From: Streptomyces flavofungini
GTDB taxonomy: Bacteria > Actinomycetota > Actinomycetes > Streptomycetales > Streptomycetaceae
Length of the DNA stretch: 64,000 bases
Direction of reading: 5' to 3'
Assembly (NCBI RefSeq): GCF_030388665.1
Contig: NZ_CP128846.1
Location: forward strand, 1,674,001-1,738,000
Of the stretch, positions 1 to 64,000 are shown piece by piece (the first letter of the stretch is position 1; each line of letters starts with the position of its first letter). A model generated the notes under the pieces. That model saw nothing but the letters and a program-made list of their open reading frames with translations, ran no database searches and was not told where the DNA came from. The translations under genes and the position numbers were made by a program.

Positions 1-637
1 CCTTCTCGATGTTCGAGTAGTTCTTCAGCGCGTCGTCGAAACCCTTGGTGCGCTGCTTGGTCAGCTCCAGGTTGTCCAGGCCCGCCAGCTCCACGACCTT
101 GGCGTTCTTCTTGCCCTTCAGCTTCTCGCCGATGTAGTGCCCGGCGTTGAGACCCATGCCGTAGTTGTCGCCGCCGATCCAGCAGCGGTACGCCTGCGCG
201 GACGCGAAGATCCGGTCGAGGTTGACGACGGGTATCCCGGCCTTCATGGCCTTCAGGCCGACCTGGGTGAGGGCCTTGCCGTCGGCGGGCAGGATGACGA
301 GGACGTCGACCTTCTTGTTGATGAGGGTCTCGACCTGGCCGATCTGGGCCGCGGTGTCGTTGGAGCCCTCGGTGGCCTCCAGGGTGACGTCCTTGTACTT
401 CTTCGCCCGCGACTTGGCGTTGTCGTTGATGGCGTTCAGCCAGCCGTGGTCGGCCTGCGGTCCCGCGAAGCCGATGGTGACTTCCTTGCCGGGCTTGTCG
501 TCGGCGACGGCCTGGTTCTTGTCGGACGACGAGTCGTCGTCCTTGGACTCGTTGCTGGTGCAGCCGGTGAGCACGGCACCGGCCGACACGGCGGCCGCTC
601 CGAAGAGCAGTCCTCTGCGGCTCGCGAAATCTGGCAT
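1..637 (-). CDS. Sugar ABC transporter substrate-binding lipoprotein (3' end outside window)
   Basis: Periplasmic-binding-protein-type sugar receptor (type 1, ribose/xylose class) that would deliver substrate to the permease and ATPase encoded upstream. The start is ATG at 637. The N-terminus carries an SRRGLLFG twin-arginine-like stretch and a lipobox LTGC with the lipidated cysteine at residue 26, followed by an Asp/Ser-rich linker. The mature part shows the family pattern VTIGFAGPQADHGW and GIPVVNLDR. About 212 residues are visible and the C-terminal part lies beyond base 1. It is the last visible gene of a minus-strand set ATPase-permease-receptor, 13 bp after the permease stop. The sugar cannot be read from sequence; the ROK regulator upstream fits a carbohydrate. 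Confidence 0.9.
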   Translation of the reverse strand, partial: MPDFASRRGLLFGAAAVSAGAVLTGCTSNESKDDDSSSDKNQAVADDKPGKEVTIGFAGPQADHGWLNAINDNAKSRAKKYKDVTLEATEGSNDTAAQIGQVETLINKKVDVLVILPADGKALTQVGLKAMKAGIPVVNLDRIFASAQAYRCWIGGDNYGMGLNAGHYIGEKLKGKKNAKVVELAGLDNLELTKQRTKGFDDALKNYSNIEK

Positions 638-650
638 GACAGTGAACCCC

Positions 651-1670
651 TTACGTGGTAGCCGTACGCCGCTGGACGAGGACCGCGGCCACGATGATCG
701 CGCCCTTGGCGATCTGCTGGACGGCGGTCTCCAGGTTGTTGAGCGCGAAGATGTTCTGGATCGTGATGAAGATCAGGACGCCGAGCACGGAGCCCGTGAT
801 GGTGCCCCGGCCCCCGCTCAGCAACGTGCCGCCGATGATCGCGGCGGCGATGGCGTCCAGCTCGTACAGATTGCCGTTGGTGTTCTGGCCCGAGCCCGCG
901 AGGACGATCAGCAGGAACGCCGCGATGCCGCAGCACAGCCCCGAGAGCAGGTAGAGGTAGAGCCGCTGCCGCCGGACGTCGATGCCCGCGAGCCGCGCCG
1001 CCTCGGCGTTGCCGCCGACCGCCACCGACCGCCGCCCGAACGTGGTCCGGTTGAGCAGCAGCCAGCCGATCACCGTCACGGCCGCGAAGACCAACACGAG
1101 CGGCGGGATGCCGAGCACGTAGGAGTCGCGCTCCCCCAGCTTCAGGACGCTGTCGACGGTGACCATCTGCGTCTTGCCGTCGGTGATCTCCAGGGCCAGA
1201 CCGCGGCCCGAGGCGAGCATGGCGAGGGTGGCGATGAACGGCACCATGCGCCCGTACGCGATGAGCAGCCCGTTCACGAGACCGCACCCGAGTCCGACGG
1301 CGACGGCCGTGAAGAGGATGCCCGCGAAGCCGTACTCCTGGGTGGCGACCGTCGTGGCCCACACCGACGCCAGCGCCACGATCGCGCCGACCGACAGGTC
1401 GATGCCGCCGGAGATGATCACGAAGGTCATGCCGACGGTGACCACGCCGATGACGGACGCCTGGGTGAGGACGAGCTGCAGGTTGTCGGTGTCCAGGAAC
1501 GCGTCGGGCTCCGTGACACCGCCGATCACGACGAGGACGGCGAGCACACCGAGCAGCGACAGCGTGCGCACGTCGACGCGGGCTGCGAGGGACCGCCACG
1601 GGCTCTGGGGCTCGTCCGCCGGCGGACTCTTCTCGGTGACGGGCCGGGCGGGCGATGCGGGCTGCGTCAT
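651..1670 (-). CDS. Sugar ABC transporter permease (RbsC-like)
   Basis: Inner-membrane permease of a CUT2-type sugar importer, 339 residues, with many hydrophobic helices and the family signature SGGIDLSVGAIVALASV in the first third and AAIIGGTLLSGGRGTITG near the end. The ATG at 1670 overlaps the TGA of the ATPase gene (ATGA at 1670-1667), so the two are translationally coupled. The N-terminus is a charged cytoplasmic leader rich in Pro, Ser and Glu. It works with the two-domain ATPase upstream and the lipoprotein receptor downstream. Length and motifs are normal for the family; the substrate is unknown. Confidence 0.93.
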   Translation of the reverse strand: MTQPASPARPVTEKSPPADEPQSPWRSLAARVDVRTLSLLGVLAVLVVIGGVTEPDAFLDTDNLQLVLTQASVIGVVTVGMTFVIISGGIDLSVGAIVALASVWATTVATQEYGFAGILFTAVAVGLGCGLVNGLLIAYGRMVPFIATLAMLASGRGLALEITDGKTQMVTVDSVLKLGERDSYVLGIPPLVLVFAAVTVIGWLLLNRTTFGRRSVAVGGNAEAARLAGIDVRRQRLYLYLLSGLCCGIAAFLLIVLAGSGQNTNGNLYELDAIAAAIIGGTLLSGGRGTITGSVLGVLIFITIQNIFALNNLETAVQQIAKGAIIVAAVLVQRRTATT

Positions 1671-3253
1671 GACGCCGGGCTTCCTTCCGTGGTGGCCGGG
1701 CCGTGGGGGCCCTTGGTGAGGGTCGGGCCGTGCGCGCTCGACGCCAGGACGAGGTCGAGTACGCGGTGTTCGTCGAGGTCCCGCGCGGGCGCGGTGTGGA
1801 CGACCTGGCCCTCGCGCAGGACGAGGACGCGGTCGGCGAGGCCGAGGACCTCCGGCACCTCGCTCGACACGAGGAGGACGGCGAGGCCCTCGTCGGCGAG
1901 CCGCCGGATGACGGAGTACAGCTCGGCGCGGGCACCGACGTCGACGCCTCGGGTCGGCTCGTCGAGGAGCAGGACGCGGCAGCCGCGCAGCAGCCACCGC
2001 GCGAGGACCGCCTTCTGCTGGTTGCCGCCGGAGAGGGTGCGCACCGGGACCGAGGGGTTGTCGGGCCGCAGCGACAGTTCCCGCGTCGCGGAACGGGCGG
2101 CCTCGCGCTCCTTCGTACGGTCCAGCCAACCTCCGTACGAGAAGCGGGACATGGAGGAGACGGAGACGTTGCGGGTGACGGACTCCAGCATGAGCAGGCC
2201 CTGGGCCTTGCGCTCCTCGGGCGCGAGCCCGAGCCCGGCGCGCACGGCCGCGCGGACGCTGCCGGGCCGCAAGGCCCGTCCGTCGACGAGGACCTGACCA
2301 CCCGTCGCCCTGCGGGCGCCGTAGAGGGTCTCCAGGATCTCCGAGCGTCCGGAGCCGACGAGCCCGGCGAGGCCGACGATCTCGCCGGGCCGCAGTTCGA
2401 GGTCGAGGGGCGCGAACTCGCCTTCCCTGGTGAGGCCTTGAACGACGAGGACGGGGTCGGGAAGGGCAGCGCCCTGCTGGTCGCGGGGCGCCCGCTCCGG
2501 GAAGACGTACTCGACGTTGCGGCCCGTCATCAGCGCGATGACCTCGCGGGTCGGCGTCTCCTTGGCGGGCAGGCCGACGGCGACGGCACGACCGTCCTTC
2601 AGGACGGTGACGCGGTCGCCGATGCGCCGGATCTCCTCGAGGCGGTGGGAGATGTAGACGACGGCGACGCCGTCGGCCGTCAGATCGCCGACGATGCGGA
2701 AGAGGTTGTCGACCTCGTCCGGGTCGAGGGCCGCGGACGGCTCGTCCATGACGATGAGCCGCACCTCGTGGGAGAGGGCACGGGCCATCGACACGATCTG
2801 CTGCTGGGCCGCGGACAGGTCCCCGACGAGCCGCGCCGGGTCGATCTCGCCGTGCCCGAGCCGCCGCAGCAGCGCGGCCGTCGCGGTCCGCGCGTCGCGG
2901 CCGCGCACCACGAAACCGGCGGCGGTCGGCTCGTGCCCGAGGTAGACGTTCTCGGCCACGGACAGGCCCTCCACCAGGTCGAGTTCCTGGTAGATGGTGG
3001 CGATGCCGAGGCGCATGGCGGCGATCGGCGAGCGCAGGGTGACGTTCTCGCCGCGCCAGGAGATGGTCCCGTCGTCCGGCTGGTGGGCGCCCGCGAGGAC
3101 CTTGATGAGCGTGGACTTGCCGGCGCCGTTCTGGCCGAGCAGACAGTGCACCTCACCGGCCTCGACGTGCAGGTCGACGCCGTCGAGCGCGCGGACGCCC
3201 GGGAACGACTTGGTGATGCCGGACATGGTGAGCAGGGGTGGTTCTGGTGCCAT
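1667..3253 (-). CDS. Sugar ABC transporter ATP-binding protein, two ABC domains (RbsA/XylG-like)
   Basis: Cytoplasmic ATPase with two fused nucleotide-binding domains, 528 residues. Domain 1 has Walker A GQNGAGKST at residues 40-48, signature LSAAQQQIVSMARAL and Walker B LIVMDEPSAALD. Domain 2 has the degenerate P-loop GLVGSGRSE typical of RbsA-type proteins, then LSGGNQQKAVLARWL and LLLDEPTRGVD. I chose ATG 3253 because GAGGGA lies six bases upstream and the ABC homology begins right after it; in-frame starts further upstream would add an unconserved leader. It is the first gene of the transporter set and is preceded by a 136-bp gap with repeats that may be the operator. Confidence 0.94.
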   Translation of the reverse strand: MAPEPPLLTMSGITKSFPGVRALDGVDLHVEAGEVHCLLGQNGAGKSTLIKVLAGAHQPDDGTISWRGENVTLRSPIAAMRLGIATIYQELDLVEGLSVAENVYLGHEPTAAGFVVRGRDARTATAALLRRLGHGEIDPARLVGDLSAAQQQIVSMARALSHEVRLIVMDEPSAALDPDEVDNLFRIVGDLTADGVAVVYISHRLEEIRRIGDRVTVLKDGRAVAVGLPAKETPTREVIALMTGRNVEYVFPERAPRDQQGAALPDPVLVVQGLTREGEFAPLDLELRPGEIVGLAGLVGSGRSEILETLYGARRATGGQVLVDGRALRPGSVRAAVRAGLGLAPEERKAQGLLMLESVTRNVSVSSMSRFSYGGWLDRTKEREAARSATRELSLRPDNPSVPVRTLSGGNQQKAVLARWLLRGCRVLLLDEPTRGVDVGARAELYSVIRRLADEGLAVLLVSSEVPEVLGLADRVLVLREGQVVHTAPARDLDEHRVLDLVLASSAHGPTLTKGPHGPATTEGSPAS

Positions 3254-3279
3254 GACGGTTCCCTCGGGGTGCGGCCGGA

Positions 3280-3319
3280 CAGGCTTGTCACCGGGCAGGC
3301 TTGTAAAGGGCATGACAAG
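3280..3319. promoter_or_regulatory. Candidate operator of the sugar ABC operon
   Basis: The gap between the ROK gene and the ATPase gene holds the inverted repeat CTTGTCA (3284-3290) and TGACAAG (3313-3319), 22 bp apart. The 9-mer CAGGCTTGT also occurs twice in direct orientation, at 3280 and 3296. The position, 30-65 bp ahead of the ATPase start, suits a repressor site. Assignment to the neighbouring ROK protein is inference. Confidence 0.4.
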
Positions 3320-3389
3320 ATCGATCATGGTGCCGCGGGACGCCCCGCAGGGGTGCGGGCGTCCCGGACGACCGGTCCGGCCGGGGCGG

Positions 3390-4571
3390 CTAGGCCGGGG
3401 AGAACAGGTGGTCGCTGATGAGGCGGGCGCCGCCGATGACTCCGGCGGTGGGGCCGAGTTCACCGAGGACGATGGGGAGGTTGCCGGTCGCGAGGGGCAG
3501 CGACTGGCGGTAGACCTGGGTGCGGATCGCGGCGAGCAGCGTGTGGCCGAGGCCGGTGACGCCGCCGCCGATCACCACGAGTCCGGGGTTGAAGAAGCTG
3601 ACGAGGCCCGCGATGACCTGGCCGGTGCGGTTGCCGCCGGCGCGGATCAGGTCGAGGGCGGTGGCGTCGCCGGCGGCCGCCGCTGCGGCGACGTCGACGG
3701 CCGTGAGCGCGCCGGAGTTCTCGAAGCGGGTGCAGAGCTCGGGTGAACGCCCCTGGTGGGCGGCCTCCTCGGCGTCGCGGGCGAGCGCCGCGCCGCTGAA
3801 GTACGCCTCCAGGCAGCCCTTGTTGCCGCAGGCGCACGGGCGGCCGTCCGGCTCGACCTGGATGTGGCCGATGTCGCCCGCGCTGCCCGTCGTACCGCGG
3901 TAGACCTCGCCGCCGACGACGATTCCGCAGCCGATGCCCGTGCCGATCTTGACGCACAGGAAGTCGCCCACGGAGCGGGCCACGCCCGCGTGCTGTTCGC
4001 CCATCGCCATCAGGTTCACGTCGTTGTCGACCATGACCGGGCAGCCGAGGTCCTGGCTGAGCGCCTCCCGCACGGGGAAGCCGTCCCAGCCGGGCATGAT
4101 CGGCGGCGCGACCGGGACGCCCTCCGGGAAGCGGACGGGGCCCGGTACGCCGATGCCGGCGCCGTCGAACCCCTCCGCGAGCCCCGAGGCACGCAACTTG
4201 GCCGCCATGGCGAGGACTTGCTCGAAGACCGCGACCGGTCCCTCGCGCACGTCCATGGGCTGGTTGATGTGGCCGAGCACCTCCAGCTCGGCGTTGGTGA
4301 CGGCGACGTCGACCGAGGTCGCGCCGATGTCCACGCCGAGGAAGCGGAGGGCGGGGGCCAGGCGGATGTTGTGGGAGCGGCGGCCGCCCCGGGAGGCCGC
4401 GAGGCCGTCGGCGACCACGAGTCCGGTCTCCAGGAGGCGGTCCACCTCCACGGCGAGTTTGGACCGGGAGAGGTCGACCTGATCGCCCAGTTGGGCGCGG
4501 GAGTTGGGCCCTCCGTCGCGCAGCAGCCGCAGTAGCCGCGCCTGGTGCGCGTTGGCGGGTCGAGCCGTCAT
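3390..4571 (-). CDS. ROK family transcriptional regulator
   Basis: Predicted sugar-responsive repressor of the adjacent ABC transporter, 393 residues. An N-terminal winged helix-turn-helix (about residues 1-75, with SRAQLGDQVDLSRSKLAVEVDRL) precedes a ROK domain with the sugar-kinase-like motif FLGVDIGATSVDVAV and the zinc motif CACGNKGCLEAY. The DNA-binding head places it among NagC/XylR-type regulators rather than sugar kinases. The start is ATG 4571, just before the winged-helix homology. It lies directly upstream of and co-oriented with the transporter genes, the usual arrangement for a local regulator. No truncation is visible. The inducer is unknown. Confidence 0.93.
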   Translation of the reverse strand: MTARPANAHQARLLRLLRDGGPNSRAQLGDQVDLSRSKLAVEVDRLLETGLVVADGLAASRGGRRSHNIRLAPALRFLGVDIGATSVDVAVTNAELEVLGHINQPMDVREGPVAVFEQVLAMAAKLRASGLAEGFDGAGIGVPGPVRFPEGVPVAPPIMPGWDGFPVREALSQDLGCPVMVDNDVNLMAMGEQHAGVARSVGDFLCVKIGTGIGCGIVVGGEVYRGTTGSAGDIGHIQVEPDGRPCACGNKGCLEAYFSGAALARDAEEAAHQGRSPELCTRFENSGALTAVDVAAAAAAGDATALDLIRAGGNRTGQVIAGLVSFFNPGLVVIGGGVTGLGHTLLAAIRTQVYRQSLPLATGNLPIVLGELGPTAGVIGGARLISDHLFSPA

Positions 4572-4958
4572 ACGTCTCACGCGCCCCTCCCCGCCTCTTC
4601 GGCCGAATCCCGTGTGTGTTCGTTGGGCTTTCGAGGGGAACGTAGCAGCGGTTGCCGGGGCTGGGAAGAAGTTGCGAGCGAATTCCCTCTGACTTTCTCC
4701 AGTCTCAGGACAAAGGTGAGTGGGGAAGGTGGGTGGGGTGGGGCCCTGCGGAGCTTTCCCCGACCCCGCCCCTTCCCGGAACCGGAGGCTGCCGCCCCGG
4801 ACCCCCCGCCCCCGGACCCCCGCTATCGGCGCTCCGCGCCACGTCCTCAAGCGGCGGGCAGGCTCAAATCCTCCGGCGCATTCCCAGCCCGTTCGGCGCT
4901 TGAGGACGGGCGCGCCGCGCGATCGGCCGTGCTCACGGGCCACCCGCGCGGGACCGGG
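4572..4958. other. Intergenic stretch between GntR and ROK genes
   Basis: This 387-bp region has no convincing gene. Its ROK-proximal part should hold the ROK promoter, though I see no clear -10/-35 pair. Its other half (4824-4908) is a copy of the Streptomyces inverted-repeat element described separately, which probably acts as a terminator behind the GntR gene. Confidence 0.6.
4824..4908. repeat. Streptomyces intergenic inverted-repeat element, copy 1
   Basis: The segment starts ATCGGCGCTCCGCGCC. Its arms run 4842-4864 and 4886-4908 and pair with a few mismatches around a 21-bp loop. The same start and arms recur at 15717-15815. I recognise it as a short element common between Streptomyces genes, usually beyond stop codons. 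Confidence 0.75.
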
Positions 4959-5636
4959 TCAGAGCGTCTCGCGCTCGTGGTACGTCTTGCGCGTGTGCTC
5001 CGTGTGCGCCCGCATGACCTCTGTCGCCCGTGACTCGTCGCGGGCGGCGATCGCGGCGATGAGTTCGCGGTGCTCGATCCAGGACTGGCTGCCGCGCTGG
5101 CGGGCCACGGGCGTGTAGTACCAGCGGACGCGCCGGTCGACCTGACCGGCCAGTTCGGCCAGGACGGCGTTCCCGGCCAGCTCCATCACCTTGGCGTGGA
5201 ACGCCGCGTTCGTGGCGACGACGAGGTCCACGTCGCCGTCCGCGACGGCCGACTCCCCCTTGGCGCACAGCTCTTCGAGGGCGGCGATCCCGGCGGAACC
5301 GGCGTTGGCTGCGGCCAGGCGCGCGGCCTCGGCCTCCAGGAGGGTGCGGACGGTGAGGAGTTGGTCGGCCTCCTCCTCCGTCGGCTCGTGCACGAACGCC
5401 CCCTGCGCGGGCCGCAGGTCCACCCACCCCTCGGTGTTGAGACGCTGCAGCGCCTCGCGCACGGGCTGCCGTGACACGCCCAGGTGTCCGGCGAGCTCGC
5501 TCTCCACGAGGTGCTGGCCGGGGCGCAGGGCGCGGGTGGTGATGAGTTCGAGCAGCGCCTCGTAGACCCGCTCGCGCAGCGGGCCCGGCCGCTCCAACTT
5601 GGGCACTGTCCCCTGTGGCAGTCCTGCGGACAACAT
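4959..5636 (-). CDS. GntR family regulator, FadR/FCD subfamily
   Basis: Transcription factor of 225 residues. The N-terminal winged helix has LRERVYEALLELITTRALRPGQHLVESELAGHLGVSRQPVREALQ broken over two helices, and an all-helical FCD ligand domain follows with conserved Asp and His positions that usually bind a metal and a small organic acid. ATG 5636 has a strong AGGAGGGGG ribosome site; an in-frame TTG at 5672 is less likely. Immediately upstream of its start the site TTGTCTACAGT (5690-5700) recurs as its exact complement ahead of the formate dehydrogenase operon at 12140, which suggests autoregulation and control of that operon. The ligand may be a small carboxylate such as oxalate, glyoxylate or formate; that is inference. 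Confidence 0.9.
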   Translation of the reverse strand: MLSAGLPQGTVPKLERPGPLRERVYEALLELITTRALRPGQHLVESELAGHLGVSRQPVREALQRLNTEGWVDLRPAQGAFVHEPTEEEADQLLTVRTLLEAEAARLAAANAGSAGIAALEELCAKGESAVADGDVDLVVATNAAFHAKVMELAGNAVLAELAGQVDRRVRWYYTPVARQRGSQSWIEHRELIAAIAARDESRATEVMRAHTEHTRKTYHERETL

Positions 5637-5689
5637 CCCGGCCCCCTCCTGGACGACGTCTAGCCGAGTCAAGCCGAACGGATTGGCTT

Positions 5690-5700
5690 TTGTCTACAGT
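5690..5700 (-). promoter_or_regulatory. Candidate GntR operator, copy 1
   Basis: On the minus strand this reads ACTGTAGACAA, 54 bp upstream of the GntR start. TGTNNACA-type cores are typical of FCD regulators. The identical 11-mer lies upstream of the dehydrogenase operon (12140-12150). Confidence 0.5.
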
Positions 5701-5759
5701 TTACCGAGCGCAGGGGCCAGTACCAGGGGCAGTCGGACCCGTCACAGCGACAGCGCGCC

Positions 5760-6707
5760 TCACGGACAGCGCACGACCTGCCCCGCGTACGACAGGTTCC
5801 CCCCGAACCCGAACAGCAGCACCGGGTCCCCCTTGGAGATCTCGCCGCGCTCCACCAGCTTGGACAGGGCGAGCGGCACCGACGCGGCCGAGGTGTTGCC
5901 GGAGTCCACGACATCGCGGGCGACGACCGCGTTGACCGCGCCGATCCGGTCGGCGAGGGGCTCGACGATGCGCAGGTTGGCCTGGTGCAGGACGACCGCC
6001 GCGAGGTCGGCGGGGACCAGGCCGGAGCGTTCGCAGGCCGCGCGGGCCAGCGGGGGCAGCCGCGTGGTGGCCCAGCGGTAGACGCTCTGCCCCTCCTGCG
6101 CGAACCGCGGCGGCGTGCCCTCGATGCGCACCGCGTGCCCCATCTCCGGCACCGAGCCCCACAGGACCGGACCGATCCCGGGCTCCTCCCCCTCGGCGCA
6201 CGGCTCGACGACGGCCGCGCCCGCCCCGTCGCCGACGAGCACGCACGTCGTGCGGTCGGTCCAGTCCGTGACGTCGGACATCTTGTCGGCGCCGATGACG
6301 AGCGCGCGGCTCGCCGCCCCCGCCCGGACGGCGTGGTCGGCGGTGGCGAGCGCGTGCGTGAAGCCCGCGCAGACGACGTTGACGTCCATCGCGGCGGGCG
6401 AGGCGAGACCGAGGCGGGCGGCGACCCGCGCGGCCATGTTCGGCGAACGGTCGATGGCCGTGGACGTGGCGACGACGACCAGGTCCACGGACGACGGCGC
6501 GCTGCCCGCGGAGGCGAGCGCCTTGGCGGCGGCGTGCGCGGCGAGCTCGTCGACCGGCTCCTCGGGACCGCCGATGTGGCGGGTGCGGATGCCCACCCGG
6601 GAGCGGATCCACTCGTCGCTGGTGTCGACCATGCCCGTCAAGTCGTCGTTCGTGAGCACCTTGGCGGGCTGGTAGTGGCCGACGGCGGCGATGCGTGAGC
6701 CGGGCAT
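5760..6707 (-). CDS. 3-oxoacyl-ACP synthase III family protein (FabH-like)
   Basis: Thiolase-fold condensing enzyme of 315 residues. The catalytic triad is intact: Cys113 in VNVVCAGF, His241 in LHQANLRIV and Asn271 in SGNTSAAS. The N-terminus has the FabH-type DTSDEWIRSRVGIRTRHI. ATG 6707 precedes MPGSRIAAVGHYQP; longer starts add unconserved residues. It stands alone rather than in the fab operon, 123 bp upstream of the GntR gene on the same strand. It may prime a specialised acyl chain or act as an acyltransferase. It is probably not the housekeeping FabH, but sequence alone does not prove that. Confidence 0.9.
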   Translation of the reverse strand: MPGSRIAAVGHYQPAKVLTNDDLTGMVDTSDEWIRSRVGIRTRHIGGPEEPVDELAAHAAAKALASAGSAPSSVDLVVVATSTAIDRSPNMAARVAARLGLASPAAMDVNVVCAGFTHALATADHAVRAGAASRALVIGADKMSDVTDWTDRTTCVLVGDGAGAAVVEPCAEGEEPGIGPVLWGSVPEMGHAVRIEGTPPRFAQEGQSVYRWATTRLPPLARAACERSGLVPADLAAVVLHQANLRIVEPLADRIGAVNAVVARDVVDSGNTSAASVPLALSKLVERGEISKGDPVLLFGFGGNLSYAGQVVRCP

Positions 6708-6848
6708 GGGTGGATCCCCTCGTGGTGCAGGCAGTGCGGGACGTACGCGAAGTGCGTGACCGTCCAGTCTGCTCAGCGACTCACGGGTAACAGGTGACGT
6801 AATGCGACAGGAATGGGGCGTCCGCTTTGGATGCTTCGCCACATCGTG

Positions 6849-7013
6849 TCACCCGGTGAAGAGCTGTTTGGCCTTGTGTACGAGTTCGTAGAGGCCGTAG
6901 GCCAGGGGCAGCCCCACCCACAGCCAGGCACCGACGATCAAGGGGCGACGCCTCGGCGGGGTCTCACTTGGCCGCGGGCTCGGCGGCGTCGGCTGCGTCG
7001 GCTGCGTCGTCAT
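6849..7013 (-). CDS. MFS transporter small subunit-like protein, overlapping the MFS gene
   Basis: A 54-residue protein with a Pro/Thr-rich start (MTTQPTQPTPP), a short basic stretch PRRR, one membrane helix (LIVGAWLWVGLPLAYGLYEL) and a basic tail ending KQLFTG. ATG 7013 lies inside the last 50 bp of the MFS gene in another reading frame, so the overlap runs 6964-7013. I recognise the pattern as the small protein that accompanies oxalate/formate-type MFS carriers in actinomycetes, which suggests an accessory subunit. The overlap lies over a 9-bp tandem repeat that codes Ala-Ala-Asp units in the MFS frame and Gln-Pro-Thr in this one. Function is by association only. Confidence 0.8.
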   Translation of the reverse strand: MTTQPTQPTPPSPRPSETPPRRRPLIVGAWLWVGLPLAYGLYELVHKAKQLFTG

Positions 7014-8316
7014 CGGACGGCTCCTTCGGTGCGCTGATGTGGTGGCGGGCGTGGACCGGACGTACCAGCTCGTTGGCGACGAAGCCGATGGCGAGCAGGC
7101 CGATCATGATGGAGAGGGAAACGCCGTAGAGGCCGGGGCCGTGCTTGCCCGCCTCCTCCTGGCGGTCGGCCACCCAGTTCACGATCAGCGGGCCGAGCAC
7201 CCCGGCGAGCGACCAGGCGGTGAGCAGCCTGCCGTGGATCGCGCCGACCTGGTAGGTGCCGAAGAGGTCCTTCAGGTAGGCCGGGATCGTCGCGAAGCCG
7301 CCGCCGTAGAAGGAGAGGATGACGAGGGCGCAGACGATGAACAGGGGCTTGGAGTCGTCGCCGAAGCGGGCGATGAGCAGGTACATGAGCGCACCCGCGC
7401 CCAGGTAGAGGCGGTAGACGTTCTTGCGGCCCACGAGGTCCGACGCGGACGACCAGCCGATGCGGCCCGCCATGTTCGCCGCCGAGAGCAGCGCGACGAA
7501 GCCCGCGGCTGCGGACGCCGAGACGGGCGTCGAGGTGTCCGCGAAGAAGTCGGTGATCATCGGGGCGGCCTTCTCCAGGATGCCGATGCCAGCGGTCACG
7601 TTCATGCACAGGACCACCCACAGGCACCAGAACTGCGGGGTGCGCACGGCCTGCCGCGCCGACACCTGCGGCCCCTCCAGCGGCGCCGGAGCCCCGGGGA
7701 CGCGCGCGCCCCGCGACCTCGGCACCCGCACCAGGACCACACCGAGCGCCATGAACACCGCGTACGTCAGGCCGTGCACCAGGAACGCGAGCGCGATGCC
7801 GGAGGAGTCGGAGCCGAACGTCTCCAGCATCTGCGCCGACCACGGCGAGGCGATCAGCGCGCCACCGCCGAAGCCCATGATCGCGATGCCGGTGGCCATG
7901 CCAGGGCGGTCGGGGAACCACTTGATGAGCGTGGACACCGGGGAGATGTAGCCGATGCCGAGCCCGATGCCGCCGACGAAGCCGTAGCCGAGGACGATCA
8001 GCCAGTACTGGCTGATCGCGGCGCCGAGCGCGGCGATCAGGAAGCCGGAGGAGAAGCAGACGAGCGCGACGGACATCGCCCAGCGCGGCCCGTTGCGCTC
8101 CACGAGGGTGCCGCCGAACGCGGCGGACAGGCCGAGCATGACGATGCCGAGCTGGAACGGCAGCGCGCTCTGGGTGCCGCTGAGGTCGAGCGCCGACTCC
8201 AGGGGCGGTTTGAACACACTCCAGGCGTAGGCCTGGCCGATCGAGAGATGCACTGACAGAGCGGCGGGCGGCACGAGCCAGCGGGTCCAGCCGGGTGGCG
8301 CTACGGGGGGCCTCAT
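6964..8316 (-). CDS. MFS transporter, oxalate/formate antiporter-like (OxlT family)
   Basis: A 12-helix major facilitator of 450 residues. The N-terminus has the OxlT-type pattern LSIGQAYAWSVFKPPLE, and WFPDRPGMATGIAIMGFGGGALI occurs in helix 5, both typical of the oxalate/formate antiporter subgroup. The C-terminal tail is acidic and Ala-rich. ATG 8316 was chosen as the start closest to the first helix; a start at 8382 would add a Pro-rich leader without homology. Its last 50 bp overlap the small partner gene. The formate dehydrogenase operon 4 kb away makes oxalate or formate a reasonable substrate, but other carboxylates are possible. No oxalyl-CoA decarboxylase gene is in the window. Confidence 0.88.
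   Translation of the reverse strand: MRPPVAPPGWTRWLVPPAALSVHLSIGQAYAWSVFKPPLESALDLSGTQSALPFQLGIVMLGLSAAFGGTLVERNGPRWAMSVALVCFSSGFLIAALGAAISQYWLIVLGYGFVGGIGLGIGYISPVSTLIKWFPDRPGMATGIAIMGFGGGALIASPWSAQMLETFGSDSSGIALAFLVHGLTYAVFMALGVVLVRVPRSRGARVPGAPAPLEGPQVSARQAVRTPQFWCLWVVLCMNVTAGIGILEKAAPMITDFFADTSTPVSASAAAGFVALLSAANMAGRIGWSSASDLVGRKNVYRLYLGAGALMYLLIARFGDDSKPLFIVCALVILSFYGGGFATIPAYLKDLFGTYQVGAIHGRLLTAWSLAGVLGPLIVNWVADRQEEAGKHGPGLYGVSLSIMIGLLAIGFVANELVRPVHARHHISAPKEPSDDDAADAADAAEPAAK
6983..7009. repeat. Three 9-bp tandem units in an overlapping coding region
   Basis: Three units, GCGGCGTCG then GCTGCGTCG twice, lie in the region read in two frames by the MFS gene and its small partner. Both proteins therefore carry a three-residue periodicity here. 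Confidence 0.7.
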
Positions 8317-8406
8317 GATCCCGAACGGTAGGAATCCAGGAGGCTGTTGGGAAGGGGGTGGACAGGGATGGGGCGGCGGCATGCCATGTTCGGGTACGCG
8401 GTCGGG

Positions 8407-9336
8407 CTACGGGTCCGCCTCCCCTTCATCCCCGCCGAACGCCCCCTCCGCGAGTGCCGCCCGCCGCAGGTGCTCGCCCAGCGCCAGTCCCGCCGTCGAC
8501 GCGGATCCCTCCGTGACGCCCCGGGCCAGCAGGTGGCGGCGGCGCGCCCAGGGCTCCCGCAGCGCGGCCACGTCGAGGGCTTGGCGGGGGTCGACAGCGC
8601 GGCGCGGCACGACGGCGCGGCCGACGCCGGCGGCGGCGAGGGAGACGAGGACGCCGAGGTCGGACGCGGTGGTGCGGTGGCGTACGACCGGGGCGTGCGG
8701 GCCGAGGTGGCTCTCGATCCAGCGGCGCAGCGAGGAGCCCGCGTCGAGGCCGACGAGCGGGTGCTCGGCGACCTCGTCGTAGGTCAGCGCGGCGCGTCCG
8801 GCGAGCGCCCCGCCCGCCTGGCCGATGACCACCAGCGAGTCGTCCCCGAGGGGTTCGGTGACCAGGCCGCAGTCGCGGGCCTCGTCGTCGACCACGACGC
8901 CCAGGTCCGCCTCGCCGTCGGCCAGGCGCCGCAGGGTCTGCGGGGTGCGGTGCTCGGACACCCTGACGTCGACGTCCGGGTGGGCGCCGAGGAACGTGAC
9001 GAGGGCCTGCGGGACGAGCCGGTAGCGCGCGGAGCCGCCGCAGAGCAGGGTCAGCGGGGCGGCCGGGGCCCGGGTGTAGCTCGCGACGGCGCTGTCGAGC
9101 CGGGCTGTCTGGGCCAGGACCTCGCGCGCGTGCCGGGCCAGGGTCGCGCCCGCGGGGGTGGGCCGCACGCCCCTTCTGCCGCGGATCAGGAGCGCCACCC
9201 CTGCGTGGTGTTCGAGGGCGCGCACCCGGGCGCTGGCCGAGGGCAGGCTCAGGTGCACACGGCGGGCGCCCGCCGTGATGGAGCCCTCCGTCACGATCCC
9301 GAGGAAGAGCCGCAGATCGTCCAGGTCGTAGCGCAC
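8407..9336 (-). CDS. LysR family transcriptional regulator
   Basis: Regulator of 309 residues. The N-terminal helix-turn-helix reads LRLFLGIVTEGSITAGARRVHLSLPSASARVRALE over two helices, and a LysR substrate domain follows, beginning around LLCGGSARY. The start is GTG 9336. It is divergent from the TSUP permease gene, with an 84-bp shared promoter containing an AGCCTA/TAGGCT dyad, so the permease is its likely target. The CbbR/CysB-like fold suggests a small-molecule inducer, which is unknown. Confidence 0.92.
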   Translation of the reverse strand: MRYDLDDLRLFLGIVTEGSITAGARRVHLSLPSASARVRALEHHAGVALLIRGRRGVRPTPAGATLARHAREVLAQTARLDSAVASYTRAPAAPLTLLCGGSARYRLVPQALVTFLGAHPDVDVRVSEHRTPQTLRRLADGEADLGVVVDDEARDCGLVTEPLGDDSLVVIGQAGGALAGRAALTYDEVAEHPLVGLDAGSSLRRWIESHLGPHAPVVRHRTTASDLGVLVSLAAAGVGRAVVPRRAVDPRQALDVAALREPWARRRHLLARGVTEGSASTAGLALGEHLRRAALAEGAFGGDEGEADP

Positions 9337-9343
9337 TCTCGTC

Positions 9344-9366
9344 AGCCTATGTCAGGGCCTTAGGCT
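9344..9366. promoter_or_regulatory. LysR-type dyad between regulator and TSUP permease
   Basis: AGCCTA (9344-9349) and TAGGCT (9361-9366) form a perfect inverted repeat with an 11-bp spacer, seven bases from the LysR start and 55 bp ahead of the permease start. Confidence 0.55.
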
Positions 9367-9420
9367 GGGTACGCGGATCACGCATTGTGGGCGGACCGCT
9401 CGGGGGCCGATGCTCGGCAG

Positions 9421-10173
9421 ATGTCCGAGACGCTGTGGGTGCTGCTCGCCGGGGTCGCCGCCGGCGCTCTGAACGCGCTGGGCGGCGGGGGCACGTTCGT
9501 GGCGCTGCCCGCGCTGGTCGCGGCCGGGGTGACGGCGAACGCGTCCGCGACCGTCGCCCTCGTGCCGGGATCGGTGGCGGGCGCCTGGGTCTACCGGCGT
9601 GAACTCGGCCCGGTCGGAGCGGTGTCCACGCGGGCCCTCACCGGTGTGAGCCTGCTCGGCGGCGGCCTCGGCGCCGGACTCCTCCTCGGGCTGCCCGCGG
9701 CGTCGTTCGAGGCGGCGGTGCCGTGGCTCCTCGCCTTCGCCACGGTGCTCCTGGCCTGCGGCCGCCGTGTCCTCGACGGCTTGAGCAGGGGATCCGGGGG
9801 CCCGGTCGTCCTGGGCCCCCGGGCCGTGCTCGCCGCGCAGTTCGCCCTCGCGGTGTACGGCGGATACTTCGGCGGGGCCGTAGGCATCATGATGCTGGCC
9901 CTGTGGAGCGTGGGCCTGGGACTCGATGCCGCGGCGGGCAACCCGATGCGGATCGCGCAGGTCGCCGCGGTGTACCTGAGCGCTACGGCGCTGTTCCTCG
10001 TGGCCTCGGACGCCCTGGACACCCCGCTGATCCTCGGCGCCCTCCTGACCGGCGCGGTGGCCGGGGGCTTCGGGGGCGCCCACCTGGCGCGGCGCCTTCC
10101 GGCACGGCTGCTGCGCGGCATCGTGCTGACCACGGCGGTGACGATGACGGTCCTGTACTTCGTCCGGGGGTGA
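9421..10173 (+). CDS. TSUP family sulfite exporter/anion permease (TauE/SafE-like)
   Basis: Integral membrane protein of 250 residues with about seven to eight hydrophobic helices. The N-terminal GVAAGALNALGGGGTFVALP and the internal repeat VYGGYFGGAVGIMMLA are the two halves of the TauE/SafE pattern. ATG 9421 starts directly before the first helix. Family members move sulfite, sulfoacetate or other small organosulfur or carboxylate anions. The divergent LysR gene is its likely regulator, and a small gene follows four bases after the stop. Confidence 0.9.
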   Translation: MSETLWVLLAGVAAGALNALGGGGTFVALPALVAAGVTANASATVALVPGSVAGAWVYRRELGPVGAVSTRALTGVSLLGGGLGAGLLLGLPAASFEAAVPWLLAFATVLLACGRRVLDGLSRGSGGPVVLGPRAVLAAQFALAVYGGYFGGAVGIMMLALWSVGLGLDAAAGNPMRIAQVAAVYLSATALFLVASDALDTPLILGALLTGAVAGGFGGAHLARRLPARLLRGIVLTTAVTMTVLYFVRG

Positions 10174-10177
10174 CGTC

Positions 10178-12086
<1,909 letters not shown>

Positions 12087-12139
12087 CGTCCCCCCGGCGA
12101 GAGAGGGCTCGCCCAACCCCTTGCTGCCCCAACTTCCAT

Positions 12140-12150
12140 ACTGTAGACAA
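12140..12150 (+). promoter_or_regulatory. Candidate GntR operator, copy 2, ahead of the formate dehydrogenase operon
   Basis: ACTGTAGACAA is identical to the site upstream of the GntR gene (5690-5700) and lies about 100 bp before the PanE-like gene. The wider region also has GTAGA and TCTAC half-sites ten bases apart. Confidence 0.5.
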
Positions 12151-12251
12151 TATTCCATCTACCGTGTGTGGCTTCTCGGCCACGCACGACCAGCGCAGCC
12201 TGAGAGCGCTGCCGGTCCGTCGGAACCCTCAACCGAACGGAGCGCGCCATC

Positions 12252-13232
12252 GTGAAAGTCGCAGTCCTGGGCGCCGGTGCCATCGGCGCCTACGTCGGAG
12301 CCGCCCTGCACCGCGCGGGAGCGGACGTCCATCTCGTGGCCCGCGGACCGCACTTGGCGGCCATGCGGCAGTACGGCGTCCGGGTGCTCAGCCCGCGCGG
12401 TGACTTCACCGCGCGGGCCCACGCCACCGCCGACCCGGCCGACATCGGCCCCGTCGACTTCGTCTTCCTCGGTCTGAAGGCCACTTCGTACGCGGCGTGC
12501 GGGCCGCTCATCGAACCGCTGCTGCACGACCGGACGGCCGTGGTCGCCGCCCAGAACGGCATCCCCTGGTGGTACTTCCACCGCCACGGCGGGCCGCACG
12601 ACGGGCACCGTCTGGAGAGCGTGGACCCGGGCGGCGCCGTCAGCGCGGTGCTCGCGCCGCGGCGCGCCGTCGGCTGCGTGGTGTACGCGGCGACGGAACT
12701 CGCCGAGCCCGGTGTCGTACGGCACTTGGAAGGGACCCGCTTCTCCGTCGGCGAGCCCGACCGCACCCGGTCGGCGCGCTGTCTCGACTTCAGCGCGGCG
12801 ATGCGCGCGGGCGGCCTGAAGTGCCCGGTGGAGCCGGACGTGCGCGGCGACATCTGGATCAAGCTGCTCGGCAACATCTCCTTCAACCCGATCAGCGCGC
12901 TCGCCCGCGCCACCATGCGCGAGATGTGTCTGCACGGCGGCACCCGGCGCGTCATCGAGATCATGATGGCCGAGACCCTGGCCGTCGCCGCGGCCCTCGG
13001 CTGCGAGCCGGACATCTCCATCGAGCGGCGGCTCGCGGGCGCCGAGCGCGTCGGCGACCACCGCACCTCCACGCTCCAGGACCTGGAACGCGGCAGACCG
13101 CTCGAACTCGACGTGCTGCTCGCCGCCGTCGTGGAACTCGCGGAGATCACCGGCGTGCGCGTGCCCACCCTGCGCACCGTGCACGCCCTCTCGGACCTGC
13201 TCGCCCACGGCATGAGGAGCGCCGTAGCGTGA
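12252..13232 (+). CDS. 2-dehydropantoate 2-reductase family protein (PanE/ApbA-like)
   Basis: NAD(P)-dependent oxidoreductase of 326 residues. The N-terminal Rossmann motif is VAVLGAGAIGAYVGAAL (GxGxxG), and the C-terminal helical domain contains the family pattern DIWIKLLGNISFNPISAL, where the Lys and Asn are catalytic positions in PanE. The start is GTG 12252. Its stop overlaps the next start (GTGA), so it is translationally coupled to the formate dehydrogenase catalytic gene. In this context it more likely reduces a small 2-keto acid or aldehyde linked to C1/C2 acid metabolism than ketopantoate, but that is inference. Length is slightly above typical PanE. Confidence 0.87.
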   Translation: MKVAVLGAGAIGAYVGAALHRAGADVHLVARGPHLAAMRQYGVRVLSPRGDFTARAHATADPADIGPVDFVFLGLKATSYAACGPLIEPLLHDRTAVVAAQNGIPWWYFHRHGGPHDGHRLESVDPGGAVSAVLAPRRAVGCVVYAATELAEPGVVRHLEGTRFSVGEPDRTRSARCLDFSAAMRAGGLKCPVEPDVRGDIWIKLLGNISFNPISALARATMREMCLHGGTRRVIEIMMAETLAVAAALGCEPDISIERRLAGAERVGDHRTSTLQDLERGRPLELDVLLAAVVELAEITGVRVPTLRTVHALSDLLAHGMRSAVA

Positions 13233-15208
13233 CCCAGCCAGACCGCACCCGAACCCGGCCGGACCGTGCCGGGGGCAGCCGCAGGGGCGAGAGCGCCCGC
13301 AAGTCGTACACCCGCCTGACACAGCCGCTCGTCCGCGACCGCCGCGACGCCCCGCTGCGCCCCGCCACCTGGGACGAGGCCCTGGCCCGTGCCGCCGACG
13401 GCTTCCGGCGCGCCCGCGCCGACCACGGCCCCGACGCCTTCGCGATGCTCTCCTGCGCCCGCGCCACCAACGAGATGAACTACGTGGCGCAGAAGTTCAC
13501 GCGCGTCGTCATGGGCACCAACAACGTCGACTCCTGCAACCGCACCTGCCACGCCCCGAGCGTCGCGGGCCTGTCCGCCGCCTTCGGCTCCGGCGGCGGC
13601 ACCTCGTCCTACGAGGAGGTCGAGCACACCGACCTCATCGTGATGTGGGGCTCCAACGCCCGCTTCGCGCACCCGATCTTCTTCCAGCACGTCCTGAAGG
13701 GCATCCGGGGCGGCGCGCGGATGTACGCCGTCGACCCGCGCCGCACCTCCACCGCCGAGTGGGCCGAGAGCTGGCTCGGCCCGAACGTGGGCACGGACAT
13801 CGCCCTCGCGCACGCCGTCGGCCGCGAGATCATCCACGCGGGCCTGCACAACAGGGTCTTCATCGAGCGCGCCACCTCGGGCTTCGACGAGTACGCCGCG
13901 CTGGTCGAGCCCTGGACCCTCACCCTCGCCGAGAAGGTCACGGGCGTGCCCGCCGCCGCCGTCCGCGACCTCGCGCACGCCTACGCCACCGCCGAGCGCG
14001 CCCAGCTGTGCTGGACGCTCGGCATCACCGAGCACCACAACGGCACCGACAACGTCCGGGCGCTCATCAACCTGGCGCTGCTCACCGGGCACGTGGGCCG
14101 CTACGGCTCCGGGGTGCAGCCGCTGCGCGGGCAGAACAACGTGCAGGGCGGCGGCGACATGGGCGCCATCCCCAACCGCCTTCCCGGCTTCCAGGACATC
14201 CTCGACGACGGGCACCGGCAGAAGTTCGAACGGGCCTGGGACACCGTCATCCAGCCGCGCTACGGCATGACGCTCACCGACATGTTCGAGGCCATGGAGA
14301 GCGGCGAACTGCGCGCGGTGTACTGCATCGGCGAGAACCCCGCCCAGTCGGAGGCCGACAGCGAGCAGGCGGCGCGGCGGCTCGCCGCCCTCGACCACCT
14401 GGTGGTGCAGGACATCTTCCTGACGAGGACCGCCGAGATGGCCGACGTGGTGCTGCCCGCCACCGCCGCCTGGGCGGAGACCGACGGCACGACCACCAAC
14501 AGCGAACGGCGGGTGCAGCGCGTGCGGGCCGCGCTCACGCCGCCCGGCGCGGCCCGCGAGGACATCGACATCATCTGCGAGGTCGCCGCCCGCCTCGGCC
14601 ACGACTGGAAGTTCGCCGGCGCCCAGGCCGTCTGGGACGAGCTGCGGTCGCTCTCGCCGGACCACTTCGGCATGACGTACGACCGCCTGGACGAGCACCA
14701 CGGCCTGCAGTGGCCCTGCCCCGACCTCGACCGCCTGCCCGCCGGCTTCCTGCACGGGCGGCTGTGGGAGGCCGACCCGGCCCGGCGCGGGCCGCGCGCC
14801 CCCTTCGGAATCGTGCACGACGACCCGCCCGTCGACCTCACCGACGAGTCGTTCCCGCTGCGCCTCACCACGGGCCGGCGCCTCGACTCCTACAACACCG
14901 GTGTGCAGAGCGGGAGTTTCGCCTCCCCGCTGCGGCGCGGCGAGTACGTCGAGCTGTGCCCCGAGGACGCCGAACGGTACGGGGTCGTGGTCGGCGAGGA
15001 GGTGCGGGTGTCCTCGCGGCGCGGTGCCGTCGTCGCGCCGGTGTGGGTCGACCCCGGCCTGCGGCCCGGGCTCGCCTTCATGACCATGCACTTTCCCGAC
15101 GAGGTGGACACCAACCAGCTGACGATCGAGGCCCATTGCCCGATCGCGGGGACCGCCGAGTTCAAGGCGTCCGCCATCCGCATCGAGAAGCTGACTGTGG
15201 GGAGTTGA
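13229..15208 (+). CDS. Formate dehydrogenase catalytic subunit, N-terminally split (molybdopterin oxidoreductase)
   Basis: Mo/W-bis-MGD enzyme part of 659 residues that should oxidise formate to CO2. The active-site segment NNVDSCNRTCHAPSVAGL carries catalytic Cys107 and His108, where selenium-dependent enzymes have selenocysteine. The C-terminal MGD-binding region includes LTTGRRLDSYNTGVQ and MHFPDEVDTNQLT. The chain begins at the point where normal FdhA proteins pass from the 4Fe-4S domain to the catalytic domain (SYTRLTQPLVR). The missing 2Fe-2S, ferredoxin and 4Fe-4S parts are encoded two genes downstream at 17071-17931. GTG 13229 overlaps the preceding stop. Together with the NuoEF-like gene it forms an NAD-linked soluble formate dehydrogenase. 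Confidence 0.9.
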   Translation: MTQPDRTRTRPDRAGGSRRGESARKSYTRLTQPLVRDRRDAPLRPATWDEALARAADGFRRARADHGPDAFAMLSCARATNEMNYVAQKFTRVVMGTNNVDSCNRTCHAPSVAGLSAAFGSGGGTSSYEEVEHTDLIVMWGSNARFAHPIFFQHVLKGIRGGARMYAVDPRRTSTAEWAESWLGPNVGTDIALAHAVGREIIHAGLHNRVFIERATSGFDEYAALVEPWTLTLAEKVTGVPAAAVRDLAHAYATAERAQLCWTLGITEHHNGTDNVRALINLALLTGHVGRYGSGVQPLRGQNNVQGGGDMGAIPNRLPGFQDILDDGHRQKFERAWDTVIQPRYGMTLTDMFEAMESGELRAVYCIGENPAQSEADSEQAARRLAALDHLVVQDIFLTRTAEMADVVLPATAAWAETDGTTTNSERRVQRVRAALTPPGAAREDIDIICEVAARLGHDWKFAGAQAVWDELRSLSPDHFGMTYDRLDEHHGLQWPCPDLDRLPAGFLHGRLWEADPARRGPRAPFGIVHDDPPVDLTDESFPLRLTTGRRLDSYNTGVQSGSFASPLRRGEYVELCPEDAERYGVVVGEEVRVSSRRGAVVAPVWVDPGLRPGLAFMTMHFPDEVDTNQLTIEAHCPIAGTAEFKASAIRIEKLTVGS

Positions 15209-15214
15209 CGGTAC

Positions 15215-17074
15215 GTGGACCTGCGCTTCGGCGACAGCAAACCGACCGACGAGGAACGGGACGCCGTGGACGCGCTCCTCGGGCCGCCCGAGTCCGCCTG
15301 GGAAGGCGCCGACGACCGCTCCGACGCCGATCTTCGCTGGGCCCGGGGCGGGCGGGCCGCCCGGGACCGGCGGGATCTCCTGCTGCCCGGACTGCACGCG
15401 CTCAACGACCGCGTGGGGTGGATCAGCGAGGGCGGCCTGGACTACCTGTGCCGACGGCTCACCGTGCCGCCCGCCGAGGCGTACGGGGTCGCCACGTTCT
15501 ACTCCATGTTCTCGCTGAAGCCGCGGGAGCGGACCGTGGTGCGGGTCTGTACGGATCTCGCGTGTGCGGTACGCGGCGCTGTGCCTTCGGCGGAACGGGG
15601 CGGCGCCGTCGCAGGGGTGACCGTCGAGGACAGTCCGTGCCTGGGGCTGTGCGAGCGGGCACCGGCGGTCCTGACGATACGGGCCGGGGCCCCCGGGGCT
15701 CCGCCCCGGACCCCGAATCGGCGCTCCGCGCCTCGTCCTCAAGCGCCGGACGGGCTCTCTCCCGCCCACCCCGCCCCGGCGGAGATTTCAGCCCGTCCGG
15801 CGTTTGAGGACGAGGCCGAAGGCCGACGGGGGGAGGCCGTTCCCCAAGCGGGCGACCCCGCCCTCATCCTGCTGCGCCGCGTCGGCGTCGTCGACCCGGC
15901 CTCCCTGGACGACTACCGCGCCCACGGCGGCTACACGGCGCTGCGCCGAGCGTTCGCGCTCGGCCCGGCGGCCGTGATCCGCGAGGTCACGGACGCGGGC
16001 CTGGTGGGCCGGGGCGGCGCCGCGTTCCCGACGGGACGGAAGTGGCAGGCGACGGCGGCGCAGCCGGACCACCCGCACTATCTGGTGTGCAACGCGGACG
16101 AGTCGGAGCCGGGCACGTTCAAGGACCGGGTCCTCATGGAGGGCGACCCGTACGCGCTGGTGGAGTCGATGACGATCGCGGCGTACGCGGTGGGGGCCAG
16201 GCACGGGTACCTGTACCTGCGCGGCGAGTACCCCCGGGCACGGCGCACCCTGGAGCACGCCATCGGCGAGGCCCGCGCGCGGGGCCTCCTCGGGGAGGAC
16301 ATCCTCGGGCAGGGGTTCTCGTTCGACATCGAGATCCGGCGCGGCGCGGGGGCGTACATCTGCGGTGAGGAGACGGCGCTGTTCAACTCCATCGAGGGGT
16401 ACCGGGGCGAGCCGCGCTCCAAGCCGCCGTTCCCCGTGGAGAAGGGGCTGTTCGGCAAGCCGACGGCAGAGAACAACGTCGAGACGCTCGTGAACGTGCT
16501 GCCCGTCCTCACCCTGGGCGCGGCGGCGTACGCGGCGATCGGCACCCCGAAGTCCACCGGCCCCAAGCTGTTCTGCGTGTCGGGGGCCGTGTCCCGCCCG
16601 GGGCTCTACGAGCTGCCGTTCGGCGCCACGCTCGGCGACCTCCTTGGCCTCGCGGGCACGCCGGACACGCTGCGGGCGATCCTGCTCGGCGGCGCGGCGG
16701 GCGGCTTCGTGCGGCCCGACGAGCTGGACATCCCGCTGACGTTCGAGGGCACGCGGGAGGCGGGGACGACACTCGGCTCGGGGGTCGTGCTCGCGATCGA
16801 CGACTCCGTGCCGCTGCCCCGGCTGCTGCTGCGCGTCGCCGAGTTCTTCCGCGACGAGTCCTGCGGGCAGTGCGTGCCGTGCCGGGTGGGCACGGTCCGG
16901 CAGGAGGAGGCCCTGCACCGCATCGCCGACCGCAGGGGCGCGGCCGCGGCCGCCGACATCGCGCTCCTGCGCGACGTCGGGCGGGCCATGCGGGACGCCT
17001 CGATCTGCGGCCTCGGCCAGGCCGCGTGGAACGCCGTGGAATCCGCCATCGACCGTCTGGGGGCGTACGCATGA
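15215..17074 (+). CDS. Fused NuoE/NuoF-like diaphorase subunit of formate dehydrogenase, with repeat inserted in the linker
   Basis: NADH-forming subunit of 619 residues that passes electrons from the catalytic subunit to NAD. Residues 1-155 are a NuoE/FdsG-like thioredoxin-fold domain with 2Fe-2S ligands Cys112, Cys117, Cys142 and Cys146. Residues from about 215 are NuoF/FdsB-like with GRGGAAFPTGRKW (265-277) for FMN/NAD binding, NADESEPGTFKDR, and the C-terminal 4Fe-4S motif ESCGQCVPC with a distant fourth Cys in SICGLGQ. The linker at residues 157-205 is the translation of a Streptomyces intergenic inverted repeat (15684-15829) that keeps the frame open. The start is GTG 15215, seven bases after the previous stop; the stop overlaps the next ATG. 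Confidence 0.9.
   Translation: MDLRFGDSKPTDEERDAVDALLGPPESAWEGADDRSDADLRWARGGRAARDRRDLLLPGLHALNDRVGWISEGGLDYLCRRLTVPPAEAYGVATFYSMFSLKPRERTVVRVCTDLACAVRGAVPSAERGGAVAGVTVEDSPCLGLCERAPAVLTIRAGAPGAPPRTPNRRSAPRPQAPDGLSPAHPAPAEISARPAFEDEAEGRRGEAVPQAGDPALILLRRVGVVDPASLDDYRAHGGYTALRRAFALGPAAVIREVTDAGLVGRGGAAFPTGRKWQATAAQPDHPHYLVCNADESEPGTFKDRVLMEGDPYALVESMTIAAYAVGARHGYLYLRGEYPRARRTLEHAIGEARARGLLGEDILGQGFSFDIEIRRGAGAYICGEETALFNSIEGYRGEPRSKPPFPVEKGLFGKPTAENNVETLVNVLPVLTLGAAAYAAIGTPKSTGPKLFCVSGAVSRPGLYELPFGATLGDLLGLAGTPDTLRAILLGGAAGGFVRPDELDIPLTFEGTREAGTTLGSGVVLAIDDSVPLPRLLLRVAEFFRDESCGQCVPCRVGTVRQEEALHRIADRRGAAAAADIALLRDVGRAMRDASICGLGQAAWNAVESAIDRLGAYA
15684..15829. repeat. Streptomyces intergenic inverted-repeat element, copy 2, inside a coding sequence
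   Basis: Arms at 15731-15756 and 15790-15815 are 26 bp each and pair with one mismatch around a 33-bp loop. The segment ATCGGCGCTCCGCGCC just before the left arm is shared with copy 1 at 4826. The flanks (GGGGCTCCGCCCCGG before, GGCCGAAGGCCGACGGGG after) are parts of the same common element as I know it. Confidence 0.8.
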
Positions 17075-17931
17075 CCGCCATCCCGCTGCAACCGCCGCGC
17101 CGTCTGGTCGAGTTCACGCTCGACGGCGAGCCCGTGCGCGTGCCCGAGGGCGGCACGGTCCTCGACGCCTGCCGGGCGGCGGGCAAGGACGTGCCGACGC
17201 TGTGCGAGGGCGACACACTGAAGCCGAAGAACGCCTGCCGGGTGTGCGTCGTGGAGGTCGAGGGGGCCCGTACGCTCGCCCCGGCCTGTTCGCGGCGCGC
17301 CGAGCCCGGCATGGAGGTGCGCACGGACACCGAGCGGACCCGGCACAGCCGCCGCCTCGTCCTCGAACTCCTGGCCTCGTCCGTCGACTTGTCGACCACG
17401 CCCCGCGTGGCGGCGTGGCTGAAGGAGTACGAGGCGGAGCCGGACCGGTTCGGCCCGGACGCGGCCCGTCTGGGCGAGTCCCCCAGGGTCGACAACGATC
17501 TGTACGTGCGCGACTACGACAAGTGCATCCTCTGCTACAAGTGCGTGGACGCGTGCGGCGAGCAGTGGCAGAACAGCTTCGCGATCTCCGTCGTGGGGCG
17601 CGGCTTCGACGCCCGCATCGCCGTCGAGCACGACGCGCCGCTGACCGACTCGGCGTGCGTGTACTGCGGCAACTGCGTGGAGGTGTGCCCGACGGGCGCC
17701 CTCAGCTTCAAGAGCGAGTTCGACATGCGGGCCGCCGGGACCTGGGACGAGGCCGCGCAGACGCGCACGACGACCGTGTGCGCGTACTGCGGAGTCGGCT
17801 GCAACCTCACCCTGCACGTGCAGGACAATGAGATCGTGAAGGTCACCTCGCCGCACGACAGCCCGGTGACCCACGGCAACCTCTGCATCAAGGGCCGCTT
17901 CGGCTACCAGCACGTACAGAACCGGGACTGA
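17071..17931 (+). CDS. Formate dehydrogenase iron-sulfur subunit carrying the missing N-terminal part of FdhA
   Basis: Electron-transfer protein of 286 residues with four cluster sites. A NuoG-like 2Fe-2S domain has Cys45, 56, 59 and 73. Two ferredoxin 4Fe-4S motifs follow: Cys152/155/158/162 (CILCYKCVDAC) and Cys196/199/202/206 (CVYCGNCVEVC). The C-terminal piece VCAYCGVGCNL to NLCIKGRFGYQ, with Cys237, 240, 244 and 272, is the 4Fe-4S domain that normally begins the Mo-binding part of FdhA. The chain ends seven residues after that motif, exactly where the catalytic gene at 13229 picks up. ATG 17071 overlaps the previous stop (ATGA). Confidence 0.9.
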   Translation: MTAIPLQPPRRLVEFTLDGEPVRVPEGGTVLDACRAAGKDVPTLCEGDTLKPKNACRVCVVEVEGARTLAPACSRRAEPGMEVRTDTERTRHSRRLVLELLASSVDLSTTPRVAAWLKEYEAEPDRFGPDAARLGESPRVDNDLYVRDYDKCILCYKCVDACGEQWQNSFAISVVGRGFDARIAVEHDAPLTDSACVYCGNCVEVCPTGALSFKSEFDMRAAGTWDEAAQTRTTTVCAYCGVGCNLTLHVQDNEIVKVTSPHDSPVTHGNLCIKGRFGYQHVQNRD

Positions 17932-17936
17932 TCGAC

Positions 17937-18797
17937 ATGGGACGAGTCACGGAACGCCGCCGCGTCATCCGCATCCGCGACGGCGCGGTCAGCGAGCGGC
18001 CGGACACGCTCGTCGCCGAGGAGCCCCTGGAGATCCGCCTCGACGGCAAGCCGCTCGCCATCACGATGCGCACCCCCGGCGACGACTTCGCGCTCGCGGC
18101 CGGGTTCCTCGTCAGCGAGGGCGTGCTCGGCTCGGCGGACGAGCTGCGGAACATCGTGTACTGCGCGGGGGCGACGGCGGACGGCGTCAATACGTACAAC
18201 GTGGTGGACGTGTCGACCGCTCCCGGTGTCGTCCTCCCGGACATCACCCTGGAGCGCAACGTCTACACGACCTCGTCCTGCGGCCTGTGCGGCAAGGCGA
18301 GCCTCGACGCGGTGCGCACCACGGCCCGCTGGCCCATCGACGACGAGACCGCGGGCGCTCCCCCGGTCCGGCTGACGCCCGAGCTGCTCGCCCGCCTCCC
18401 CGACCGGCTGCGCGCGGCCCAGCGGGTCTTCGACCGGACCGGGGGGCTGCACGCGGCGGCGCTGTTCACCGAGGACGGCGAGCTGATCGACGTGCGTGAG
18501 GACGTGGGCCGCCACAACGCCGTCGACAAGCTGGTGGGGCGGGCCCTTCAGGACGGACGGCTGCCGCTGTCCCGCACCGTCCTGATGGTGTCGGGGCGCG
18601 CCTCCTTCGAGCTGGCGCAGAAGGCCGTGATGGCGGGCGTCCCGGTGCTCGCCGCGGTGTCCGCGCCGTCGTCGCTCGCCGTCGACCTCGCCGCCGAGAC
18701 CGGCCTGACCCTGGTCGGCTTCCTGCGCGGCTCCTCCATGAACGTGTACGCGGGCGAGCACCGCCTGGCCCTGCGGACCGCGGCCGCCCGGACCTGA
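17937..18797 (+). CDS. fdhD: Formate dehydrogenase accessory sulfurtransferase FdhD
   Basis: Maturation factor of 286 residues that transfers sulfur from a cysteine desulfurase to the molybdenum cofactor of formate dehydrogenase. The functional CxxC loop is Cys115/Cys118 in SSCGLCGKASLDAV. Other family motifs are MRTPGDDFALAAGFL, VREDVGRHNAVDKLVG and VSGRASFELAQKA. ATG 17937 starts five bases after the upstream stop. It closes the operon and confirms that the cluster encodes a Mo-dependent formate dehydrogenase rather than another molybdoenzyme. Confidence 0.95.
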   Translation: MGRVTERRRVIRIRDGAVSERPDTLVAEEPLEIRLDGKPLAITMRTPGDDFALAAGFLVSEGVLGSADELRNIVYCAGATADGVNTYNVVDVSTAPGVVLPDITLERNVYTTSSCGLCGKASLDAVRTTARWPIDDETAGAPPVRLTPELLARLPDRLRAAQRVFDRTGGLHAAALFTEDGELIDVREDVGRHNAVDKLVGRALQDGRLPLSRTVLMVSGRASFELAQKAVMAGVPVLAAVSAPSSLAVDLAAETGLTLVGFLRGSSMNVYAGEHRLALRTAAART

Positions 18798-18946
18798 CCG
18801 GCGCTCCCGCCGCGACACGGCGACGGGGTCCCGGTCCGGCGGGGAGCGCCCCCTGCGCCGGCCGGGCCCCAGCGCCGCCCCGTCCCCGTCCTTTTGCCCC
18901 TGCCTCCCGGGCCCACCCGTCGAGCCGGGCAGCCCTCCCCGGCAGC

Positions 18947-19435
18947 TCACCCGTCGACCCGCGCCACCCTCTCCAGCATGTCCAGGAACGCCTCGCGCTC
19001 GGCCGCCGACAGGGGCGCGAGCAGGTCGGCGTTGGCGGCCCGCGCCGCCGTGGCGCACCGGCGGAGCAGGGCGCGCCCTTCGGCGGTGAGGGTGACGGCG
19101 TTCTTGCGGCGGTCCCTCGGGTCGGGCGTGCGTTCCACGAGCCCGGCCCCTTGCAGGTCGTTCAGGACGCCGACCAGGTCCTTGGGGTCGAGCTGGATGC
19201 CCCGGCCGAGGTCGGCCTGGGCCACCGGGCCGAGGTCGGCGACGGCGGCGAGCACGACGTGGTGCCACATCTTCAGGCCCTCGGCGGCGAGCGCGTCGGC
19301 GACCAGCGCGCGGCCGCGGGCGGCGGCCCGGCCGAGCAGCCAGCTGGGGAGGGCGCGGATGGCGGCGGGCGCGGTGGGCGCGGCAGGGGAAGCGGCGGGC
19401 GCCGGGGCCGCGGACGTCGGCTGGGTCTCTGGCAT
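18947..19435 (-). CDS. MarR family transcriptional regulator
   Basis: Winged-helix regulator of 162 residues. A Pro/Ala-rich, probably disordered leader of about 25 residues precedes the MarR fold with GLKMWHHVVLAAVADLGPVAQADLGRGIQLDPKDLVGVLNDL spread over the recognition helix, and DPRDRRKNAVTLTAEG forms the wing. It is divergent from the quinone-reductase-like gene. The 95-bp shared region contains a 17-bp palindrome and a further half-site, so it probably represses itself and that gene, perhaps releasing on binding quinones or oxidants. That ligand is inference. Confidence 0.92.
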   Translation of the reverse strand: MPETQPTSAAPAPAASPAAPTAPAAIRALPSWLLGRAAARGRALVADALAAEGLKMWHHVVLAAVADLGPVAQADLGRGIQLDPKDLVGVLNDLQGAGLVERTPDPRDRRKNAVTLTAEGRALLRRCATAARAANADLLAPLSAAEREAFLDMLERVARVDG

Positions 19436-19453
19436 GACGTGAGCCTATCCAAG

Positions 19454-19505
19454 AATCGTTGGACTTCCCCATGAGTTTGCGATTACCGTTGGGACTCCCA
19501 ACGAT
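19454..19505. promoter_or_regulatory. MarR operator region
   Basis: CGTTGGGACTCCCAACG (19487-19503) is a palindrome with one central base. The half-site ATCGTTGG appears at 19455-19462 and, reversed, at 19498-19505. The sites sit between the divergent MarR and quinone reductase starts. Confidence 0.65.
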
Positions 19506-19530
19506 TTCACACGACTGCGTGGAGGTGCGG

Positions 19531-20454
19531 ATGCGTCGCGTCCGGTACGAGCGGCAAGGCGGCCCCGAGGTCCTGTTCGTCGAGGAGGCACCGGTCCCCG
19601 AGCCAGGCCCGGGCGAACTCCTCGTCCGGGTCGCGGCCGTCGGCGTGACCCTGCCCGTCGTCCGCAAGGTGCGCGAGTGCGCCGCGCCCGTCCCGCTCGG
19701 CGGCGAGATCGCGGGCGACGTGGTCCGCACGGGCGACGGCGTGACCGGCTTCGCGCCCGGCGACCGGGTCACGGGCCTGGTCTTCGGACACGGCTACGCG
19801 GACTACGCCCTGCTGCACACCGCGATGGCCTCCCCCGTCCCCGACGGCGCGAGCGCGGTCGACGCCGTGGCCCTGGTCCGCAGCGGACTCGTCGCCCGCG
19901 GCGCCCTCGATGCCGCCCGCCCCGCCGCGGGCGAGACCGCGCTCATCACGGCGGCGGCGAGCGGCGTCGGCCACCTGGCGGTGCGCCTCGCCGGGCTCCA
20001 CGGCGCGGCGCGCGTCGTGGGCGCGGTCTCGGATCTCGCGAAGGCCGACTTCGTGCGCGGCCTCGGCGCCGACGACGTCGTCCCTTACGACGCGCCGGAC
20101 TGGGGCGAGCCCGCCGACTACTGCCTGGACGGGGTGGGCGGGGACCTGCTCGGCCCCGCCGTGGCCGCGCTCGCGCCGCACGGCAGGCTGGTGGCGTACG
20201 GCTCGGGCGGCGGCACCCTGTCGGCCTACGATCTCCTCGTCGGGGCCAAGTCGGTGACGGGCTTTCAGACGGGCCTGATCGCGCGGGGCCGGCCCGGGCT
20301 GTACGAGCAGTGGCGCCGGGACCTGTGGCGGCTCTTCCACTCGGGTGAGCTGCGGCCCGTCGTGCACGCCGAGTTCGACCTGACGGACGCGGCCGCGGCA
20401 CACGCGGCAATCGAGTCGCGCGTCAACACCGGAAAAATCGTACTTACCCCGTAA
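19531..20454 (+). CDS. Quinone oxidoreductase-like MDR family protein
   Basis: NADPH-dependent medium-chain reductase of 307 residues without the catalytic or structural zinc ligands, i.e. the QOR/zeta-crystallin type. It has VRYERQGGPEVLFVEEAPVP broken by the usual loop, GEIAGDVVRTGDGV, the cofactor motif ALITAAASGVGHLAVRLAGL and the terminal IESRVNTGKIVLTP. ATG 19531 has GGAGG seven bases ahead. The divergent MarR gene and its operator suggest induction by electrophiles. It is slightly short in the substrate domain compared with E. coli QOR. The exact substrate is unknown. Confidence 0.9.
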   Translation: MRRVRYERQGGPEVLFVEEAPVPEPGPGELLVRVAAVGVTLPVVRKVRECAAPVPLGGEIAGDVVRTGDGVTGFAPGDRVTGLVFGHGYADYALLHTAMASPVPDGASAVDAVALVRSGLVARGALDAARPAAGETALITAAASGVGHLAVRLAGLHGAARVVGAVSDLAKADFVRGLGADDVVPYDAPDWGEPADYCLDGVGGDLLGPAVAALAPHGRLVAYGSGGGTLSAYDLLVGAKSVTGFQTGLIARGRPGLYEQWRRDLWRLFHSGELRPVVHAEFDLTDAAAAHAAIESRVNTGKIVLTP

Positions 20455-20554
20455 TCTGACGCCATCCGCGCCCGGCACCCCGCCGGGATTCCGTTACGCG
20501 CACGCTTCTTGTGTTGCTCCAAGGCCCCCAAGTAGCTTCAGTGACGCGCACGTT

Positions 20555-20569
20555 GGACGTGGGATGTCC
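20555..20569. promoter_or_regulatory. Imperfect palindrome ahead of the sialidase gene
   Basis: GGACGTGGGATGTCC is a 15-bp near-palindrome (one arm mismatch) 32 bp before the sialidase start, followed by a further AATGTCC. It could be an operator, but no regulator gene is adjacent. Confidence 0.35.
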
Positions 20570-20600
20570 GAATGTCCGGTCGACATGAAGGGCCCGCACC

Positions 20601-22553
20601 ATGCCGTCGAGACTCCGTGTACGCCTCAGACCACCCTGGTCCCCCCGGTTGCCCCAGCTCCTGCGATCCCCCAGGCGGCGTACGGTCGCCGCGCTGACCG
20701 CCACCGCGCTCACCGCCCTGGCACTGCCGCCCGCGCTCGGCGGCGCGGCGCGGGCCGCGGGCGAGGTGCGGGCTCCGTTCGAGCAGCAGATCCTGTTCAA
20801 GGCTTCCCAGGATCCCGGCTACACCTGCTTCCGGATACCAGCGATCGTGAAGACGACGAAGGGAACGCTGCTCGCCTTCGCCGAGGGACGCGTCAACGAC
20901 TGCAGCGACGCCGGTGACATCGACCTGGTCCTCAAGCGCAGCCACGACGGCGGCAGGACCTGGGGCCCGATGCGGGTCATCAACGAGGGCGGCGGCGACA
21001 CGCACGGCAACCCCGCGCCCGTCGTCGACCGCGAGACGGGCCGCATCGTGCTCGCCGAGACGTACAACCCGGGCCGCACGGACGGCAAGAACTGCGAGGT
21101 GCCGTGCGAGCGCACGCCCCATATGCAGTACAGCGACGACGACGGCCAGACCTGGTCCACGCCGCGGGACCTGAGCGACGAGATCCTGCCCGATTCCTGG
21201 AACTCCTGGTACGCCACAGGACCCGTGCACGGCATCCAGCTCAGCAGCGGCCGGCACAAGGGCCGCCTCGTCCTGACCGTCAACGCCGAGTCGTGGAACG
21301 GCAGCCGCGTCACCGAGAACCACGCCTCGCTGGTCGTCAGCGACGACGGCGGCGACACCTGGCGCATCGGCGCCACGGACTCGTACCCGATCTCCGCGAG
21401 CGACGGCACCTTCCGGCAGAAGCCGTCGGAGATGACCCTCACGGAGCGCGCGGACGGCACGATCTACGTCTCCGGGCGCGAGCAGGACGGCACCGACCTC
21501 GGCCACCGCGACCACGTCGTGAGCCGGGACGGCGGTGAGAGCTTCACCGGCTCCTTCGAGGCGAGCCCCGACCTGTACACCCCGCAGGTGCAGGGCTCCA
21601 CGCTCCGCTTCGGCGGCCGGCTGCTGCTCGCCGCCCCCGGCGACCCGGACCGGCGCCGCACCATGACGGTCCGCTCCTCCTACGACGGCGGCCGCACCTG
21701 GGACAGCTTCGACCGCTCCACCGTCGTCACCACCGACTGGTCCGGCTACTCGGACATGGTGGCCGTCGACGACGAGCGGGTGGGCCTGATGTACGAGGGC
21801 GGTGCGGTCGACGCCCGCGACGAGATCCGCTTCGCGCGCTTCACCGAGGAGTGGCTGAAGCCGCGCCGCGGCCCCGACCCGCGCACCAGCGACTGGGCGC
21901 CGGGCGCCCGGGACGCGGCGGTGCTCGGTGGCGCCCGCCCCACGGAGGGCGTGTTCGGCGGCCAGGCGCTCGCCTTCGACGGCGTCGACGACGCCGTACG
22001 GCTGCCGTACAGCCCCCGGCTCCCGCTGCACAGCCGCGACTTCACGGCCTCGCTGTGGTTCCGCTACTCGGCGACGAGCGGTGAGCAGCCGCTGTTGTGG
22101 ATGGGCGGTGTCGGCACCGGCCAGCCGCAGGTGTGGCTGCGCGGCGAGCCCGCGAACAACCGCGTCACGGGCCTCATCACCACCCGCGACGGCGGCAGCC
22201 CGCCCCGCTCGGTGTCCCTGAGCACCGAGGGCGCCCACAACGACGGCCAGTGGCACCACATCGCCCTGCGCCGCGGCGGCGGGGAGCTGTCCCTGTTCCT
22301 CGACGGCAAGCGTCTGTCCCGGCCCGACATCCCGGGCAGCGTCAGCCGCAACTCGCCGTTCGGCGTGCACATCGGGCAGCGCATGGACAGCCGGGCCCAC
22401 TTCACCGGCGCCATCGACCAAGTGGGCGTGTTCGAGCGGGCGCTGAGCGACGAGGAGGTGACGCGGCTCGGCTCCGACCGGGCCCCGTCCGCCGCTGTGA
22501 GGTGGAACACCGTGGCCTGGCTGCCCATGGACCGGGTGCGTCCGGGGAACTAG
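20601..22553 (+). CDS. Secreted exo-alpha-sialidase (GH33) with C-terminal LamG domain
   Basis: Sialidase precursor of 650 residues that would release terminal sialic acids from glycans outside the cell. A long basic N-region and hydrophobic core (to about residue 53, ending ARAAG) form the signal peptide. The catalytic six-bladed propeller starts with the FRIP arginine motif at residues 77-80 and has five Asp boxes: SHDGGRTW, SDDDGQTW, SDDGGDTW, SRDGGESF and SYDGGRTW. Residues from about 450 form a LamG/concanavalin-like domain (ALAFDGVDDAVRLPY to FTGAIDQVGVFERALSDEEV) likely to bind glycan. A DUF4185-type secreted protein follows after 10 bp. A trans-sialidase is less likely but not excluded. 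Confidence 0.92.
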   Translation: MPSRLRVRLRPPWSPRLPQLLRSPRRRTVAALTATALTALALPPALGGAARAAGEVRAPFEQQILFKASQDPGYTCFRIPAIVKTTKGTLLAFAEGRVNDCSDAGDIDLVLKRSHDGGRTWGPMRVINEGGGDTHGNPAPVVDRETGRIVLAETYNPGRTDGKNCEVPCERTPHMQYSDDDGQTWSTPRDLSDEILPDSWNSWYATGPVHGIQLSSGRHKGRLVLTVNAESWNGSRVTENHASLVVSDDGGDTWRIGATDSYPISASDGTFRQKPSEMTLTERADGTIYVSGREQDGTDLGHRDHVVSRDGGESFTGSFEASPDLYTPQVQGSTLRFGGRLLLAAPGDPDRRRTMTVRSSYDGGRTWDSFDRSTVVTTDWSGYSDMVAVDDERVGLMYEGGAVDARDEIRFARFTEEWLKPRRGPDPRTSDWAPGARDAAVLGGARPTEGVFGGQALAFDGVDDAVRLPYSPRLPLHSRDFTASLWFRYSATSGEQPLLWMGGVGTGQPQVWLRGEPANNRVTGLITTRDGGSPPRSVSLSTEGAHNDGQWHHIALRRGGGELSLFLDGKRLSRPDIPGSVSRNSPFGVHIGQRMDSRAHFTGAIDQVGVFERALSDEEVTRLGSDRAPSAAVRWNTVAWLPMDRVRPGN

Positions 22554-22563
22554 CGTCCCGGGG

Positions 22564-23895
22564 GTGTCCGCAGCCACACAGCCGCACGCCGCGCCGCCCG
22601 CCCCGGGCGGGCCACCGCCGGGCCGGGGCGCGCGCAGGACCTGGATCGTCCTGCTGCTCGCCCTGGCCTGCGCCGCCGTGCTCCTGACCGCTCTCCCGGA
22701 CGGCGAGGACGACCGGAGGAGCGGTCCGGCGTGCGCGGCCACCACCGTCGCGTCGGCCACGCCCGAGCGGAGGCTCACCGGCGCGTTCGCCTCGTACGGC
22801 GACGACGGCGCCCGCACCGACGACTGGACGGGCGGCGACGGCACGCACTCGGTGGAGCTGCCGGACGGGCGGGTGCTCTGGCTGTTCTCCGACACCTTCC
22901 TCGGGCAGGTGCACGCGCCGCCCAACCCGCAGGGGCAGCCGCACGCGTGGCGCGACACGAGCGCCCCGATGGTGCGCAACTCCGGTGTGGTGACGGACCG
23001 TTCGGGCGCCCTGGAGCGCACGCTCACGACCCCGATGTTCGCCGATCCGGCGCCGGGACAGTGGCGCTGGCCGGTCGCCGCGAAGGTCGAGCCGCGCTCG
23101 CCGGGCGCCGACGAGGACGTCCTGCGGGTGCTGCTGTGGACCCGCGCGTCGGGCTCGGGCCCGTGGATCTACGGGGTGCCCGCCGCCACGGAGGTCGCCA
23201 CGCTGTCCCTGCCGGACCTGCGGGTCGAGAACATCACGCAGATCTCGGACCAGCGGGGCGTCGCCGACCCCGAGAAGCGGGTCCTCTACGGCACGACGGC
23301 CGTCGACGACGGCGACTGGACGTACGTCTTCGGCGGCACCGACGCGCAGGCCAACGCCCGCCCCTCCTCGCACGCCTACGTCGCCCGCGTCCGCCACGGC
23401 GCCCTCGCCGACCCCACCGCCTGGGAGTACTGGGACGGCTCGGACTTCACCCGCGCCGGCAAGCCGCGCCCGGTGCTCGGCAACGGCGACCACAAGGGCG
23501 TGGGCAGCGCGTTCACCGTGGTCCGCCGCCAGGGGACGTACGTCCTGCTCACCATGGCCGCGGGCACCGAGGGCCTGAGACACGTCACGTCGTACTGGTC
23601 GTGCTCCCCCACCGGACCCTGGCACGGGCCCGCCAAGGCGTTCGCGCCGCCGCTGCCGAAGGACAGCGCGGGCGCCGGGGGCGGCGGCAGCGGCGCGGGC
23701 GCGCCGGACACGGCGGCCGCGGCGCCCTACAACCCGCAGGCCCACCCGGCCGTGAGCGGTGCCGGGCGCCTAGTGGTGAGCTACGACGTCAACTGGCTGG
23801 ACCCGGCGGCGGCGAACGCGCAGGCCCACGTCAACCGGAACGTGGAGCTGTACCGGCCGCGGTTCGTGTCGCTGCGCTTCCAGCGCGAGAGCTGA
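22564..23895 (+). CDS. Membrane-anchored/secreted DUF4185-like beta-propeller protein
   Basis: Protein of 443 residues. A Pro/Gly-rich leader is followed by one membrane or signal segment (TWIVLLLALACAAVLLTAL, about residues 29-47) and a large extracytoplasmic domain. Motifs such as DGTHSVELPDGRVLWLFSDTF, VYGTTAVDDGDWTYVFGG and the closing VSYDVNWLDP resemble DUF4185/DUF5005 proteins, which are propeller-like and often sit near glycosidases. The start is GTG 22564, ten bases after the sialidase stop, so the two are probably co-transcribed. It may act on or bind the same glycans; no catalytic residues can be assigned. Its 3' end overlaps the convergent transporter gene by 65 bp. Confidence 0.7.
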   Translation: MSAATQPHAAPPAPGGPPPGRGARRTWIVLLLALACAAVLLTALPDGEDDRRSGPACAATTVASATPERRLTGAFASYGDDGARTDDWTGGDGTHSVELPDGRVLWLFSDTFLGQVHAPPNPQGQPHAWRDTSAPMVRNSGVVTDRSGALERTLTTPMFADPAPGQWRWPVAAKVEPRSPGADEDVLRVLLWTRASGSGPWIYGVPAATEVATLSLPDLRVENITQISDQRGVADPEKRVLYGTTAVDDGDWTYVFGGTDAQANARPSSHAYVARVRHGALADPTAWEYWDGSDFTRAGKPRPVLGNGDHKGVGSAFTVVRRQGTYVLLTMAAGTEGLRHVTSYWSCSPTGPWHGPAKAFAPPLPKDSAGAGGGGSGAGAPDTAAAAPYNPQAHPAVSGAGRLVVSYDVNWLDPAAANAQAHVNRNVELYRPRFVSLRFQRES

Positions 23896-24904
23896 CCGGC
23901 CCGGCCCCGGCGTCCACGGCGCGCGCCTCGACGGCCTCCGGGTCGTGGGAGCGGCGCTTGGCGATCACCGCGCCGACCATGAGCTGCATCTGGTGGAAGA
24001 GCATCAGCGGCAGGACCGCGAGCGAGGCCTGGGCGCCGAACAGCACGCTGGCCATGGGCAGCCCGGCGGCCAGGGACTTCTTCGACCCCGCGAACTGGAT
24101 CGCGATCCGGTCGGCCCGCCCGAACCCGAGCCTCTTCGCGCCGTACCAGGTCAGCGAGAGCATCACGGCGAGCAGGACCGCCTCGACACCGAGCAGCGCG
24201 CCGAGCCGGGCCGGGGTGATCTGGTTCCAGACGCCCTCGACCATGCCCTGGCTGAACGCGGTGTAGACGACGAGCAGGATCGAGCCGCGGTCGACGAAGG
24301 AGAGCACCTTCTTGTTGCGGGCGATGAAGGAGCCCACCCAGCGGCGCAGCGACTGACCCGCGAGGAACGGCACGAGCAGTTGCAGCACGATCTTCAGGAG
24401 CGAGTCCGCGGAGAACCCGCCCGCGCTGTTCCCGAGCAGCCAGGCCGCGAGCAGGGGCGTGAGCACGATGCCGGCGAGCGAGGAGAACGAGCCCGCGCAG
24501 ATGGCCGCGGGGACGTTGCCGCGTGCCATCGACGTGAACGCGATGGACGACTGGATCGTCGAGGGCACCAGCGTCAGGAACAGCAGGCCGCTGTAGAGCG
24601 CGGGCGTCAGGACGTACGGGACCAGGCCCTTGGCGGCCAGGCCGAGCAGCGGGAAGGCCGCGAACGTGCAGAGCAGCACGGTGAGGTGGAGCCGCCAGTG
24701 GCGCAGGCCGTCCATCGCCTCACGGGTGGAGAGCCGGGCTCCGTACAGGAAGAACAGCAGCGCGACGGCGGCGGTCGAGACGCCCGAGGCGACGTCGGCG
24801 GCGGTGCCGCGGGCGGGCAGGAGCGCGGCGAGTCCCACGGTGCCGAGCAGTGCCGCGATGTACGGGTCGATCGGCATCCAGGACGGCCAGGACGGGCGTT
24901 TCAC
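23831..24904 (-). CDS. Bile acid:sodium symporter family transporter (SBF-like)
   Basis: Integral membrane protein of 357 residues with about ten helices, e.g. FLYGARLSTREAMDGLRHW early, SIAFTSMARGNVPAAICAG in the middle and FAGSKKSLAAGLPMASVLF late. This matches the SBF-like (PF13593-type) group rather than classical NTCP. I chose GTG 24904 because GGAG lies four bases upstream and the leader KRPSWPSWMPIDPY looks conserved; ATG 24877 is the alternative. The C-terminal tail is Ala/Thr-rich. It is divergent from a LysR gene that probably controls it. The substrate is unknown; related proteins move organic anions. Confidence 0.87.
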   Translation of the reverse strand: MKRPSWPSWMPIDPYIAALLGTVGLAALLPARGTAADVASGVSTAAVALLFFLYGARLSTREAMDGLRHWRLHLTVLLCTFAAFPLLGLAAKGLVPYVLTPALYSGLLFLTLVPSTIQSSIAFTSMARGNVPAAICAGSFSSLAGIVLTPLLAAWLLGNSAGGFSADSLLKIVLQLLVPFLAGQSLRRWVGSFIARNKKVLSFVDRGSILLVVYTAFSQGMVEGVWNQITPARLGALLGVEAVLLAVMLSLTWYGAKRLGFGRADRIAIQFAGSKKSLAAGLPMASVLFGAQASLAVLPLMLFHQMQLMVGAVIAKRRSHDPEAVEARAVDAGAGPVSSRAGSAATRTAAGTAPRSG

Positions 24905-25049
24905 AGTGCTCCATGCGCTCGGGTCCGCACGGGGCGGTGCGGCCCCCGTGCTCTTCGTCGTACGCCCCGCCCGCTCGGGGCGGCACGTGCCCTCTCCATG
25001 CTCCTCCACCCGGCCGCGATCGGGAATCCCGTACACCGCTCTGACTGTC

Positions 25050-25064
25050 ATCACGTTCCGCGAT
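25050..25064. promoter_or_regulatory. LysR-type T-N11-A dyad
   Basis: ATCACGTTCCGCGAT is a near-perfect 15-bp palindrome containing T-N11-A, 12 bp before the LysR start and in the shared promoter with the SBF transporter. Confidence 0.55.
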
Positions 25065-25075
25065 AGCCTGGAGGG

Positions 25076-25966
25076 GTGTACGACCCCGTTCAGCTGCGTA
25101 CGTTCCTCGCGGTGGCCCAGACGCTCAGCTTCACGCAGGCCGCGCGCCGTCTCGGCCTGCGCCAGTCGACGGTGAGCCAGCACGTGCGGCGCCTGGAGGA
25201 CGCGACGGGGCGGCCGCTGTTCACGCGGGACACCCACAGCGTGGAGCTGACGGAGGCCGGTGAGGCGATGCTCGGCTTCGCCCGCCGCATCCTGGAGGCA
25301 CACGAGCGGGCCGCCGCGTACTTCACCGGGGCGCGCCCCGGCGGGCGGCTGCGCTTCGGCGCGTCGGAGGACTTCGTCCTGACCCGGCTCACCGACATCC
25401 TGGAGTCCTTCCGGCGCGGGCACCCGGAGGTCGACCTGGAGCTGACCGTCGAACTGTCCGGCACGCTGCACGAGCGCCTCGACGCGGGCAAGCTCGACCT
25501 GGTCCTCGCCAAGCGCCGCCCCGGTGACCCGCGCGGCGAACTGGTCTGGCACGACGACCTGGTGTGGATCGGCGCGCCCCGGCTCCGCCTCGACCCCGGC
25601 CTGCCGGTGCCCCTCATCGTGTACCCGCCACCGGGCATCACCCGCGCTCTCGCCCTGGAGTCCCTGGAGCGCAGCGGCCGCCCCTGGCGCGTGGCCTGCA
25701 CCAGCGGCAGCCTCAACGGCCTGGTGGCGGCGGCCCGCGCGGGCCTCGGCGTGATGGCCCACTCCCGCGGCCTGATCCCCCAGGGCCTGACCCGGCTCCC
25801 GGACCGGGCGGGCCTGCCCGAGCTGGGCGCGGTGGACTTCGTGCTGCGGCACGGCGAGCGGGGAGCGGCTGCGCGGGGGGCGGCGGACGCGTTGGCGGCG
25901 GCGATCCTGGCGGGCGGGACGTTGCGGACCAGGCCTAGCGGCCCGGGCGGTACGTCAGCTGCTTGA
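25076..25966 (+). CDS. LysR family transcriptional regulator
   Basis: Regulator of 296 residues. The N-terminal helix-turn-helix (LRTFLAVAQTLSFTQAARRLGLRQSTVSQHVRRLE, split over two helices) is canonical, and the periplasmic-binding-like effector domain starts near RLRFGASEDFVLTRL. The start is GTG 25076. It is divergent from the SBF-like transporter gene and probably activates it through the dyad at 25050. The 3' end overlaps the convergent Lrp gene by 32 bp. The effector is unknown. Confidence 0.93.
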   Translation: MYDPVQLRTFLAVAQTLSFTQAARRLGLRQSTVSQHVRRLEDATGRPLFTRDTHSVELTEAGEAMLGFARRILEAHERAAAYFTGARPGGRLRFGASEDFVLTRLTDILESFRRGHPEVDLELTVELSGTLHERLDAGKLDLVLAKRRPGDPRGELVWHDDLVWIGAPRLRLDPGLPVPLIVYPPPGITRALALESLERSGRPWRVACTSGSLNGLVAAARAGLGVMAHSRGLIPQGLTRLPDRAGLPELGAVDFVLRHGERGAAARGAADALAAAILAGGTLRTRPSGPGGTSAA

Positions 25967-26918
25967 CGCGGCGCAGGAACGGCGCCGTCTCCACGTGCTG
26001 GACGCCGTCCAACTGCCCCAGCCTGCCGCTGATGTAGCCGTAGAGACCCGCCGTGTCAGGGGCGACGGCTGTCGCGACCAGGTTCGAGGGTCCCGCCGTC
26101 GCCGAGGCGAAGGCGATCTCGAAGTGACCGGCGAGCGCCTCCCCCACGGAGTGCAGCGCGCCGGGCGCTGCGGTGATCCACAGGATCGCGGCCGTGTGGA
26201 AGCCCAGCATCTCCGGGCTGTACTCGATGTCGACAAAGACACCTCCCGAGTCCAGGAGCGCCGCGAGCCGCCGCTTCACGGCCGACTCGGACAGGCCGGT
26301 GGCGCGCTGGAGTTGGGGACAGGTGGCGCGCCCGTCCGCTTCGAGGGCCTTCACCAGGGCTTCGTCCTGCGGTGCGATGCGCGCCGGGCCCCGGCCGGGC
26401 CGTGGGTGGTCCGGGGTGAGGGCGGCGCGCTGCTCCTCGGTCAGCGGCGCGAGCTTGCCGAGCCAGCCGCGCGGGCCCCCGAAGAAGCTGTGCAGGAGCT
26501 GGTGCGCGCGGATCTCGACGATGCTCGGGGTGCGCGGCAACTTGCCGAGCAGCAGGTCCTCGCGGTCGCCGGGGGTACGCGGCCGGGTCAGGCAGACCAC
26601 CTCGGTGCCGCCGGAGGTCAGGCCCACCCAGAAGGTGTCCGGGCGCCGGGCCAGCGCGTTCGCGATGGTGGTGGCGCCGTCGGGGGCGCAGCGCAGGCGC
26701 AGGATCCAGTGGTCGCGGCCCAGGCGTTCGGCGTTGCGCATGCCGACCACGCGCAGGCCGCCGTCGGCGGTCAGCCGCCGGTAGCGGCGGGCGATGGTCT
26801 GGTCGGAGACGCCGAGCACCTTCGCGATCTTGCTGAAGGACGCCCGGCCGTCGGTCTCCAGGGCCTGGAGCAGCTTCAGGTCCAGCTCGTCCACGGAGCC
26901 CGGGGTGTGGCTTTCCAT
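25935..26918 (-). CDS. Lrp/AsnC family regulator with duplicated Lrp unit
   Basis: Regulator of 327 residues, about twice the usual Lrp length. The first unit has helix-turn-helix LDLKLLQALETDGRASFSK with SDQTIARRYRRL, followed by an effector-type domain. The second unit repeats the pattern at QDEALVKALEADGRATCPQLQ and SESAVKRRLAAL, then a second RAM-like domain (FHTAAILWITAAPG). Such tandem Lrp proteins are common in actinomycetes. ATG 26918 precedes MESHTPGSVDELD; a start at 26957 is possible. It is divergent from an MFS efflux gene and a 26-bp dyad lies between them, so that gene is the likely target. Confidence 0.9.
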   Translation of the reverse strand: MESHTPGSVDELDLKLLQALETDGRASFSKIAKVLGVSDQTIARRYRRLTADGGLRVVGMRNAERLGRDHWILRLRCAPDGATTIANALARRPDTFWVGLTSGGTEVVCLTRPRTPGDREDLLLGKLPRTPSIVEIRAHQLLHSFFGGPRGWLGKLAPLTEEQRAALTPDHPRPGRGPARIAPQDEALVKALEADGRATCPQLQRATGLSESAVKRRLAALLDSGGVFVDIEYSPEMLGFHTAAILWITAAPGALHSVGEALAGHFEIAFASATAGPSNLVATAVAPDTAGLYGYISGRLGQLDGVQHVETAPFLRRVKQLTYRPGR

Positions 26919-26966
26919 CCGCTGCCGCCTCTTCGATGTCGGATTCGGACGCCCCACGTCTGACAG

Positions 26967-26992
26967 CCACCGCGATAGTCCGCTCGCGGTGG
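26967..26992. promoter_or_regulatory. Dyad operator between Lrp and MFS genes
   Basis: CCACCGCGA (26967-26975) and TCGCGGTGG (26984-26992) are perfectly complementary with an 8-bp spacer, 49 bp from the Lrp start and 51 bp before the MFS start. Confidence 0.6.
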
Positions 26993-27042
26993 ATCGTACG
27001 ACGTCGAACGAAGCACCTCACAACGTTGCTGGGAGAACGAAG

Positions 27043-28548
27043 ATGCGCGCATGGGGGCCGCTGACCGCGGTGTGCCTGGGCACATTCATGCTGTTGCTGG
27101 ACGTGACGATCGTGGTGGTGGCGCTGCCCGACATGGCGCGGGCGCTCGACGCGTCGCTGAGCGATCTGCAGTGGGTCATCGACGGCTACGCGCTCGCGCT
27201 CGCCGCGCTGCTGCTCGGCGTCGGCGCCGCCGCCGACGTCCTGGGGCACCGACGGACACAGGTCGCGGGCACCGTCGTGTTCGCCCTCGCCTCGCTGGGC
27301 TGCGGGCTGGCGTCGAACGCGGAGGTCCTGGTGGCGGCGCGGGCCGTGCAGGGGCTCGGCGCCGCGGCGATGTTCGCGACGACGCTGCCGCTGCTCGGGG
27401 CCGCCTACCAGGGCAAGCGGCGCTCGATGGCGCTCGGCGTGTGGGGCGCGGTCAGCGGCGGTGCCGCAGCGCTCGGGCCGGTCTTCGGCGGGCTGCTCAC
27501 GGAGGGCCCCGGCTGGCGGTGGATCTTCTTCGTGAACCTGCCGGTGAGCGTGGCCGCGGTGTGGCTGACCCTGCGGATGGTGCCGGAGTCGGCCCGGTCG
27601 AAGGGGTCCGCGACTCGCCGCGTGGACTGGGCGGGCACGGTGACCTTCGCGCTGTTCGCGGGGGCGCTCACGTTCGGGGCGGTGCGGGCCTCCGCCGAGG
27701 GCTGGACGTCGGCGCGCACCGGTGCGACCTTCGCGGTGGCGGCGCTCGCGCTGATCGCGTTCGTGGCCGTCGAGCGCCGCGTCGCGCACCCGCTGATCGA
27801 CCTGCGGCTGCTGCGCAAGCCCGCGTTCACGGGCGTCCTGATCGGCGCGATCGGCTACAACGCGGCGGCGTTCGGCGTCATCCCCTACCTCTCGATCTGG
27901 CTGCAGACGGTGCTCGGCATGAGCCCGGTGCGCGGCAGCCTGGTCCTGCTCCCGCTCGCTGCCACGTCGTTCGTGGTGGCGGCCCTCGGCGGCCGGCTGC
28001 TGCACGGCGCGCCCGCGCGGTACGTCATCGGCTGCGGGCTGCTTCTGATCGGCGCGGGCGGCCTGGCGATGGCCGTGCTCGACGCCGGGTCGTCGTGGCG
28101 CGCCCTGGTGCCGGGGCTGACGCTGGCGGGCATCGGGACGGGCCTGGTCTCGCCGGGGCTCGCGGGGGCGGCGCTCGCCGCGGTGCCGCAGCGGAACGCG
28201 GGGATGGCCGGTGGCGCGGTGAACACGTTCCGGCAGCTCGGGTACGCCCTCGGCGTGGCGGTGTTCGGCACGGTCCTGACGTCCCGGATGGGGGACGCGA
28301 TCGGGCAGGACGCGGCGCACACGGCCGCCGGGGGCGGCGCGTCCGCGCTGACCGGCCGGGTGGCCGCGCACGACGTACGGGAGGCCTTCGCCGCCGGGCT
28401 CAACGGGGCGTCCCTGACGGCCGGTGCGGTGGGGGTCGCGGCGGGCCTCGCGGTCCTCCTCATGGTCCGGACCAAACCCGGACGCCCCGCAGGTCAGGCC
28501 CTGTCGGCGGCCGCGGAGCCCGCTCCCGTGAAGCAGCTCCAGGGGTAA
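27043..28548 (+). CDS. MFS drug/metabolite efflux transporter (DHA2, EmrB/QacA type)
   Basis: Fourteen-helix type transporter of 501 residues. Motif C-like and family hallmarks include FMLLLDVTIVVVALPDM in helix 1, LQWVIDGYALALAALLL, AADVLGHRR after helix 2, and WRWIFFVNLPVSV. ATG 27043 has GGGAG seven bases ahead. The divergent double-Lrp regulator and the dyad between them suggest ligand-dependent expression. Substrates are probably hydrophobic drugs or an amino-acid-derived compound; that cannot be resolved from sequence. A small hairpin (28565-28584) follows the stop. Confidence 0.93.
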   Translation: MRAWGPLTAVCLGTFMLLLDVTIVVVALPDMARALDASLSDLQWVIDGYALALAALLLGVGAAADVLGHRRTQVAGTVVFALASLGCGLASNAEVLVAARAVQGLGAAAMFATTLPLLGAAYQGKRRSMALGVWGAVSGGAAALGPVFGGLLTEGPGWRWIFFVNLPVSVAAVWLTLRMVPESARSKGSATRRVDWAGTVTFALFAGALTFGAVRASAEGWTSARTGATFAVAALALIAFVAVERRVAHPLIDLRLLRKPAFTGVLIGAIGYNAAAFGVIPYLSIWLQTVLGMSPVRGSLVLLPLAATSFVVAALGGRLLHGAPARYVIGCGLLLIGAGGLAMAVLDAGSSWRALVPGLTLAGIGTGLVSPGLAGAALAAVPQRNAGMAGGAVNTFRQLGYALGVAVFGTVLTSRMGDAIGQDAAHTAAGGGASALTGRVAAHDVREAFAAGLNGASLTAGAVGVAAGLAVLLMVRTKPGRPAGQALSAAAEPAPVKQLQG

Positions 28549-28564
28549 TCGCCCGGTACAGATT

Positions 28565-28584
28565 CGGTGGAGATTACGCCACCG
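28565..28584 (+). terminator. Small hairpin behind the MFS gene
   Basis: CGGTGG (28565-28570) and CCACCG (28579-28584) form a 6-bp stem with an 8-nt loop, 17 bp after the MFS stop. It is weak and could instead be a protein site. Confidence 0.4.
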
Positions 28585-28586
28585 AA

Positions 28587-28604
28587 ACTTACTCAGCCGT
28601 AAGT
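28587..28604. promoter_or_regulatory. Candidate operator for the acyl-CoA ligase gene
   Basis: ACTTAC and GTAAGT are perfect inverted repeats separated by TCAGCC, 149 bp upstream of the ligase start. The size and symmetry suit a TetR-type fatty-acid-responsive repressor. No regulator gene is adjacent. Confidence 0.4.
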
Positions 28605-28752
28605 AATCTGTCCCGCCCTTACCCTTGTGGCCGCATTTCACCTGCTGACCTGTGACGATCGTGCGCCTATGGGCGCTTCCCACCCCCCTCCCGGAAGGGA
28701 TCGGGGTGGGGTACCGTCACCGGCGCTGTGCGGAGCGCCACAAGGAGCACCA

Positions 28753-30576
28753 TTGCGCGAGTTCACGAACCCTCCCATGGCGTCGGCGCCACGGGTGGGC
28801 GGCCTTGCCGACGCCGTGTTCGACCATGCCCTTGAGGATCCGGTCCGCGTCGTCCTCGGCCGCAAGCGTGACGGGGTCTGGGAGGACGTGACGTCGGCGG
28901 AGTTCCGCGACGAGGTCCTCGCGCTCGCCAAGGGGCTGCTCGCGCAAGGCGTGCGGTTCGGCGACCGGGTCGCCATCATGTGCCGCACCCGCTACGAGTG
29001 GACGCTGTTCGACTTCGCCCTGTGGACCGTGGGCGCGCAGGTCGTCCCGGTGTATCCGACGTCGTCGGCCGAGCAGGTCTTCTGGATGCTGCACGACGCG
29101 CAGGTCTCGGCGGCGATGGTCGAGCACGAGGACCACGCCATGACCATCGGCTCGGTCGTGGACCGGCTGCCGCAGCTGCGCCGTCTGTGGCAGCTCGACG
29201 GTGACGCGGTACGGGCCCTCACCGAGGCCGGGCGCGCCATGGACGACGAGGTGGTGCACCGCCACCGGCGCGCCGTCACGCCGGACTCCGTGGCCACCGT
29301 GATCTACACCTCCGGCACCACCGGCCGCCCCAAGGGCTGCGTCCTGACCCACGCGAACTTCATGTTCGAGGTGGACACGCTCATCGAGCGCTGGGAGCCG
29401 GTGTTCCGCGGCAAGCGCGGCGACGAGCCCTCGACCCTCCTCTTCCTGCCGCTCGCGCACGTCTTCGGGCGCATGGTGCAGGTCGCCGCGGTGCGCGCCC
29501 GCGTCAAGTTCGGCCACCAACCGAGCCTGAACGCCGCCGCCCTGATCCCCGACCTCGCCGTGTTCCGGCCGACGTTCATCCTGGCCGTGCCGTACATCTT
29601 CGAGAAGGTCTTCAACGCGGCCCGCCGCAAGGCCGAGCGGGAGGGCAGGGCGGGCCCGTTCGACAAGGCGGTGGAGGCGGCGGTGCGGTACGCCGACGCG
29701 ATGGAGGCCAAGGCCTTCGGCACCGGACCGGGGCCCTCGGCGACGCTGCGGATGCAGCACCAGGTCTTCGACAAGCTCGTCTACGCCAAGGTCCGCGACG
29801 CCATGGGCGGCAGGGTGCGGCACGCGATGTCCGGCGGCTCCGCGATGGACCGGCGCCTCGGCCTGTTCTTCGCGGGCGCGGGCGTGCAGGTCTTCGAGGG
29901 GTACGGCCTGACCGAGTCCACGGCCGCCGCGACCGCCAACCCGCCCGAGCGCACCCGCTACGGCACGGTCGGCCAGGCCATCCCCGGCACCACCGTGCAC
30001 ATCGCCGAGGACGGCGAGGTGTGGCTGCGCGGCGGCCATGTCTTCCAGGGCTACCTCAACGACCCCAAGGCCACCGACGCGACCCTGCACGACGGCTGGC
30101 TCGCCACCGGCGACCTGGGCTCCCTCGACGACGACGGCTACCTCACCATCACCGGCCGCAAGAAGGAGATCCTGGTGACCTCCGGCGGCAAGAGCGTCTC
30201 GCCCGCCCAGCTGGAGGAACGCGTACGCGACCACCCCCTGGTCGCCCAGTGCATCGTCGTCGGCAACGACCGCCCCTACATCGCCGCCCTCGTCACCCTC
30301 GACGCGGAAGCCGTCGAGCACTGGCTGTCCATGCGCGACAAACCCCCGATGCCCCCCGGCGACCTGGTCCGCGACCCCGACCTGGAGACCGAGGTGCGGC
30401 GGGCCGTGGTGGCCGCCAACACCCTGGTCTCGCAGGCCGAGTCGATCCGCACCTTCCGGATCCTCGCCCACCAGTTCAGCGAGGAGCACGGTCTGCTCAC
30501 GCCCTCGCTGAAGCTCAAGCGCAAGGCCATCGAGCAGGCGTACGCGGACGAGGTGGAGGCGCTCTACCACTCCTGA
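28753..30576 (+). CDS. Long-chain fatty acid-CoA ligase (FadD-type AMP-binding enzyme)
   Basis: Adenylate-forming enzyme of 607 residues that activates fatty acids with ATP and CoA. Core motifs are P-loop VIYTSGTTGRPKGC, the middle motif GYGLTESTAAA, LATGDLGSLDDDGYLTITGRKKE and a C-terminal lysine region (LKLKRKAIEQAY). I chose TTG 28753 because AGGAG lies five bases upstream and the reading MREFTNPPMASAPR matches the usual start of actinobacterial members. In-frame upstream starts would read through the promoter. It is monocistronic and ends in a 16-bp tandem repeat plus hairpin. Confidence 0.93.
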   Translation: MREFTNPPMASAPRVGGLADAVFDHALEDPVRVVLGRKRDGVWEDVTSAEFRDEVLALAKGLLAQGVRFGDRVAIMCRTRYEWTLFDFALWTVGAQVVPVYPTSSAEQVFWMLHDAQVSAAMVEHEDHAMTIGSVVDRLPQLRRLWQLDGDAVRALTEAGRAMDDEVVHRHRRAVTPDSVATVIYTSGTTGRPKGCVLTHANFMFEVDTLIERWEPVFRGKRGDEPSTLLFLPLAHVFGRMVQVAAVRARVKFGHQPSLNAAALIPDLAVFRPTFILAVPYIFEKVFNAARRKAEREGRAGPFDKAVEAAVRYADAMEAKAFGTGPGPSATLRMQHQVFDKLVYAKVRDAMGGRVRHAMSGGSAMDRRLGLFFAGAGVQVFEGYGLTESTAAATANPPERTRYGTVGQAIPGTTVHIAEDGEVWLRGGHVFQGYLNDPKATDATLHDGWLATGDLGSLDDDGYLTITGRKKEILVTSGGKSVSPAQLEERVRDHPLVAQCIVVGNDRPYIAALVTLDAEAVEHWLSMRDKPPMPPGDLVRDPDLETEVRRAVVAANTLVSQAESIRTFRILAHQFSEEHGLLTPSLKLKRKAIEQAYADEVEALYHS

Positions 30577-30635
30577 CCGGCGGCACGCCTGACCGGCAGC
30601 ACTCCTGACCGGCGCCGCTCCTGACCGGCGCCGCT
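30572..30635. repeat. Four 16-bp tandem repeats at the end of the acyl-CoA ligase gene
   Basis: Four units of the form CCTGACCGGCGCCGCT, the last two identical, begin at 30572, 30588, 30604 and 30620. The ligase TGA (30574-30576) lies in the first unit. Confidence 0.85.
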
Positions 30636-30648
30636 CGTGGGGCGCCGG
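30625..30648. terminator. Bidirectional terminator between convergent genes
   Basis: CCGGCGCC (30625-30632) and GGCGCCGG (30641-30648) form a perfect 8-bp GC stem between the ligase and the convergent GH28 gene. Confidence 0.65.
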
Positions 30649-30663
30649 TCCTGGGGGCGCGGG

Positions 30664-32250
30664 TCAGCCGCAGTCCTGGCTCGACCCGCTCTGGCTGATC
30701 CGCAGGGCGCCGCCGCCGGTGTCGGCGCTGTCGCGGACGCAGTAGCCACGGGTCTTCTGGAAGACGAGGTCGGCCGGGCTCGACGAACCGCGTTGTGCGG
30801 TGAGGCCGGTGAAGTGGATGCCCGTGCTCTCGTTGGCGATGACGGCCGGGCGGCCGTCGTCCGACCCGAAGCGGACCTCGCTGTCGACGAAGGTGATCCG
30901 GTCGGCGCGGCGGATGTACCAGCCGTACGCGGGCCGGGTGCCGATGCTCTTCGGGTTGTAGTCGGTGGACTTGTTGCTGGGCACGTCCGTCGGCATGGTG
31001 CCGTTGCCGCCGGGCACCGTGAGGTCGACGTCGGTGAAGGTGACGTCCTTGATGCGGCTGTGCCCGGACTCGCCCCACAGGGTCGGCGAGAAGGACGGGC
31101 TCGCCCCGGTCGCCTTGACGTTCGTGTAGGTGATGTCGCTGATCGAGCCGACGCCGGGGTTGTTGCCGCAGCGTTTGCGGTTGCCGATCTTCTGCATGAT
31201 CGGTGAGCGCACGCCGGTCATGGTGATGTCCTTGTAGTGGACGTCGGAGATCTTCGAGCCGTCCATGGACACCATGCCGAGGCCGGATTTCTCCGAGCCC
31301 TCGATCCTGATCCGCTCGAAGCGGTAGTCGGTGAAGTCGCCGCAGGTCTCCGAGCCGAACATGAGCGCGTTGCAGCATCCGGCGGAGAGGTAGGAATCGC
31401 TCACGCGCACCCGGCCGTTGGACAGCTTCGCGCCGAGCGCGTAGTCGCTCTTGAACGCGAGCGCGTCGTCGTTGGCGTCCAGGTGGGCGCCTGTGATGGT
31501 CACGTCGGTGGTGTTGATGATGTTCCAGCCGTCGCGGTCCATCGCGGTGTCGATGGTGAGGCGGTCGGAGACCACGTCGTCGCAGCCGTTGATGAGCGCC
31601 GCGAAGTGGCCGCCCTCGCGCAGCGTGAGCCCGTCGCCGATGCGCAGGCCCTTGCACCGCGTCAGCGAGATGATCTTGTCGGCCTCGCCGGACTTCGGGT
31701 CGCCGGTGATCAGGGCGCCGTCGCCGTCGATGACGCCCTCGCCGACGAAGCCGATGTCGGTCAGCCGGTCGCCGTGGATCATCGCGTTGCGGAAGTGGCT
31801 GTGGCCGTAGTCCTGGTAGTCGTCCCACTCGTTGGGCTCGGGCGGGTCGTAGTCGTCGGCGCCGTTGCCGGAGAGGGTCGCGCCCTTGTCGATCCGGAGC
31901 GTCACGCCGCTCTTCATGTGCAGGGTGTTCTTGGACTCGTACGTCGCCCTGCCGTCCCCGGGCAGGCGCACGGTGCCGCCGCCCGCGGCGTTGGCCGCGT
32001 CGACGGCCTTCTGGATGGCGGGGGTGTCGTTGCTGGAGCCGTCGCCTTTGGCGCCGTAGTCACGGACGTCGAACTCGGCTGCGGGCAAGGGCGGCGAGGG
32101 CACGGACGTGGGGGGCGTCGTGCTTGCTCCGGCGGGGAACTGCGCGGCTCCGGCGGGCCGGCCGTCGAAGACCGCGAGCACCGCGAGCGCGGCGAGGCCC
32201 GCGGCCAGGGCTCCGGTCCATGTGCGTGATCTGATCGGTGGTCTGCTCAT
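30664..32250 (-). CDS. Secreted GH28 polygalacturonase-like right-handed beta-helix protein
   Basis: Exported protein of 528 residues. The signal segment (GALAAGLAALAVLAVFDGRPAGAAQ) is followed by a Pro/Ser linker and the pectate-lyase/GH28 start DVRDYGAKGDGSSNDTPAIQKAVDAAN. Many short beta-strand coils follow. NDDALAFKSDY corresponds to the GH28 acidic motif, but the classical GHG and RIK motifs are not clearly present, so an atypical exo-acting or rhamnogalacturonan-type enzyme is possible. Cysteine pairs (SAGCCNALMFGSETCGD) suggest disulfides. ATG 32250 has GAGGGG upstream. It is the last gene of the PQQ/pectin locus, separated from it by three hairpins, so it may have its own promoter. 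Confidence 0.8.
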   Translation of the reverse strand: MSRPPIRSRTWTGALAAGLAALAVLAVFDGRPAGAAQFPAGASTTPPTSVPSPPLPAAEFDVRDYGAKGDGSSNDTPAIQKAVDAANAAGGGTVRLPGDGRATYESKNTLHMKSGVTLRIDKGATLSGNGADDYDPPEPNEWDDYQDYGHSHFRNAMIHGDRLTDIGFVGEGVIDGDGALITGDPKSGEADKIISLTRCKGLRIGDGLTLREGGHFAALINGCDDVVSDRLTIDTAMDRDGWNIINTTDVTITGAHLDANDDALAFKSDYALGAKLSNGRVRVSDSYLSAGCCNALMFGSETCGDFTDYRFERIRIEGSEKSGLGMVSMDGSKISDVHYKDITMTGVRSPIMQKIGNRKRCGNNPGVGSISDITYTNVKATGASPSFSPTLWGESGHSRIKDVTFTDVDLTVPGGNGTMPTDVPSNKSTDYNPKSIGTRPAYGWYIRRADRITFVDSEVRFGSDDGRPAVIANESTGIHFTGLTAQRGSSSPADLVFQKTRGYCVRDSADTGGGALRISQSGSSQDCG

Positions 32251-32276
32251 GTCCCGTCCCCTCGCTGTGCGTCGGC

Positions 32277-32303
32277 GGTCCGGGGCCGGTGCGGCCCCGG
32301 ACC
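32277..32303 (-). terminator. Strong hairpin upstream of GH28
   Basis: An 11-bp perfect stem (32277-32287 with 32293-32303) has a 5-nt loop. It is one of three consecutive hairpins between the PQQ dehydrogenase stop and the GH28 start. Confidence 0.6.
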
Positions 32304-32332
32304 GTTCCCGTCCCGGCCGGGCCGGACGGCGA

Positions 32333-32354
32333 CCGCGCGCCCCACGGCGCGCGG
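32333..32354 (-). terminator. Middle hairpin of the triple set
   Basis: CCGCGCGCC (32333-32341) and GGCGCGCGG (32346-32354) form a perfect 9-bp stem with loop CCAC. Confidence 0.6.
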
Positions 32355-32365
32355 CCACCGCCCGC

Positions 32366-32392
32366 CCGGCCGGTGGTCGTGCGACCGGCCGG
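32366..32392 (-). terminator. Hairpin directly behind the PQQ dehydrogenase gene
   Basis: CCGGCCGGT (32366-32374) and ACCGGCCGG (32384-32392) form a 9-bp stem, starting 12 bp after the dehydrogenase stop, the best-placed terminator of the three. Confidence 0.65.
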
Positions 32393-32404
32393 GGTCCCTT
32401 CCGG

Positions 32405-33529
32405 CTAGCCGATGGTGACGCGGAAGATCTTGTCCGCGCCGTCCGGCTGTCCGCCGTTGCCGTCCGCGTTGGTCGTGGACAGCCACAGCGCCTTCGCGCC
32501 CGGCACGGTGGTCACCGAGCGCAGACGGCCGTACTGGCCGACGTAGAAGGCCTTGGCCGTGCCGACGTTCTCGTTGTCGGCGTTGATGGGGATGCGCCAC
32601 ATGCGCCGGCCCTTGAGGGCCGCCATGTAGACCGCGCCGTCGACGATCGCCACGCCGCTCGGCGAGGCTTCCGCGACGCCCCAGGTCTTCTTGGGGTTGG
32701 TCATGCCGGAGACGTTGCAGTTGCCCTCGCAGGTGGGCCAGCCGTAGTTCTTGCCCGGCTTGATGAGGTTCAGCTCGTCCTTGCTCGCGTCGCCGAGCTC
32801 GGCCTCCCACAGGCGGCCCTGCGGGTCGAAGGCGATGCCCTGCGGGTTGCGGTGGCCGAGGCTGTACACGTAAGTGCCGAAGGGGTTGCCGGGGGCGGGC
32901 TTGCCGTCCCTGGTCATCCGCAGGATCTTGCCGTTGAGCGAGTTCTTGTCCTGCGCGAGCGGCTTGTTCTGGGCGTCGCCGGTGGTGGCGTACAGATAGC
33001 CGTCGGGGCCGAAGGCGAGGCGGCCGCCGTTGTGGTACTTGGCCTTCTTGATGCCCTTGAGCAGCACGGTGTAGCCGCTGAGCGAGGAGCCGTCGTACGT
33101 CATGCGCGCGACGCGGTTGCCCTCGGACGAGGTGTGCATGAAGTACACGTAGTGGTTCGTCGCCCACTGGGGGTCCACGGCGACGCCCATGAGGCCGCCC
33201 TCGCCGCCCGTCGTCTGTGACTCGGGCACCGTGCCGACCTGCTTCTTCGCCGAGCCGTCGGCCGAGATCGACCAGACCCGGAAGTCGTCGCGCTCGGTGA
33301 CAAGCGCCGACTTGCCGTCGGGCAGCCAGGACGTGCCCCAGGGTATGGTCCAGCCGCTGGAGACGGTCTTGATGTCGGTGGGCTCGCCGGCGGGCGCGGC
33401 CGGGGCGGCCGACACCGACGGGACGTACACCACGAGTCCCGCCGTCAGCGCGGCCGTCGCGGCGAGCGCCACCTTCCGGGCCAGACGGCTCCTGCTCCTG
33501 CTCCTGCTGTCGTGCACGAGAACCTCCAT
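32405..33529 (-). CDS. Secreted PQQ-dependent sugar dehydrogenase (soluble glucose/sorbosone dehydrogenase family)
   Basis: Exported quinoprotein of 374 residues expected to oxidise a sugar outside the cell using pyrroloquinoline quinone. A basic Arg/Ser-rich start and hydrophobic core (VALAATAALTAGLVVYVPSVSA) form the signal. The six-bladed propeller shows WTIPWGTSWLPDG, GGEGGLMGVAVDPQW, the PQQ-site motif YHNGGRLAFGPDGYLY and GHRNPQGIAFDPQGRLW. Two cysteines in WPTCEGNCNV may be a disulfide. ATG 33529 was chosen as the first Met before the signal. It lies downstream of a complete set of PQQ synthesis genes on the same strand, strong support for the cofactor. The sugar may be a pectin-derived product; that is inference. 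Confidence 0.88.
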   Translation of the reverse strand: MEVLVHDSRSRSRSRLARKVALAATAALTAGLVVYVPSVSAAPAAPAGEPTDIKTVSSGWTIPWGTSWLPDGKSALVTERDDFRVWSISADGSAKKQVGTVPESQTTGGEGGLMGVAVDPQWATNHYVYFMHTSSEGNRVARMTYDGSSLSGYTVLLKGIKKAKYHNGGRLAFGPDGYLYATTGDAQNKPLAQDKNSLNGKILRMTRDGKPAPGNPFGTYVYSLGHRNPQGIAFDPQGRLWEAELGDASKDELNLIKPGKNYGWPTCEGNCNVSGMTNPKKTWGVAEASPSGVAIVDGAVYMAALKGRRMWRIPINADNENVGTAKAFYVGQYGRLRSVTTVPGAKALWLSTTNADGNGGQPDGADKIFRVTIG

Positions 33530-33587
33530 GGGGGGTGTGGGCGTGGGGGGGGGTGAGAGGGTGACCGGCGCTCGATATGACGCAGCG

Positions 33588-33921
33588 TCAGCCACCGTAC
33601 CGAGCAACGATCTTGGCGAACGCGTACGGCTGCTGGCCGATGCCGCCGCACGAGTCGCCCGGATGGACTCGATGGCGGACTCGTCGGAGCCGCCCTTGAG
33701 CGGTCTGCCGCCGTCCCAGGCCGGGTCGCAGCCGCCGTCGGACAGGACGAACGCGAGCGTGAACCACTTCACGCCGGTCGCGGCCATCACGTCGGTGGGC
33801 CTCTGCGGGTTGCCCCGGCCCAGGCACTCGTAAGGAGCGGCGTGGATCGTGCCGGCAGCGGGGCGATGCCGAGGGCGGCCGTGAGGGCGAGGCCGCCCAG
33901 GACGCCGATCTTGCGACGCAT
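33588..33921 (-). pseudogene. GH18 chitinase remnant with frameshift and large internal deletion
   Basis: ATG 33921 begins a signal peptide (MRRKIGVLGGLALTAALGIA). After about 24 codons the frame must shift to give HAAPYECLGRGNPQ and then TGVKWFTLAFVLSDGGCDP and GGSDESAIESIRA, the start of a GH18 chitinase catalytic domain. Without the shift the reading stops at about codon 45. The sequence then jumps, in another frame, to GIGQQPYAFAKIVARYGG and a TGA at 33588, which looks like the natural C-terminus of the same family. Roughly 200 or more residues of the barrel, including the catalytic DxxDxDxE motif, are absent. It lies 14 bp behind the lyase-like gene, so an intact chitinase was once part of this operon. 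Confidence 0.75.
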
Positions 33922-33935
33922 CGTGGTCGTTCTCC

Positions 33936-34730
33936 TCAGACGAGTTGGTAGCCGCGCATGCCCGTCAGGAGCATGTACGTGTTCTGCAGCGAGCCCGAAC
34001 TGTCGCCGAGGGAGCGGTAGATGCCCCACTTGGGCCGCACCCGGTCGGCGAGGAAGGTGTCGATGCCGGACTTCGACTTGTCGATGACGGTGGTGGTGCC
34101 GCTCTTGAGGATCCACCGCACGGAACCCGACGAGCCGTCGCCGATCTTGATCTGGAAGTCGACGTCGGTCCACTTGTCGTGCAGCGGCGCCAGGTCGGTG
34201 CGGCCGACGAGGATGTCCTGCTCGAAGATCTTCAGCTCGATGGTCTGCTTGCCGTCGACCCGGCGCAGGGACTGCACGACGATCGGCGCGCTGCCCGCGC
34301 CGGGCTGCTTCATCTGCATGATGTGCGTGAAGCTCGTCGTCGCCCTGAGCGTGGCGGGCAGGAACATGCGGTACGTGACGCGCCAGGTCTGGCCCTTCTG
34401 CCACTTCAGGAACGAGTCGCCGTTGCGGCAGCCGGTGACCTCGTGGCGCTGCCGGTCGTCGCTGGTGTCGCGGTCGACGGTGTGCATGGTGAAGCGGAAG
34501 TTGTCGCCCTCGGCGAAGATGTGCGGTTTCGCGGCCGGGTGCGAGTTCGCGCGGTCGTCCTCCAGCGTCTCGAAGGCGCGCAGACCGACGTCGCGGGCGG
34601 ACGGGGACCAGCGCAACCGCCAGTCCGCGGCGGGCGCGGCGGCGGCCGGCGACAGACCCGCCGCCGTGGCGGCCGCGCCCGCGCCGGTGCCGAGCGCCGC
34701 GGCGAGCAGGGCTCTGCGGGAGGGGGTCAT
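33936..34730 (-). CDS. Tat-exported polysaccharide lyase-like protein
   Basis: Secreted protein of 264 residues. TPSRRALLAAALGTGAGAAATAAG is a twin-arginine-type signal ending near AAAAPAADW. The mature part is beta-rich with FRFTMHTVDRDTS, TSFTHIMQMKQPGAGSAPIV, LKIFEQDILVGR and WGIYRSLGDS, resembling concanavalin-like jelly-roll lyases (PL7/PL20 or heparin-lyase-like). I cannot place it in a family with certainty. It starts seven bases after the GH105 stop, so both are translated from one message; GH105 enzymes act on the unsaturated products of lyases, which supports a lyase role. The chitinase remnant follows 14 bp downstream. Confidence 0.65.
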   Translation of the reverse strand: MTPSRRALLAAALGTGAGAAATAAGLSPAAAAPAADWRLRWSPSARDVGLRAFETLEDDRANSHPAAKPHIFAEGDNFRFTMHTVDRDTSDDRQRHEVTGCRNGDSFLKWQKGQTWRVTYRMFLPATLRATTSFTHIMQMKQPGAGSAPIVVQSLRRVDGKQTIELKIFEQDILVGRTDLAPLHDKWTDVDFQIKIGDGSSGSVRWILKSGTTTVIDKSKSGIDTFLADRVRPKWGIYRSLGDSSGSLQNTYMLLTGMRGYQLV

Positions 34731-34737
34731 GAGGGGG

Positions 34738-35991
34738 TCACCTCTTCTTCCTGAGTTGCTCGTTCATGATCAGAAAGGCCCCGAGACCGTGGAAGTCGTT
34801 GGTCTGCCGGGGCCGGGCTATGTAGAAGGCGTAGTCGCCGACGTTGGTGCCGATGGAGATGTCCGTGAGGTCGGTCAGACCGTCGGATCCGAGTGAGATC
34901 TTCTTCAGGACTCCGGCGTACCCGCGGCGTGCGACGCTCTGGTACGACGGCGCCACGTACCCCTTCTCGGCGGCGCGGGACAGCGCGAAGGTGAACATGC
35001 TCGAGCAGGACGTCTCCGTCCAATTACCTTCCCGCGTCCCCTTGTTGACGACCTGGAACCAGCGTCCGGTGGCGGGGTCCTGGGCCCGCGCGATCCCCGC
35101 CGCCAGCGTGCGCACGTGCCCGAGCAGCTCCGGGCGGCCCGGGTCGCTGCGCGCGGTGGCGTCCAGGACGTTGACGGCGGCCATGGAGTACCAGCCGATC
35201 GCCCGGCACCACTGCTCCGGTGCGCGCCCGGTGTCCTTGTCGGCCCAGGTCGCGGTGCGCGACTCGTCGTAGGCGTGCTGGAACAGGCCGTTGTCGGCCT
35301 GGAGGTGGCGCGCGTACACGTTCAGCTGCTCGACGGCCTCGCGGTCGGTGTACGCCTCGTCGCCGAACTCCTTGCCGTACTCGACGAGGAACGGCGTGAC
35401 CATGTAGACGCCGTCCGACCAGAGTTGGTGCGCGCGGCTCGCGGTGTCGGCGTGCCAGAAGCCGCCGTCCCGGGTGCGCGGGTAGGTCTTCAGGCGGTCG
35501 CGGATCTTCCGGGCGGCGACGCGGTAGCGGTCCTCGCCGGTCTCGTGGTGCAGGATCACCAGGAGCCGCCCGGCCTGGATGCTGTCGAGGTTGTTGAACT
35601 TCTGCCCGATGTTCCCCTCGGCGTCGACGAAGCGGTCCACGTAGCTCTTGATGTACGTCAAGTAGCGCGCGTCGTGGGTGCGTTGGTACGTCTGGTACTG
35701 GCCGAAGAGGTAGAGGCCGACGGGGTAGGACCAGCCGCCGATGGTGGTGGGCGTGAACCGGGTCGTCGTCGACTCGACCATGGCGACGGACCAGTCCGTC
35801 GCCTGGGGCCGCGCGGTGGGCGCCCGATCCGCGCCGGGTGCGCCCTGCGCCGACGCGGGCGCCGCCTGCGCGGTGAGGGCGGCGGACCCGGCGAGGACCG
35901 CGGCGAGGACGGCGCGGGCGGCCCTGCGGCGCGGGCGGGCGGGTTGCGGTGGGCGCGGTGTCGGTGAGGTGGGTGAGCTGTGACGGCGCAT
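34738..35991 (-). CDS. Secreted GH105/GH88 unsaturated glucuronyl or rhamnogalacturonyl hydrolase
   Basis: Exported (alpha/alpha)6-barrel enzyme of 417 residues that would cleave the unsaturated uronic acid from oligosaccharides made by pectin or rhamnogalacturonan lyases. A Pro/Arg-rich leader and hydrophobic core (AVLAAVLAGSAALTAQAAPASA) form the signal. Family motifs are DSIQAGRLLVILHHETG, GGFWHADTASRAHQLWSDGVYMVTPFL (the Asp of WSDG is the expected catalytic position), WCRAIGWYSMAAVNVLD and NWTETSCSSMFTFAL. ATG 35991 overlaps the pqqE stop by one base (TGATG), tying it to the PQQ operon. The secreted form is less usual than cytoplasmic relatives. Confidence 0.88.
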   Translation of the reverse strand: MRRHSSPTSPTPRPPQPARPRRRAARAVLAAVLAGSAALTAQAAPASAQGAPGADRAPTARPQATDWSVAMVESTTTRFTPTTIGGWSYPVGLYLFGQYQTYQRTHDARYLTYIKSYVDRFVDAEGNIGQKFNNLDSIQAGRLLVILHHETGEDRYRVAARKIRDRLKTYPRTRDGGFWHADTASRAHQLWSDGVYMVTPFLVEYGKEFGDEAYTDREAVEQLNVYARHLQADNGLFQHAYDESRTATWADKDTGRAPEQWCRAIGWYSMAAVNVLDATARSDPGRPELLGHVRTLAAGIARAQDPATGRWFQVVNKGTREGNWTETSCSSMFTFALSRAAEKGYVAPSYQSVARRGYAGVLKKISLGSDGLTDLTDISIGTNVGDYAFYIARPRQTNDFHGLGAFLIMNEQLRKKR

Positions 35992-37085
35992 CAGGTTCCT
36001 CCCTCGCGGTAGGCGTAGCCGGGGTGGTCCGGTGCGGGCCCGCGCGCCGCGTCGACCAGGGCGCGCACCACGCCGTGGTCGGGTGAGCGGTGGCAGGCGG
36101 GGTCCGTGCGGGCGGCGTCGCCGGTCAGGGCGTACGCCTGGCAGCGGCAGCCGCCGAAGTCGACGGTGCGCAGCTCGCAGGAGCGGCAGGGCTCACGCAT
36201 CCAGTCCTCGCCCCGGTAGCGGGTGAACGCGGGCGACTCCCGCCAGATCCAGTCCAGCGGCCGGTCCCGCACGTTGGGGGCGTCCGCGCCGAGCAGCTCC
36301 GCCGCGGCCGGGCAGGGCAGCACCGTGCCGTCGGGCGTGACGGTCAGGGACACCGCGCCCCAGCCGCCCATGCAGGGCTTGGCGGTGGCGTCCACGTAGT
36401 CGGGCGCGACCCACACCAGCTCCATCCGGCCGCCGAGCCGTACCCGCCAGCGCTCCAGGGTCGCCCGGGCGCGGGCCACCTGCTCCGGGTCGGGCAGGAG
36501 CGCGTCGCGGTTGCGCAGCGCCCACCCGTAGAACTGGGTGTTGGCCAGCTCGATCCGGTCGGCGCCCCAGGCGAGGCCCAGCTCCACGAGGGCGTCGAGG
36601 GCGTCGAGGTTGGCGCGGTGCAGGACGGCGTTCAGGCCGAGCGGCAGGCCGGCCTCGCGGACGAGGCGGGCGGCGCGCTCCTTCGCGCCGGTGGCCCGGG
36701 CCCCGGCGATGAGGTCGGCGCGGGCGGGGTCGGCGTGCTGCACGGACAGCTGGACGCTGCGCAGGCCCGCGTCGACGAGCCCGGCGAGGCGCGCCTCGTG
36801 CAGGCCGACGCCGCTGGTGACGAGCTGGGTGTGGATGCCCGCCGCGTCGGCCGCCGCGACGATGTCCCGCAGATCGCGGCGCAGCAGCGGCTCGCCACCC
36901 GACAGATGCGTCTGGACGACGCCCAGGTCGGCGGCCTGACGCAGCACGTCGCCCCACTCGTCGCCGGACAGTTCAGCTGACCGACTGTTCAGTTTGACCG
37001 GGTTGGAGCAATAGGCGCAGCGGAGCGGGCAGCCGTGGGTCAGCTCGGCGAGGAGGGCCCAGGGCGGCTCGGGCGCGGGGGTCAT
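35991..37085 (-). CDS. pqqE: PQQ biosynthesis radical SAM enzyme PqqE
   Basis: Radical SAM peptide cyclase of 364 residues that makes the Glu-Tyr C-C crosslink in PqqA. The SAM cluster motif is Cys19/23/26 (CPLRCAYC). GGEPLLRRDL and the C-terminal SPASM-type cysteines (CMGGWG, CRSCELRTVDFGGCRCQAY) bind auxiliary clusters. ATG 37085 overlaps the pqqD stop (ATGA). Its own stop overlaps the GH105 start (TGATG), an unusual coupling of a cofactor gene to a secreted glycosidase gene. Length and motifs are normal for PqqE. Confidence 0.95.
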   Translation of the reverse strand: MTPAPEPPWALLAELTHGCPLRCAYCSNPVKLNSRSAELSGDEWGDVLRQAADLGVVQTHLSGGEPLLRRDLRDIVAAADAAGIHTQLVTSGVGLHEARLAGLVDAGLRSVQLSVQHADPARADLIAGARATGAKERAARLVREAGLPLGLNAVLHRANLDALDALVELGLAWGADRIELANTQFYGWALRNRDALLPDPEQVARARATLERWRVRLGGRMELVWVAPDYVDATAKPCMGGWGAVSLTVTPDGTVLPCPAAAELLGADAPNVRDRPLDWIWRESPAFTRYRGEDWMREPCRSCELRTVDFGGCRCQAYALTGDAARTDPACHRSPDHGVVRALVDAARGPAPDHPGYAYREGGT

Positions 37086-37465
37086 CGCAGCCACCTCTGC
37101 GCCCGCAACCGGCCCAGGAACACCGGGACTTCGGCGCCGACCGGCGCGCCCGGGTGGCGCCGCTCGAGCTCCGCGACGATCCCGGCCACGTCGCGCTCCC
37201 CGTCGCACAGCGCCAGGATGCTCGCGGCCGCGCCCCGCAGCACCACGACGCGCTCGGGCAGGAGCAGCAGGTCGCCACCGCGTACCCGGTCGTGGCGCAG
37301 GACGACGGAACGGGCGAGGACGGGGCGCCAGTCGGGGCGTACCGGCTCGTCCTCGGCGGCGCCCGGACCCTCGGCTCCGACCGGGTCTTCGGCGGCGCCC
37401 GGCCTGTACGCGCCGACCGGGCCCTCGGCGACCGGCGCGTGACCGTTCACGAAGGTCTCACGCAC
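37082..37465 (-). CDS. pqqD: PqqA-binding chaperone PqqD with N-terminal extension
   Basis: Small winged-helix RiPP recognition protein that presents PqqA to PqqE. The conserved part starts near RPDWRPVLARSVVLRHDRVRGGDLLLLPERVVVL and ends with AELERRHPGAPV and RLRAQRWLR, about 85 residues as expected. An extra N-terminal stretch of about 40 residues is made of imperfect GAAED-P-V repeats and is probably disordered. GTG 37465 gives an 8-bp overlap with the pqqC end; a later start inside the extension is possible. The stop overlaps the pqqE start. Confidence 0.9.
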   Translation of the reverse strand: MRETFVNGHAPVAEGPVGAYRPGAAEDPVGAEGPGAAEDEPVRPDWRPVLARSVVLRHDRVRGGDLLLLPERVVVLRGAAASILALCDGERDVAGIVAELERRHPGAPVGAEVPVFLGRLRAQRWLR

Positions 37466-38225
37466 GGCCGCCCTCCTCCCTCAGACCCTCGCTGCCGCCG
37501 GCCCCGTCCACCGCGTCGAGCAGCGACCACAGCACGTCGCACTTGAAGGCGAGCGCCGCCACGGCCCGCTCCTGCTCCTCGCGGGTGCGGGCCCAGGCGC
37601 GCACCAGGCCGAGCGCCTCCTGGCCGTCACGGCCGCCCTGGCCGACCCGGCCCCGGAAGTAGGTGAGGCCCTCGGTGTCGATCCACGGATAGTGCCGCTC
37701 GAACGCGGCGATGCGGGTGCGCATCAGGTCGGGCGCGGACAGCTCGGTGAGCGAGGCGGCGACGGCGTCGAGCGCGGGCCGCAGGCGGCAGAAGTTGACG
37801 TACCCGTCGACGGCGAGCCGCACCCCGGGCAGCACCCGGGAGGTGTCCCACAACTCCTCGCGCGCGATGCCCGCGGCCTCGCCGAGCCTGAGCCACCGCT
37901 CGATGCCGCCCTCGCCGGGGCGCTCCCCGTCGTGGTCCCTGATCCGCCGCGACCAGCCCCGGCGCAGCGCGGGGTCGTCGAACTTGGCGAGGATCAGGGC
38001 GTCCTTGACGGGGATGTGCCGTTGGTAGTGGAAGCGGTTGGCGATCCAGCGGCGCAACTCGGCCCGGGTCAGGGTGCCTTCGTGCATGCGGACGTTGAAG
38101 GGGTGGCGGTCGTGGTAGCGCGCGGCGGAGACGGCGCGCAGCCGCTCGGTGAGTTCGTCGGGGGTCCAGGGCGCCCGGCCGGAGTCCGCTCCGGGGCCCG
38201 TCTCGGTCTTGACGGTCGTGGTCAC
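37458..38225 (-). CDS. pqqC: Pyrroloquinoline-quinone synthase PqqC
   Basis: Cofactorless oxidase of 255 residues that performs the last ring closure and eight-electron oxidation in PQQ synthesis. The helical fold is marked by ARYHDRHPFNVRMHEGTL, RRWIANRFHYQRHIPVKDALIL, the family motif RDHDGERPGEGGIERWL and FERHYPWIDTEGLTYFRGR. GTG 38225 overlaps the pqqB stop (GTGA). The C-terminus runs eight bases into pqqD. All key regions look intact. Confidence 0.95.
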   Translation of the reverse strand: MTTTVKTETGPGADSGRAPWTPDELTERLRAVSAARYHDRHPFNVRMHEGTLTRAELRRWIANRFHYQRHIPVKDALILAKFDDPALRRGWSRRIRDHDGERPGEGGIERWLRLGEAAGIAREELWDTSRVLPGVRLAVDGYVNFCRLRPALDAVAASLTELSAPDLMRTRIAAFERHYPWIDTEGLTYFRGRVGQGGRDGQEALGLVRAWARTREEQERAVAALAFKCDVLWSLLDAVDGAGGSEGLREEGGRA

Positions 38226-39133
38226 AGCTCGATCACCATCCGGTCCTGCGCGACTTCGAGCCCCCAGTCGGCGAGTTGCTCGTGCTGCTCGGCGCCCGGG
38301 TCGCCGAGCGGGTTGGTGTTGTTCAGGTGCGTGTAGAGGCAGCGTCCGGGCAGCCCGGCGAGCCGGTGGGCGGTGCCGCCGGGCCCGGCGACGGGCAGAT
38401 GGCCCATGCCGGTGGCCGTGCGGTCGCTGAATCCGGCCCGCCGGGGTTCCTCCTCGTCCCAGAAGGTGCCGTCGACGAGGACGACGTCCGCTTCGCGGGC
38501 GGCCTCCTCGAAGGCGTCGGTCCAGGCGGCGAGCGCCGGGGCGTACAGGACGGTGCGGCCCGTCCCGGTGTCGGTGAGGCGCAGGGCGACGGACCAGGGG
38601 CCGTCGTCCGGGCCGAGGTCGGCGGCGTAGCGCGGCCGCTTGGCCGAAACCCGCACCGCGGCGACCCGCACTCCTGAATGGCGGTTCAGTCGCTGCCCGG
38701 ATTCCGTGAGTTCGTTCCAGCGCGCCTCGGTGTACGGGCCGAGCACGGCGCCGAGCCCGAGGCGGTCCCGGACGGCGCCGAGCACGGGCGCGGTGGCGAG
38801 CACGTCGACGCCGTCGCGGGCCTCCCGCAGCCGGGCGATGCCGAGGGTGTGGTCGAGTTCGGCGTCGGTGAGGACGACGCCGGCGAGCGGGGAGAGGCGG
38901 GTGTCGGCCCCCGGCCCCGCGTCGGGGAGCAGGCCGGGGCAGGACTCGATCTGCTCGCCGATGTCGGGGGTGGCGTTGACGAGGTACCAGCGGCCCGGGC
39001 TCGCGCGCAGGGCGAGCGAGGCGTGCAGGCGGCGGCGTTCCGGGTGGGCGCGTGCCCCGGCACAGCCGGGGCACGCGCAGTTCCACTGGGGGAGTCCGCC
39101 GCCCGCCGCGGTGCCGAGCACCTGGAGCAGCAT
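38222..39133 (-). CDS. pqqB: PQQ biosynthesis protein PqqB
   Basis: Metallo-beta-lactamase-fold hydroxylase of 303 residues thought to oxidise the tyrosine of the PqqA crosslink. The N-terminus has the typical VLGTAAGGGLPQWNCACPGCAGAR with a CxxC zinc pair, then NATPDIGEQI, LTDAELDHTLGI and VLYAPALAAWTDAF; the end reads THLNNTNPLGDPGAEQ. ATG 39133 is ten bases after the pqqA stop and its own stop overlaps pqqC. Normal length. Confidence 0.95.
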   Translation of the reverse strand: MLLQVLGTAAGGGLPQWNCACPGCAGARAHPERRRLHASLALRASPGRWYLVNATPDIGEQIESCPGLLPDAGPGADTRLSPLAGVVLTDAELDHTLGIARLREARDGVDVLATAPVLGAVRDRLGLGAVLGPYTEARWNELTESGQRLNRHSGVRVAAVRVSAKRPRYAADLGPDDGPWSVALRLTDTGTGRTVLYAPALAAWTDAFEEAAREADVVLVDGTFWDEEEPRRAGFSDRTATGMGHLPVAGPGGTAHRLAGLPGRCLYTHLNNTNPLGDPGAEQHEQLADWGLEVAQDRMVIEL

Positions 39134-39143
39134 CGGTGCGGGT

Positions 39144-39281
39144 CTACCGGTCGGCGAGGCGGTACGCGGTGACCTCGAGCGAGGTCTCGACGACCGTGAA
39201 CTCGGGGGTCTGCCAGCCGGTGGGCCCGGTCTCGGGAGAGACGGCGGTGACCTCCGACGTCTCCATCTCGTGAGTGTTCAT
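39144..39281 (-). CDS. pqqA: PQQ precursor peptide PqqA
   Basis: A 45-residue precursor whose Glu36 and Tyr40 (EVTAY near the C-terminus) are the two residues joined by PqqE. The leader has the conserved Trp-Pro-Phe pattern WQTPEFTVVET. ATG 39281 (MNTHEMETSEV) is the likely start, although an in-frame start further upstream exists. It is longer than the 20-30 residues of proteobacterial PqqA. It opens the minus-strand pqqABCDE set and would be transcribed from the 283-bp region before it. Confidence 0.93.
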   Translation of the reverse strand: MNTHEMETSEVTAVSPETGPTGWQTPEFTVVETSLEVTAYRLADR

Positions 39282-39355
39282 GTGCGTGTTCCTACCCTTC
39301 CTGAAAAGTGGGGGTTCAGGAGTCACTGGGACAAAATGCCGTGCACGCGCCCAGG

Positions 39356-39381
39356 GTGTTCACATGGATGGCCTGTGTTCA
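39356..39381. promoter_or_regulatory. Direct GTGTTCA repeats upstream of pqqA
   Basis: GTGTTCA occurs at 39356-39362 and 39375-39381, 19 bp apart, about 75-100 bp ahead of pqqA. Two helical turns of spacing would suit an activator. No -10/-35 was confidently found in this 283-bp region. Confidence 0.3.
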
Positions 39382-39564
39382 GCGACGTGCAACAGAGTTG
39401 CGTCATGACGGGACGCGGTCAATGGTTCGGACCGATAAGGTCGGAGCTATATCTAGCCATTCTCAGGGCGCCGGAGAGCGGCAACGCCACGCCAGGAATG
39501 CGACACGGGCCCTGATCGTTGACCATGGACGTACCACCCGACGACGTATAAGGATCGAGAGCTC

Positions 39565-40389
39565 GTGAGCAAGGTCCCCCCGATCATCCTGAACAACGGC
39601 ATCGAGATGCCGCAGCTGGGCTTCGGTGTCTGGCAGGTGCCGGACGACGAGGCGGAGCGGGCCGTGGCGACGGCGCTGGAGTCCGGGTACCGCAGCATCG
39701 ACACGGCGGCCGTCTACGAGAACGAAGTGGGCACCGGCAAGGGCATCGCCGCCTCCGGAATCGACCGCGACAAGCTCTTCGTCACGACGAAGCTCTGGAA
39801 CGACCAACAGGGGTACGACTCGGCGCTGCGCGCCTTCGACGCGTCCCTGGAGCGGCTGGGCCTGGACTACGTCGATCTGTACCTGATCCACTGGCCCGTG
39901 CCGTCCGCGGACACGTACATCGACACGTACAAGGCCTTCGAGAAGATCCTCGCCGACGGTCGCGCCAAGTCCATCGGCGTCTCCAACTTCCTTCCGGAGC
40001 ACCTGGAGCGCCTCATCGACGCCACGTCGGTGATCCCGGCGGTCAACCAGATCGAGCTGCACCCCCACCTCCAGCAGCGCGCCTCCCGCGAGTTCCACGC
40101 CCAGCAGGGCATCGCCACGGAGGCCTGGTCCCCGCTCGGCCAGGGCAAGGGCCTCCTGGAGGTCCCGGCGATCATCGCCATCGCCCAGAAGCACGGGCGC
40201 ACGCCCGCGCAGATCGTGCTCCGCTGGCACATCCAGCTCGGGAACGTCGTCATCCCCAAGTCGGTGACGCCCTCCCGCATCAAGGAGAACATCGACGTGT
40301 TCGGCTTCGAGCTGGACCCGGAGGACATGGCGGCGATCAGCGCCCTGAACGAGGACCGGCGGCTCGGGCCGGACCCGGCGGAGATGTAG
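39565..40389 (+). CDS. Aldo/keto reductase
   Basis: NADPH-dependent carbonyl reductase of 274 residues. Catalytic tetrad regions are present: SIDTAAVYENEVGTGKGI (Asp and Tyr), VTTKLWN (Lys) and LYLIHWPVP (His). The NADP-binding end has VIPKSVTPSRIKENIDVF. This matches the AKR5-type 2,5-diketo-gluconate-reductase-like group. The start is GTG 39565 after AAGGATCGAGAG. It is divergent from pqqA across 283 bp. It might reduce sugar acids released near the pectin locus, but this is only positional. Confidence 0.93.
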   Translation: MSKVPPIILNNGIEMPQLGFGVWQVPDDEAERAVATALESGYRSIDTAAVYENEVGTGKGIAASGIDRDKLFVTTKLWNDQQGYDSALRAFDASLERLGLDYVDLYLIHWPVPSADTYIDTYKAFEKILADGRAKSIGVSNFLPEHLERLIDATSVIPAVNQIELHPHLQQRASREFHAQQGIATEAWSPLGQGKGLLEVPAIIAIAQKHGRTPAQIVLRWHIQLGNVVIPKSVTPSRIKENIDVFGFELDPEDMAAISALNEDRRLGPDPAEM

Positions 40390-40429
40390 CCCTGGAAGTC
40401 CGTGCCGGTCCGCACGGACGGGTGAGTTC

Positions 40430-41590
40430 CGTGGACCACCCGCGTCGGCCCTTCGGGGTCTGCGCAGGTGGTCCAGTTCTTCGCGGACCCTGAGGGATTC
40501 GGGGTGGTCGGGGCCGAGTGCGGGGGCGACGTGCCGGGCGGCCCACTCCAGGAGGGCGACCGCCTGCGGGACATCGCCCACGACGGCACAGCGGTCCACC
40601 GCCCTGCGGTACGTCACGACGGCGCCCTGCGGGTCGCCGGCCTCCACGGACAGCGAGGCGACACGGCGGACGGCGGCGAGCGTGTCGGGGTGCAGCTCGC
40701 CCGCCGCGCCGCGCCGCAGCTCCAGTGCCCGCGCGTACGCGTCGAGGGCCAGGTCCAGATCGTCGGCGTCCAGGTGGACGCGGGCCAGGGCCTCCAGGGT
40801 CGCCACGCTGTCGGGGTGGTGTCCGCCCAGCGCCGCCGTCCTGAAATCCAGCACCGTCTCGTACAGCGCCAACGCGCCCCCTACGTCGCCGACCTCGCGC
40901 AGGGCGCCCGCGAGCCGGTCGTACGACAGCCAGGTGCCGACGTGCCCGTCCCCGAGGGATCTGATCCAGGCGTCGAGGACGCGTTCGCGCAGCGCGATGG
41001 CCCTGGTCCAGAATCCCGCGGAGCTGAGCGCGTCCGCGAGGCGTTCCATCGTGAGCAGGGTCTGCGGGTGGTCGTCGCCCAGCTCGGCGGTCCAGCCGGC
41101 GAGCGACTCCTCGTACAGCGCGATCGCCTGCTGCCAGTTCTCGCCCGCCACGTGCACCGCCGCCAGCCGGTCCCGCAGGCCCAGGGTCTCCGGATGCGTC
41201 TCGCCGCGCACCGCCGTGCTGTGCGCCAGCGCCTCCTCGTACGCATCGATCGCCCGGGGCCGGCCGGGCTCGGAGCCTTCGTACACGGACGCGAGATCGC
41301 TCATGGCCTCGATGGTCCGCGGATGGTCGTCCCCGAACGCCAGCGCGGAGGCGGCCAGCGCCGACTCCGCCTCGCTCTGCGCCCGCTCCTGGTCGCCCGC
41401 CCCGCGCGCGGCGGCGGCGAGCCTGCCGCGTACGTCGATGGTGAGCGGATGCCCTTCGCCCAGCGCCCTGCGGCACTCCGCCAGGGTTTCCTCGTACCGG
41501 GACACCGCCTTTACCGGGTCGTCCTCCAGCACGGTGCCGGCGAGGCCCGCGCGGGCGGCCAGCGCGTGCCGGTCGTTGCATGTCCGCCAT
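40430..41590 (-). pseudogene. TPR-protein remnant of a trypsin/NTPase conflict-system gene
   Basis: About 375 codons encode at least seven kinesin-light-chain-type TPRs (units such as YEETLAECRRALGEGHPLTI and YEESLAGWTAELGDDHPQTL). TPR homology already runs at the upstream edge (RHALAARAGLAG), just after the TAA of the preceding gene, and no ATG or proper N-terminal domain precedes it. The ATG 41590 overlapping that TAA (TAATG) starts another frame that reads MADMQRPARAG, as if the first codons of a longer gene were joined to its C-terminal repeats by a deletion. At the other end there is no stop until 39463, on the far side of the aldo/keto reductase gene. An intact GTG 41532-39463 protein of 689 residues is the less likely alternative. 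Confidence 0.6.
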
Positions 41591-41928
41591 TATTCGCCTT
41601 GCGCGCCCTCGCGGGACCAGGTCAGCTTGACGGTCAAGTGCCCCTCGGCGGCGGTCTTGGCGATGACGGCGCCCGCGGCGGCGCTCAGCTTGACGCCGAA
41701 CTCCAGGGATATCTCATCGGGGTCGAGCGCCTGCGTGCGGAAGGTCCGCAGGGCCGAGAGGGCGGCACCGCGCACGTTGTCGAGCGCCGACTCGAACCGG
41801 CCCTCCACGTCGTGGATCTCGCCGTTGCCGTCCCGCCGCGACACGGACCTGTACCCCGGATCCTTGGAGTCCACCTCCACGACGACCGGCCCCTCGTCCG
41901 ACTCCCACCGCATCAGCTCGTTCGCCAT
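41590..41928 (-). CDS. Trypsin-co-occurring domain protein (CU044_2847 type)
   Basis: A 112-residue single-domain protein beginning MANELMRWESDEGPVVVEVD and containing EISLEFGVKLSAAAGAVIAKTAAEGHLTVKLTW spread over the conserved strand-helix-strand core. The family (trypsin-co-occurring domain 1) is typically encoded next to trypsin-like, NTPase and TPR proteins in actinobacterial conflict systems and may be an adaptor or inhibitor partner. ATG 41928 matches the conserved start. Its TAA overlaps the ATG of what should be the partner gene, which here is reduced to a TPR remnant, so this copy may be orphaned. Confidence 0.8.
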   Translation of the reverse strand: MANELMRWESDEGPVVVEVDSKDPGYRSVSRRDGNGEIHDVEGRFESALDNVRGAALSALRTFRTQALDPDEISLEFGVKLSAAAGAVIAKTAAEGHLTVKLTWSREGAQGE

Positions 41929-42107
41929 GCGCCCCCCTGGGTCAGGTGTCCTGCTCCCCTGCCTCCACGATCCCTCAACACGTGCGCCGATACGCGAGAG
42001 TGGGCAAATGCGTCCGCCATTCGTCCCGGGCGAGACCGCCTCCGGCGCGTTCACAGGCCCGGTCGGCGCTCGGACAGCAATCCTCACGCAGCCTATTCAA
42101 CTTTGAC

Positions 42108-42113
42108 TAGACT
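42108..42113 (+). promoter_or_regulatory. -10 box for a probably leaderless VOC gene
   Basis: TAGACT ends seven bases before ATG 42121, which places the expected transcription start at or next to the A of the ATG. No ribosome-binding site lies ahead of the start. No good -35 is visible. Confidence 0.45.
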
Positions 42114-42120
42114 GTCCGGC

Positions 42121-42822
42121 ATGGCCGAGAAAACCATCCCTCTCCTGCCCTGCGTGACCGTCCAGCCGATCGTCGACTTCTACACCGCCCTCGGGTTCGA
42201 GACGACCTACCTCCAGAAGAGCCCCTACGCGTACGCCGTCGTCGAACGCGGCACCGTGGAGCTGCAGTTCTTCGGCATGAAGCAGTACGACCCGGCCGAG
42301 TCGATCTCGGGCTGCTACATCCTCACGGACGACGTGGAATCCCTGCACGCCGCGTTCCGCGCGGGGCTCAAGGCCGCGTACGGGAAGATCCCCAGTCGTG
42401 GGCTGCCGCGCATCGGGCCGCTCAAGGACATGTCGTACGGGGTGCGGCAGTTCCTGATGACCGACCCGGCGGGGAACAGCATCCGCGTCGGCCGGCAGAT
42501 CAGCGAGGATCAGTCGCACCGGCCCGCGCCGAAGGAGACATTCGCGCGGGCCCTGCACATCGCGGACGTCTTCGCCGACTCCAAGGAGGACCTCGCGGGC
42601 GCCGCGAAGGTCATCGACCGCGCCCTCGCCCTGACCGACGAACGGCCCACCCCCGCGCAGCTTCTGCGGCTGCTCGTGCTGCGCGGGGACATCGCCCAGC
42701 GGCTCGGCGAGGACGCGCTCGCGGGGCAGTTCCTGGAGCGGGCCGCCGGGGTCGACCTCACGGAGGAGGAGCGGGCGGAGGTGCGGGACGCGTTGGTGCG
42801 GTTGGAGGAGTTGCGGGGGTGA
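42121..42822 (+). CDS. VOC (glyoxalase/bleomycin-resistance fold) protein with helical C-terminal domain
   Basis: Protein of 233 residues. Residues 1-130 form a vicinal oxygen chelate fold (LLPCVTVQPIVDFYTALGFETTY, VELQFFGMKQYDP, MTDPAGNSIRVGRQI), similar to bleomycin-binding proteins of the BLMA type. Residues 135-233 are helical with TPR-like spacing (LHIADVFADSKEDLAGAAKVIDRALAL). The extra domain is unusual for simple drug-binding VOC proteins. ATG 42121 is probably translated from a leaderless transcript. It could bind a small toxic compound or be an enzyme; no metal triad is certain. Confidence 0.82.
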   Translation: MAEKTIPLLPCVTVQPIVDFYTALGFETTYLQKSPYAYAVVERGTVELQFFGMKQYDPAESISGCYILTDDVESLHAAFRAGLKAAYGKIPSRGLPRIGPLKDMSYGVRQFLMTDPAGNSIRVGRQISEDQSHRPAPKETFARALHIADVFADSKEDLAGAAKVIDRALALTDERPTPAQLLRLLVLRGDIAQRLGEDALAGQFLERAAGVDLTEEERAEVRDALVRLEELRG

Positions 42823-42899
42823 GGGCGTGAGGGCGGCTGGGGGGTGAGGGGGCGGTGACGGGGCGCGGGCCTCGATCTCGCCCGCCCCCGGCCCCGGCC

Positions 42900-44027
42900 T
42901 CACGCCTCCCGGACCGCGACGTGCACCGTGTGCGCCGTCAGCAGGAACAGGTCGGCGCGCCGGTGCAGGCTCTCGGGGTCCTGCGGGTCGAGGAGGCGGT
43001 CGAGGGTGGCGCGGTCGTCGGAGTCGAGGATCGGGTTCTCGGAGTCGGCGGCGAAGTCGCGGTAGCGGCCGAACGTGGTGATGATGTGGTCCCGGGCCGC
43101 GTCCGGCAGCGGCGCGGGCAGGTCGACTAGGAAGCTGCGCGTCGCCACGTGACGCAGGCCGGCCGCCGTGAGCAGCGCGGCCCAGTCCTCCGTCGCCTCC
43201 TTCGCGCCCGGCAGGTCGGCCCGCATCCGCGCGAACCACTCCTCGTTGGCCGCGTCCAGGCGGGCCTGGAGCCCGGGGCGGCCGATGCCGAAGTCGCGCG
43301 GCAGGCTGCGCGGCGCGAGGCCCCCTTCGAGGATCGCGAGCGTGCCGCCGGGCGCGAGCCGGTCCGCGAGCGCCGCGAGTGCGGCCACCTGGTCGCCGAC
43401 ATGGTGCACGGAACGCGCCGCCCAGATGAGGTCGGCGGGCGGCAACTCGCCGAGGCCGTTGGGGAGTTCCGCGCGGTGCGTACGCACCCGGTCCGCCAGG
43501 CCGAGGCGCGCCGCGCGCTCCACCGTGCGCGCGAGCAGCGCCTCCTCGGGGTCCGCCGCGATCACCTGGGCCTGCGGGAACACCTCGGCGAACAGGCAGG
43601 CGACGACGCCGGGGCCGCTGCCCGCGTCGACGATCAGGGACGGGTCGCCGTCGGCGGAACCCTCGTCGGCGCGACCTCCCTCACCAGCAGCGGCCCCGTC
43701 ACCAGCGGGGCGCTCACCCTCGCGTACCGCGCGCAGGTCCCGCAGCCAGGCCGCCACCTCGCGGTACACGGGGGCCGTGACCTCCGCGTTCTGCTCCAGA
43801 ACGGGGGCCATGACGGCCCAGTCGATGTCGGCGTGCCCGTGGCTGTGCCCGTGACCTGCCCCCTGCCCATGACCGGTCCCGTGGCTGTGCCCAGGACCGG
43901 CTCCATGACCGTGCCCGGCCCCGAGGCCGTGCCCATGACCGGCCCCATGGTCACGGGCGGTCTCACGCCCATCCCCGTGGCCGTCCTCATGCCTCTGCGC
44001 CACGCCCTCACGCTCCGCCACCGTCAC
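42900..44027 (-). CDS. SAM-dependent methyltransferase with long His/Gly-rich N-terminal tail
   Basis: Class I methyltransferase of 375 residues. Residues 15-65 are an extraordinary His/Gly/Ala stretch with repeated GHGHG and GHSHG units, about 17 His in 50 residues, likely to bind Ni, Zn or Co. The methyltransferase domain follows: SAM motif I is LIVDAGSGPGVVACLFAE, with AADPEEALLARTVERAARLG (motif II region) and ADLIWAARSVHHVGDQVAAL (motif IV/post). The start is GTG 44027. No partner in the window explains the metal tail. The substrate is unknown. Confidence 0.85.
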   Translation of the reverse strand: MTVAEREGVAQRHEDGHGDGRETARDHGAGHGHGLGAGHGHGAGPGHSHGTGHGQGAGHGHSHGHADIDWAVMAPVLEQNAEVTAPVYREVAAWLRDLRAVREGERPAGDGAAAGEGGRADEGSADGDPSLIVDAGSGPGVVACLFAEVFPQAQVIAADPEEALLARTVERAARLGLADRVRTHRAELPNGLGELPPADLIWAARSVHHVGDQVAALAALADRLAPGGTLAILEGGLAPRSLPRDFGIGRPGLQARLDAANEEWFARMRADLPGAKEATEDWAALLTAAGLRHVATRSFLVDLPAPLPDAARDHIITTFGRYRDFAADSENPILDSDDRATLDRLLDPQDPESLHRRADLFLLTAHTVHVAVREA

Positions 44028-44116
44028 CGCCGCCTCTCCTGCGTTCTCGGCGCTTCCGCACCCTTCGTGGTTACGACGCCAGCCTGCTCCCCGTGCGCCG
44101 GTTCCGGCCAGTCGCG

Positions 44117-44131
44117 TTGCCGTTTCGGCAA
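44117..44131 (-). terminator. Small hairpin between the two methyltransferase genes
   Basis: TTGCCGTTTCGGCAA folds into a 6-bp stem with a 3-nt loop, 46 bp behind the upstream methyltransferase stop. It may terminate that transcript or be part of a leader. Confidence 0.35.
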
Positions 44132-44177
44132 ATGGTGGAAGAAGCGTCCGGGAGGGGCCGTCGCCGGTGCCTCAGCC

Positions 44178-44921
44178 TCAGCCCGGCGACTTGCGGAACG
44201 CCTGGAGTGTGAACTGCGGGTCGGGGCGCCGGGCTCCCTGGTCCGGTAGCTCCGCGAGGCGGCGCTCGAAGCGGGCTGCCAGCGGGCTGTCCGGCGGGAC
44301 GCTGGTGAACCAGCCCCGGCGCAGGTCCTCGATCGTGCTGCGGGGGCTGCGGCCCTGGCCGTGGCCGAGGAAGCGGGTCCGGCCCGCGCGGGTGAGGCCG
44401 TACGCGGCCGCGTACTGCTCGACGCGGGCCGCGCCGTCCACCGGTGCCCTGACGGGGCGGCCCGCGAGCACCGCGTCGATGTCGCTGCCCACGTCGTGCG
44501 CCGCGGCCTTGTCGACGGTGGTGACGAGGACCCCGCCGGGCCGCAGGACCCGCGCGCACTCGCCCACGACGGCCGCCGCCTCGTCCGGGTCGGGCAGCAG
44601 GTGCAGCAGCCACACCGCCGACGCCGCGTCGAACGTCCCGTCGCGGAACGGCAGGCTGCGGCTGTCCCCGAGCACGATGCCGCCGGGCACGCGGTCTGCC
44701 GCCATCCGCGCCATGGCGTACGCCGCGTCCACACCCACCACCCGCAGCCCCGGCCGCGCCACGAGCCGCCGCGTGACCAGGCCCGTGCCGCAGGCCACGT
44801 CGAGCAGCGCGCCCGTCCCCGCCGGCAGCAGCGAGCACACCGCCTCGGCGGCGGCCACGGCCCGTGGCTCACCCCCGCGCGACGCGTCGTACCGCACCGC
44901 CTCCTTGCCGTAGTCGAGCAT
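44178..44921 (-). CDS. SAM-dependent methyltransferase (Methyltransf_11 type)
   Basis: Small-molecule-type methyltransferase of 247 residues. Motif I is LLDVACGTGLVTRRL, motif II VVGVDAAYAMARMA, then SRSLPFRDGTFDAASAVWLLHLL (motif IV) and RVLRPGGVLVTTVDKAA (post I). ATG 44921 starts MLDYGKEAVRYDASRGGEPRA, typical of UbiE-like enzymes. It lies 150 bp upstream of the His-rich methyltransferase on the same strand. The substrate is not predictable. Confidence 0.92.
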   Translation of the reverse strand: MLDYGKEAVRYDASRGGEPRAVAAAEAVCSLLPAGTGALLDVACGTGLVTRRLVARPGLRVVGVDAAYAMARMAADRVPGGIVLGDSRSLPFRDGTFDAASAVWLLHLLPDPDEAAAVVGECARVLRPGGVLVTTVDKAAAHDVGSDIDAVLAGRPVRAPVDGAARVEQYAAAYGLTRAGRTRFLGHGQGRSPRSTIEDLRRGWFTSVPPDSPLAARFERRLAELPDQGARRPDPQFTLQAFRKSPG

Positions 44922-45153
44922 CAGGCACCCGCTCCGTTCCCCGCGCGGCCCCGGCCGGGCCCCGGTCCGGGCGGAAGGCTTCCCGCGGGCCGCGAACCGG
45001 GTGGGCGCCGCATGGCCGTGACCGGACCCGACGAGCGCCGCACGGCCACGCCGGGACGTACCCCCGGCCCTCCGGGAAGCGTCCCTGGCGGCAGTGCGCG
45101 TCCTGCCGCGGCGGCGCGCGCCTGCCCGCCCCGCCGCCCCGTTCCGTACCGCA

Positions 45154-45513
45154 TCATTCCGCTCCGTGGCCCGTCGCCAGCGCCTCGACCCTGCGGGCCA
45201 GTTCGAAGTCGAGGTCGGTGAGGGCGCCGCCCGCGCTGTGGGTGTTCACGGCAAGCGCCACGGTGTTGTAGCCGAGGGTCACTTCGGCGTGGTGGCCCAG
45301 TTCCTCCTGGACCTGGGAGACGTGCACGACGAACGCGGTGGCCGCGAAGTGCGAGGGGAGGCGGTAGGCGCGGGTGAGCTTCACCTCGGCGGCACCGGAT
45401 CCGGCGGAGGCGGCAGCAGCACCGGCCTCCGCGTGGCCCGATGCGAGCGACCAGCCGGGAAGCTCGGCGAGCCGGTCCTCGATCTCCTTCTGCGAGAGCG
45501 GTTCGAGAGGCAT
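45154..45513 (-). CDS. 4a-hydroxytetrahydrobiopterin dehydratase (PCD/DCoH)
   Basis: Pterin-4a-carbinolamine dehydratase of 119 residues that recycles the pterin cofactor of aromatic amino acid hydroxylases. The active-site histidine pair is at residues 74-75 in ELGHHAEVTLGYNTVALAVNTH. The N-terminus MPLEPLSQKEIEDRLAELPGW is conserved. Residues 27-43 form an extra Ala/Gly/Ser loop. ATG 45513 has GGAAGGAG upstream. No phenylalanine hydroxylase gene is nearby. Confidence 0.92.
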   Translation of the reverse strand: MPLEPLSQKEIEDRLAELPGWSLASGHAEAGAAAASAGSGAAEVKLTRAYRLPSHFAATAFVVHVSQVQEELGHHAEVTLGYNTVALAVNTHSAGGALTDLDFELARRVEALATGHGAE

Positions 45514-45680
45514 GGCCGCGCTCCTTCCTGCGTTTGTGCGGGTGGGGACCTTGTCGTGCCAGCGTGCCACAGCACCTGCCGGGCGGAGCGGCGCCAGCAC
45601 GCCCCCGCGGGCCGCCGCCGCACACATCCGGCCGCGGCACCGAAGCCCCCGCCGCGCGACCGCTCCCGCCCAGCGGGCCC

Positions 45681-46796
45681 TCAGCGCCGCACGCACTCCC
45701 CCGCCAAGTCGTCCGCCACCGCCGCGATCACCGCGCGCCCCTCGGTCAACCGCACCCACTCCTGGGGCAGTTCGTGGTCGCCGCGCAGCGCACCGACGAG
45801 GTTGCCGCAGACGGAGCCGGTGGAGTCGCTGTCGCCCGAGTGGTTCACGGCCAGGAGCAGCGCGTCCTCGACGACGGGGGTGACGAGGGCGGCGTACACG
45901 CCGATGGCCAGGGCCTCCTCGGCGATCCAGCCCTCGCCCAGGGACGCCACGCGCTCGGCGCTCGGCTCGCCCGCGGCGGCCAGGTCGACGGCGGCAGTGA
46001 GGGCGGTGGACGTCTCCTCGTGCCCGGCGTACCGGGCGAGCAGCCGCAGGGTGCGCAAGGCGGCGCCTTCCAGCGAGTCGCCCTCGACGAGATGCGCGAC
46101 GATCGCGGCGAGCGCGCCCGCCGCGTAGTAGCCGGTCGGGTGGCCGTGGGTGATCTGGGCGCAGCGCGCGGCGAGTTCGAAGGCGCGGTCGGCGGGTGCG
46201 CGCGTGAGGCCGAAGGGCGCGGAGCGCATGACGGTGCCGCAGCCCTTGGAATCGGGGTTGACGCGGCCGCGCGGGCCGAGTTCGAGGGCGGGGTCGGGCA
46301 CGTACCCCTGAGCCAGGCCGCTCAGGCAGGCGTTGCCGGGGGCGCGCCGGGCGTACAGCCAGGCCTGGGAGCTGAGGTCGGCGGGGTCCGGTGGCCCTGG
46401 CGGGGTGTCCGGCCGCGCGTCCTGCGTCGGCCCGGGGCGCGGGTCGGGGCCCGGCTTGTGCTGGGTGTCCAGCCAGCGCAGATACGCCTGTTGGACCAGC
46501 GCGGGCGCCGCGCCCCCGATGCCCTTGCGGCGCTCGCGGGCGTGCGCGGTCCGCAGGGCCTCCGCGGTGAACAGCGTCATCTGGGTGTCGTCGCTGATCC
46601 GGCTGAGGCCCACAGCGTTGACCACCGGCCCCCGCAGGCCGCGCGGTCCGTGCGCGGCGCGGATGGCGTCGAGGGAACTGAACTCGACCGCGTACCCGAG
46701 CGCGTCACCGACCGCGCCGCCGAGCAGACAGCCGCGCACCCGGGCCCGGTACGCGGCGGTTGCCTCCCACGACAGCGGGTCCCACGGATTCGTCAT
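45681..46796 (-). CDS. ADP-ribosylglycohydrolase family protein
   Basis: DraG/ARH-type hydrolase of 371 residues that would remove ADP-ribose from a protein or nucleic acid. It has both metal-site motifs: GCLLGGAVGDALGYAVEF with SRISDDTQMTLFTAEAL, and the C-terminal LAVNHSGDSDSTGSVCGNLVGAL. A Pro-rich insert lies at about residues 112-140. ATG 46796 has GGAGGAG upstream. It is divergent from an XRE regulator with only 28 bp between the starts, so the promoters must overlap and co-regulation is likely. No mono-ADP-ribosyltransferase gene is in the window. Confidence 0.92.
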   Translation of the reverse strand: MTNPWDPLSWEATAAYRARVRGCLLGGAVGDALGYAVEFSSLDAIRAAHGPRGLRGPVVNAVGLSRISDDTQMTLFTAEALRTAHARERRKGIGGAAPALVQQAYLRWLDTQHKPGPDPRPGPTQDARPDTPPGPPDPADLSSQAWLYARRAPGNACLSGLAQGYVPDPALELGPRGRVNPDSKGCGTVMRSAPFGLTRAPADRAFELAARCAQITHGHPTGYYAAGALAAIVAHLVEGDSLEGAALRTLRLLARYAGHEETSTALTAAVDLAAAGEPSAERVASLGEGWIAEEALAIGVYAALVTPVVEDALLLAVNHSGDSDSTGSVCGNLVGALRGDHELPQEWVRLTEGRAVIAAVADDLAGECVRR

Positions 46797-46824
46797 GTGC
46801 TCCTCCTCGATTACCGTCTGTGCC

Positions 46825-47712
46825 ATGCCAACTGTCGCGCCTCGCCGTCGGAACAGTGAAGTCGGTCCCCAGAACGCGGGCACCGGCCGCGCCAAGGGCC
46901 CGCGCAAGCCCGCGCCGTCAGGGGCGGCCGAGCCGTCCGAGGTGGGCGCGCTGCTGCGCGCCTGGCGCGAGGAGCGGCGCGTCAGCCAGCTGGACCTCGC
47001 CCTGCGCGCGGACTCCTCCGCGCGCCACATCAGCTTCGTCGAGACGGGCCGCGCCAGGCCCAGCGAGGACTTCGTCCTGAAGCTCGCCGAGCACCTGGAC
47101 GTGCCCGTGCGCGAGCGCAACGCGCTGCTGCTCGCCGCCGGGTACGCGCCCCGCTTCAAGCAGACCCCCCTCGACGACCCGTCGATGGCCACGCTGCGCG
47201 CCGGTCTGGAACAGCTGCTCCAGGGCTACGAGCCGTATCCGGCGCTGGTCGTCGACGCGACGTACCAGGTGGTCGCCGCGAACAGCGGCATCGCGATGCT
47301 CCTCGACGGGATCCCCGATGACCTGCTCCAACAGCCGCCCAACGCGATGCGCCTCGTGCTGCACCCGCGCGGCCTCGCGCCGAGGATCCGCAATCTGCGG
47401 GAGTGGCGCGAGCATCTGCTGCACCAGATGGGGCGGCAGATCGCCCTGCACCGGTCGGCGGAGCTGAAGGCGCTGTACGAGGAGGTGGCGGCGTACCCCG
47501 TGGCCGATCCCGGCGAGGACACGGCTGCCGACGGGCAGGTGGTGCCCTTCGCGCTGCCGCTCAGGATCGAGCACGAGGGCCGGGTGCTCTCCTTCGTGTC
47601 GTCGATCTCCACGTTCAACACGCCGATGGACGTGACCGTCGCCGAGCTGGCCATCGAGACCCTGCTTCCGGCCGATCCGGCGACGGTCAAGTACCTCCAG
47701 TCGAAGGCGTAG
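46825..47712 (+). CDS. XRE family regulator with MmyB-like ligand domain
   Basis: Regulator of 295 residues. A basic N-terminal tail precedes the XRE helix-turn-helix (LLRAWREERRVSQLDLALRADSSARHISFVETGRARPS, in two helices). The remaining part is a PAS-like MmyB domain (LEQLLQGYEPYPALVVDATYQVVAANSG, then RNLREWREHLLHQMGRQ), found in regulators that bind fatty acids or other lipophilic molecules. ATG 46825 is divergent from the ADP-ribosylglycohydrolase gene across 28 bp, the likely target. The ligand is unknown. Confidence 0.92.
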   Translation: MPTVAPRRRNSEVGPQNAGTGRAKGPRKPAPSGAAEPSEVGALLRAWREERRVSQLDLALRADSSARHISFVETGRARPSEDFVLKLAEHLDVPVRERNALLLAAGYAPRFKQTPLDDPSMATLRAGLEQLLQGYEPYPALVVDATYQVVAANSGIAMLLDGIPDDLLQQPPNAMRLVLHPRGLAPRIRNLREWREHLLHQMGRQIALHRSAELKALYEEVAAYPVADPGEDTAADGQVVPFALPLRIEHEGRVLSFVSSISTFNTPMDVTVAELAIETLLPADPATVKYLQSKA

Positions 47713-47772
47713 CGGGGCGCCGGGCACCCGCGGGAGCGGCGGCCGGGGCGGCCTTTCGGGTGCCGGCCTTCG

Positions 47773-49761
<1,989 letters not shown>

Positions 49762-49810
49762 GTCCAACAACCCCTTCCGACGCGGCGCTACTTCGCCCTC
49801 CAGCACAAAA

Positions 49811-49831
49811 CTTGAGCGGGCTCTTGTCAAT
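49811..49831 (-). promoter_or_regulatory. HAIR-like site and -35 box upstream of dnaK
   Basis: On the plus strand CTTGAGC, seven bases, then TGTCAAT has exactly the spacing of the HspR inverted repeat CTTGAGT-N7-ACTCAAG, with 6/7 and 4/7 matches. On the minus strand TTGACA (49830-49825) would be a consensus -35 for dnaK, with a weak TGTGCT 17 bp further on. Confidence 0.35.
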
Positions 49832-49956
49832 GCCGCGTACGGGGGCGGGGTGTGCGGGCGGAGCGCCGGGCCCGGCTGGGGCGGGCAGGCCCGGGCGGGT
49901 CGAGGCGGGTCGAGGGGAGTCGGGGCAGGGCAGGTGCGGGCAGGGCGGGCAGAGCC

Positions 49957-49973
49957 GGGCGGGGCGGGGCGGG
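49957..49973 (+). other. G-quadruplex-type core in a G-rich tract
   Basis: GGGCGGGGCGGGGCGGG has four G-runs with single-base loops, inside about 130 bp of GGGC/GGTCGAG-rich sequence between dnaK and the osmC terminator. Confidence 0.6.
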
Positions 49974-50027
49974 TCGAGCCGGCCGGAGTGCCGGGTCCCG
50001 GTTCCCGCGCGTCCGGCGCCGGACATG

Positions 50028-50066
50028 GCGAAGCCGCCGGCCGGTGGCTCCGGTCGGCGGCTTCGC
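50028..50066 (-). terminator. Terminator behind the osmC-like gene
   Basis: GCGAAGCCGCCG (50028-50039) and CGGCGGCTTCGC (50055-50066) form a perfect 12-bp stem, 18 bp after the stop of the OsmC-like gene. Confidence 0.75.
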
Positions 50067-50083
50067 GGCGGTCGTGCGGGGGC

Positions 50084-50509
50084 TCAGGCCAGCTTGGCCG
50101 AGAGCGTGATCGTCGTGCCCGTGAGCGCCTGGCTGACCGGGCAGTTGGCCTTGGCGTCCTCGGCGGCCGAGACGAAGGCGGCCTCGTCGAGGCCCGGCAC
50201 CTCGCCCTCGACGGTGAGGTGGATGCCGGTGATGCCGGTGCCCGGCTGGAAGGTCACGTCGGCGGACGTGACGAGCTTGGTGGGCGGGGTGCCCGCGCCG
50301 GTGAGGCCGTGGGAGAGGGCCATGGAGAAGCAGCTGGAGTGCGCGGCGGCGATGAGCTCCTCCGGGCTGGTCTTGCCGTTCGCCTGCTCGGCGCGGGACG
50401 GCCAGGAGACGGCCTGCTGCCCGATGCCCGAGGAGTCGAAGGTCACGGTGCCTGAGCCCTCGGTCAGGCTGCCTTCCCAGACCGTGTGTGCGGAGCGCGT
50501 GGTAGCCAC
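50084..50509 (-). CDS. OsmC family peroxiredoxin-like protein
   Basis: Thiol-dependent hydroperoxide reductase of 141 residues. The two redox cysteines are Cys60 in [13 protein letters not shown] and Cys123 in [12 protein letters not shown], with Glu51 in [10 protein letters not shown] as the supporting residue. This spacing fits OsmC rather than Ohr. ATG 50509 starts [15 protein letters not shown], a typical beginning. It is likely induced by osmotic or oxidative stress; no OhrR-type regulator gene is adjacent. Confidence 0.93.
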
Positions 50510-50728
50510 GATGCCAAATCCCTTCGGTGAAGTTCCTTGGGGTCCATCCGATCACACTCCGGGGCCGGTCCGCGCGCCGGGCGGCCGCGCACGGCCGAAG
50601 GGGGGACCGGCCGCCGCGGGGCCGCCCCGCACGTCCCGGGCACGCCATGCAACGCGATGCCCTCAACCGTGCGTCTGAAGAGGTGAGTTGAGGCGCACGA
50701 CCGAGCGCCTCGGCCGGACGCGACGATC

Positions 50729-53700
50729 GTGAGGGACACGTTGCACCAGCACACTGAGGGAACGACAGCTGGACGCGGGGCGGGCGGGGCGCCCCGGCGG
50801 CGAAGAGCGTACGCGGCGACCGTCGCCGCGGCGGCGGCCGTGGCGCTGGTGACGGGCATGACGGGCCCGGCGGCGGACCCGCAGGGCGCGCCGGACGGCC
50901 GGGCCACCGGCACGACCGCCTCCGGCCCGGGCCCGGGCTCGGCCTCCCCGCGCTCGACCGCCGGGAAGCCGGGCTCCGGCCACCGCCTCACCCTGGTCAC
51001 CGGTGACCGCGTCACCGTCGACGCCAAGGGGCGGGTCACCGGGTTCCGGCCCGCGAAGGGGCGCGAGCACATACCCGTGCGCACCCGCTCCTTCGACGGG
51101 CACACGCTGGTCCTGCCCTACGACGCGCAGCGGCTCATCCGCGCGGGCAAGGTGGACCAGCGCCTGTTCGACGTCACGGAGCTGAGCCGGAAGGCACACC
51201 GCGAGGCGCGGAAGAACGGCCTGAAGCTCATCGTCGGCTACCGGGGCACCGCGGCCCGCGACGCCCGCGCCGACGTGCGCGCGGCAGGTGACACGGCGGT
51301 GCGCCGCACCTTCACGTCCCTGAACGCGGACGCCGTGACGACGCCGGAGCGGGACGCGGCCGCGCTGTGGAAGGCGCTCACCGACGAGCGAGGCACCACG
51401 GCCGCCGGGGTCGGTCGGCTGTGGCTGGACGGCATCCGGCGGGTGAGCCTGGACAAGTCCGTCAAGCAGGTCGGCGTGCCGAAGGCGTGGGAGGCCGGGT
51501 ACGACGGCAAGGGCGTCAGGATCGCCGTCCTGGACACCGGCGTCGACGCCACCCACCCCGATCTGAAGGAGCAGGTCGTCGGGGCGAAGAACTTCACGCC
51601 GTCGCCGGACGCCGATGACCGGTACGGGCACGGCACCCACGTGGCGTCGATCGCGGCGGGCACCGGCGCCAAGAACCCGGCGTACAAGGGCGTCGCGCCC
51701 GGCGCCAAGGTCCTCAGCGGCAAGGTCCTCGGCGACGACGGCCGGGGCAGCGACTCGGGGATCATCGCGGGCATCGACTGGGCCGCCGCGCAGGGCGCCG
51801 ACGTGGTGAACATGAGCCTCGGCGGCGGTGACACCCCGGGTGTCGACCCGGTGGAGGCCGCGATCAACAAGGTCTCCGCCGAGAAGGGCATCCTGTTCGC
51901 GGTCGCGGCGGGCAACGCCGGCGATCCGGGCTCCCTGAACTCCCCGGGCAGCGCGGACGCGGCGCTGACCGTGGGCGCGGTCGACGACAACGACAAGCTG
52001 GCGCCCTTCTCCAGCCAGGGCCCGCGCGTCGGCGACGGCGCGATCAAGCCGGACGTGACCGCGCCCGGCGTCGGCATCACCGCGGCCGCCGCCCCCGGCA
52101 GCGAGATCGAGAAGGAGGTCGGCCAGAAGCCCGAGGGCTATCTGACGATCTCCGGTACGTCGATGGCCACCCCGCACGCCGCGGGCGCCGCCGCCCTCCT
52201 CAAGCAGCAGCACCCCGACTGGAAGCAGCCGGAACTGAAAGGCGCGCTGACCGCGTCCACCAAGGCCGGCACGTACACGGCGTTCCAGCAGGGTTCGGGC
52301 CGCATCGCCGTGGACCGGGCCATCAAGCAGACGGTGATCGCCGACCCGGTGTCCCTCAACTACGGCACCCAGCTGTGGCCGCACACCGACGACAAGCCCG
52401 TCACCAAGAAGGTGACGTACAAGAACCTCGGCACGAAGGACGTCACCCTCGACCTGACCGTGTCGGCCCTCGACCCCAAGGGGCGTCCGGCGCCCACTGG
52501 GTTCTTCACGCTCGGTGCGAAGAAGGTCACCGTCCCGGCGGGCGGCACGGCCTCCGTCGACCTCACGGCCGACACGCGCCTCGGCGGCACGGTCGACGGC
52601 TCCTACTCCGCGTACATCGTGGCGAACGGCGGCGGCCAGAGCGTGCGCACGGCCGCGGCGGTCGACCGCGAGGTCGAGTCGTACGACGTGACGCTGAAGT
52701 CGATCGGCCGTGACGGGCGGCCCACGCCGCACCACGAGACGATGCTGTCGGCGATCACCGGCGCCGGCACCGGCACGAACCTCTTCCCGCACGACCCGTC
52801 CGGCACTGTCACGGTGCGCGTGACCAAGGGGAGTTACCTCCTGGACTCCGCGGTCTACGTCGATCCGCAGAACGGGGACAAGGGCATCGACTGGCTGGTC
52901 CGGCCCGAGCTGACCGTCGACAGGAAGCTGACGGTCACGCTCGACGCCCGCAAGGCCAGGCCGGTCGACATCACCGTCCCGGACCGCGGTGCGAAGCTCG
53001 CCTTCATGGACGCCCGCTACACCTACCAGGGCTACGAGATGGGCGCCCTGCGCGTCAGCGCCTTCCAGAACATGCGCACCGCCCACCTCGGCCCCGCCGT
53101 GCCCGACGGCCTCGGCCAGCAGTGGCTCGGCACCTGGCGCAAGGGCGCCGACACCGCGTACGAGATGTTCCTCGGCGGCGAGGTGACCAAGCTCGCCACC
53201 GGCTTCGTCAAGCACCTCAAGCCCACTGACTTCGCGACCGTGAAGGTGAGGATGGGTGCGTCGTCGGCGAACAAGAAGGGCATCCTGAGCGCGGCGGGCT
53301 ATCTCCCGGATGTGGGCGGCATCTCCATGGTCCCGCCGGTGCAGAAGCTGCCGCGCACCAAGACGCTGCATCTGTCGGCGCTCGGCAAGGTGACGTGGGG
53401 TCTCAACTTCGAGCAGTACGGAGGCGTCGACGAAGAGGGCAACCCGCTCGTCGACGCCTACTACTGGTTCAAGGAGCCGCGCGCCTACAAGGCGGGGCGC
53501 AGCTATCAGGAGTCGTTCGGCGTCGGCGTGTTCGGCCCGCGTGTCGGTGCGGGTGAGGGCGTGTTCCGGGACGGCTCGAAGCTGTACGGGGACCTGCCGC
53601 TGTTCGCCGACGGGAAGGGCAATGCCGGCTGGACGGACCTCACGTCGGTGAAGACGGAGCTGTACCGCGACGGCAGGAAGGTCGGCGCGAACGAGGACCC

Positions 53701-54157
53701 GCTCTCCGGCGAGGACGGAGCCTTCGACGTTCCGGACGCGGACGCCGCATACCGGCTGACCACCTCCGTGAAGCGCTCGGCGGCCCTCTCGGCGGCCTCC
53801 ACGCGTGTCGACGCGAGCTGGACGTTCCGCTCCGAGCGGGGCGGACCGAAGCAACTGCCCGTGTCCACCGCCCGGTTCGCTCCCCGGCTCGACCTGACCA
53901 GCCGGGCGCCCGCGGGCCGGACGCAGCGGATGCCGGTGACCGTGCAGGGCGCGGCGGCCGGGGCGAACCTGAAGTCGCTTCATGTGTGGGCCAGTTACGA
54001 CTCGGGACGCACCTGGAAGGAGCTCAAGGTCACCGATGGCCGCGTCACGGTGAAGAACCCCGCCGCGGGCAAGGGCATCTCGTTCCGCGCCAAGATCACC
54101 GACAGGAAGGGCAACGAGTCGACCTTGTCGGTCCTGCACGCGTACTACGGCACGTAG
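50729..54157 (+). CDS. Large secreted subtilisin-like serine protease (S8)
   Basis: Exported subtilase precursor of 1142 residues. A basic start and hydrophobic segment (AATVAAAAAVALVTGMTG, about 29-46) form the signal. A propeptide follows to about residue 245. The S8 catalytic triad is complete: Asp269 (AVLDTGVDATHPD), His301 (GHGTHVAS) and Ser478 (GTSMATPHAAG). The C-terminal 600 residues are beta-rich, with a Fn3-like part (VTYKNLGTKDVTLDLTVSA) and later repeats, and no cell-wall anchor. GTG 50729 precedes MRDTLHQHTEG. It is monocistronic, ending in a strong hairpin at 54277. Confidence 0.93.
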   Translation: MRDTLHQHTEGTTAGRGAGGAPRRRRAYAATVAAAAAVALVTGMTGPAADPQGAPDGRATGTTASGPGPGSASPRSTAGKPGSGHRLTLVTGDRVTVDAKGRVTGFRPAKGREHIPVRTRSFDGHTLVLPYDAQRLIRAGKVDQRLFDVTELSRKAHREARKNGLKLIVGYRGTAARDARADVRAAGDTAVRRTFTSLNADAVTTPERDAAALWKALTDERGTTAAGVGRLWLDGIRRVSLDKSVKQVGVPKAWEAGYDGKGVRIAVLDTGVDATHPDLKEQVVGAKNFTPSPDADDRYGHGTHVASIAAGTGAKNPAYKGVAPGAKVLSGKVLGDDGRGSDSGIIAGIDWAAAQGADVVNMSLGGGDTPGVDPVEAAINKVSAEKGILFAVAAGNAGDPGSLNSPGSADAALTVGAVDDNDKLAPFSSQGPRVGDGAIKPDVTAPGVGITAAAAPGSEIEKEVGQKPEGYLTISGTSMATPHAAGAAALLKQQHPDWKQPELKGALTASTKAGTYTAFQQGSGRIAVDRAIKQTVIADPVSLNYGTQLWPHTDDKPVTKKVTYKNLGTKDVTLDLTVSALDPKGRPAPTGFFTLGAKKVTVPAGGTASVDLTADTRLGGTVDGSYSAYIVANGGGQSVRTAAAVDREVESYDVTLKSIGRDGRPTPHHETMLSAITGAGTGTNLFPHDPSGTVTVRVTKGSYLLDSAVYVDPQNGDKGIDWLVRPELTVDRKLTVTLDARKARPVDITVPDRGAKLAFMDARYTYQGYEMGALRVSAFQNMRTAHLGPAVPDGLGQQWLGTWRKGADTAYEMFLGGEVTKLATGFVKHLKPTDFATVKVRMGASSANKKGILSAAGYLPDVGGISMVPPVQKLPRTKTLHLSALGKVTWGLNFEQYGGVDEEGNPLVDAYYWFKEPRAYKAGRSYQESFGVGVFGPRVGAGEGVFRDGSKLYGDLPLFADGKGNAGWTDLTSVKTELYRDGRKVGANEDPLSGEDGAFDVPDADAAYRLTTSVKRSAALSAASTRVDASWTFRSERGGPKQLPVSTARFAPRLDLTSRAPAGRTQRMPVTVQGAAAGANLKSLHVWASYDSGRTWKELKVTDGRVTVKNPAAGKGISFRAKITDRKGNESTLSVLHAYYGT

Positions 54158-54470
54158 CACCCAGGGTGTTCGAGGGGGCCGCGCTGGTGCGCGGGGTGCG
54201 GTACGAACGGTGAGACACCGTGGCGTGTTCCGTGCGGTGCGCCGGTCCCCCTCGGACACCCGGCCCTGTACCCCCCCACGCGCCCCGCCACCGGGGCGTG
54301 TGGGGCACGCGGCATGCGCGGTACGGGGTGCCAATGGCCGGAATGGCAACTGGGCAAGGCCCCCGCCTGGTGACACTTTTAGGCCCCTCGACCGTGCGGA
54401 CTCAGCCATGTGACGGCTGCGCGGCGCCATGCCCGGGCGCGCGTCGGGGAGACCATCCAGGGGGTTAGGC
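54158..54470. other. Gap between the subtilase and the caspase-like gene
   Basis: This 313-bp region holds the subtilase terminator (54277-54302) and, beyond it, what must be the promoter of the next gene; no recognisable -10/-35 was found. No gene is apparent. Confidence 0.6.
54277..54302 (+). terminator. Hairpin terminator behind the subtilase gene
   Basis: CACGCGCCCCG (54277-54287) and CGGGGCGTGTG (54292-54302) pair over 11 positions, one of them G-U in RNA, around a CCAC loop. Confidence 0.65.
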
Positions 54471-56111
54471 ATGCGCATGATCTACAGGGACCGGGGTCCG
54501 TCGCCGCTCGAACCCGAGAAGCCCGGCGCCGCCGGGGAACGGGACTCGACGTTCGGCTGGTGGGGCGCGTTCAGCATCGAGAAGTTCGCCGACGCGTCGC
54601 CGCTGTTCTACACCCACGAGGACGCCACCGGCTGGCTGGCGTACCTCCAGCAGTTCTACGACCGGAACTTCTGGTTCGCCGACGGGGGCGTCCAGGTCTG
54701 GGCGTACGAGGAGACCTACGACAACTGGCAGGACCGCTACGGGATGGACGCGGTGTGCGCCGTGTACCACTCGGGCCACGGCGACATGGACGGCAACGGC
54801 GTGTTCTACGCGCCGCTCGGTGCCGCCTGGGACGGGCGCACCACGGCGACCTCCCACCGGATGGCGCTCGGCAACGAGAAGTGCCGCTACATCTTCTGGT
54901 CGACCTGCTTCTCGCTGCGGGTCCTCGCCGGGCACTCCCCGATCCGCACCTGGGCCGGGCCGAACCTCGGCTTCCGGATGCTCTTCGGCTTCGAGACCAC
55001 CAGCATCGACCACCCGGACTACGGCAGGAAGTTCTGGGACAAGTGGCGGTCCGGGCAGACGTACTGCGACGCCTGGCTGAACGCGAGCTGGGACATCCAC
55101 AAGAACCAGGCCCCGTCCGTGTGCGCGGTCGGCGCCACCCAGGCCGAGGCCGTGAACCGCCTCAACACGGAGCGGAACTTCTACCGCGACGCCGTGTCGG
55201 ACAACTGGTACGCGTGGCGCTGGTACAACGCACGGGAGGCGTCGCTCTCCGAGCAGCTGACCACGCTGCCCGAGGGCACCCAGACCGTCGAGCTCGCGCC
55301 GCGCGACCCGAGCGCCGAGCTGGCCCGGGCGGGGCAGATCGCGTCGTTCCCGAGCGCGGCCCTCGAAGAGGTGGAGGTCGACCGCCAGGGCGTGCTCAGC
55401 GCAGGCTCCGGCGACCGCGTCGTCTCCACGGGCCCGCTCGCGGTGCGCTGGGTGCGCCTTGCCGAGCCCAACACGCGCAACACCACGCCGCTGCCCACCG
55501 AGCCGGCGATCGACCGGGCCCGCGCCTTCGCCGAGGAGCACGCCGACGGCGCCGAGCTGATCCTCGACAGCGTGCACGACCTGATGCAGAACTCCGGCAC
55601 CAAGGACGGCTCGGAGATCGGCACCGACACCACGATCGCGACCCACGTCACGTTCCGGCAGGCCTTCGACGGCGTCTCCGTCATCACGCCGGACCGCGGC
55701 CTGATCCGGGTCGCTCTCGACAACGACGGCACGGTCGTGCAGGCGCAGCTGTCCACCCGGGCGGTCGCGAGCGCCCGGCGTGAGCCGAGCAGCCAGGTCG
55801 CGCCGCCGCAGGCCGGGGGCGGCGGGGCGGCCGCTGCCCCCGCGCCCAGGGACCCGGACGAGGCGCTGGCCGCCGCGCAGGAGCGGCTGCTCGCGGAGCT
55901 GGCGGTCCGCGGCGCCGAGCCCGGCGCCGACTACCCCTCGGCCGTGGCGCGGGAGCAGCGGCCCGAGGTCAGGGACGTGCCGGGCACGTTCCAGGTGGGC
56001 TACGAGATCGAGGGCAACGAGGCCTACCCGGCCGCCCGCAAGCTGATCGAAATCGGCCCTGAGGACGGCGTCAGGACGCAGCGCTGGGTGATGGCCCCGC
56101 TGGCACGGTAA
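54471..56111 (+). CDS. DUF6345-like protein with caspase-type His/Cys pattern
   Basis: Cytoplasmic-looking protein of 546 residues with no signal peptide. Residues 28-230 are Trp/Tyr-rich and carry the strand-end motif AVYHSGHGDMDGNG (His100 and His103) followed about 43 residues later by RYIFWSTCFSLRVL with Cys146. This His-Gly then Cys arrangement is that of caspase/CHAT/gingipain-fold peptidases. I recall such proteins as DUF6345, but that name is uncertain. Residues 250-460 hold a second alpha/beta region, then a Gly/Ala/Pro linker and a short C-terminal domain. ATG 54471 follows GGGGGTTAGGC. It lies 313 bp after the subtilase. The role is unknown. Confidence 0.6.
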   Translation: MRMIYRDRGPSPLEPEKPGAAGERDSTFGWWGAFSIEKFADASPLFYTHEDATGWLAYLQQFYDRNFWFADGGVQVWAYEETYDNWQDRYGMDAVCAVYHSGHGDMDGNGVFYAPLGAAWDGRTTATSHRMALGNEKCRYIFWSTCFSLRVLAGHSPIRTWAGPNLGFRMLFGFETTSIDHPDYGRKFWDKWRSGQTYCDAWLNASWDIHKNQAPSVCAVGATQAEAVNRLNTERNFYRDAVSDNWYAWRWYNAREASLSEQLTTLPEGTQTVELAPRDPSAELARAGQIASFPSAALEEVEVDRQGVLSAGSGDRVVSTGPLAVRWVRLAEPNTRNTTPLPTEPAIDRARAFAEEHADGAELILDSVHDLMQNSGTKDGSEIGTDTTIATHVTFRQAFDGVSVITPDRGLIRVALDNDGTVVQAQLSTRAVASARREPSSQVAPPQAGGGGAAAAPAPRDPDEALAAAQERLLAELAVRGAEPGADYPSAVAREQRPEVRDVPGTFQVGYEIEGNEAYPAARKLIEIGPEDGVRTQRWVMAPLAR

Positions 56112-56126
56112 CGGCCGGGGAGGCGC

Positions 56127-57512
56127 TCACCGGACGGCGGTCCGCTTCTTGCGGGCCGCCATCCACGCGTACACGAGGACACCCGCGAAGAGGAACAGCA
56201 CGCCCTGGTAGACGGCCGCGTACCCGGCGCCCGCGACCAGCCACATCGAGAAGCCGAACGCGAGCGCGGCGAGCACCGCGTCGCGCGCCAGGCGGCCCCG
56301 GTGCACGCGTTCGCCCTGCCCGGAGGCGAGGAAGTAGATCTGTGCGGCGGTGGCGAGGAGGTACGGCACGGTGGCGGTGAACGTGGTGACGAGCACGAGG
56401 ACTTCGAAGACGCCCGCAGGACCGGCCGTGTAGTTGTAGACCGTGAGCAGCGAGGCGAGGACGACGGTGACCAGGACACCCACGGTCGGCACACCGCGCC
56501 GCTTGCGCGCGAACGCGCTCGGGAAGAGCCCGTCGCGCGCGGCGGCGTACGGCGCCTGCGCGCTCAGGAGCGTCCACCCGTTGAGGGCCCCGACCATCGA
56601 CACGAGCGCGGCCAGCGCCACGGCCGTGCCGCCCCAGGAGCCGCCGAACATGGCGTTCACGGCGTCCGAGAACGGCGCGGTCGAGGCCACGAGCTTGTCG
56701 TGCGCGACCGTCCCGAACACGGCGAGGGTGCCGAGCAGGTAGACGAGGGCGGCGCCGAGGGTGCCGAGGACGGTGGCGCGCCCGACGTTGCGCCGGGGGT
56801 CGCGCACCTCGCCCGCGCTGACGGCGGCGGACTCCACGCCCAGGTACGAGAAGAGCAGGATCGCGGCGGACGCGGACACCGCCCCGACGGGGCTCTCGTC
56901 GCCCGCCCGGAACGGCCCGAGGTTCGCGCTGTCGAAGAAGAAGAGACCGCCGAAGGCGACGAGCAGCAGCGGCAGGAACTTCAGGACGGTGGCGACGAGC
57001 TGGACGGCACCGACGTAGCGGGTCCCCGCGAAGTTGGCGAGCGCGGGCAGGAGTTGCAGCGTCAGCGCGGCGAGGCAGGCGGTCCACTTGTGGTCCGCCA
57101 CCGGTATCAGCACGTCGAGATAGCCGACGGCGGCGACGGCGAGCGCCGCGTTCGACACCCACGTCGTGATCCAGTACGACCAGGCGGCGAGGAACCCCGC
57201 GAAGTCACCGAACGCGGCACGCGCGTACACGTACGGACCGCCGGTGCGCGGGTCACGGCTCGCGAGCCGCCCGAAGACCAGCGCCAGACAGATCGCGCCC
57301 ACTGTGAGCACGGCGAACGCGACGAGACTGATGGTGCCGAAGGGCGCGACGGAGGCGGGCAGCAGGAAGATGCCGCCGCCGATGATGTTCCCCATGACGA
57401 GGCAGGTGGCGACGGGAAGCCCGAAGCGGCGGGCGTGCTTGTCTCTCTCTGCCGGAAGTTCCCCGAGGTCAGGGGCCGGAGCCGACGGGGAAACGGTTCC
57501 GGTGTCGTGCAT
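56127..57512 (-). CDS. APC superfamily amino acid permease/antiporter
   Basis: Twelve-helix transporter of 461 residues. The unwound helix-1 motif VMGNIIGGGIFLLPASVAP and helix-6 region SYLGVESAAVSAGEVRDPRRNVGRA (with the conserved Glu) are characteristic of AdiC/CadB-type amino acid antiporters. ATG 57512 was chosen before MHDTGTVSPSAPAPDL; a start at 57578 is possible. The substrate is probably a basic amino acid or polyamine, but this is by family only. It is convergent with the caspase-like gene, 15 bp apart. Confidence 0.92.
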   Translation of the reverse strand: MHDTGTVSPSAPAPDLGELPAERDKHARRFGLPVATCLVMGNIIGGGIFLLPASVAPFGTISLVAFAVLTVGAICLALVFGRLASRDPRTGGPYVYARAAFGDFAGFLAAWSYWITTWVSNAALAVAAVGYLDVLIPVADHKWTACLAALTLQLLPALANFAGTRYVGAVQLVATVLKFLPLLLVAFGGLFFFDSANLGPFRAGDESPVGAVSASAAILLFSYLGVESAAVSAGEVRDPRRNVGRATVLGTLGAALVYLLGTLAVFGTVAHDKLVASTAPFSDAVNAMFGGSWGGTAVALAALVSMVGALNGWTLLSAQAPYAAARDGLFPSAFARKRRGVPTVGVLVTVVLASLLTVYNYTAGPAGVFEVLVLVTTFTATVPYLLATAAQIYFLASGQGERVHRGRLARDAVLAALAFGFSMWLVAGAGYAAVYQGVLFLFAGVLVYAWMAARKKRTAVR

Positions 57513-57596
57513 GGGGTGGTGCGCCTCTCGTTGTGCCGTGCGCCCGGGATCGCCGGGGGCCCGCCCATGGTCGGGCACGGCACACGCTGCGCAAAA

Positions 57597-59948
57597 TCAA
57601 GAAGTTTTGTCCTGTACGGCGTGGTCGGCGGCCGGAAAAGCTGTGGGAGGGCCGCCTTGCGGAAGGCAATCGTCCGCGGCGCCGGTGGAGGCGGTGACCG
57701 CGGGATCGGAGGCGGTGACGGGGCCGACGTCGGGACCGACGACGATCTCCGCCGTGCCCACCGTGCTCGTCGCGCCCGCCGTGCTCGTCGCGCACTCCGC
57801 GCTCTTCATCTGCCCCCCGTGCCCGCACTCCTCCTCCCGCCACCGCCGCAGTACGGCGTGCACGGCCTCCGCGCCGACGAGTTCACCGCCGTCCGGGACG
57901 GGTGGGGACAGCGCGAGCGGGGACAGCAGGAACGGGCGGGACTGGGCACCGCCGAGCCCGCCGTGGGAGCCGATCTGCTCCTCGAAGGCGAGCACTTCGC
58001 CGTCCTCGGGGTCGTACCAGGAGTTGACCATGATGTCCGCGGTGTGCGGGAAGGAGTCGGTGCGGCGCACGGCGTCGGCGGCGCCGGGCCCGAAGTCGTC
58101 GAGCGGGCCGGGGCCGTCCGGATCCTCGTCGAGACGCGTCTCGGCGCCGCGCGCCCCGAGGACGAGCGGTCCGTGCTCGGCGCTGCGGACGAGCAGGAAG
58201 CCGACGCCGGGGTGGTTGGCGAGGGTCGGCAGGAGCGCCGGGTGGCGCCGGTCGATCTCCTCGCGGGTCATGCGGTGGGGCACGTCGGGGAACGAGACCA
58301 GGCCGAGGTTGCCGGAGGCCAGGACGATCGGCTCGGCGCGGCGGCCGGGCCGGTGCTCGTCCGTGCCCTCCTCGACGGGACGGCGCAGCGCGGCCCGCAC
58401 CGCCGAACGGGCCTCGGCACCGCTGTGCGTACGCCGCGCCCTGCGGGGCACCGGCAGCCCGCACCCGGCCCGCACCAGGTCGGCCAGGGACAGGCCGTAG
58501 CGGGCGCGGAAGGTCTCGCCGGGGCTCTGGCCGTGGTCGGAGAGCAGCACGATGCGGTAGCGGCGGGGGGCGTGGTCGGCGACCTGCTCGATGAGGGCGA
58601 GGGAGCGGTCCAGGCGGCGCAGGACCCGCTCGGCGTCGCCGCTGGTGGGGCCCGAGTGGTGGGCGACCTCGTCGTAGGCGACGAGGTCGGCGTAGACGGC
58701 GGCGCGTCCGGCGAGCATGTCGCCGATGACGGCGGCCACGACCACGTCGCGCTCGACGACGGTCGCGAAGGCCCTGATGAAGGGGTAGAGCCCGCCGCGG
58801 CTCACGCGGGGGCGGCGCTTGCGGAGCCGGGCCCGGGTGGACTCGCCGATCTCGCGGCCGACCTCGGCGACGAAGGAGAGGGCCGTACGGACGGCGTTGG
58901 CGGGGTCGGAGAAGTAGGCGAAGTACCCGGCGCGGGAGCGGTTGCGCTTGCCGCGCCGCGCGGCCATCGACAGGACCAGGGCGAGTTGGTCGGCGCCCCC
59001 GCTGAACAGGTTGCCGCGGCTCGCCCCGTCGTCGGCGAGGAGCCCCGGATCACCGGTCCGGGCGACGGCGCGACGCTGCAGCTCCACCGCCGACGCGGGC
59101 CGGTTGGACACCATGACCTCGCCGGTGTCCTTCTCGTACCAGCGGAAGGCGGGGACGTCGAAGTTGCTGCCGTGCAGGATGGCGAGCTGACTGGCCCCGG
59201 TCTGGCTGGACCAGTCGGTGCGCCAGGGGGTGAGGCGGTGGGTGGGGGGCGGCCCGGTCTCGGCGCCGGCCCCGGGCCCCGTTCCGGCCACCGCGCCGGT
59301 CCCGGTCGCACGCGCGGGGGCGGTCGTGGGCCCGGTCGCGCCGAGCCAGCGGGCGACGGTGGGCATGAGGCCCTTGCTGACGGCTTCGCGGAGGACGTCG
59401 TGGCCGACGCCGTCGAGCTGGAGGAAGAGGATGCCGGGGGTGCTCGGGCCCTGGGCGGCGGTGGCGCGGCGGCGTCTTCGGTCGGCGAGGCGGTACAGGC
59501 GCCGGCGGTAGGCGTCGTCGTCGCGGACCGCGAGGGCGCCGCCGGTCGCGGAGGCGACGGCCGACATCACGGCGGCGACGACCACGGCGGTCTCGGCGTT
59601 GGCGTCGCCGCGGCCGTCGGGGATGAGGCGCAGGGCGAGCAGGAGCAGCGACCCGTTGAGGAAGAAGTTGAGCAGGCCGAGGACCAGGGCGGGGACGAGG
59701 AGCAGCGCGCGCACCAGGAGCGGCCACACCAGCGCCGACAGGAGGCCGAAGGCGCCCGCGCCCAGGGCGGCGGTGATCGCGATGCGGGTGGCGCTGTCGC
59801 CGTCGTCCGACTGGAGCTTGAAGTCCGGCAGGATGCCGGCGAGCACGAGCATCGTGACCGTGCTCACCGCCCACACGGCGATCACGCGCCACAGTGCGCG
59901 TCCCACTGCCCGCCATCGACCATCGCGCACTGCGTCCGCCCACCTCAC
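57597..59948 (-). CDS. Membrane-anchored alkaline-phosphatase superfamily protein with holin-like N-terminal domain
   Basis: Protein of 783 residues. Residues 15-145 contain about four membrane helices (VIAVWAVSTVTMLVLAGILPDF, LLSALVWPLLVRALLLVPALVL, FFLNGSLLLLALRLIPDG), resembling the phage-holin-IV/YvlD domain. The rest is an alkaline-phosphatase/type I phosphodiesterase fold with metal-site motifs FLQLDGVGHDVLREAV, QTGASQLAILHG, LVAYDEVAHHSGP and VLLSDHGQSPG. The C-terminus is Ala/Thr-rich. GTG 59948 was chosen just before the first helix; longer starts exist. It probably hydrolyses a phosphoester at or near the membrane; the substrate is unknown. Confidence 0.85.
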   Translation of the reverse strand: MRWADAVRDGRWRAVGRALWRVIAVWAVSTVTMLVLAGILPDFKLQSDDGDSATRIAITAALGAGAFGLLSALVWPLLVRALLLVPALVLGLLNFFLNGSLLLLALRLIPDGRGDANAETAVVVAAVMSAVASATGGALAVRDDDAYRRRLYRLADRRRRRATAAQGPSTPGILFLQLDGVGHDVLREAVSKGLMPTVARWLGATGPTTAPARATGTGAVAGTGPGAGAETGPPPTHRLTPWRTDWSSQTGASQLAILHGSNFDVPAFRWYEKDTGEVMVSNRPASAVELQRRAVARTGDPGLLADDGASRGNLFSGGADQLALVLSMAARRGKRNRSRAGYFAYFSDPANAVRTALSFVAEVGREIGESTRARLRKRRPRVSRGGLYPFIRAFATVVERDVVVAAVIGDMLAGRAAVYADLVAYDEVAHHSGPTSGDAERVLRRLDRSLALIEQVADHAPRRYRIVLLSDHGQSPGETFRARYGLSLADLVRAGCGLPVPRRARRTHSGAEARSAVRAALRRPVEEGTDEHRPGRRAEPIVLASGNLGLVSFPDVPHRMTREEIDRRHPALLPTLANHPGVGFLLVRSAEHGPLVLGARGAETRLDEDPDGPGPLDDFGPGAADAVRRTDSFPHTADIMVNSWYDPEDGEVLAFEEQIGSHGGLGGAQSRPFLLSPLALSPPVPDGGELVGAEAVHAVLRRWREEECGHGGQMKSAECATSTAGATSTVGTAEIVVGPDVGPVTASDPAVTASTGAADDCLPQGGPPTAFPAADHAVQDKTS

Positions 59949-60108
59949 ATGCTCTGACCCTGCCCCCAGCGTGTCACAGGCCGCGTGGCCCGACCGGACG
60001 TCCTCGCCCCGGGCCGACGCCTCGGCCACGCCGGCCCGCGCCTCTCCGCGCGCAGGCGGGGCCCGGGGAGCGAGGGCCGGGGGGCCGGTGCGGGCCCAGG
60101 GGCCCGGG

Positions 60109-60540
60109 TCAGCAGCCGTCGTATCCCGCCGTGGGCATCGACAGCCTCCGGTGCACCCGCGCCTTCATCCCCGAGTCGTACGCCGGCTCCGCGAACCCGG
60201 CGGTCTCGATCCGCACACCGCGCCGCGCGCACTCCGCGGTGAACTCGTCGGCGGACCGCAGGGCCAGTTCGAGCACGCGGCGGCAGGGGACGACGAACAG
60301 GTCGACGAGTCCGGCGTCGACGTCGTTCCAGAGGACGGCGTGGTCGGCGCGCAGCCCGCGCACGACGAGCTCACGGGTCACCACATATCCCTGGGCAGCG
60401 GCCCACTTCGCGCACATGGCGTGCTGGCTGCGCGAGTCCACGAGGAAGGGGTCGGCGTCCAGTTCCTCCAGGGGCGTCAGGCTGGCGATCGCCGCGACCC
60501 GCACCGCGCGGGCGGCGCTCCCCCCGCCGGCATCTCCCAT
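60109..60540 (-). CDS. Hypothetical protein resembling a serine-recombinase N-terminal domain
   Basis: A 143-residue protein. The pattern SQHAMCAKWAAAQGYVVTRELVVRGLRADHA, then VDAGLVDLFVVPCRRVLELALRS and CARRGVRIETAGFAEP follows the order of a resolvase fold (Q..C..WA..GY, then the dR..R helix region, then the GV.ie strand). The expected N-terminal YxRvS with catalytic serine is replaced by RVAAIASLTPLEELD, so it is probably not an active recombinase, and there is no DNA-binding tail. ATG 60540 has AGGGGG five bases upstream. It is divergent from the metallo-hydrolase gene. Function is unknown. Confidence 0.6.
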   Translation of the reverse strand: MGDAGGGSAARAVRVAAIASLTPLEELDADPFLVDSRSQHAMCAKWAAAQGYVVTRELVVRGLRADHAVLWNDVDAGLVDLFVVPCRRVLELALRSADEFTAECARRGVRIETAGFAEPAYDSGMKARVHRRLSMPTAGYDGC

Positions 60541-60622
60541 GGCGTCCCCCTCACCTCTGGCGTCAGCCGTCGACACTACTCCTGGCCGTAGGCTCGGAGA
60601 CAGTCACACGAAGGAGGAACGG

Positions 60623-61411
60623 GTGCGTGCCGACGTCACGGTCACCTGGTGGGGCCATGCCACGTGCACGGTGGAGGACTCGGGCATCCGTGTGCTGACC
60701 GATCCGCTGTTCGTGCGCCGGCTTGCGCACTTGCGCCGCCGCAGGGGCGCGCTCCCGCCCGCGCGTGCGGCCGTCGCCGATGTCGTGCTGCTGTCGCATC
60801 TGCACGCCGACCATCTGCACGTGCCGTCCCTGGCGCGCCTGGCGCCGGGTACGCGCGTCCTGGTCCCGCGCGGCGCCCCCCGCTCCGTGCCGGGCCTGCG
60901 CAAGCTGTCCCACCTGCGGTTCACGGAGGTCGTGCCGGGCGACGAGATCCCCGTGGGGGGCAGCGGCGGCGTCGCCGTGCGCGTCGTCCCCGCCCTCCAC
61001 GACGGCCGCCGCCTCCCCCTCGGCCCCCACCGGTCCCCCGCCCTCGGCTACGTCGTCGAGGGCCGCGCCCGTACCTACTTCGCCGGGGACACCGGCCTGT
61101 TCGACGCGATGGCCGAGGAGGTGGGGCCCGTCGACGTGGCGCTGCTTCCCGTGGGCGGCTGGGGCCCCTACCTCGGGCACGGCCATCTGGACCCGGCCCG
61201 CGCCGCCGAGGCCCTGGCACGGCTCGCGCCGCGCAGCGCGGTGCCGGTGCACTACGGCACGTACTGGCCGATCGGCATGGACGCGGTGCGGCCGCACGAA
61301 TTCCACGGTCCGGGGGACGAGTTCGTGCGCCAGGCCGCCCGCCGCGCGCCGGGCGTGGCCGTGCACCGGCTGGGGCACGGCGAGTCCGTGCGGCCGGAGG
61401 TCGCCCGATGA
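60623..61411 (+). CDS. Metallo-beta-lactamase-fold hydrolase (UlaG-like)
   Basis: Metal-dependent hydrolase of 262 residues. The N-terminus VTVTWWGHATCTVEDSGIRVLTDPLF and zinc motif LLSHLHADHLHVPSL (HxHxDH) are those of UlaG/NAPE-PLD-type enzymes. YFAGDTGLFDAMAEEVGPVDVALLPVGGW carries the next metal ligand and VPVHYGTYWPIGMDAV the last. GTG 60623 follows AAGGAGGAACGG. The stop overlaps the DedA start (ATGA), so the two are coupled. The substrate is unknown. Confidence 0.9.
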   Translation: MRADVTVTWWGHATCTVEDSGIRVLTDPLFVRRLAHLRRRRGALPPARAAVADVVLLSHLHADHLHVPSLARLAPGTRVLVPRGAPRSVPGLRKLSHLRFTEVVPGDEIPVGGSGGVAVRVVPALHDGRRLPLGPHRSPALGYVVEGRARTYFAGDTGLFDAMAEEVGPVDVALLPVGGWGPYLGHGHLDPARAAEALARLAPRSAVPVHYGTYWPIGMDAVRPHEFHGPGDEFVRQAARRAPGVAVHRLGHGESVRPEVAR

Positions 61412-62040
61412 TGCTCGCCGCCGCGGCGACGGTGACGCCGGAGTCCACCCAGCAGGCGGTGGGCTATCCCTCGCTGTTCCTGCTGGTGGTCCTCGGCGCG
61501 CTGGTGCCGGTGGTGCCGACGGGCGCGTTGGTGAGTTCGGCGGCGGTGGTGGCCTTCCACCAGACCGACACGTCGCCGTTCGCGCTGCTCATCGTGTTCG
61601 GGGTGGCGTCGCTCGCGGCGTTCGCCGGGGACATGGGCCTGTACTGGCTCGGGCAGCGCGGCATGCGGTCGAAGAACGGCTCGCGCTGGCTGGAGGCCAT
61701 CCGGGACCGGGCCCCGGAGGAGCGGCTCGTCCGGGCCCAGGACAAGCTCCAGGACCACGGCGTCCTGGTGCTCGTCCTGTCGCGCCTGGTCCCGGCGGGC
61801 CGCCTCCCGGTGATGCTGGCCTGCCTCCTCGCGAAGCTGCCGCTGCGCCGGTTCGCCCGCGGCAACCTCCCGGCCTGTCTGGCCTGGGCGGTGACGTACC
61901 AGCTCATCGGCATCCTCGGCGGCTCCCTGTTCGAGGAGCCCTGGCAGGGCGTGGTCCTCGCCGTCGGCCTCACGGTCGTCATCAGCCTCGCCCCGACGGT
62001 GTGGCGCCGCCTGCGCAGGGCCCGCTCGACGGCCCGCTGA
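61408..62040 (+). CDS. DedA family membrane protein
   Basis: Membrane protein of 210 residues with four to five helices. Family features are the re-entrant start LFLLVVLGALVPVVPTGALV, the GDMGLYWLGQRG segment, LVLVLSRLVPAGRLPVMLACLL (a conserved Arg and Pro region) and RFARGNLPACLAWAVTYQLIG. Members of this family are linked to phospholipid flipping. ATG 61408 overlaps the preceding stop, coupling it to the metallo-hydrolase; that pairing suggests a lipid-related substrate for the enzyme. It is convergent with another metallo-hydrolase 15 bp away. Confidence 0.9.
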   Translation: MMLAAAATVTPESTQQAVGYPSLFLLVVLGALVPVVPTGALVSSAAVVAFHQTDTSPFALLIVFGVASLAAFAGDMGLYWLGQRGMRSKNGSRWLEAIRDRAPEERLVRAQDKLQDHGVLVLVLSRLVPAGRLPVMLACLLAKLPLRRFARGNLPACLAWAVTYQLIGILGGSLFEEPWQGVVLAVGLTVVISLAPTVWRRLRRARSTAR

Positions 62041-62055
62041 ACGCGGCGGCCGGCC

Positions 62056-63219
62056 TCAGCCGGTGAGCACCCGGGACCCGCCCACCGGCAGATCCCACAG
62101 GTCCCCCCGCTCCCGCCCGGCCGCCGCCCAGGCGTCCCGCACCCGCACCAGCGGCTCCAGGACCGGCTCGGCCGACAGCAGGAACGTGCCCCAGTGCATG
62201 GGCGCCATCCGCCGCGCCCCCACGTCGAGCGCGGCCCGCACCGCCTCCTCCGGGTCGCAGTGCACGTCCCGCAGCCACCAGCGCGGCTCGTACGCCCCGA
62301 TGGGAAGGAGCGCCAGGTCGATCCCGGGGTAGCGCTCCCCGATCCGCCCGAACCAGTGGCCGTAGCCCGTGTCCCCGGCGAAGTACACCCGCTGCCCGTC
62401 CATGTCGGTGAGCACCCAGCCGCCCCACAGGCTCCGGCAGGTGTCCCGCAGTCCGCGCTTGGACCAGTGGTGCGCCGGTACGAAGTCGAAGCGGACCCCG
62501 CCGAGTCGGGCACCCTCCCACCAGTCGAGTTCGACGACGCGGGTGAACCGGCGGCGCGTGAACCAGCGGGCGAGGCCCGCGGGTACGAGGACGGGGGTGT
62601 CGCGCGGGAGCCTGCGGAGGGTGGGGGCGTCCAGGTGGTCGTAGTGGTTGTGGCTGATGACCACGGCGTCGACGCGGGGCAGTGCGGTCCAGGGGACGCC
62701 GACGGGTGTGACGCGGGCGGGGGTGCCGAGGATCCTGCGGGACCAGACGGGGTCGGTGAGGACGGTGAGCCCGCCGACGCGCAGCACCCAGCTGGCGTGC
62801 CCGGCCCAGGTCACCGCGACCGTGCGGGAGTCGACGCGGGGCAGCGGGCCCGGCGCGTACGGCAGCCGCGGGATGTCGGCGAGCGCGGCGGGCGGCGGCC
62901 TGAGCACTCCCTCGCGGGCGAACCGGGCGAAGGCCCGCAGCCCGGGCAGCGGCGCGGTGAGCCGGTCGGCGAAGGACTTGGGCCACAGCCGGACGGTGCC
63001 GGGGGTGCGGAGCGGGACGGCCCGGGGCGCGGGCGCGGCACCCTCGCCCGGCGCTTCCCCCACGCCCCGCGCCTCCTCCGCGGGCTCCGCCCCGGTCCCG
63101 CCTCCCCCGCCTCCCCCCTCCGGGGCCGCACGGGCCCGCCGCGCCGGCTGCGTCTGCTCTGCCTGTTCGCTGTCCTGTGGCTGCTGCCGCGTCTGCTGCG
63201 TCACCGAGGAGGCTCCCAT
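62056..63219 (-). CDS. Metallo-beta-lactamase-fold hydrolase, NAPE-PLD-like
   Basis: Protein of 387 residues. The first 70 residues are Gln/Glu/Gly-rich and probably disordered. The catalytic part has VTWAGHASWVLRVGGLTVLTDPVWSRR, the metal motif VISHNHYDHLDAPTL, PAHHWSKRGLRDTCRSLWGGW and YFAGDTGYGHWFGRIGERYPGIDLALLPIGAYEPRW, very close in pattern to N-acyl-phosphatidylethanolamine phospholipase D and RomA-like proteins. ATG 63219 overlaps the end of the aminotransferase-like gene by 19 bp. A lipid phosphodiester is a plausible substrate by family. Confidence 0.9.
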   Translation of the reverse strand: MGASSVTQQTRQQPQDSEQAEQTQPARRARAAPEGGGGGGGTGAEPAEEARGVGEAPGEGAAPAPRAVPLRTPGTVRLWPKSFADRLTAPLPGLRAFARFAREGVLRPPPAALADIPRLPYAPGPLPRVDSRTVAVTWAGHASWVLRVGGLTVLTDPVWSRRILGTPARVTPVGVPWTALPRVDAVVISHNHYDHLDAPTLRRLPRDTPVLVPAGLARWFTRRRFTRVVELDWWEGARLGGVRFDFVPAHHWSKRGLRDTCRSLWGGWVLTDMDGQRVYFAGDTGYGHWFGRIGERYPGIDLALLPIGAYEPRWWLRDVHCDPEEAVRAALDVGARRMAPMHWGTFLLSAEPVLEPLVRVRDAWAAAGRERGDLWDLPVGGSRVLTG

Positions 63220-64000
63220 CGCTGTGCTTCGGCACGGAGGTCGTCGAAGGCCGCTTCGAACAAGGTCAACGCCCTTTCCACGTGGGGTAGTTCCAGGGGG
63301 TCGGGGGCGGCGAGCGCGGCCATCCGCTCCCCCGGGTCCGTGCCGAGGAACGGCCCCGTGGACAGGCGGACGCGCAAGGCGGCGATGTCGTCGCCGAAGC
63401 GGTGGCCGCCGGGGGCGGGCATGGCGAGGTGTGCGCCCAGGAAGTCCTCGAGCTCCTGCGCGTCGGTCACACCGCGCGCGGCCAGGTCGGACCGCAGCGG
63501 CCCGAGGTCGGCGTACAGGTGCCGCCCCGCTCGCGGTGGCCGCGCGAAGCCGCCCGCCGCGACCACCGCCTCCCGGAGCGCCGCGGCGACGCGGGCGTGC
63601 AGCCGGGTCGCCGCGCTCAGGCGGGCGGTGATCTCGTCGGGTTCCCCCAGGGCGTACGCGGCCGCCGCGGCGACCGGCGCGGCCGGGGACGCGCCGAGCG
63701 CGGTGAGGACGTCCAGGACACGGGCGCGCAGGGCCGCCGCCGGGCCGCCCGCGGGGAACCGGGCGACGGCCGCGGGCAGGGCGGGCGGCAGGAAGGCGCC
63801 GGACAGGTCGCAGACGACGGTGACCCGTTCGGGGGCCATCTCGGCGGGGCCGACCAGGACGGTCTCGTGCGGGCGGTGCAGGGTGTCGCGCCAGGTCTCG
63901 TCGCTGACGATGTGCAGGCCCTCGCCCGCCGCCGCCTCCACGGCCTCGTGCACGACCTCCGGCGGCGGCACCGTGGCTGTCGGGTCGTCGGCGACCGACA
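63201..64000 (-). CDS. Aminotransferase class I/II-like protein lacking the PLP lysine (5' end outside window)
   Basis: The C-terminal 266 residues or so of a fold-type I aminotransferase homologue. Recognisable parts are VADDPTATVPPPEVV, the Asp-containing strand LHIVSDETWRDTLH and the C-terminal Arg region IAALRVRLSTGPFLG. Where active enzymes have SLSK (the PLP Schiff-base lysine), this chain reads VVCDLSGAFLPPALPAA, with no lysine nearby. It is therefore probably not a normal transaminase and may be a regulatory or degenerate paralogue. The stop overlaps the start of the NAPE-PLD-like gene. The N-terminus is beyond base 64000. Confidence 0.8.
   Translation of the reverse strand, partial: SVADDPTATVPPPEVVHEAVEAAAGEGLHIVSDETWRDTLHRPHETVLVGPAEMAPERVTVVCDLSGAFLPPALPAAVARFPAGGPAAALRARVLDVLTALGASPAAPVAAAAAYALGEPDEITARLSAATRLHARVAAALREAVVAAGGFARPPRAGRHLYADLGPLRSDLAARGVTDAQELEDFLGAHLAMPAPGGHRFGDDIAALRVRLSTGPFLGTDPGERMAALAAPDPLELPHVERALTLFEAAFDDLRAEAQRWEPPR

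Follow-up and report, generated by a model that had tools for sequence, protein, structure and literature searches.

A pqq gene cluster in one gene string with secreted polysaccharide enzymes and a PQQ-type sugar dehydrogenase in a group of Streptomyces

Within one Streptomyces group, pqq genes stand in one gene string with genes for secreted polysaccharide enzymes and a secreted PQQ-type sugar dehydrogenase. The string is probably a variable secreted polysaccharide-utilisation locus that has its own cofactor operon and carries out PQQ-dependent sugar oxidation, PQQ making being an accessory part that is often lost. The case examined here lies in a 64-kb stretch of the Streptomyces flavofungini chromosome, called the window throughout, whose positions are used for all coordinates. 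An earlier note on this DNA had put the locus forward as a new system; the coupling on which that proposal was built is conserved, but the whole is better described as a locus for plant polysaccharide in which the cofactor operon is optional. No published description of a pqq-GH105 polysaccharide locus was found among the papers listed in the literature searched, outside of which lie most subscription journals.

Results

Gene content and layout

The features of the locus and its borders are as follows.

28627..30576, plus strand: left border, AMP-binding (acyl-CoA ligase-like) gene; PF00501, 236 bits
30664..32250, minus strand: secreted GH28, rhamnogalacturonidase-like; PF00295, 77 bits
32254..32404, minus strand: gap between GSDH and GH28, folding into a pair of very stable hairpins; -118.9 kcal/mol (RNA fold), z -5.2
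32405..33517, minus strand: secreted GSDH-family aldose sugar dehydrogenase, quinoprotein type; PF07995, 243 bits; 3das, 302 bits
33580..33921, minus strand: decayed GH18-like (chitinase-type) gene, pieces in different frames, judged by eye
33936..34730, minus strand: lyase-like protein; twin-arginine-like signal, judged by eye; PF14099 (polysaccharide lyase), 27.6 bits, below the cut-off of 29.9
34738..35991, minus strand: secreted GH105, YteR-like unsaturated rhamnogalacturonyl hydrolase; PF07470, 290 bits; YteR chain 1nc5, 255 bits
35991..37085, minus strand: pqqE, radical SAM PqqA cyclase; TIGR02109, 479.2 bits, cut-off 381.35
37082..37465, minus strand: pqqD, peptide chaperone; TIGR03859, 64.5 bits, cut-off 46
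37458..38225, minus strand: pqqC, PQQ synthase; TIGR02111, 281.9 bits, cut-off 240
38222..39133, minus strand: pqqB; TIGR02108, 329.7 bits, cut-off 245
39147..39281, minus strand: pqqA, 45-residue PQQ precursor peptide; TIGR02107, 23.7 bits, cut-off 20
39282..39564, no strand: gap shared by pqqA and the aldo/keto reductase gene; conserved blocks (alignment of 16 sequences); the pqqA ribosome-binding site lies at a small inverted repeat
39565..40389, plus strand: right border, divergent aldo/keto reductase (DkgA-like); PF00248; NF008598, 353 bits, below the cut-off of 425

Everything from pqqA through GH105, the lyase-like gene, the GH18 remnant and GSDH to GH28 (30664-39281) is on the minus strand, which bears out the one-strand run described earlier. 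All five pqq genes exceed their NCBIfam equivalog cut-offs and stand in the order A to E. The peptide encoded by pqqA contains EVTAY, which fits the Glu-x-x-x-Tyr core motif of PqqA. The description of pqqA-E as joined by overlaps or a 10-bp gap agrees with the coordinates: the 10-bp gap separates pqqA from pqqB, and the following pairs overlap by 4 bp (pqqB-pqqC), 8 bp (pqqC-pqqD) and 4 bp (pqqD-pqqE). The GH105 ATG lies inside the pqqE stop (TGATG), with one base common to both, just as had been reported, so that every junction from pqqA to GH105 is an overlap or 10 bp, and the lyase-like gene begins 7 bp after GH105. The 9.36-Mb genome has a single PF07470 (GH88/105) match and a single PqqE over the cut-off, and they are this overlapping pair; with one gene per family in the genome, and the pair recurring with its codon overlap elsewhere, adjacency by chance is ruled out.

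The block lies between two border genes that stand close together in most of the other genomes compared; they are linked in 57 of 60, and less than 200 bp apart in 31 of those 57 (gaps worked out by hand from gene listings). No known RNA element was found in the pqqA leader by Rfam matching up to E 1, and a sigma-70 promoter scan, with none found against 0.3 expected by shuffling, was uninformative here. A transcript joining pqqA to GH28 as a single unit is an unproven candidate. The very strong hairpins that fold in the 154-bp GSDH-GH28 gap (none of 200 shuffles folds as low) make the proposed single message through GH28 doubtful in the window; the pqqA-GSDH unit possibly ends there, and GH28 may have a transcript separate from the upstream genes. 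The gap fold is also strong in loci L161 and L166 and not in L162.

The secreted polysaccharide enzymes

GH105, whose signal peptide was judged by eye, is assigned to the YteR type by its family profile and by an Asp kept at the position where chain 1nc5 has Asp and chain 2gh4 has Asn, which we take to be the catalytic Asp; rhamnogalacturonyl hydrolase activity is predicted. GH28 scores 278 bits against NF049898 (BT4146 rhamnogalacturonidase), short of the cut-off of 500. For the gene called lyase-like in the earlier note, the seven-base spacing holds, and the PF14099 score falls just under the Pfam cut-off; its counterpart in locus L122 reaches 31.7 bits, above that gathering score. Because no solved relative was found by sequence at E 0.01, the structure of the lyase-like protein was predicted. 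The model is a beta-jelly-roll (mean pLDDT 83), nearest to alginate, glucuronan and heparin lyases at TM about 0.5. The chitinase remnant is confirmed: over 72 residues, one matched piece is 83% identical to a 337-residue GH18-like protein (L112:10720-11733), which itself matches solved chitinases and to which relatives L161 and L162 align over residues 44-337 and 26-337. The remnant lies within the 418 bp that separate the lyase-like ORF from GSDH.

The sugar dehydrogenase

The GSDH start is taken as the GTG at 33517, while an upstream ATG would give 33529. Residues H144, R228, N229, K377, R406 and R408 of sGDH, which we take to be the PQQ and catalytic residues, correspond to H164, R225, N226, K304, R333 and R335 in the window protein (numbered from 33523), the last three being assigned from a second, non-significant alignment segment. 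By this sequence comparison the enzyme does look to be of the PQQ type, as had been claimed. With matches below 150 bits left out, H144, R228, N229, R406 and R408 are kept in all covering GSDHs from GH105 loci, both where pqqE is in the locus (52, 50, 50, 46 and 46 sequences, respectively) and where it is not (32, 32, 32, 31 and 31), and the K377 position is Lys or Arg. Among GSDHs that are near pqq but away from GH105, 2 of 42 have Leu for the catalytic His. We file the window enzyme under the Asd type, outside the NCBIfam non_repeat_PQQ subfamily, since it scores 144 bits against that cut-off of 434.55. The GSDHs of L122 and L109 have extra CBM6/35 and two fn3 domains. A table of fold relatives of PQQ enzymes in PMC6881789 lists 3das, the nearest solved structure to the window GSDH, as an aldose sugar dehydrogenase of S. 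coelicolor.

Conservation among pqq loci

GH105 directly follows pqqE in 24 of 101 pqqE loci of the genus, a count that leaves aside six stretches (L134, L136-L140) with pqqE pieces below the cut-off. The synteny check suggested in the earlier note thus finds the junction conserved, with an overlap of 1-4 bases in 18 of the 24 loci and a 1-bp gap in two; in the remaining four the GH105 start was placed far from pqqE by script. All 24 fall within one 32-row clade of a PqqE tree of 100 of the 101 loci (SH-aLRT 96, or 91 with L201 included and four long rows removed). Locus L080 was left out of the tree; a fuller fetch of it, L135, has GSDH upstream and no GH105. Our trees are quick trees made with no bootstrap, in which many branches are unsupported and long branches are flagged. 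In 17 of the 24 loci pqqB is absent; an incomplete PQQ pathway is ruled out for these, with PqqB over the cut-off in all 25 genomes searched, those 17 included.

Related enzyme sets adjoin pqq in three gene orders. Where GH105 is missing from the site, pqqE can overlap another gene of the set, as it does GSDH by 4 bases in L087 and the lyase-like gene (nearest in-frame start) in L118. A separate PqqE clade holds six loci with GH105 and GSDH within 9 kb of pqq in another order, one of which, L056, also has lyase-like and GH28 genes. The third order is that of Actinoallomurus L201, whose PqqE lies outside the 32-row clade on a long, unsure branch. Sister loci carry fucosidase-like, GH27, GH8 and GH18-like genes, the annotation having covered a part of the fused or extra genes. 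Across the genus, the fetched flanks (about 10 kb, shorter at contig ends, so that an absent gene may lie outside) lack GH105 in 71 of 101 pqqE loci and include GSDH in 64, two of these below 100 bits.

GH105 loci without pqq

A second set, the best 80 of 171 loci, overlaps the first (L164 and L127 are one locus). In 27 of 34 genomes with a pqq-less GH105 locus, genome completeness not being stated, PqqE over the cut-off is absent genome-wide. The locus does not, for this reason, need self-made PQQ, and the view that it strictly does is ruled out. PqqE is present in the other seven, no more than the genus rate of 86 in 392. GSDH is in the locus of 30 of the 34, and 25 of those 30 are without PqqE over the cut-off. 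Since these pqq-less relatives keep a dehydrogenase with the PQQ-site residues, many of them presumably use PQQ from neighbours. Gaps between the aldo/keto reductase gene and GH105 in pqq-less loci hold clear pqqA or pqqE stubs in 3 of 25 cases and a weak match in 4, against none of 25 reversed controls; L195 starts at a contig end, 475 bp ahead of GH105, and may have a neighbouring pqq. When pqq and GSDH were compared in pairs on the GH105 tree, from which identical rows and rows below 280 residues or 300 bits were dropped, four pairs lay on starred branches (p 0.5).

Discussion

In the reading that we favour, PqqA-E, as their families suggest, would make PQQ in the cytosol, and PQQ would leave the cell and load the GSDH-type enzyme, a secreted aldose dehydrogenase. 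The lyase-like protein, GH28 and GH105 would cleave an acidic plant polysaccharide outside the cell, most likely pectin of the rhamnogalacturonan type, with GH105 taking off the unsaturated uronate left by a lyase. GSDH would then oxidise either a freed aldose or a fragment at its reducing end; the product would be an aldonolactone, and the electrons would pass to an acceptor. The overlapping stop and start codons would couple PQQ making to the first secreted hydrolase, and the cofactor would thereby rise with the enzymes. More tentatively, PQQ could be a leaky public good of plant-polysaccharide degradation, with Streptomyces makers and takers at the same chromosomal site, the makers producing PQQ from one message with the polysaccharide enzymes and the takers having repeatedly lost pqqA-E while keeping the enzymes and a quinoprotein loaded with PQQ made by others.

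It is unlikely, in our judgment, that the coupling is real and the functional link is not, such that pqq serves other quinoproteins (making, for example, gluconate for phosphate release) and has merely come to sit at the 5' end of a polysaccharide locus, with pqq using the promoter of that locus or the locus that of pqq. The genome has eight GSDH-family matches, so PQQ may serve other enzymes, and the many pqqE loci without GH105 and pqq-less genomes without PqqE are as that explanation would have it. Streptomyces pqq has also been tied to glucose dehydrogenase and phosphate solubilisation (PMC11858620). What tells against it is the recurrence of related enzyme sets beside pqq in three gene orders, the codon overlap kept in 18 of 24 loci and the frequency of GSDH in pqqE flanks; eight-blade quinoproteins (PF01011) are ruled out as PQQ users in the window genome, where none was found at E 0.001.

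The system may instead work as proposed on another uronate polymer, such as arabinogalactan, glucuronan or a microbial exopolysaccharide, which we think rather improbable. The lyase folds nearest to the model and the fucosidase-like, GH27, GH8 and GH18-like genes of sister loci point that way, whereas YteR is the closest match to GH105, and the nearest model for GH28 is that of a rhamnogalacturonidase, whose cut-off GH28 does not reach. The pectin target claimed earlier draws support from GH105 and GH28, which point to rhamnogalacturonan, and not from the lyase-like fold. That the GSDH-like protein is a structural or binding beta-propeller and no working PQQ enzyme, its PQQ link being only apparent, would sit easily with the 27 genomes that have the locus and no PqqE; we consider it very unlikely, given that the catalytic His and the Arg, Asn, Arg and Arg are kept in every covering sequence from GH105 loci and that the nearest structure is an aldose sugar dehydrogenase listed with PQQ-enzyme relatives.

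The Bacillus subtilis YteR locus and Bacteroides rhamnogalacturonan loci combine GH105 with rhamnogalacturonan hydrolases, and the present locus resembles them in having GH105 together with a GH28-type hydrolase; we know of no dehydrogenase or cofactor operon in those loci. With soluble Asd (3das, 2ism, 3a9g, 2g8s) and soluble glucose dehydrogenase the window enzyme shares the six-blade GSDH family and the PQQ-site residues, and it differs in gene context and, in L122 and L109, in the added CBM6/35 and fn3 domains. Like bacterial pqqABCDE operons and the Streptomyces pqq and gcd set, the locus has the same biosynthesis genes and a PQQ sugar dehydrogenase as the intended user. In PMC11858620, on a Streptomyces phosphate solubiliser with pqqB-E and gcd, the dehydrogenase is treated as converting glucose to gluconate; here, by contrast, the gene overlapped by pqqE encodes a secreted polysaccharide hydrolase, and the dehydrogenase, of the secreted aldose type, belongs to a polysaccharide locus. 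A further likeness is to the AA12 PQQ pyranose dehydrogenase of Coprinopsis cinerea, a secreted six-blade enzyme with a carbohydrate-binding domain that is discussed with plant-cell-wall breakdown in PMC4133262 and PMC6881789; for the AA12 domain against bacterial relatives, the latter gives 16-19% identity. The fungal enzyme differs in its cytochrome domain, and in the Streptomyces producers the genes for PQQ synthesis lie within the locus itself. Fungi, to our knowledge, make no PQQ.

If the favoured reading is true, PQQ would have a concrete role in some actinomycetes, the oxidation of sugars freed from plant polysaccharide, and its supply would be linked to the secreted enzymes through overlapping codons. 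The series of maker and taker loci would offer a natural test of the need for PQQ, and secreted bacterial PQQ-type dehydrogenases with carbohydrate-binding modules would be a parallel to the fungal ones.

Gene organization of the locus

The minus-strand run from pqqA to GH28 that the earlier note described is present in the window, as seen from gene coordinates and profile matches. It lies between an AMP-binding gene and an aldo/keto reductase gene.

Genes of the locus and its borders (window coordinates)
28627-30576, AMP-binding gene, left border
30664-32250, minus, GH28; PF00295 match, rhamnogalacturonidase model matched below cut-off
32405-33517, minus, GSDH (secreted PQQ-type aldose sugar dehydrogenase family); closest is 3das, 302 bits
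within 33580-33921, minus, GH18 remnant; match to the L112 gene
33936-34730, minus, lyase-like ORF; predicted fold
34738-35991, minus, GH105; YteR relative, 255 bits to 1nc5
35991-37085, minus, pqqE; NCBIfam equivalog cut-off passed
37082-37465, minus, pqqD; NCBIfam equivalog cut-off passed
37458-38225, minus, pqqC; NCBIfam equivalog cut-off passed
38222-39133, minus, pqqB; NCBIfam equivalog cut-off passed
39147-39281, minus, pqqA; NCBIfam equivalog cut-off passed
39565-40389, aldo/keto reductase, right border

The claimed overlap between pqqE and GH105 is borne out: the stop and start share one base in TGATG, with GGAGG just upstream. The window spans positions 1674001-1738000 of a 9.36-Mb genome, whose only PqqE over cut-off and only PF07470 match are the two overlapping genes. 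The supposed chitinase remnant is indeed a GH18 piece, with 72 residues 83% identical to a gene of L112 (L-numbers denote fetched relative loci). The protein of that gene (L112:10720-11733) matches solved chitinases, one of them an exochitinase at 1e-48, yet at a threshold of 0.001 neither Pfam nor NCBIfam gives a match.

For the lyase-like protein, a sequence search gave no solved relative. Its model, built from 36 sequences, is a beta-jelly-roll with mean pLDDT 83, whose best fold matches (TM about 0.5) are alginate lyases of families PL7 and PL14, a glucuronan lyase from Trichoderma, and heparin lyase I; unrelated jelly-roll proteins rank lower in the same list. The model supports a lyase-type fold and indicates no particular substrate.

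Conservation of the pqqE-GH105 pair

PqqE scores over cut-off in 86 of 392 genomes of the genus, taken to be Streptomyces from its named relatives. We compared the window with the flanks of 100 further over-cut-off PqqE loci (101 in total). At 24 of the 101, the window counted, GH105 is the gene immediately after pqqE and has the same orientation; it lies 5-9 kb upstream of pqqE in six more, while the fetched flanks of 71 have none; a GSDH match occurs in the flanks of 64 (two below 100 bits). The two genes overlap by 1-4 bases in 18 of the 24, are 1 bp apart in two, and are otherwise script-placed in four. In a PqqE tree of 100 rows, built without L080, every one of the 24 belongs to a single 32-row clade with SH-aLRT 96 (91 once the Actinoallomurus locus L201 is included and four long rows are removed), which also holds seven loci from the same chromosomal site and L128. 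At this site without GH105, pqqE overlaps GSDH in L087 and the lyase-like gene in L118.

The content between pqqE and GSDH varies. No other enzyme of the set intervenes in L087, L106 and L110; L112 has a GH18-like gene, L118 a lyase-like gene, L124 and L127 both GH105 and a lyase-like gene, and other relatives a larger set. The pqqE-GH105 locus is conserved and modular, not a quirk of one genome.

A pqqB match is missing from the fetched flanks of 17 of the 24 GH105-direct loci (L094, L101, L103, L104, L108, L109, L111, L114, L120-L122, L125, L126, L129-L132), and each such genome has a PqqB over cut-off elsewhere. Domain fusions were also seen. L122, the large-form locus that was annotated (ORFs similar in size or larger were called in other loci), encodes at 2960-7456 a 1498-residue protein in which GH28 is fused to a fucosidase-like domain, an F5/8 type C domain and GH27. 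The GSDHs at L122:927-2963 and L109:3843-5912 carry an N-terminal CBM6/35 and two fn3 domains, each a bacterial PQQ-type dehydrogenase bearing a carbohydrate-binding module.

Transcription and the pqqA leader

Spacing is at most 10 bp throughout from pqqA to the lyase-like gene, and GSDH is reached across the GH18 remnant. The window's GSDH-GH28 gap has a predicted RNA fold of -118.9 kcal/mol (z -5.2). By z-scores from mononucleotide shuffles, the stretch after GSDH also folds strongly in L161 (-3.4) and L166 (-3.0), where GH28 is present, but not in L162 (1.3), although GH28 is present there too; L163 gives -2.6, and the values for L164, L165, L127 and L124 range from 0.0 to 0.9. GH28 may thus be a separate unit in the window, without this being a general rule.

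A small inverted repeat, CTGAA-CCCCCAC-TTCAGGA, lies at the pqqA ribosome-binding site (39282-39321, minus) and is largely conserved across 16 aligned loci; it has no Rfam match. A loose form of the pattern occurs in 5/24 GH105-direct loci, 7/7 other loci with the aldo/keto reductase, 0/70 remaining pqqE loci and 8/30 named loci.

Loci without pqq

The best 80 of 171 GH105 loci comprise 26 with both pqqE and GSDH, three with pqqE only, 30 with GSDH only and 21 with neither. Genomes behind 34 pqq-less loci were searched for PqqE, with three pqq-bearing controls (L161, L166, L201) all positive: a PqqE over cut-off occurs elsewhere in seven of the 34 genomes and is absent from the other 27, S. 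canus DSM 40017 (L192) among them. This contradicts, for most of the pqq-less relatives searched, a need for self-made PQQ. Where the pqq-less locus has GSDH (n=30), PqqE is present in five genomes and absent from 25. The frequency among genomes with pqq-less loci is no higher than the genus rate, genome completeness being unstated.

The quinoprotein residues of GSDH (sGDH numbering H144, R228, N229, R406, R408) are kept in all covering sequences from pqq-less GH105 loci (32, 32, 32, 31 and 31) and from pqq-bearing ones (52, 50, 50, 46 and 46). The K377 position is Arg in 29 and Lys in three of the former, and Arg in 36 and Lys in 12 of the latter. Among the 42 GSDHs encoded in pqq loci that lack GH105, His is replaced by Leu in two and one Arg by Ala in one, and the K377 position is variable.

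A GH105 tree of 103 rows shows 15 pqq changes, but only four independent pairs on starred branches; the paired test of pqq vs GSDH gave p 0.5. The PqqE tree favours a single origin of pqq at this chromosomal site, and loss is therefore the likely direction. Among 25 pqq-less gaps between the aldo/keto reductase and GH105 genes, we found a pqqE stub of 44 residues (L209), pqqA stubs of 39 (L204) and 46 residues (L210), and weak pqq matches in four more (L172, L175, L186, L206); reversed-sequence controls gave pqq matches in 0/25. Tree and stubs agree on pqq loss as the likely direction.

Border genes and other gene orders

Across a further 60 genomes, of which 50 lack a PqqE over cut-off and 10 have pqq at another place, the AMP-binding and aldo/keto reductase genes are linked on one strand in 57. 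Their gaps, taken from listings, are below 200 bp in 31, 200 bp to 2 kb in 17, about 5 kb in seven and about 9 kb in two. The two 9-kb gaps (L141, L142) hold a polysaccharide set and GSDH, with pqq absent from the set; of the genes sought, two of the gaps of about 1.1 kb (L148, L149) have only the lyase-like gene. In L143-L146 and L160, from genomes without the block, about 5 kb of other DNA separates the same two genes.

A separate PqqE clade contains six loci with GH105 and GSDH beside pqq, among which L053 (a 3-kb contig) groups. Three of the six were read gene by gene. L056 has GH105 in one direction and GSDH and the lyase-like gene in the opposite one, with a fucosidase-like gene (by eye) and GH28 running into pqqA. 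In L082 GH28 gave no match, and the enzyme set of L074 is reduced to GH105 and GSDH. In Actinoallomurus (L201) the order is GH18-like, GSDH, fucosidase-like, GH105, GH28, GH27, then pqqB-E; pqqA gave no match. The PqqE of this locus is placed outside the first clade, its branch being long and of unsure position.

Relation to published work and interpretation

No paper among the matches listed, judged by titles and the starts of abstracts and with subscription journals mostly uncovered, couples pqq to a polysaccharide locus. One article treats pqqB-E and gcd of Streptomyces as a gene set for phosphate solubilisation (PMC11858620), another gives 3DAS as an S. coelicolor aldose sugar dehydrogenase (PMC6881789), and a third describes a fungal PQQ dehydrogenase acting on L-fucose and other sugars (PMC4133262).

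The earlier interpretation, a PQQ operon coupled to a pectin-degrading set, stands in part. Pectin stays a putative target and a single message through GH28 a conjecture, and a need for self-made PQQ is contradicted for most of the searched relatives with a pqq-less locus. The coupling of pqqE to GH105 and the association of pqq with a polysaccharide set are real, and the recurrence of that association in three gene orders argues for a functional link between pqq and the polysaccharide enzymes.
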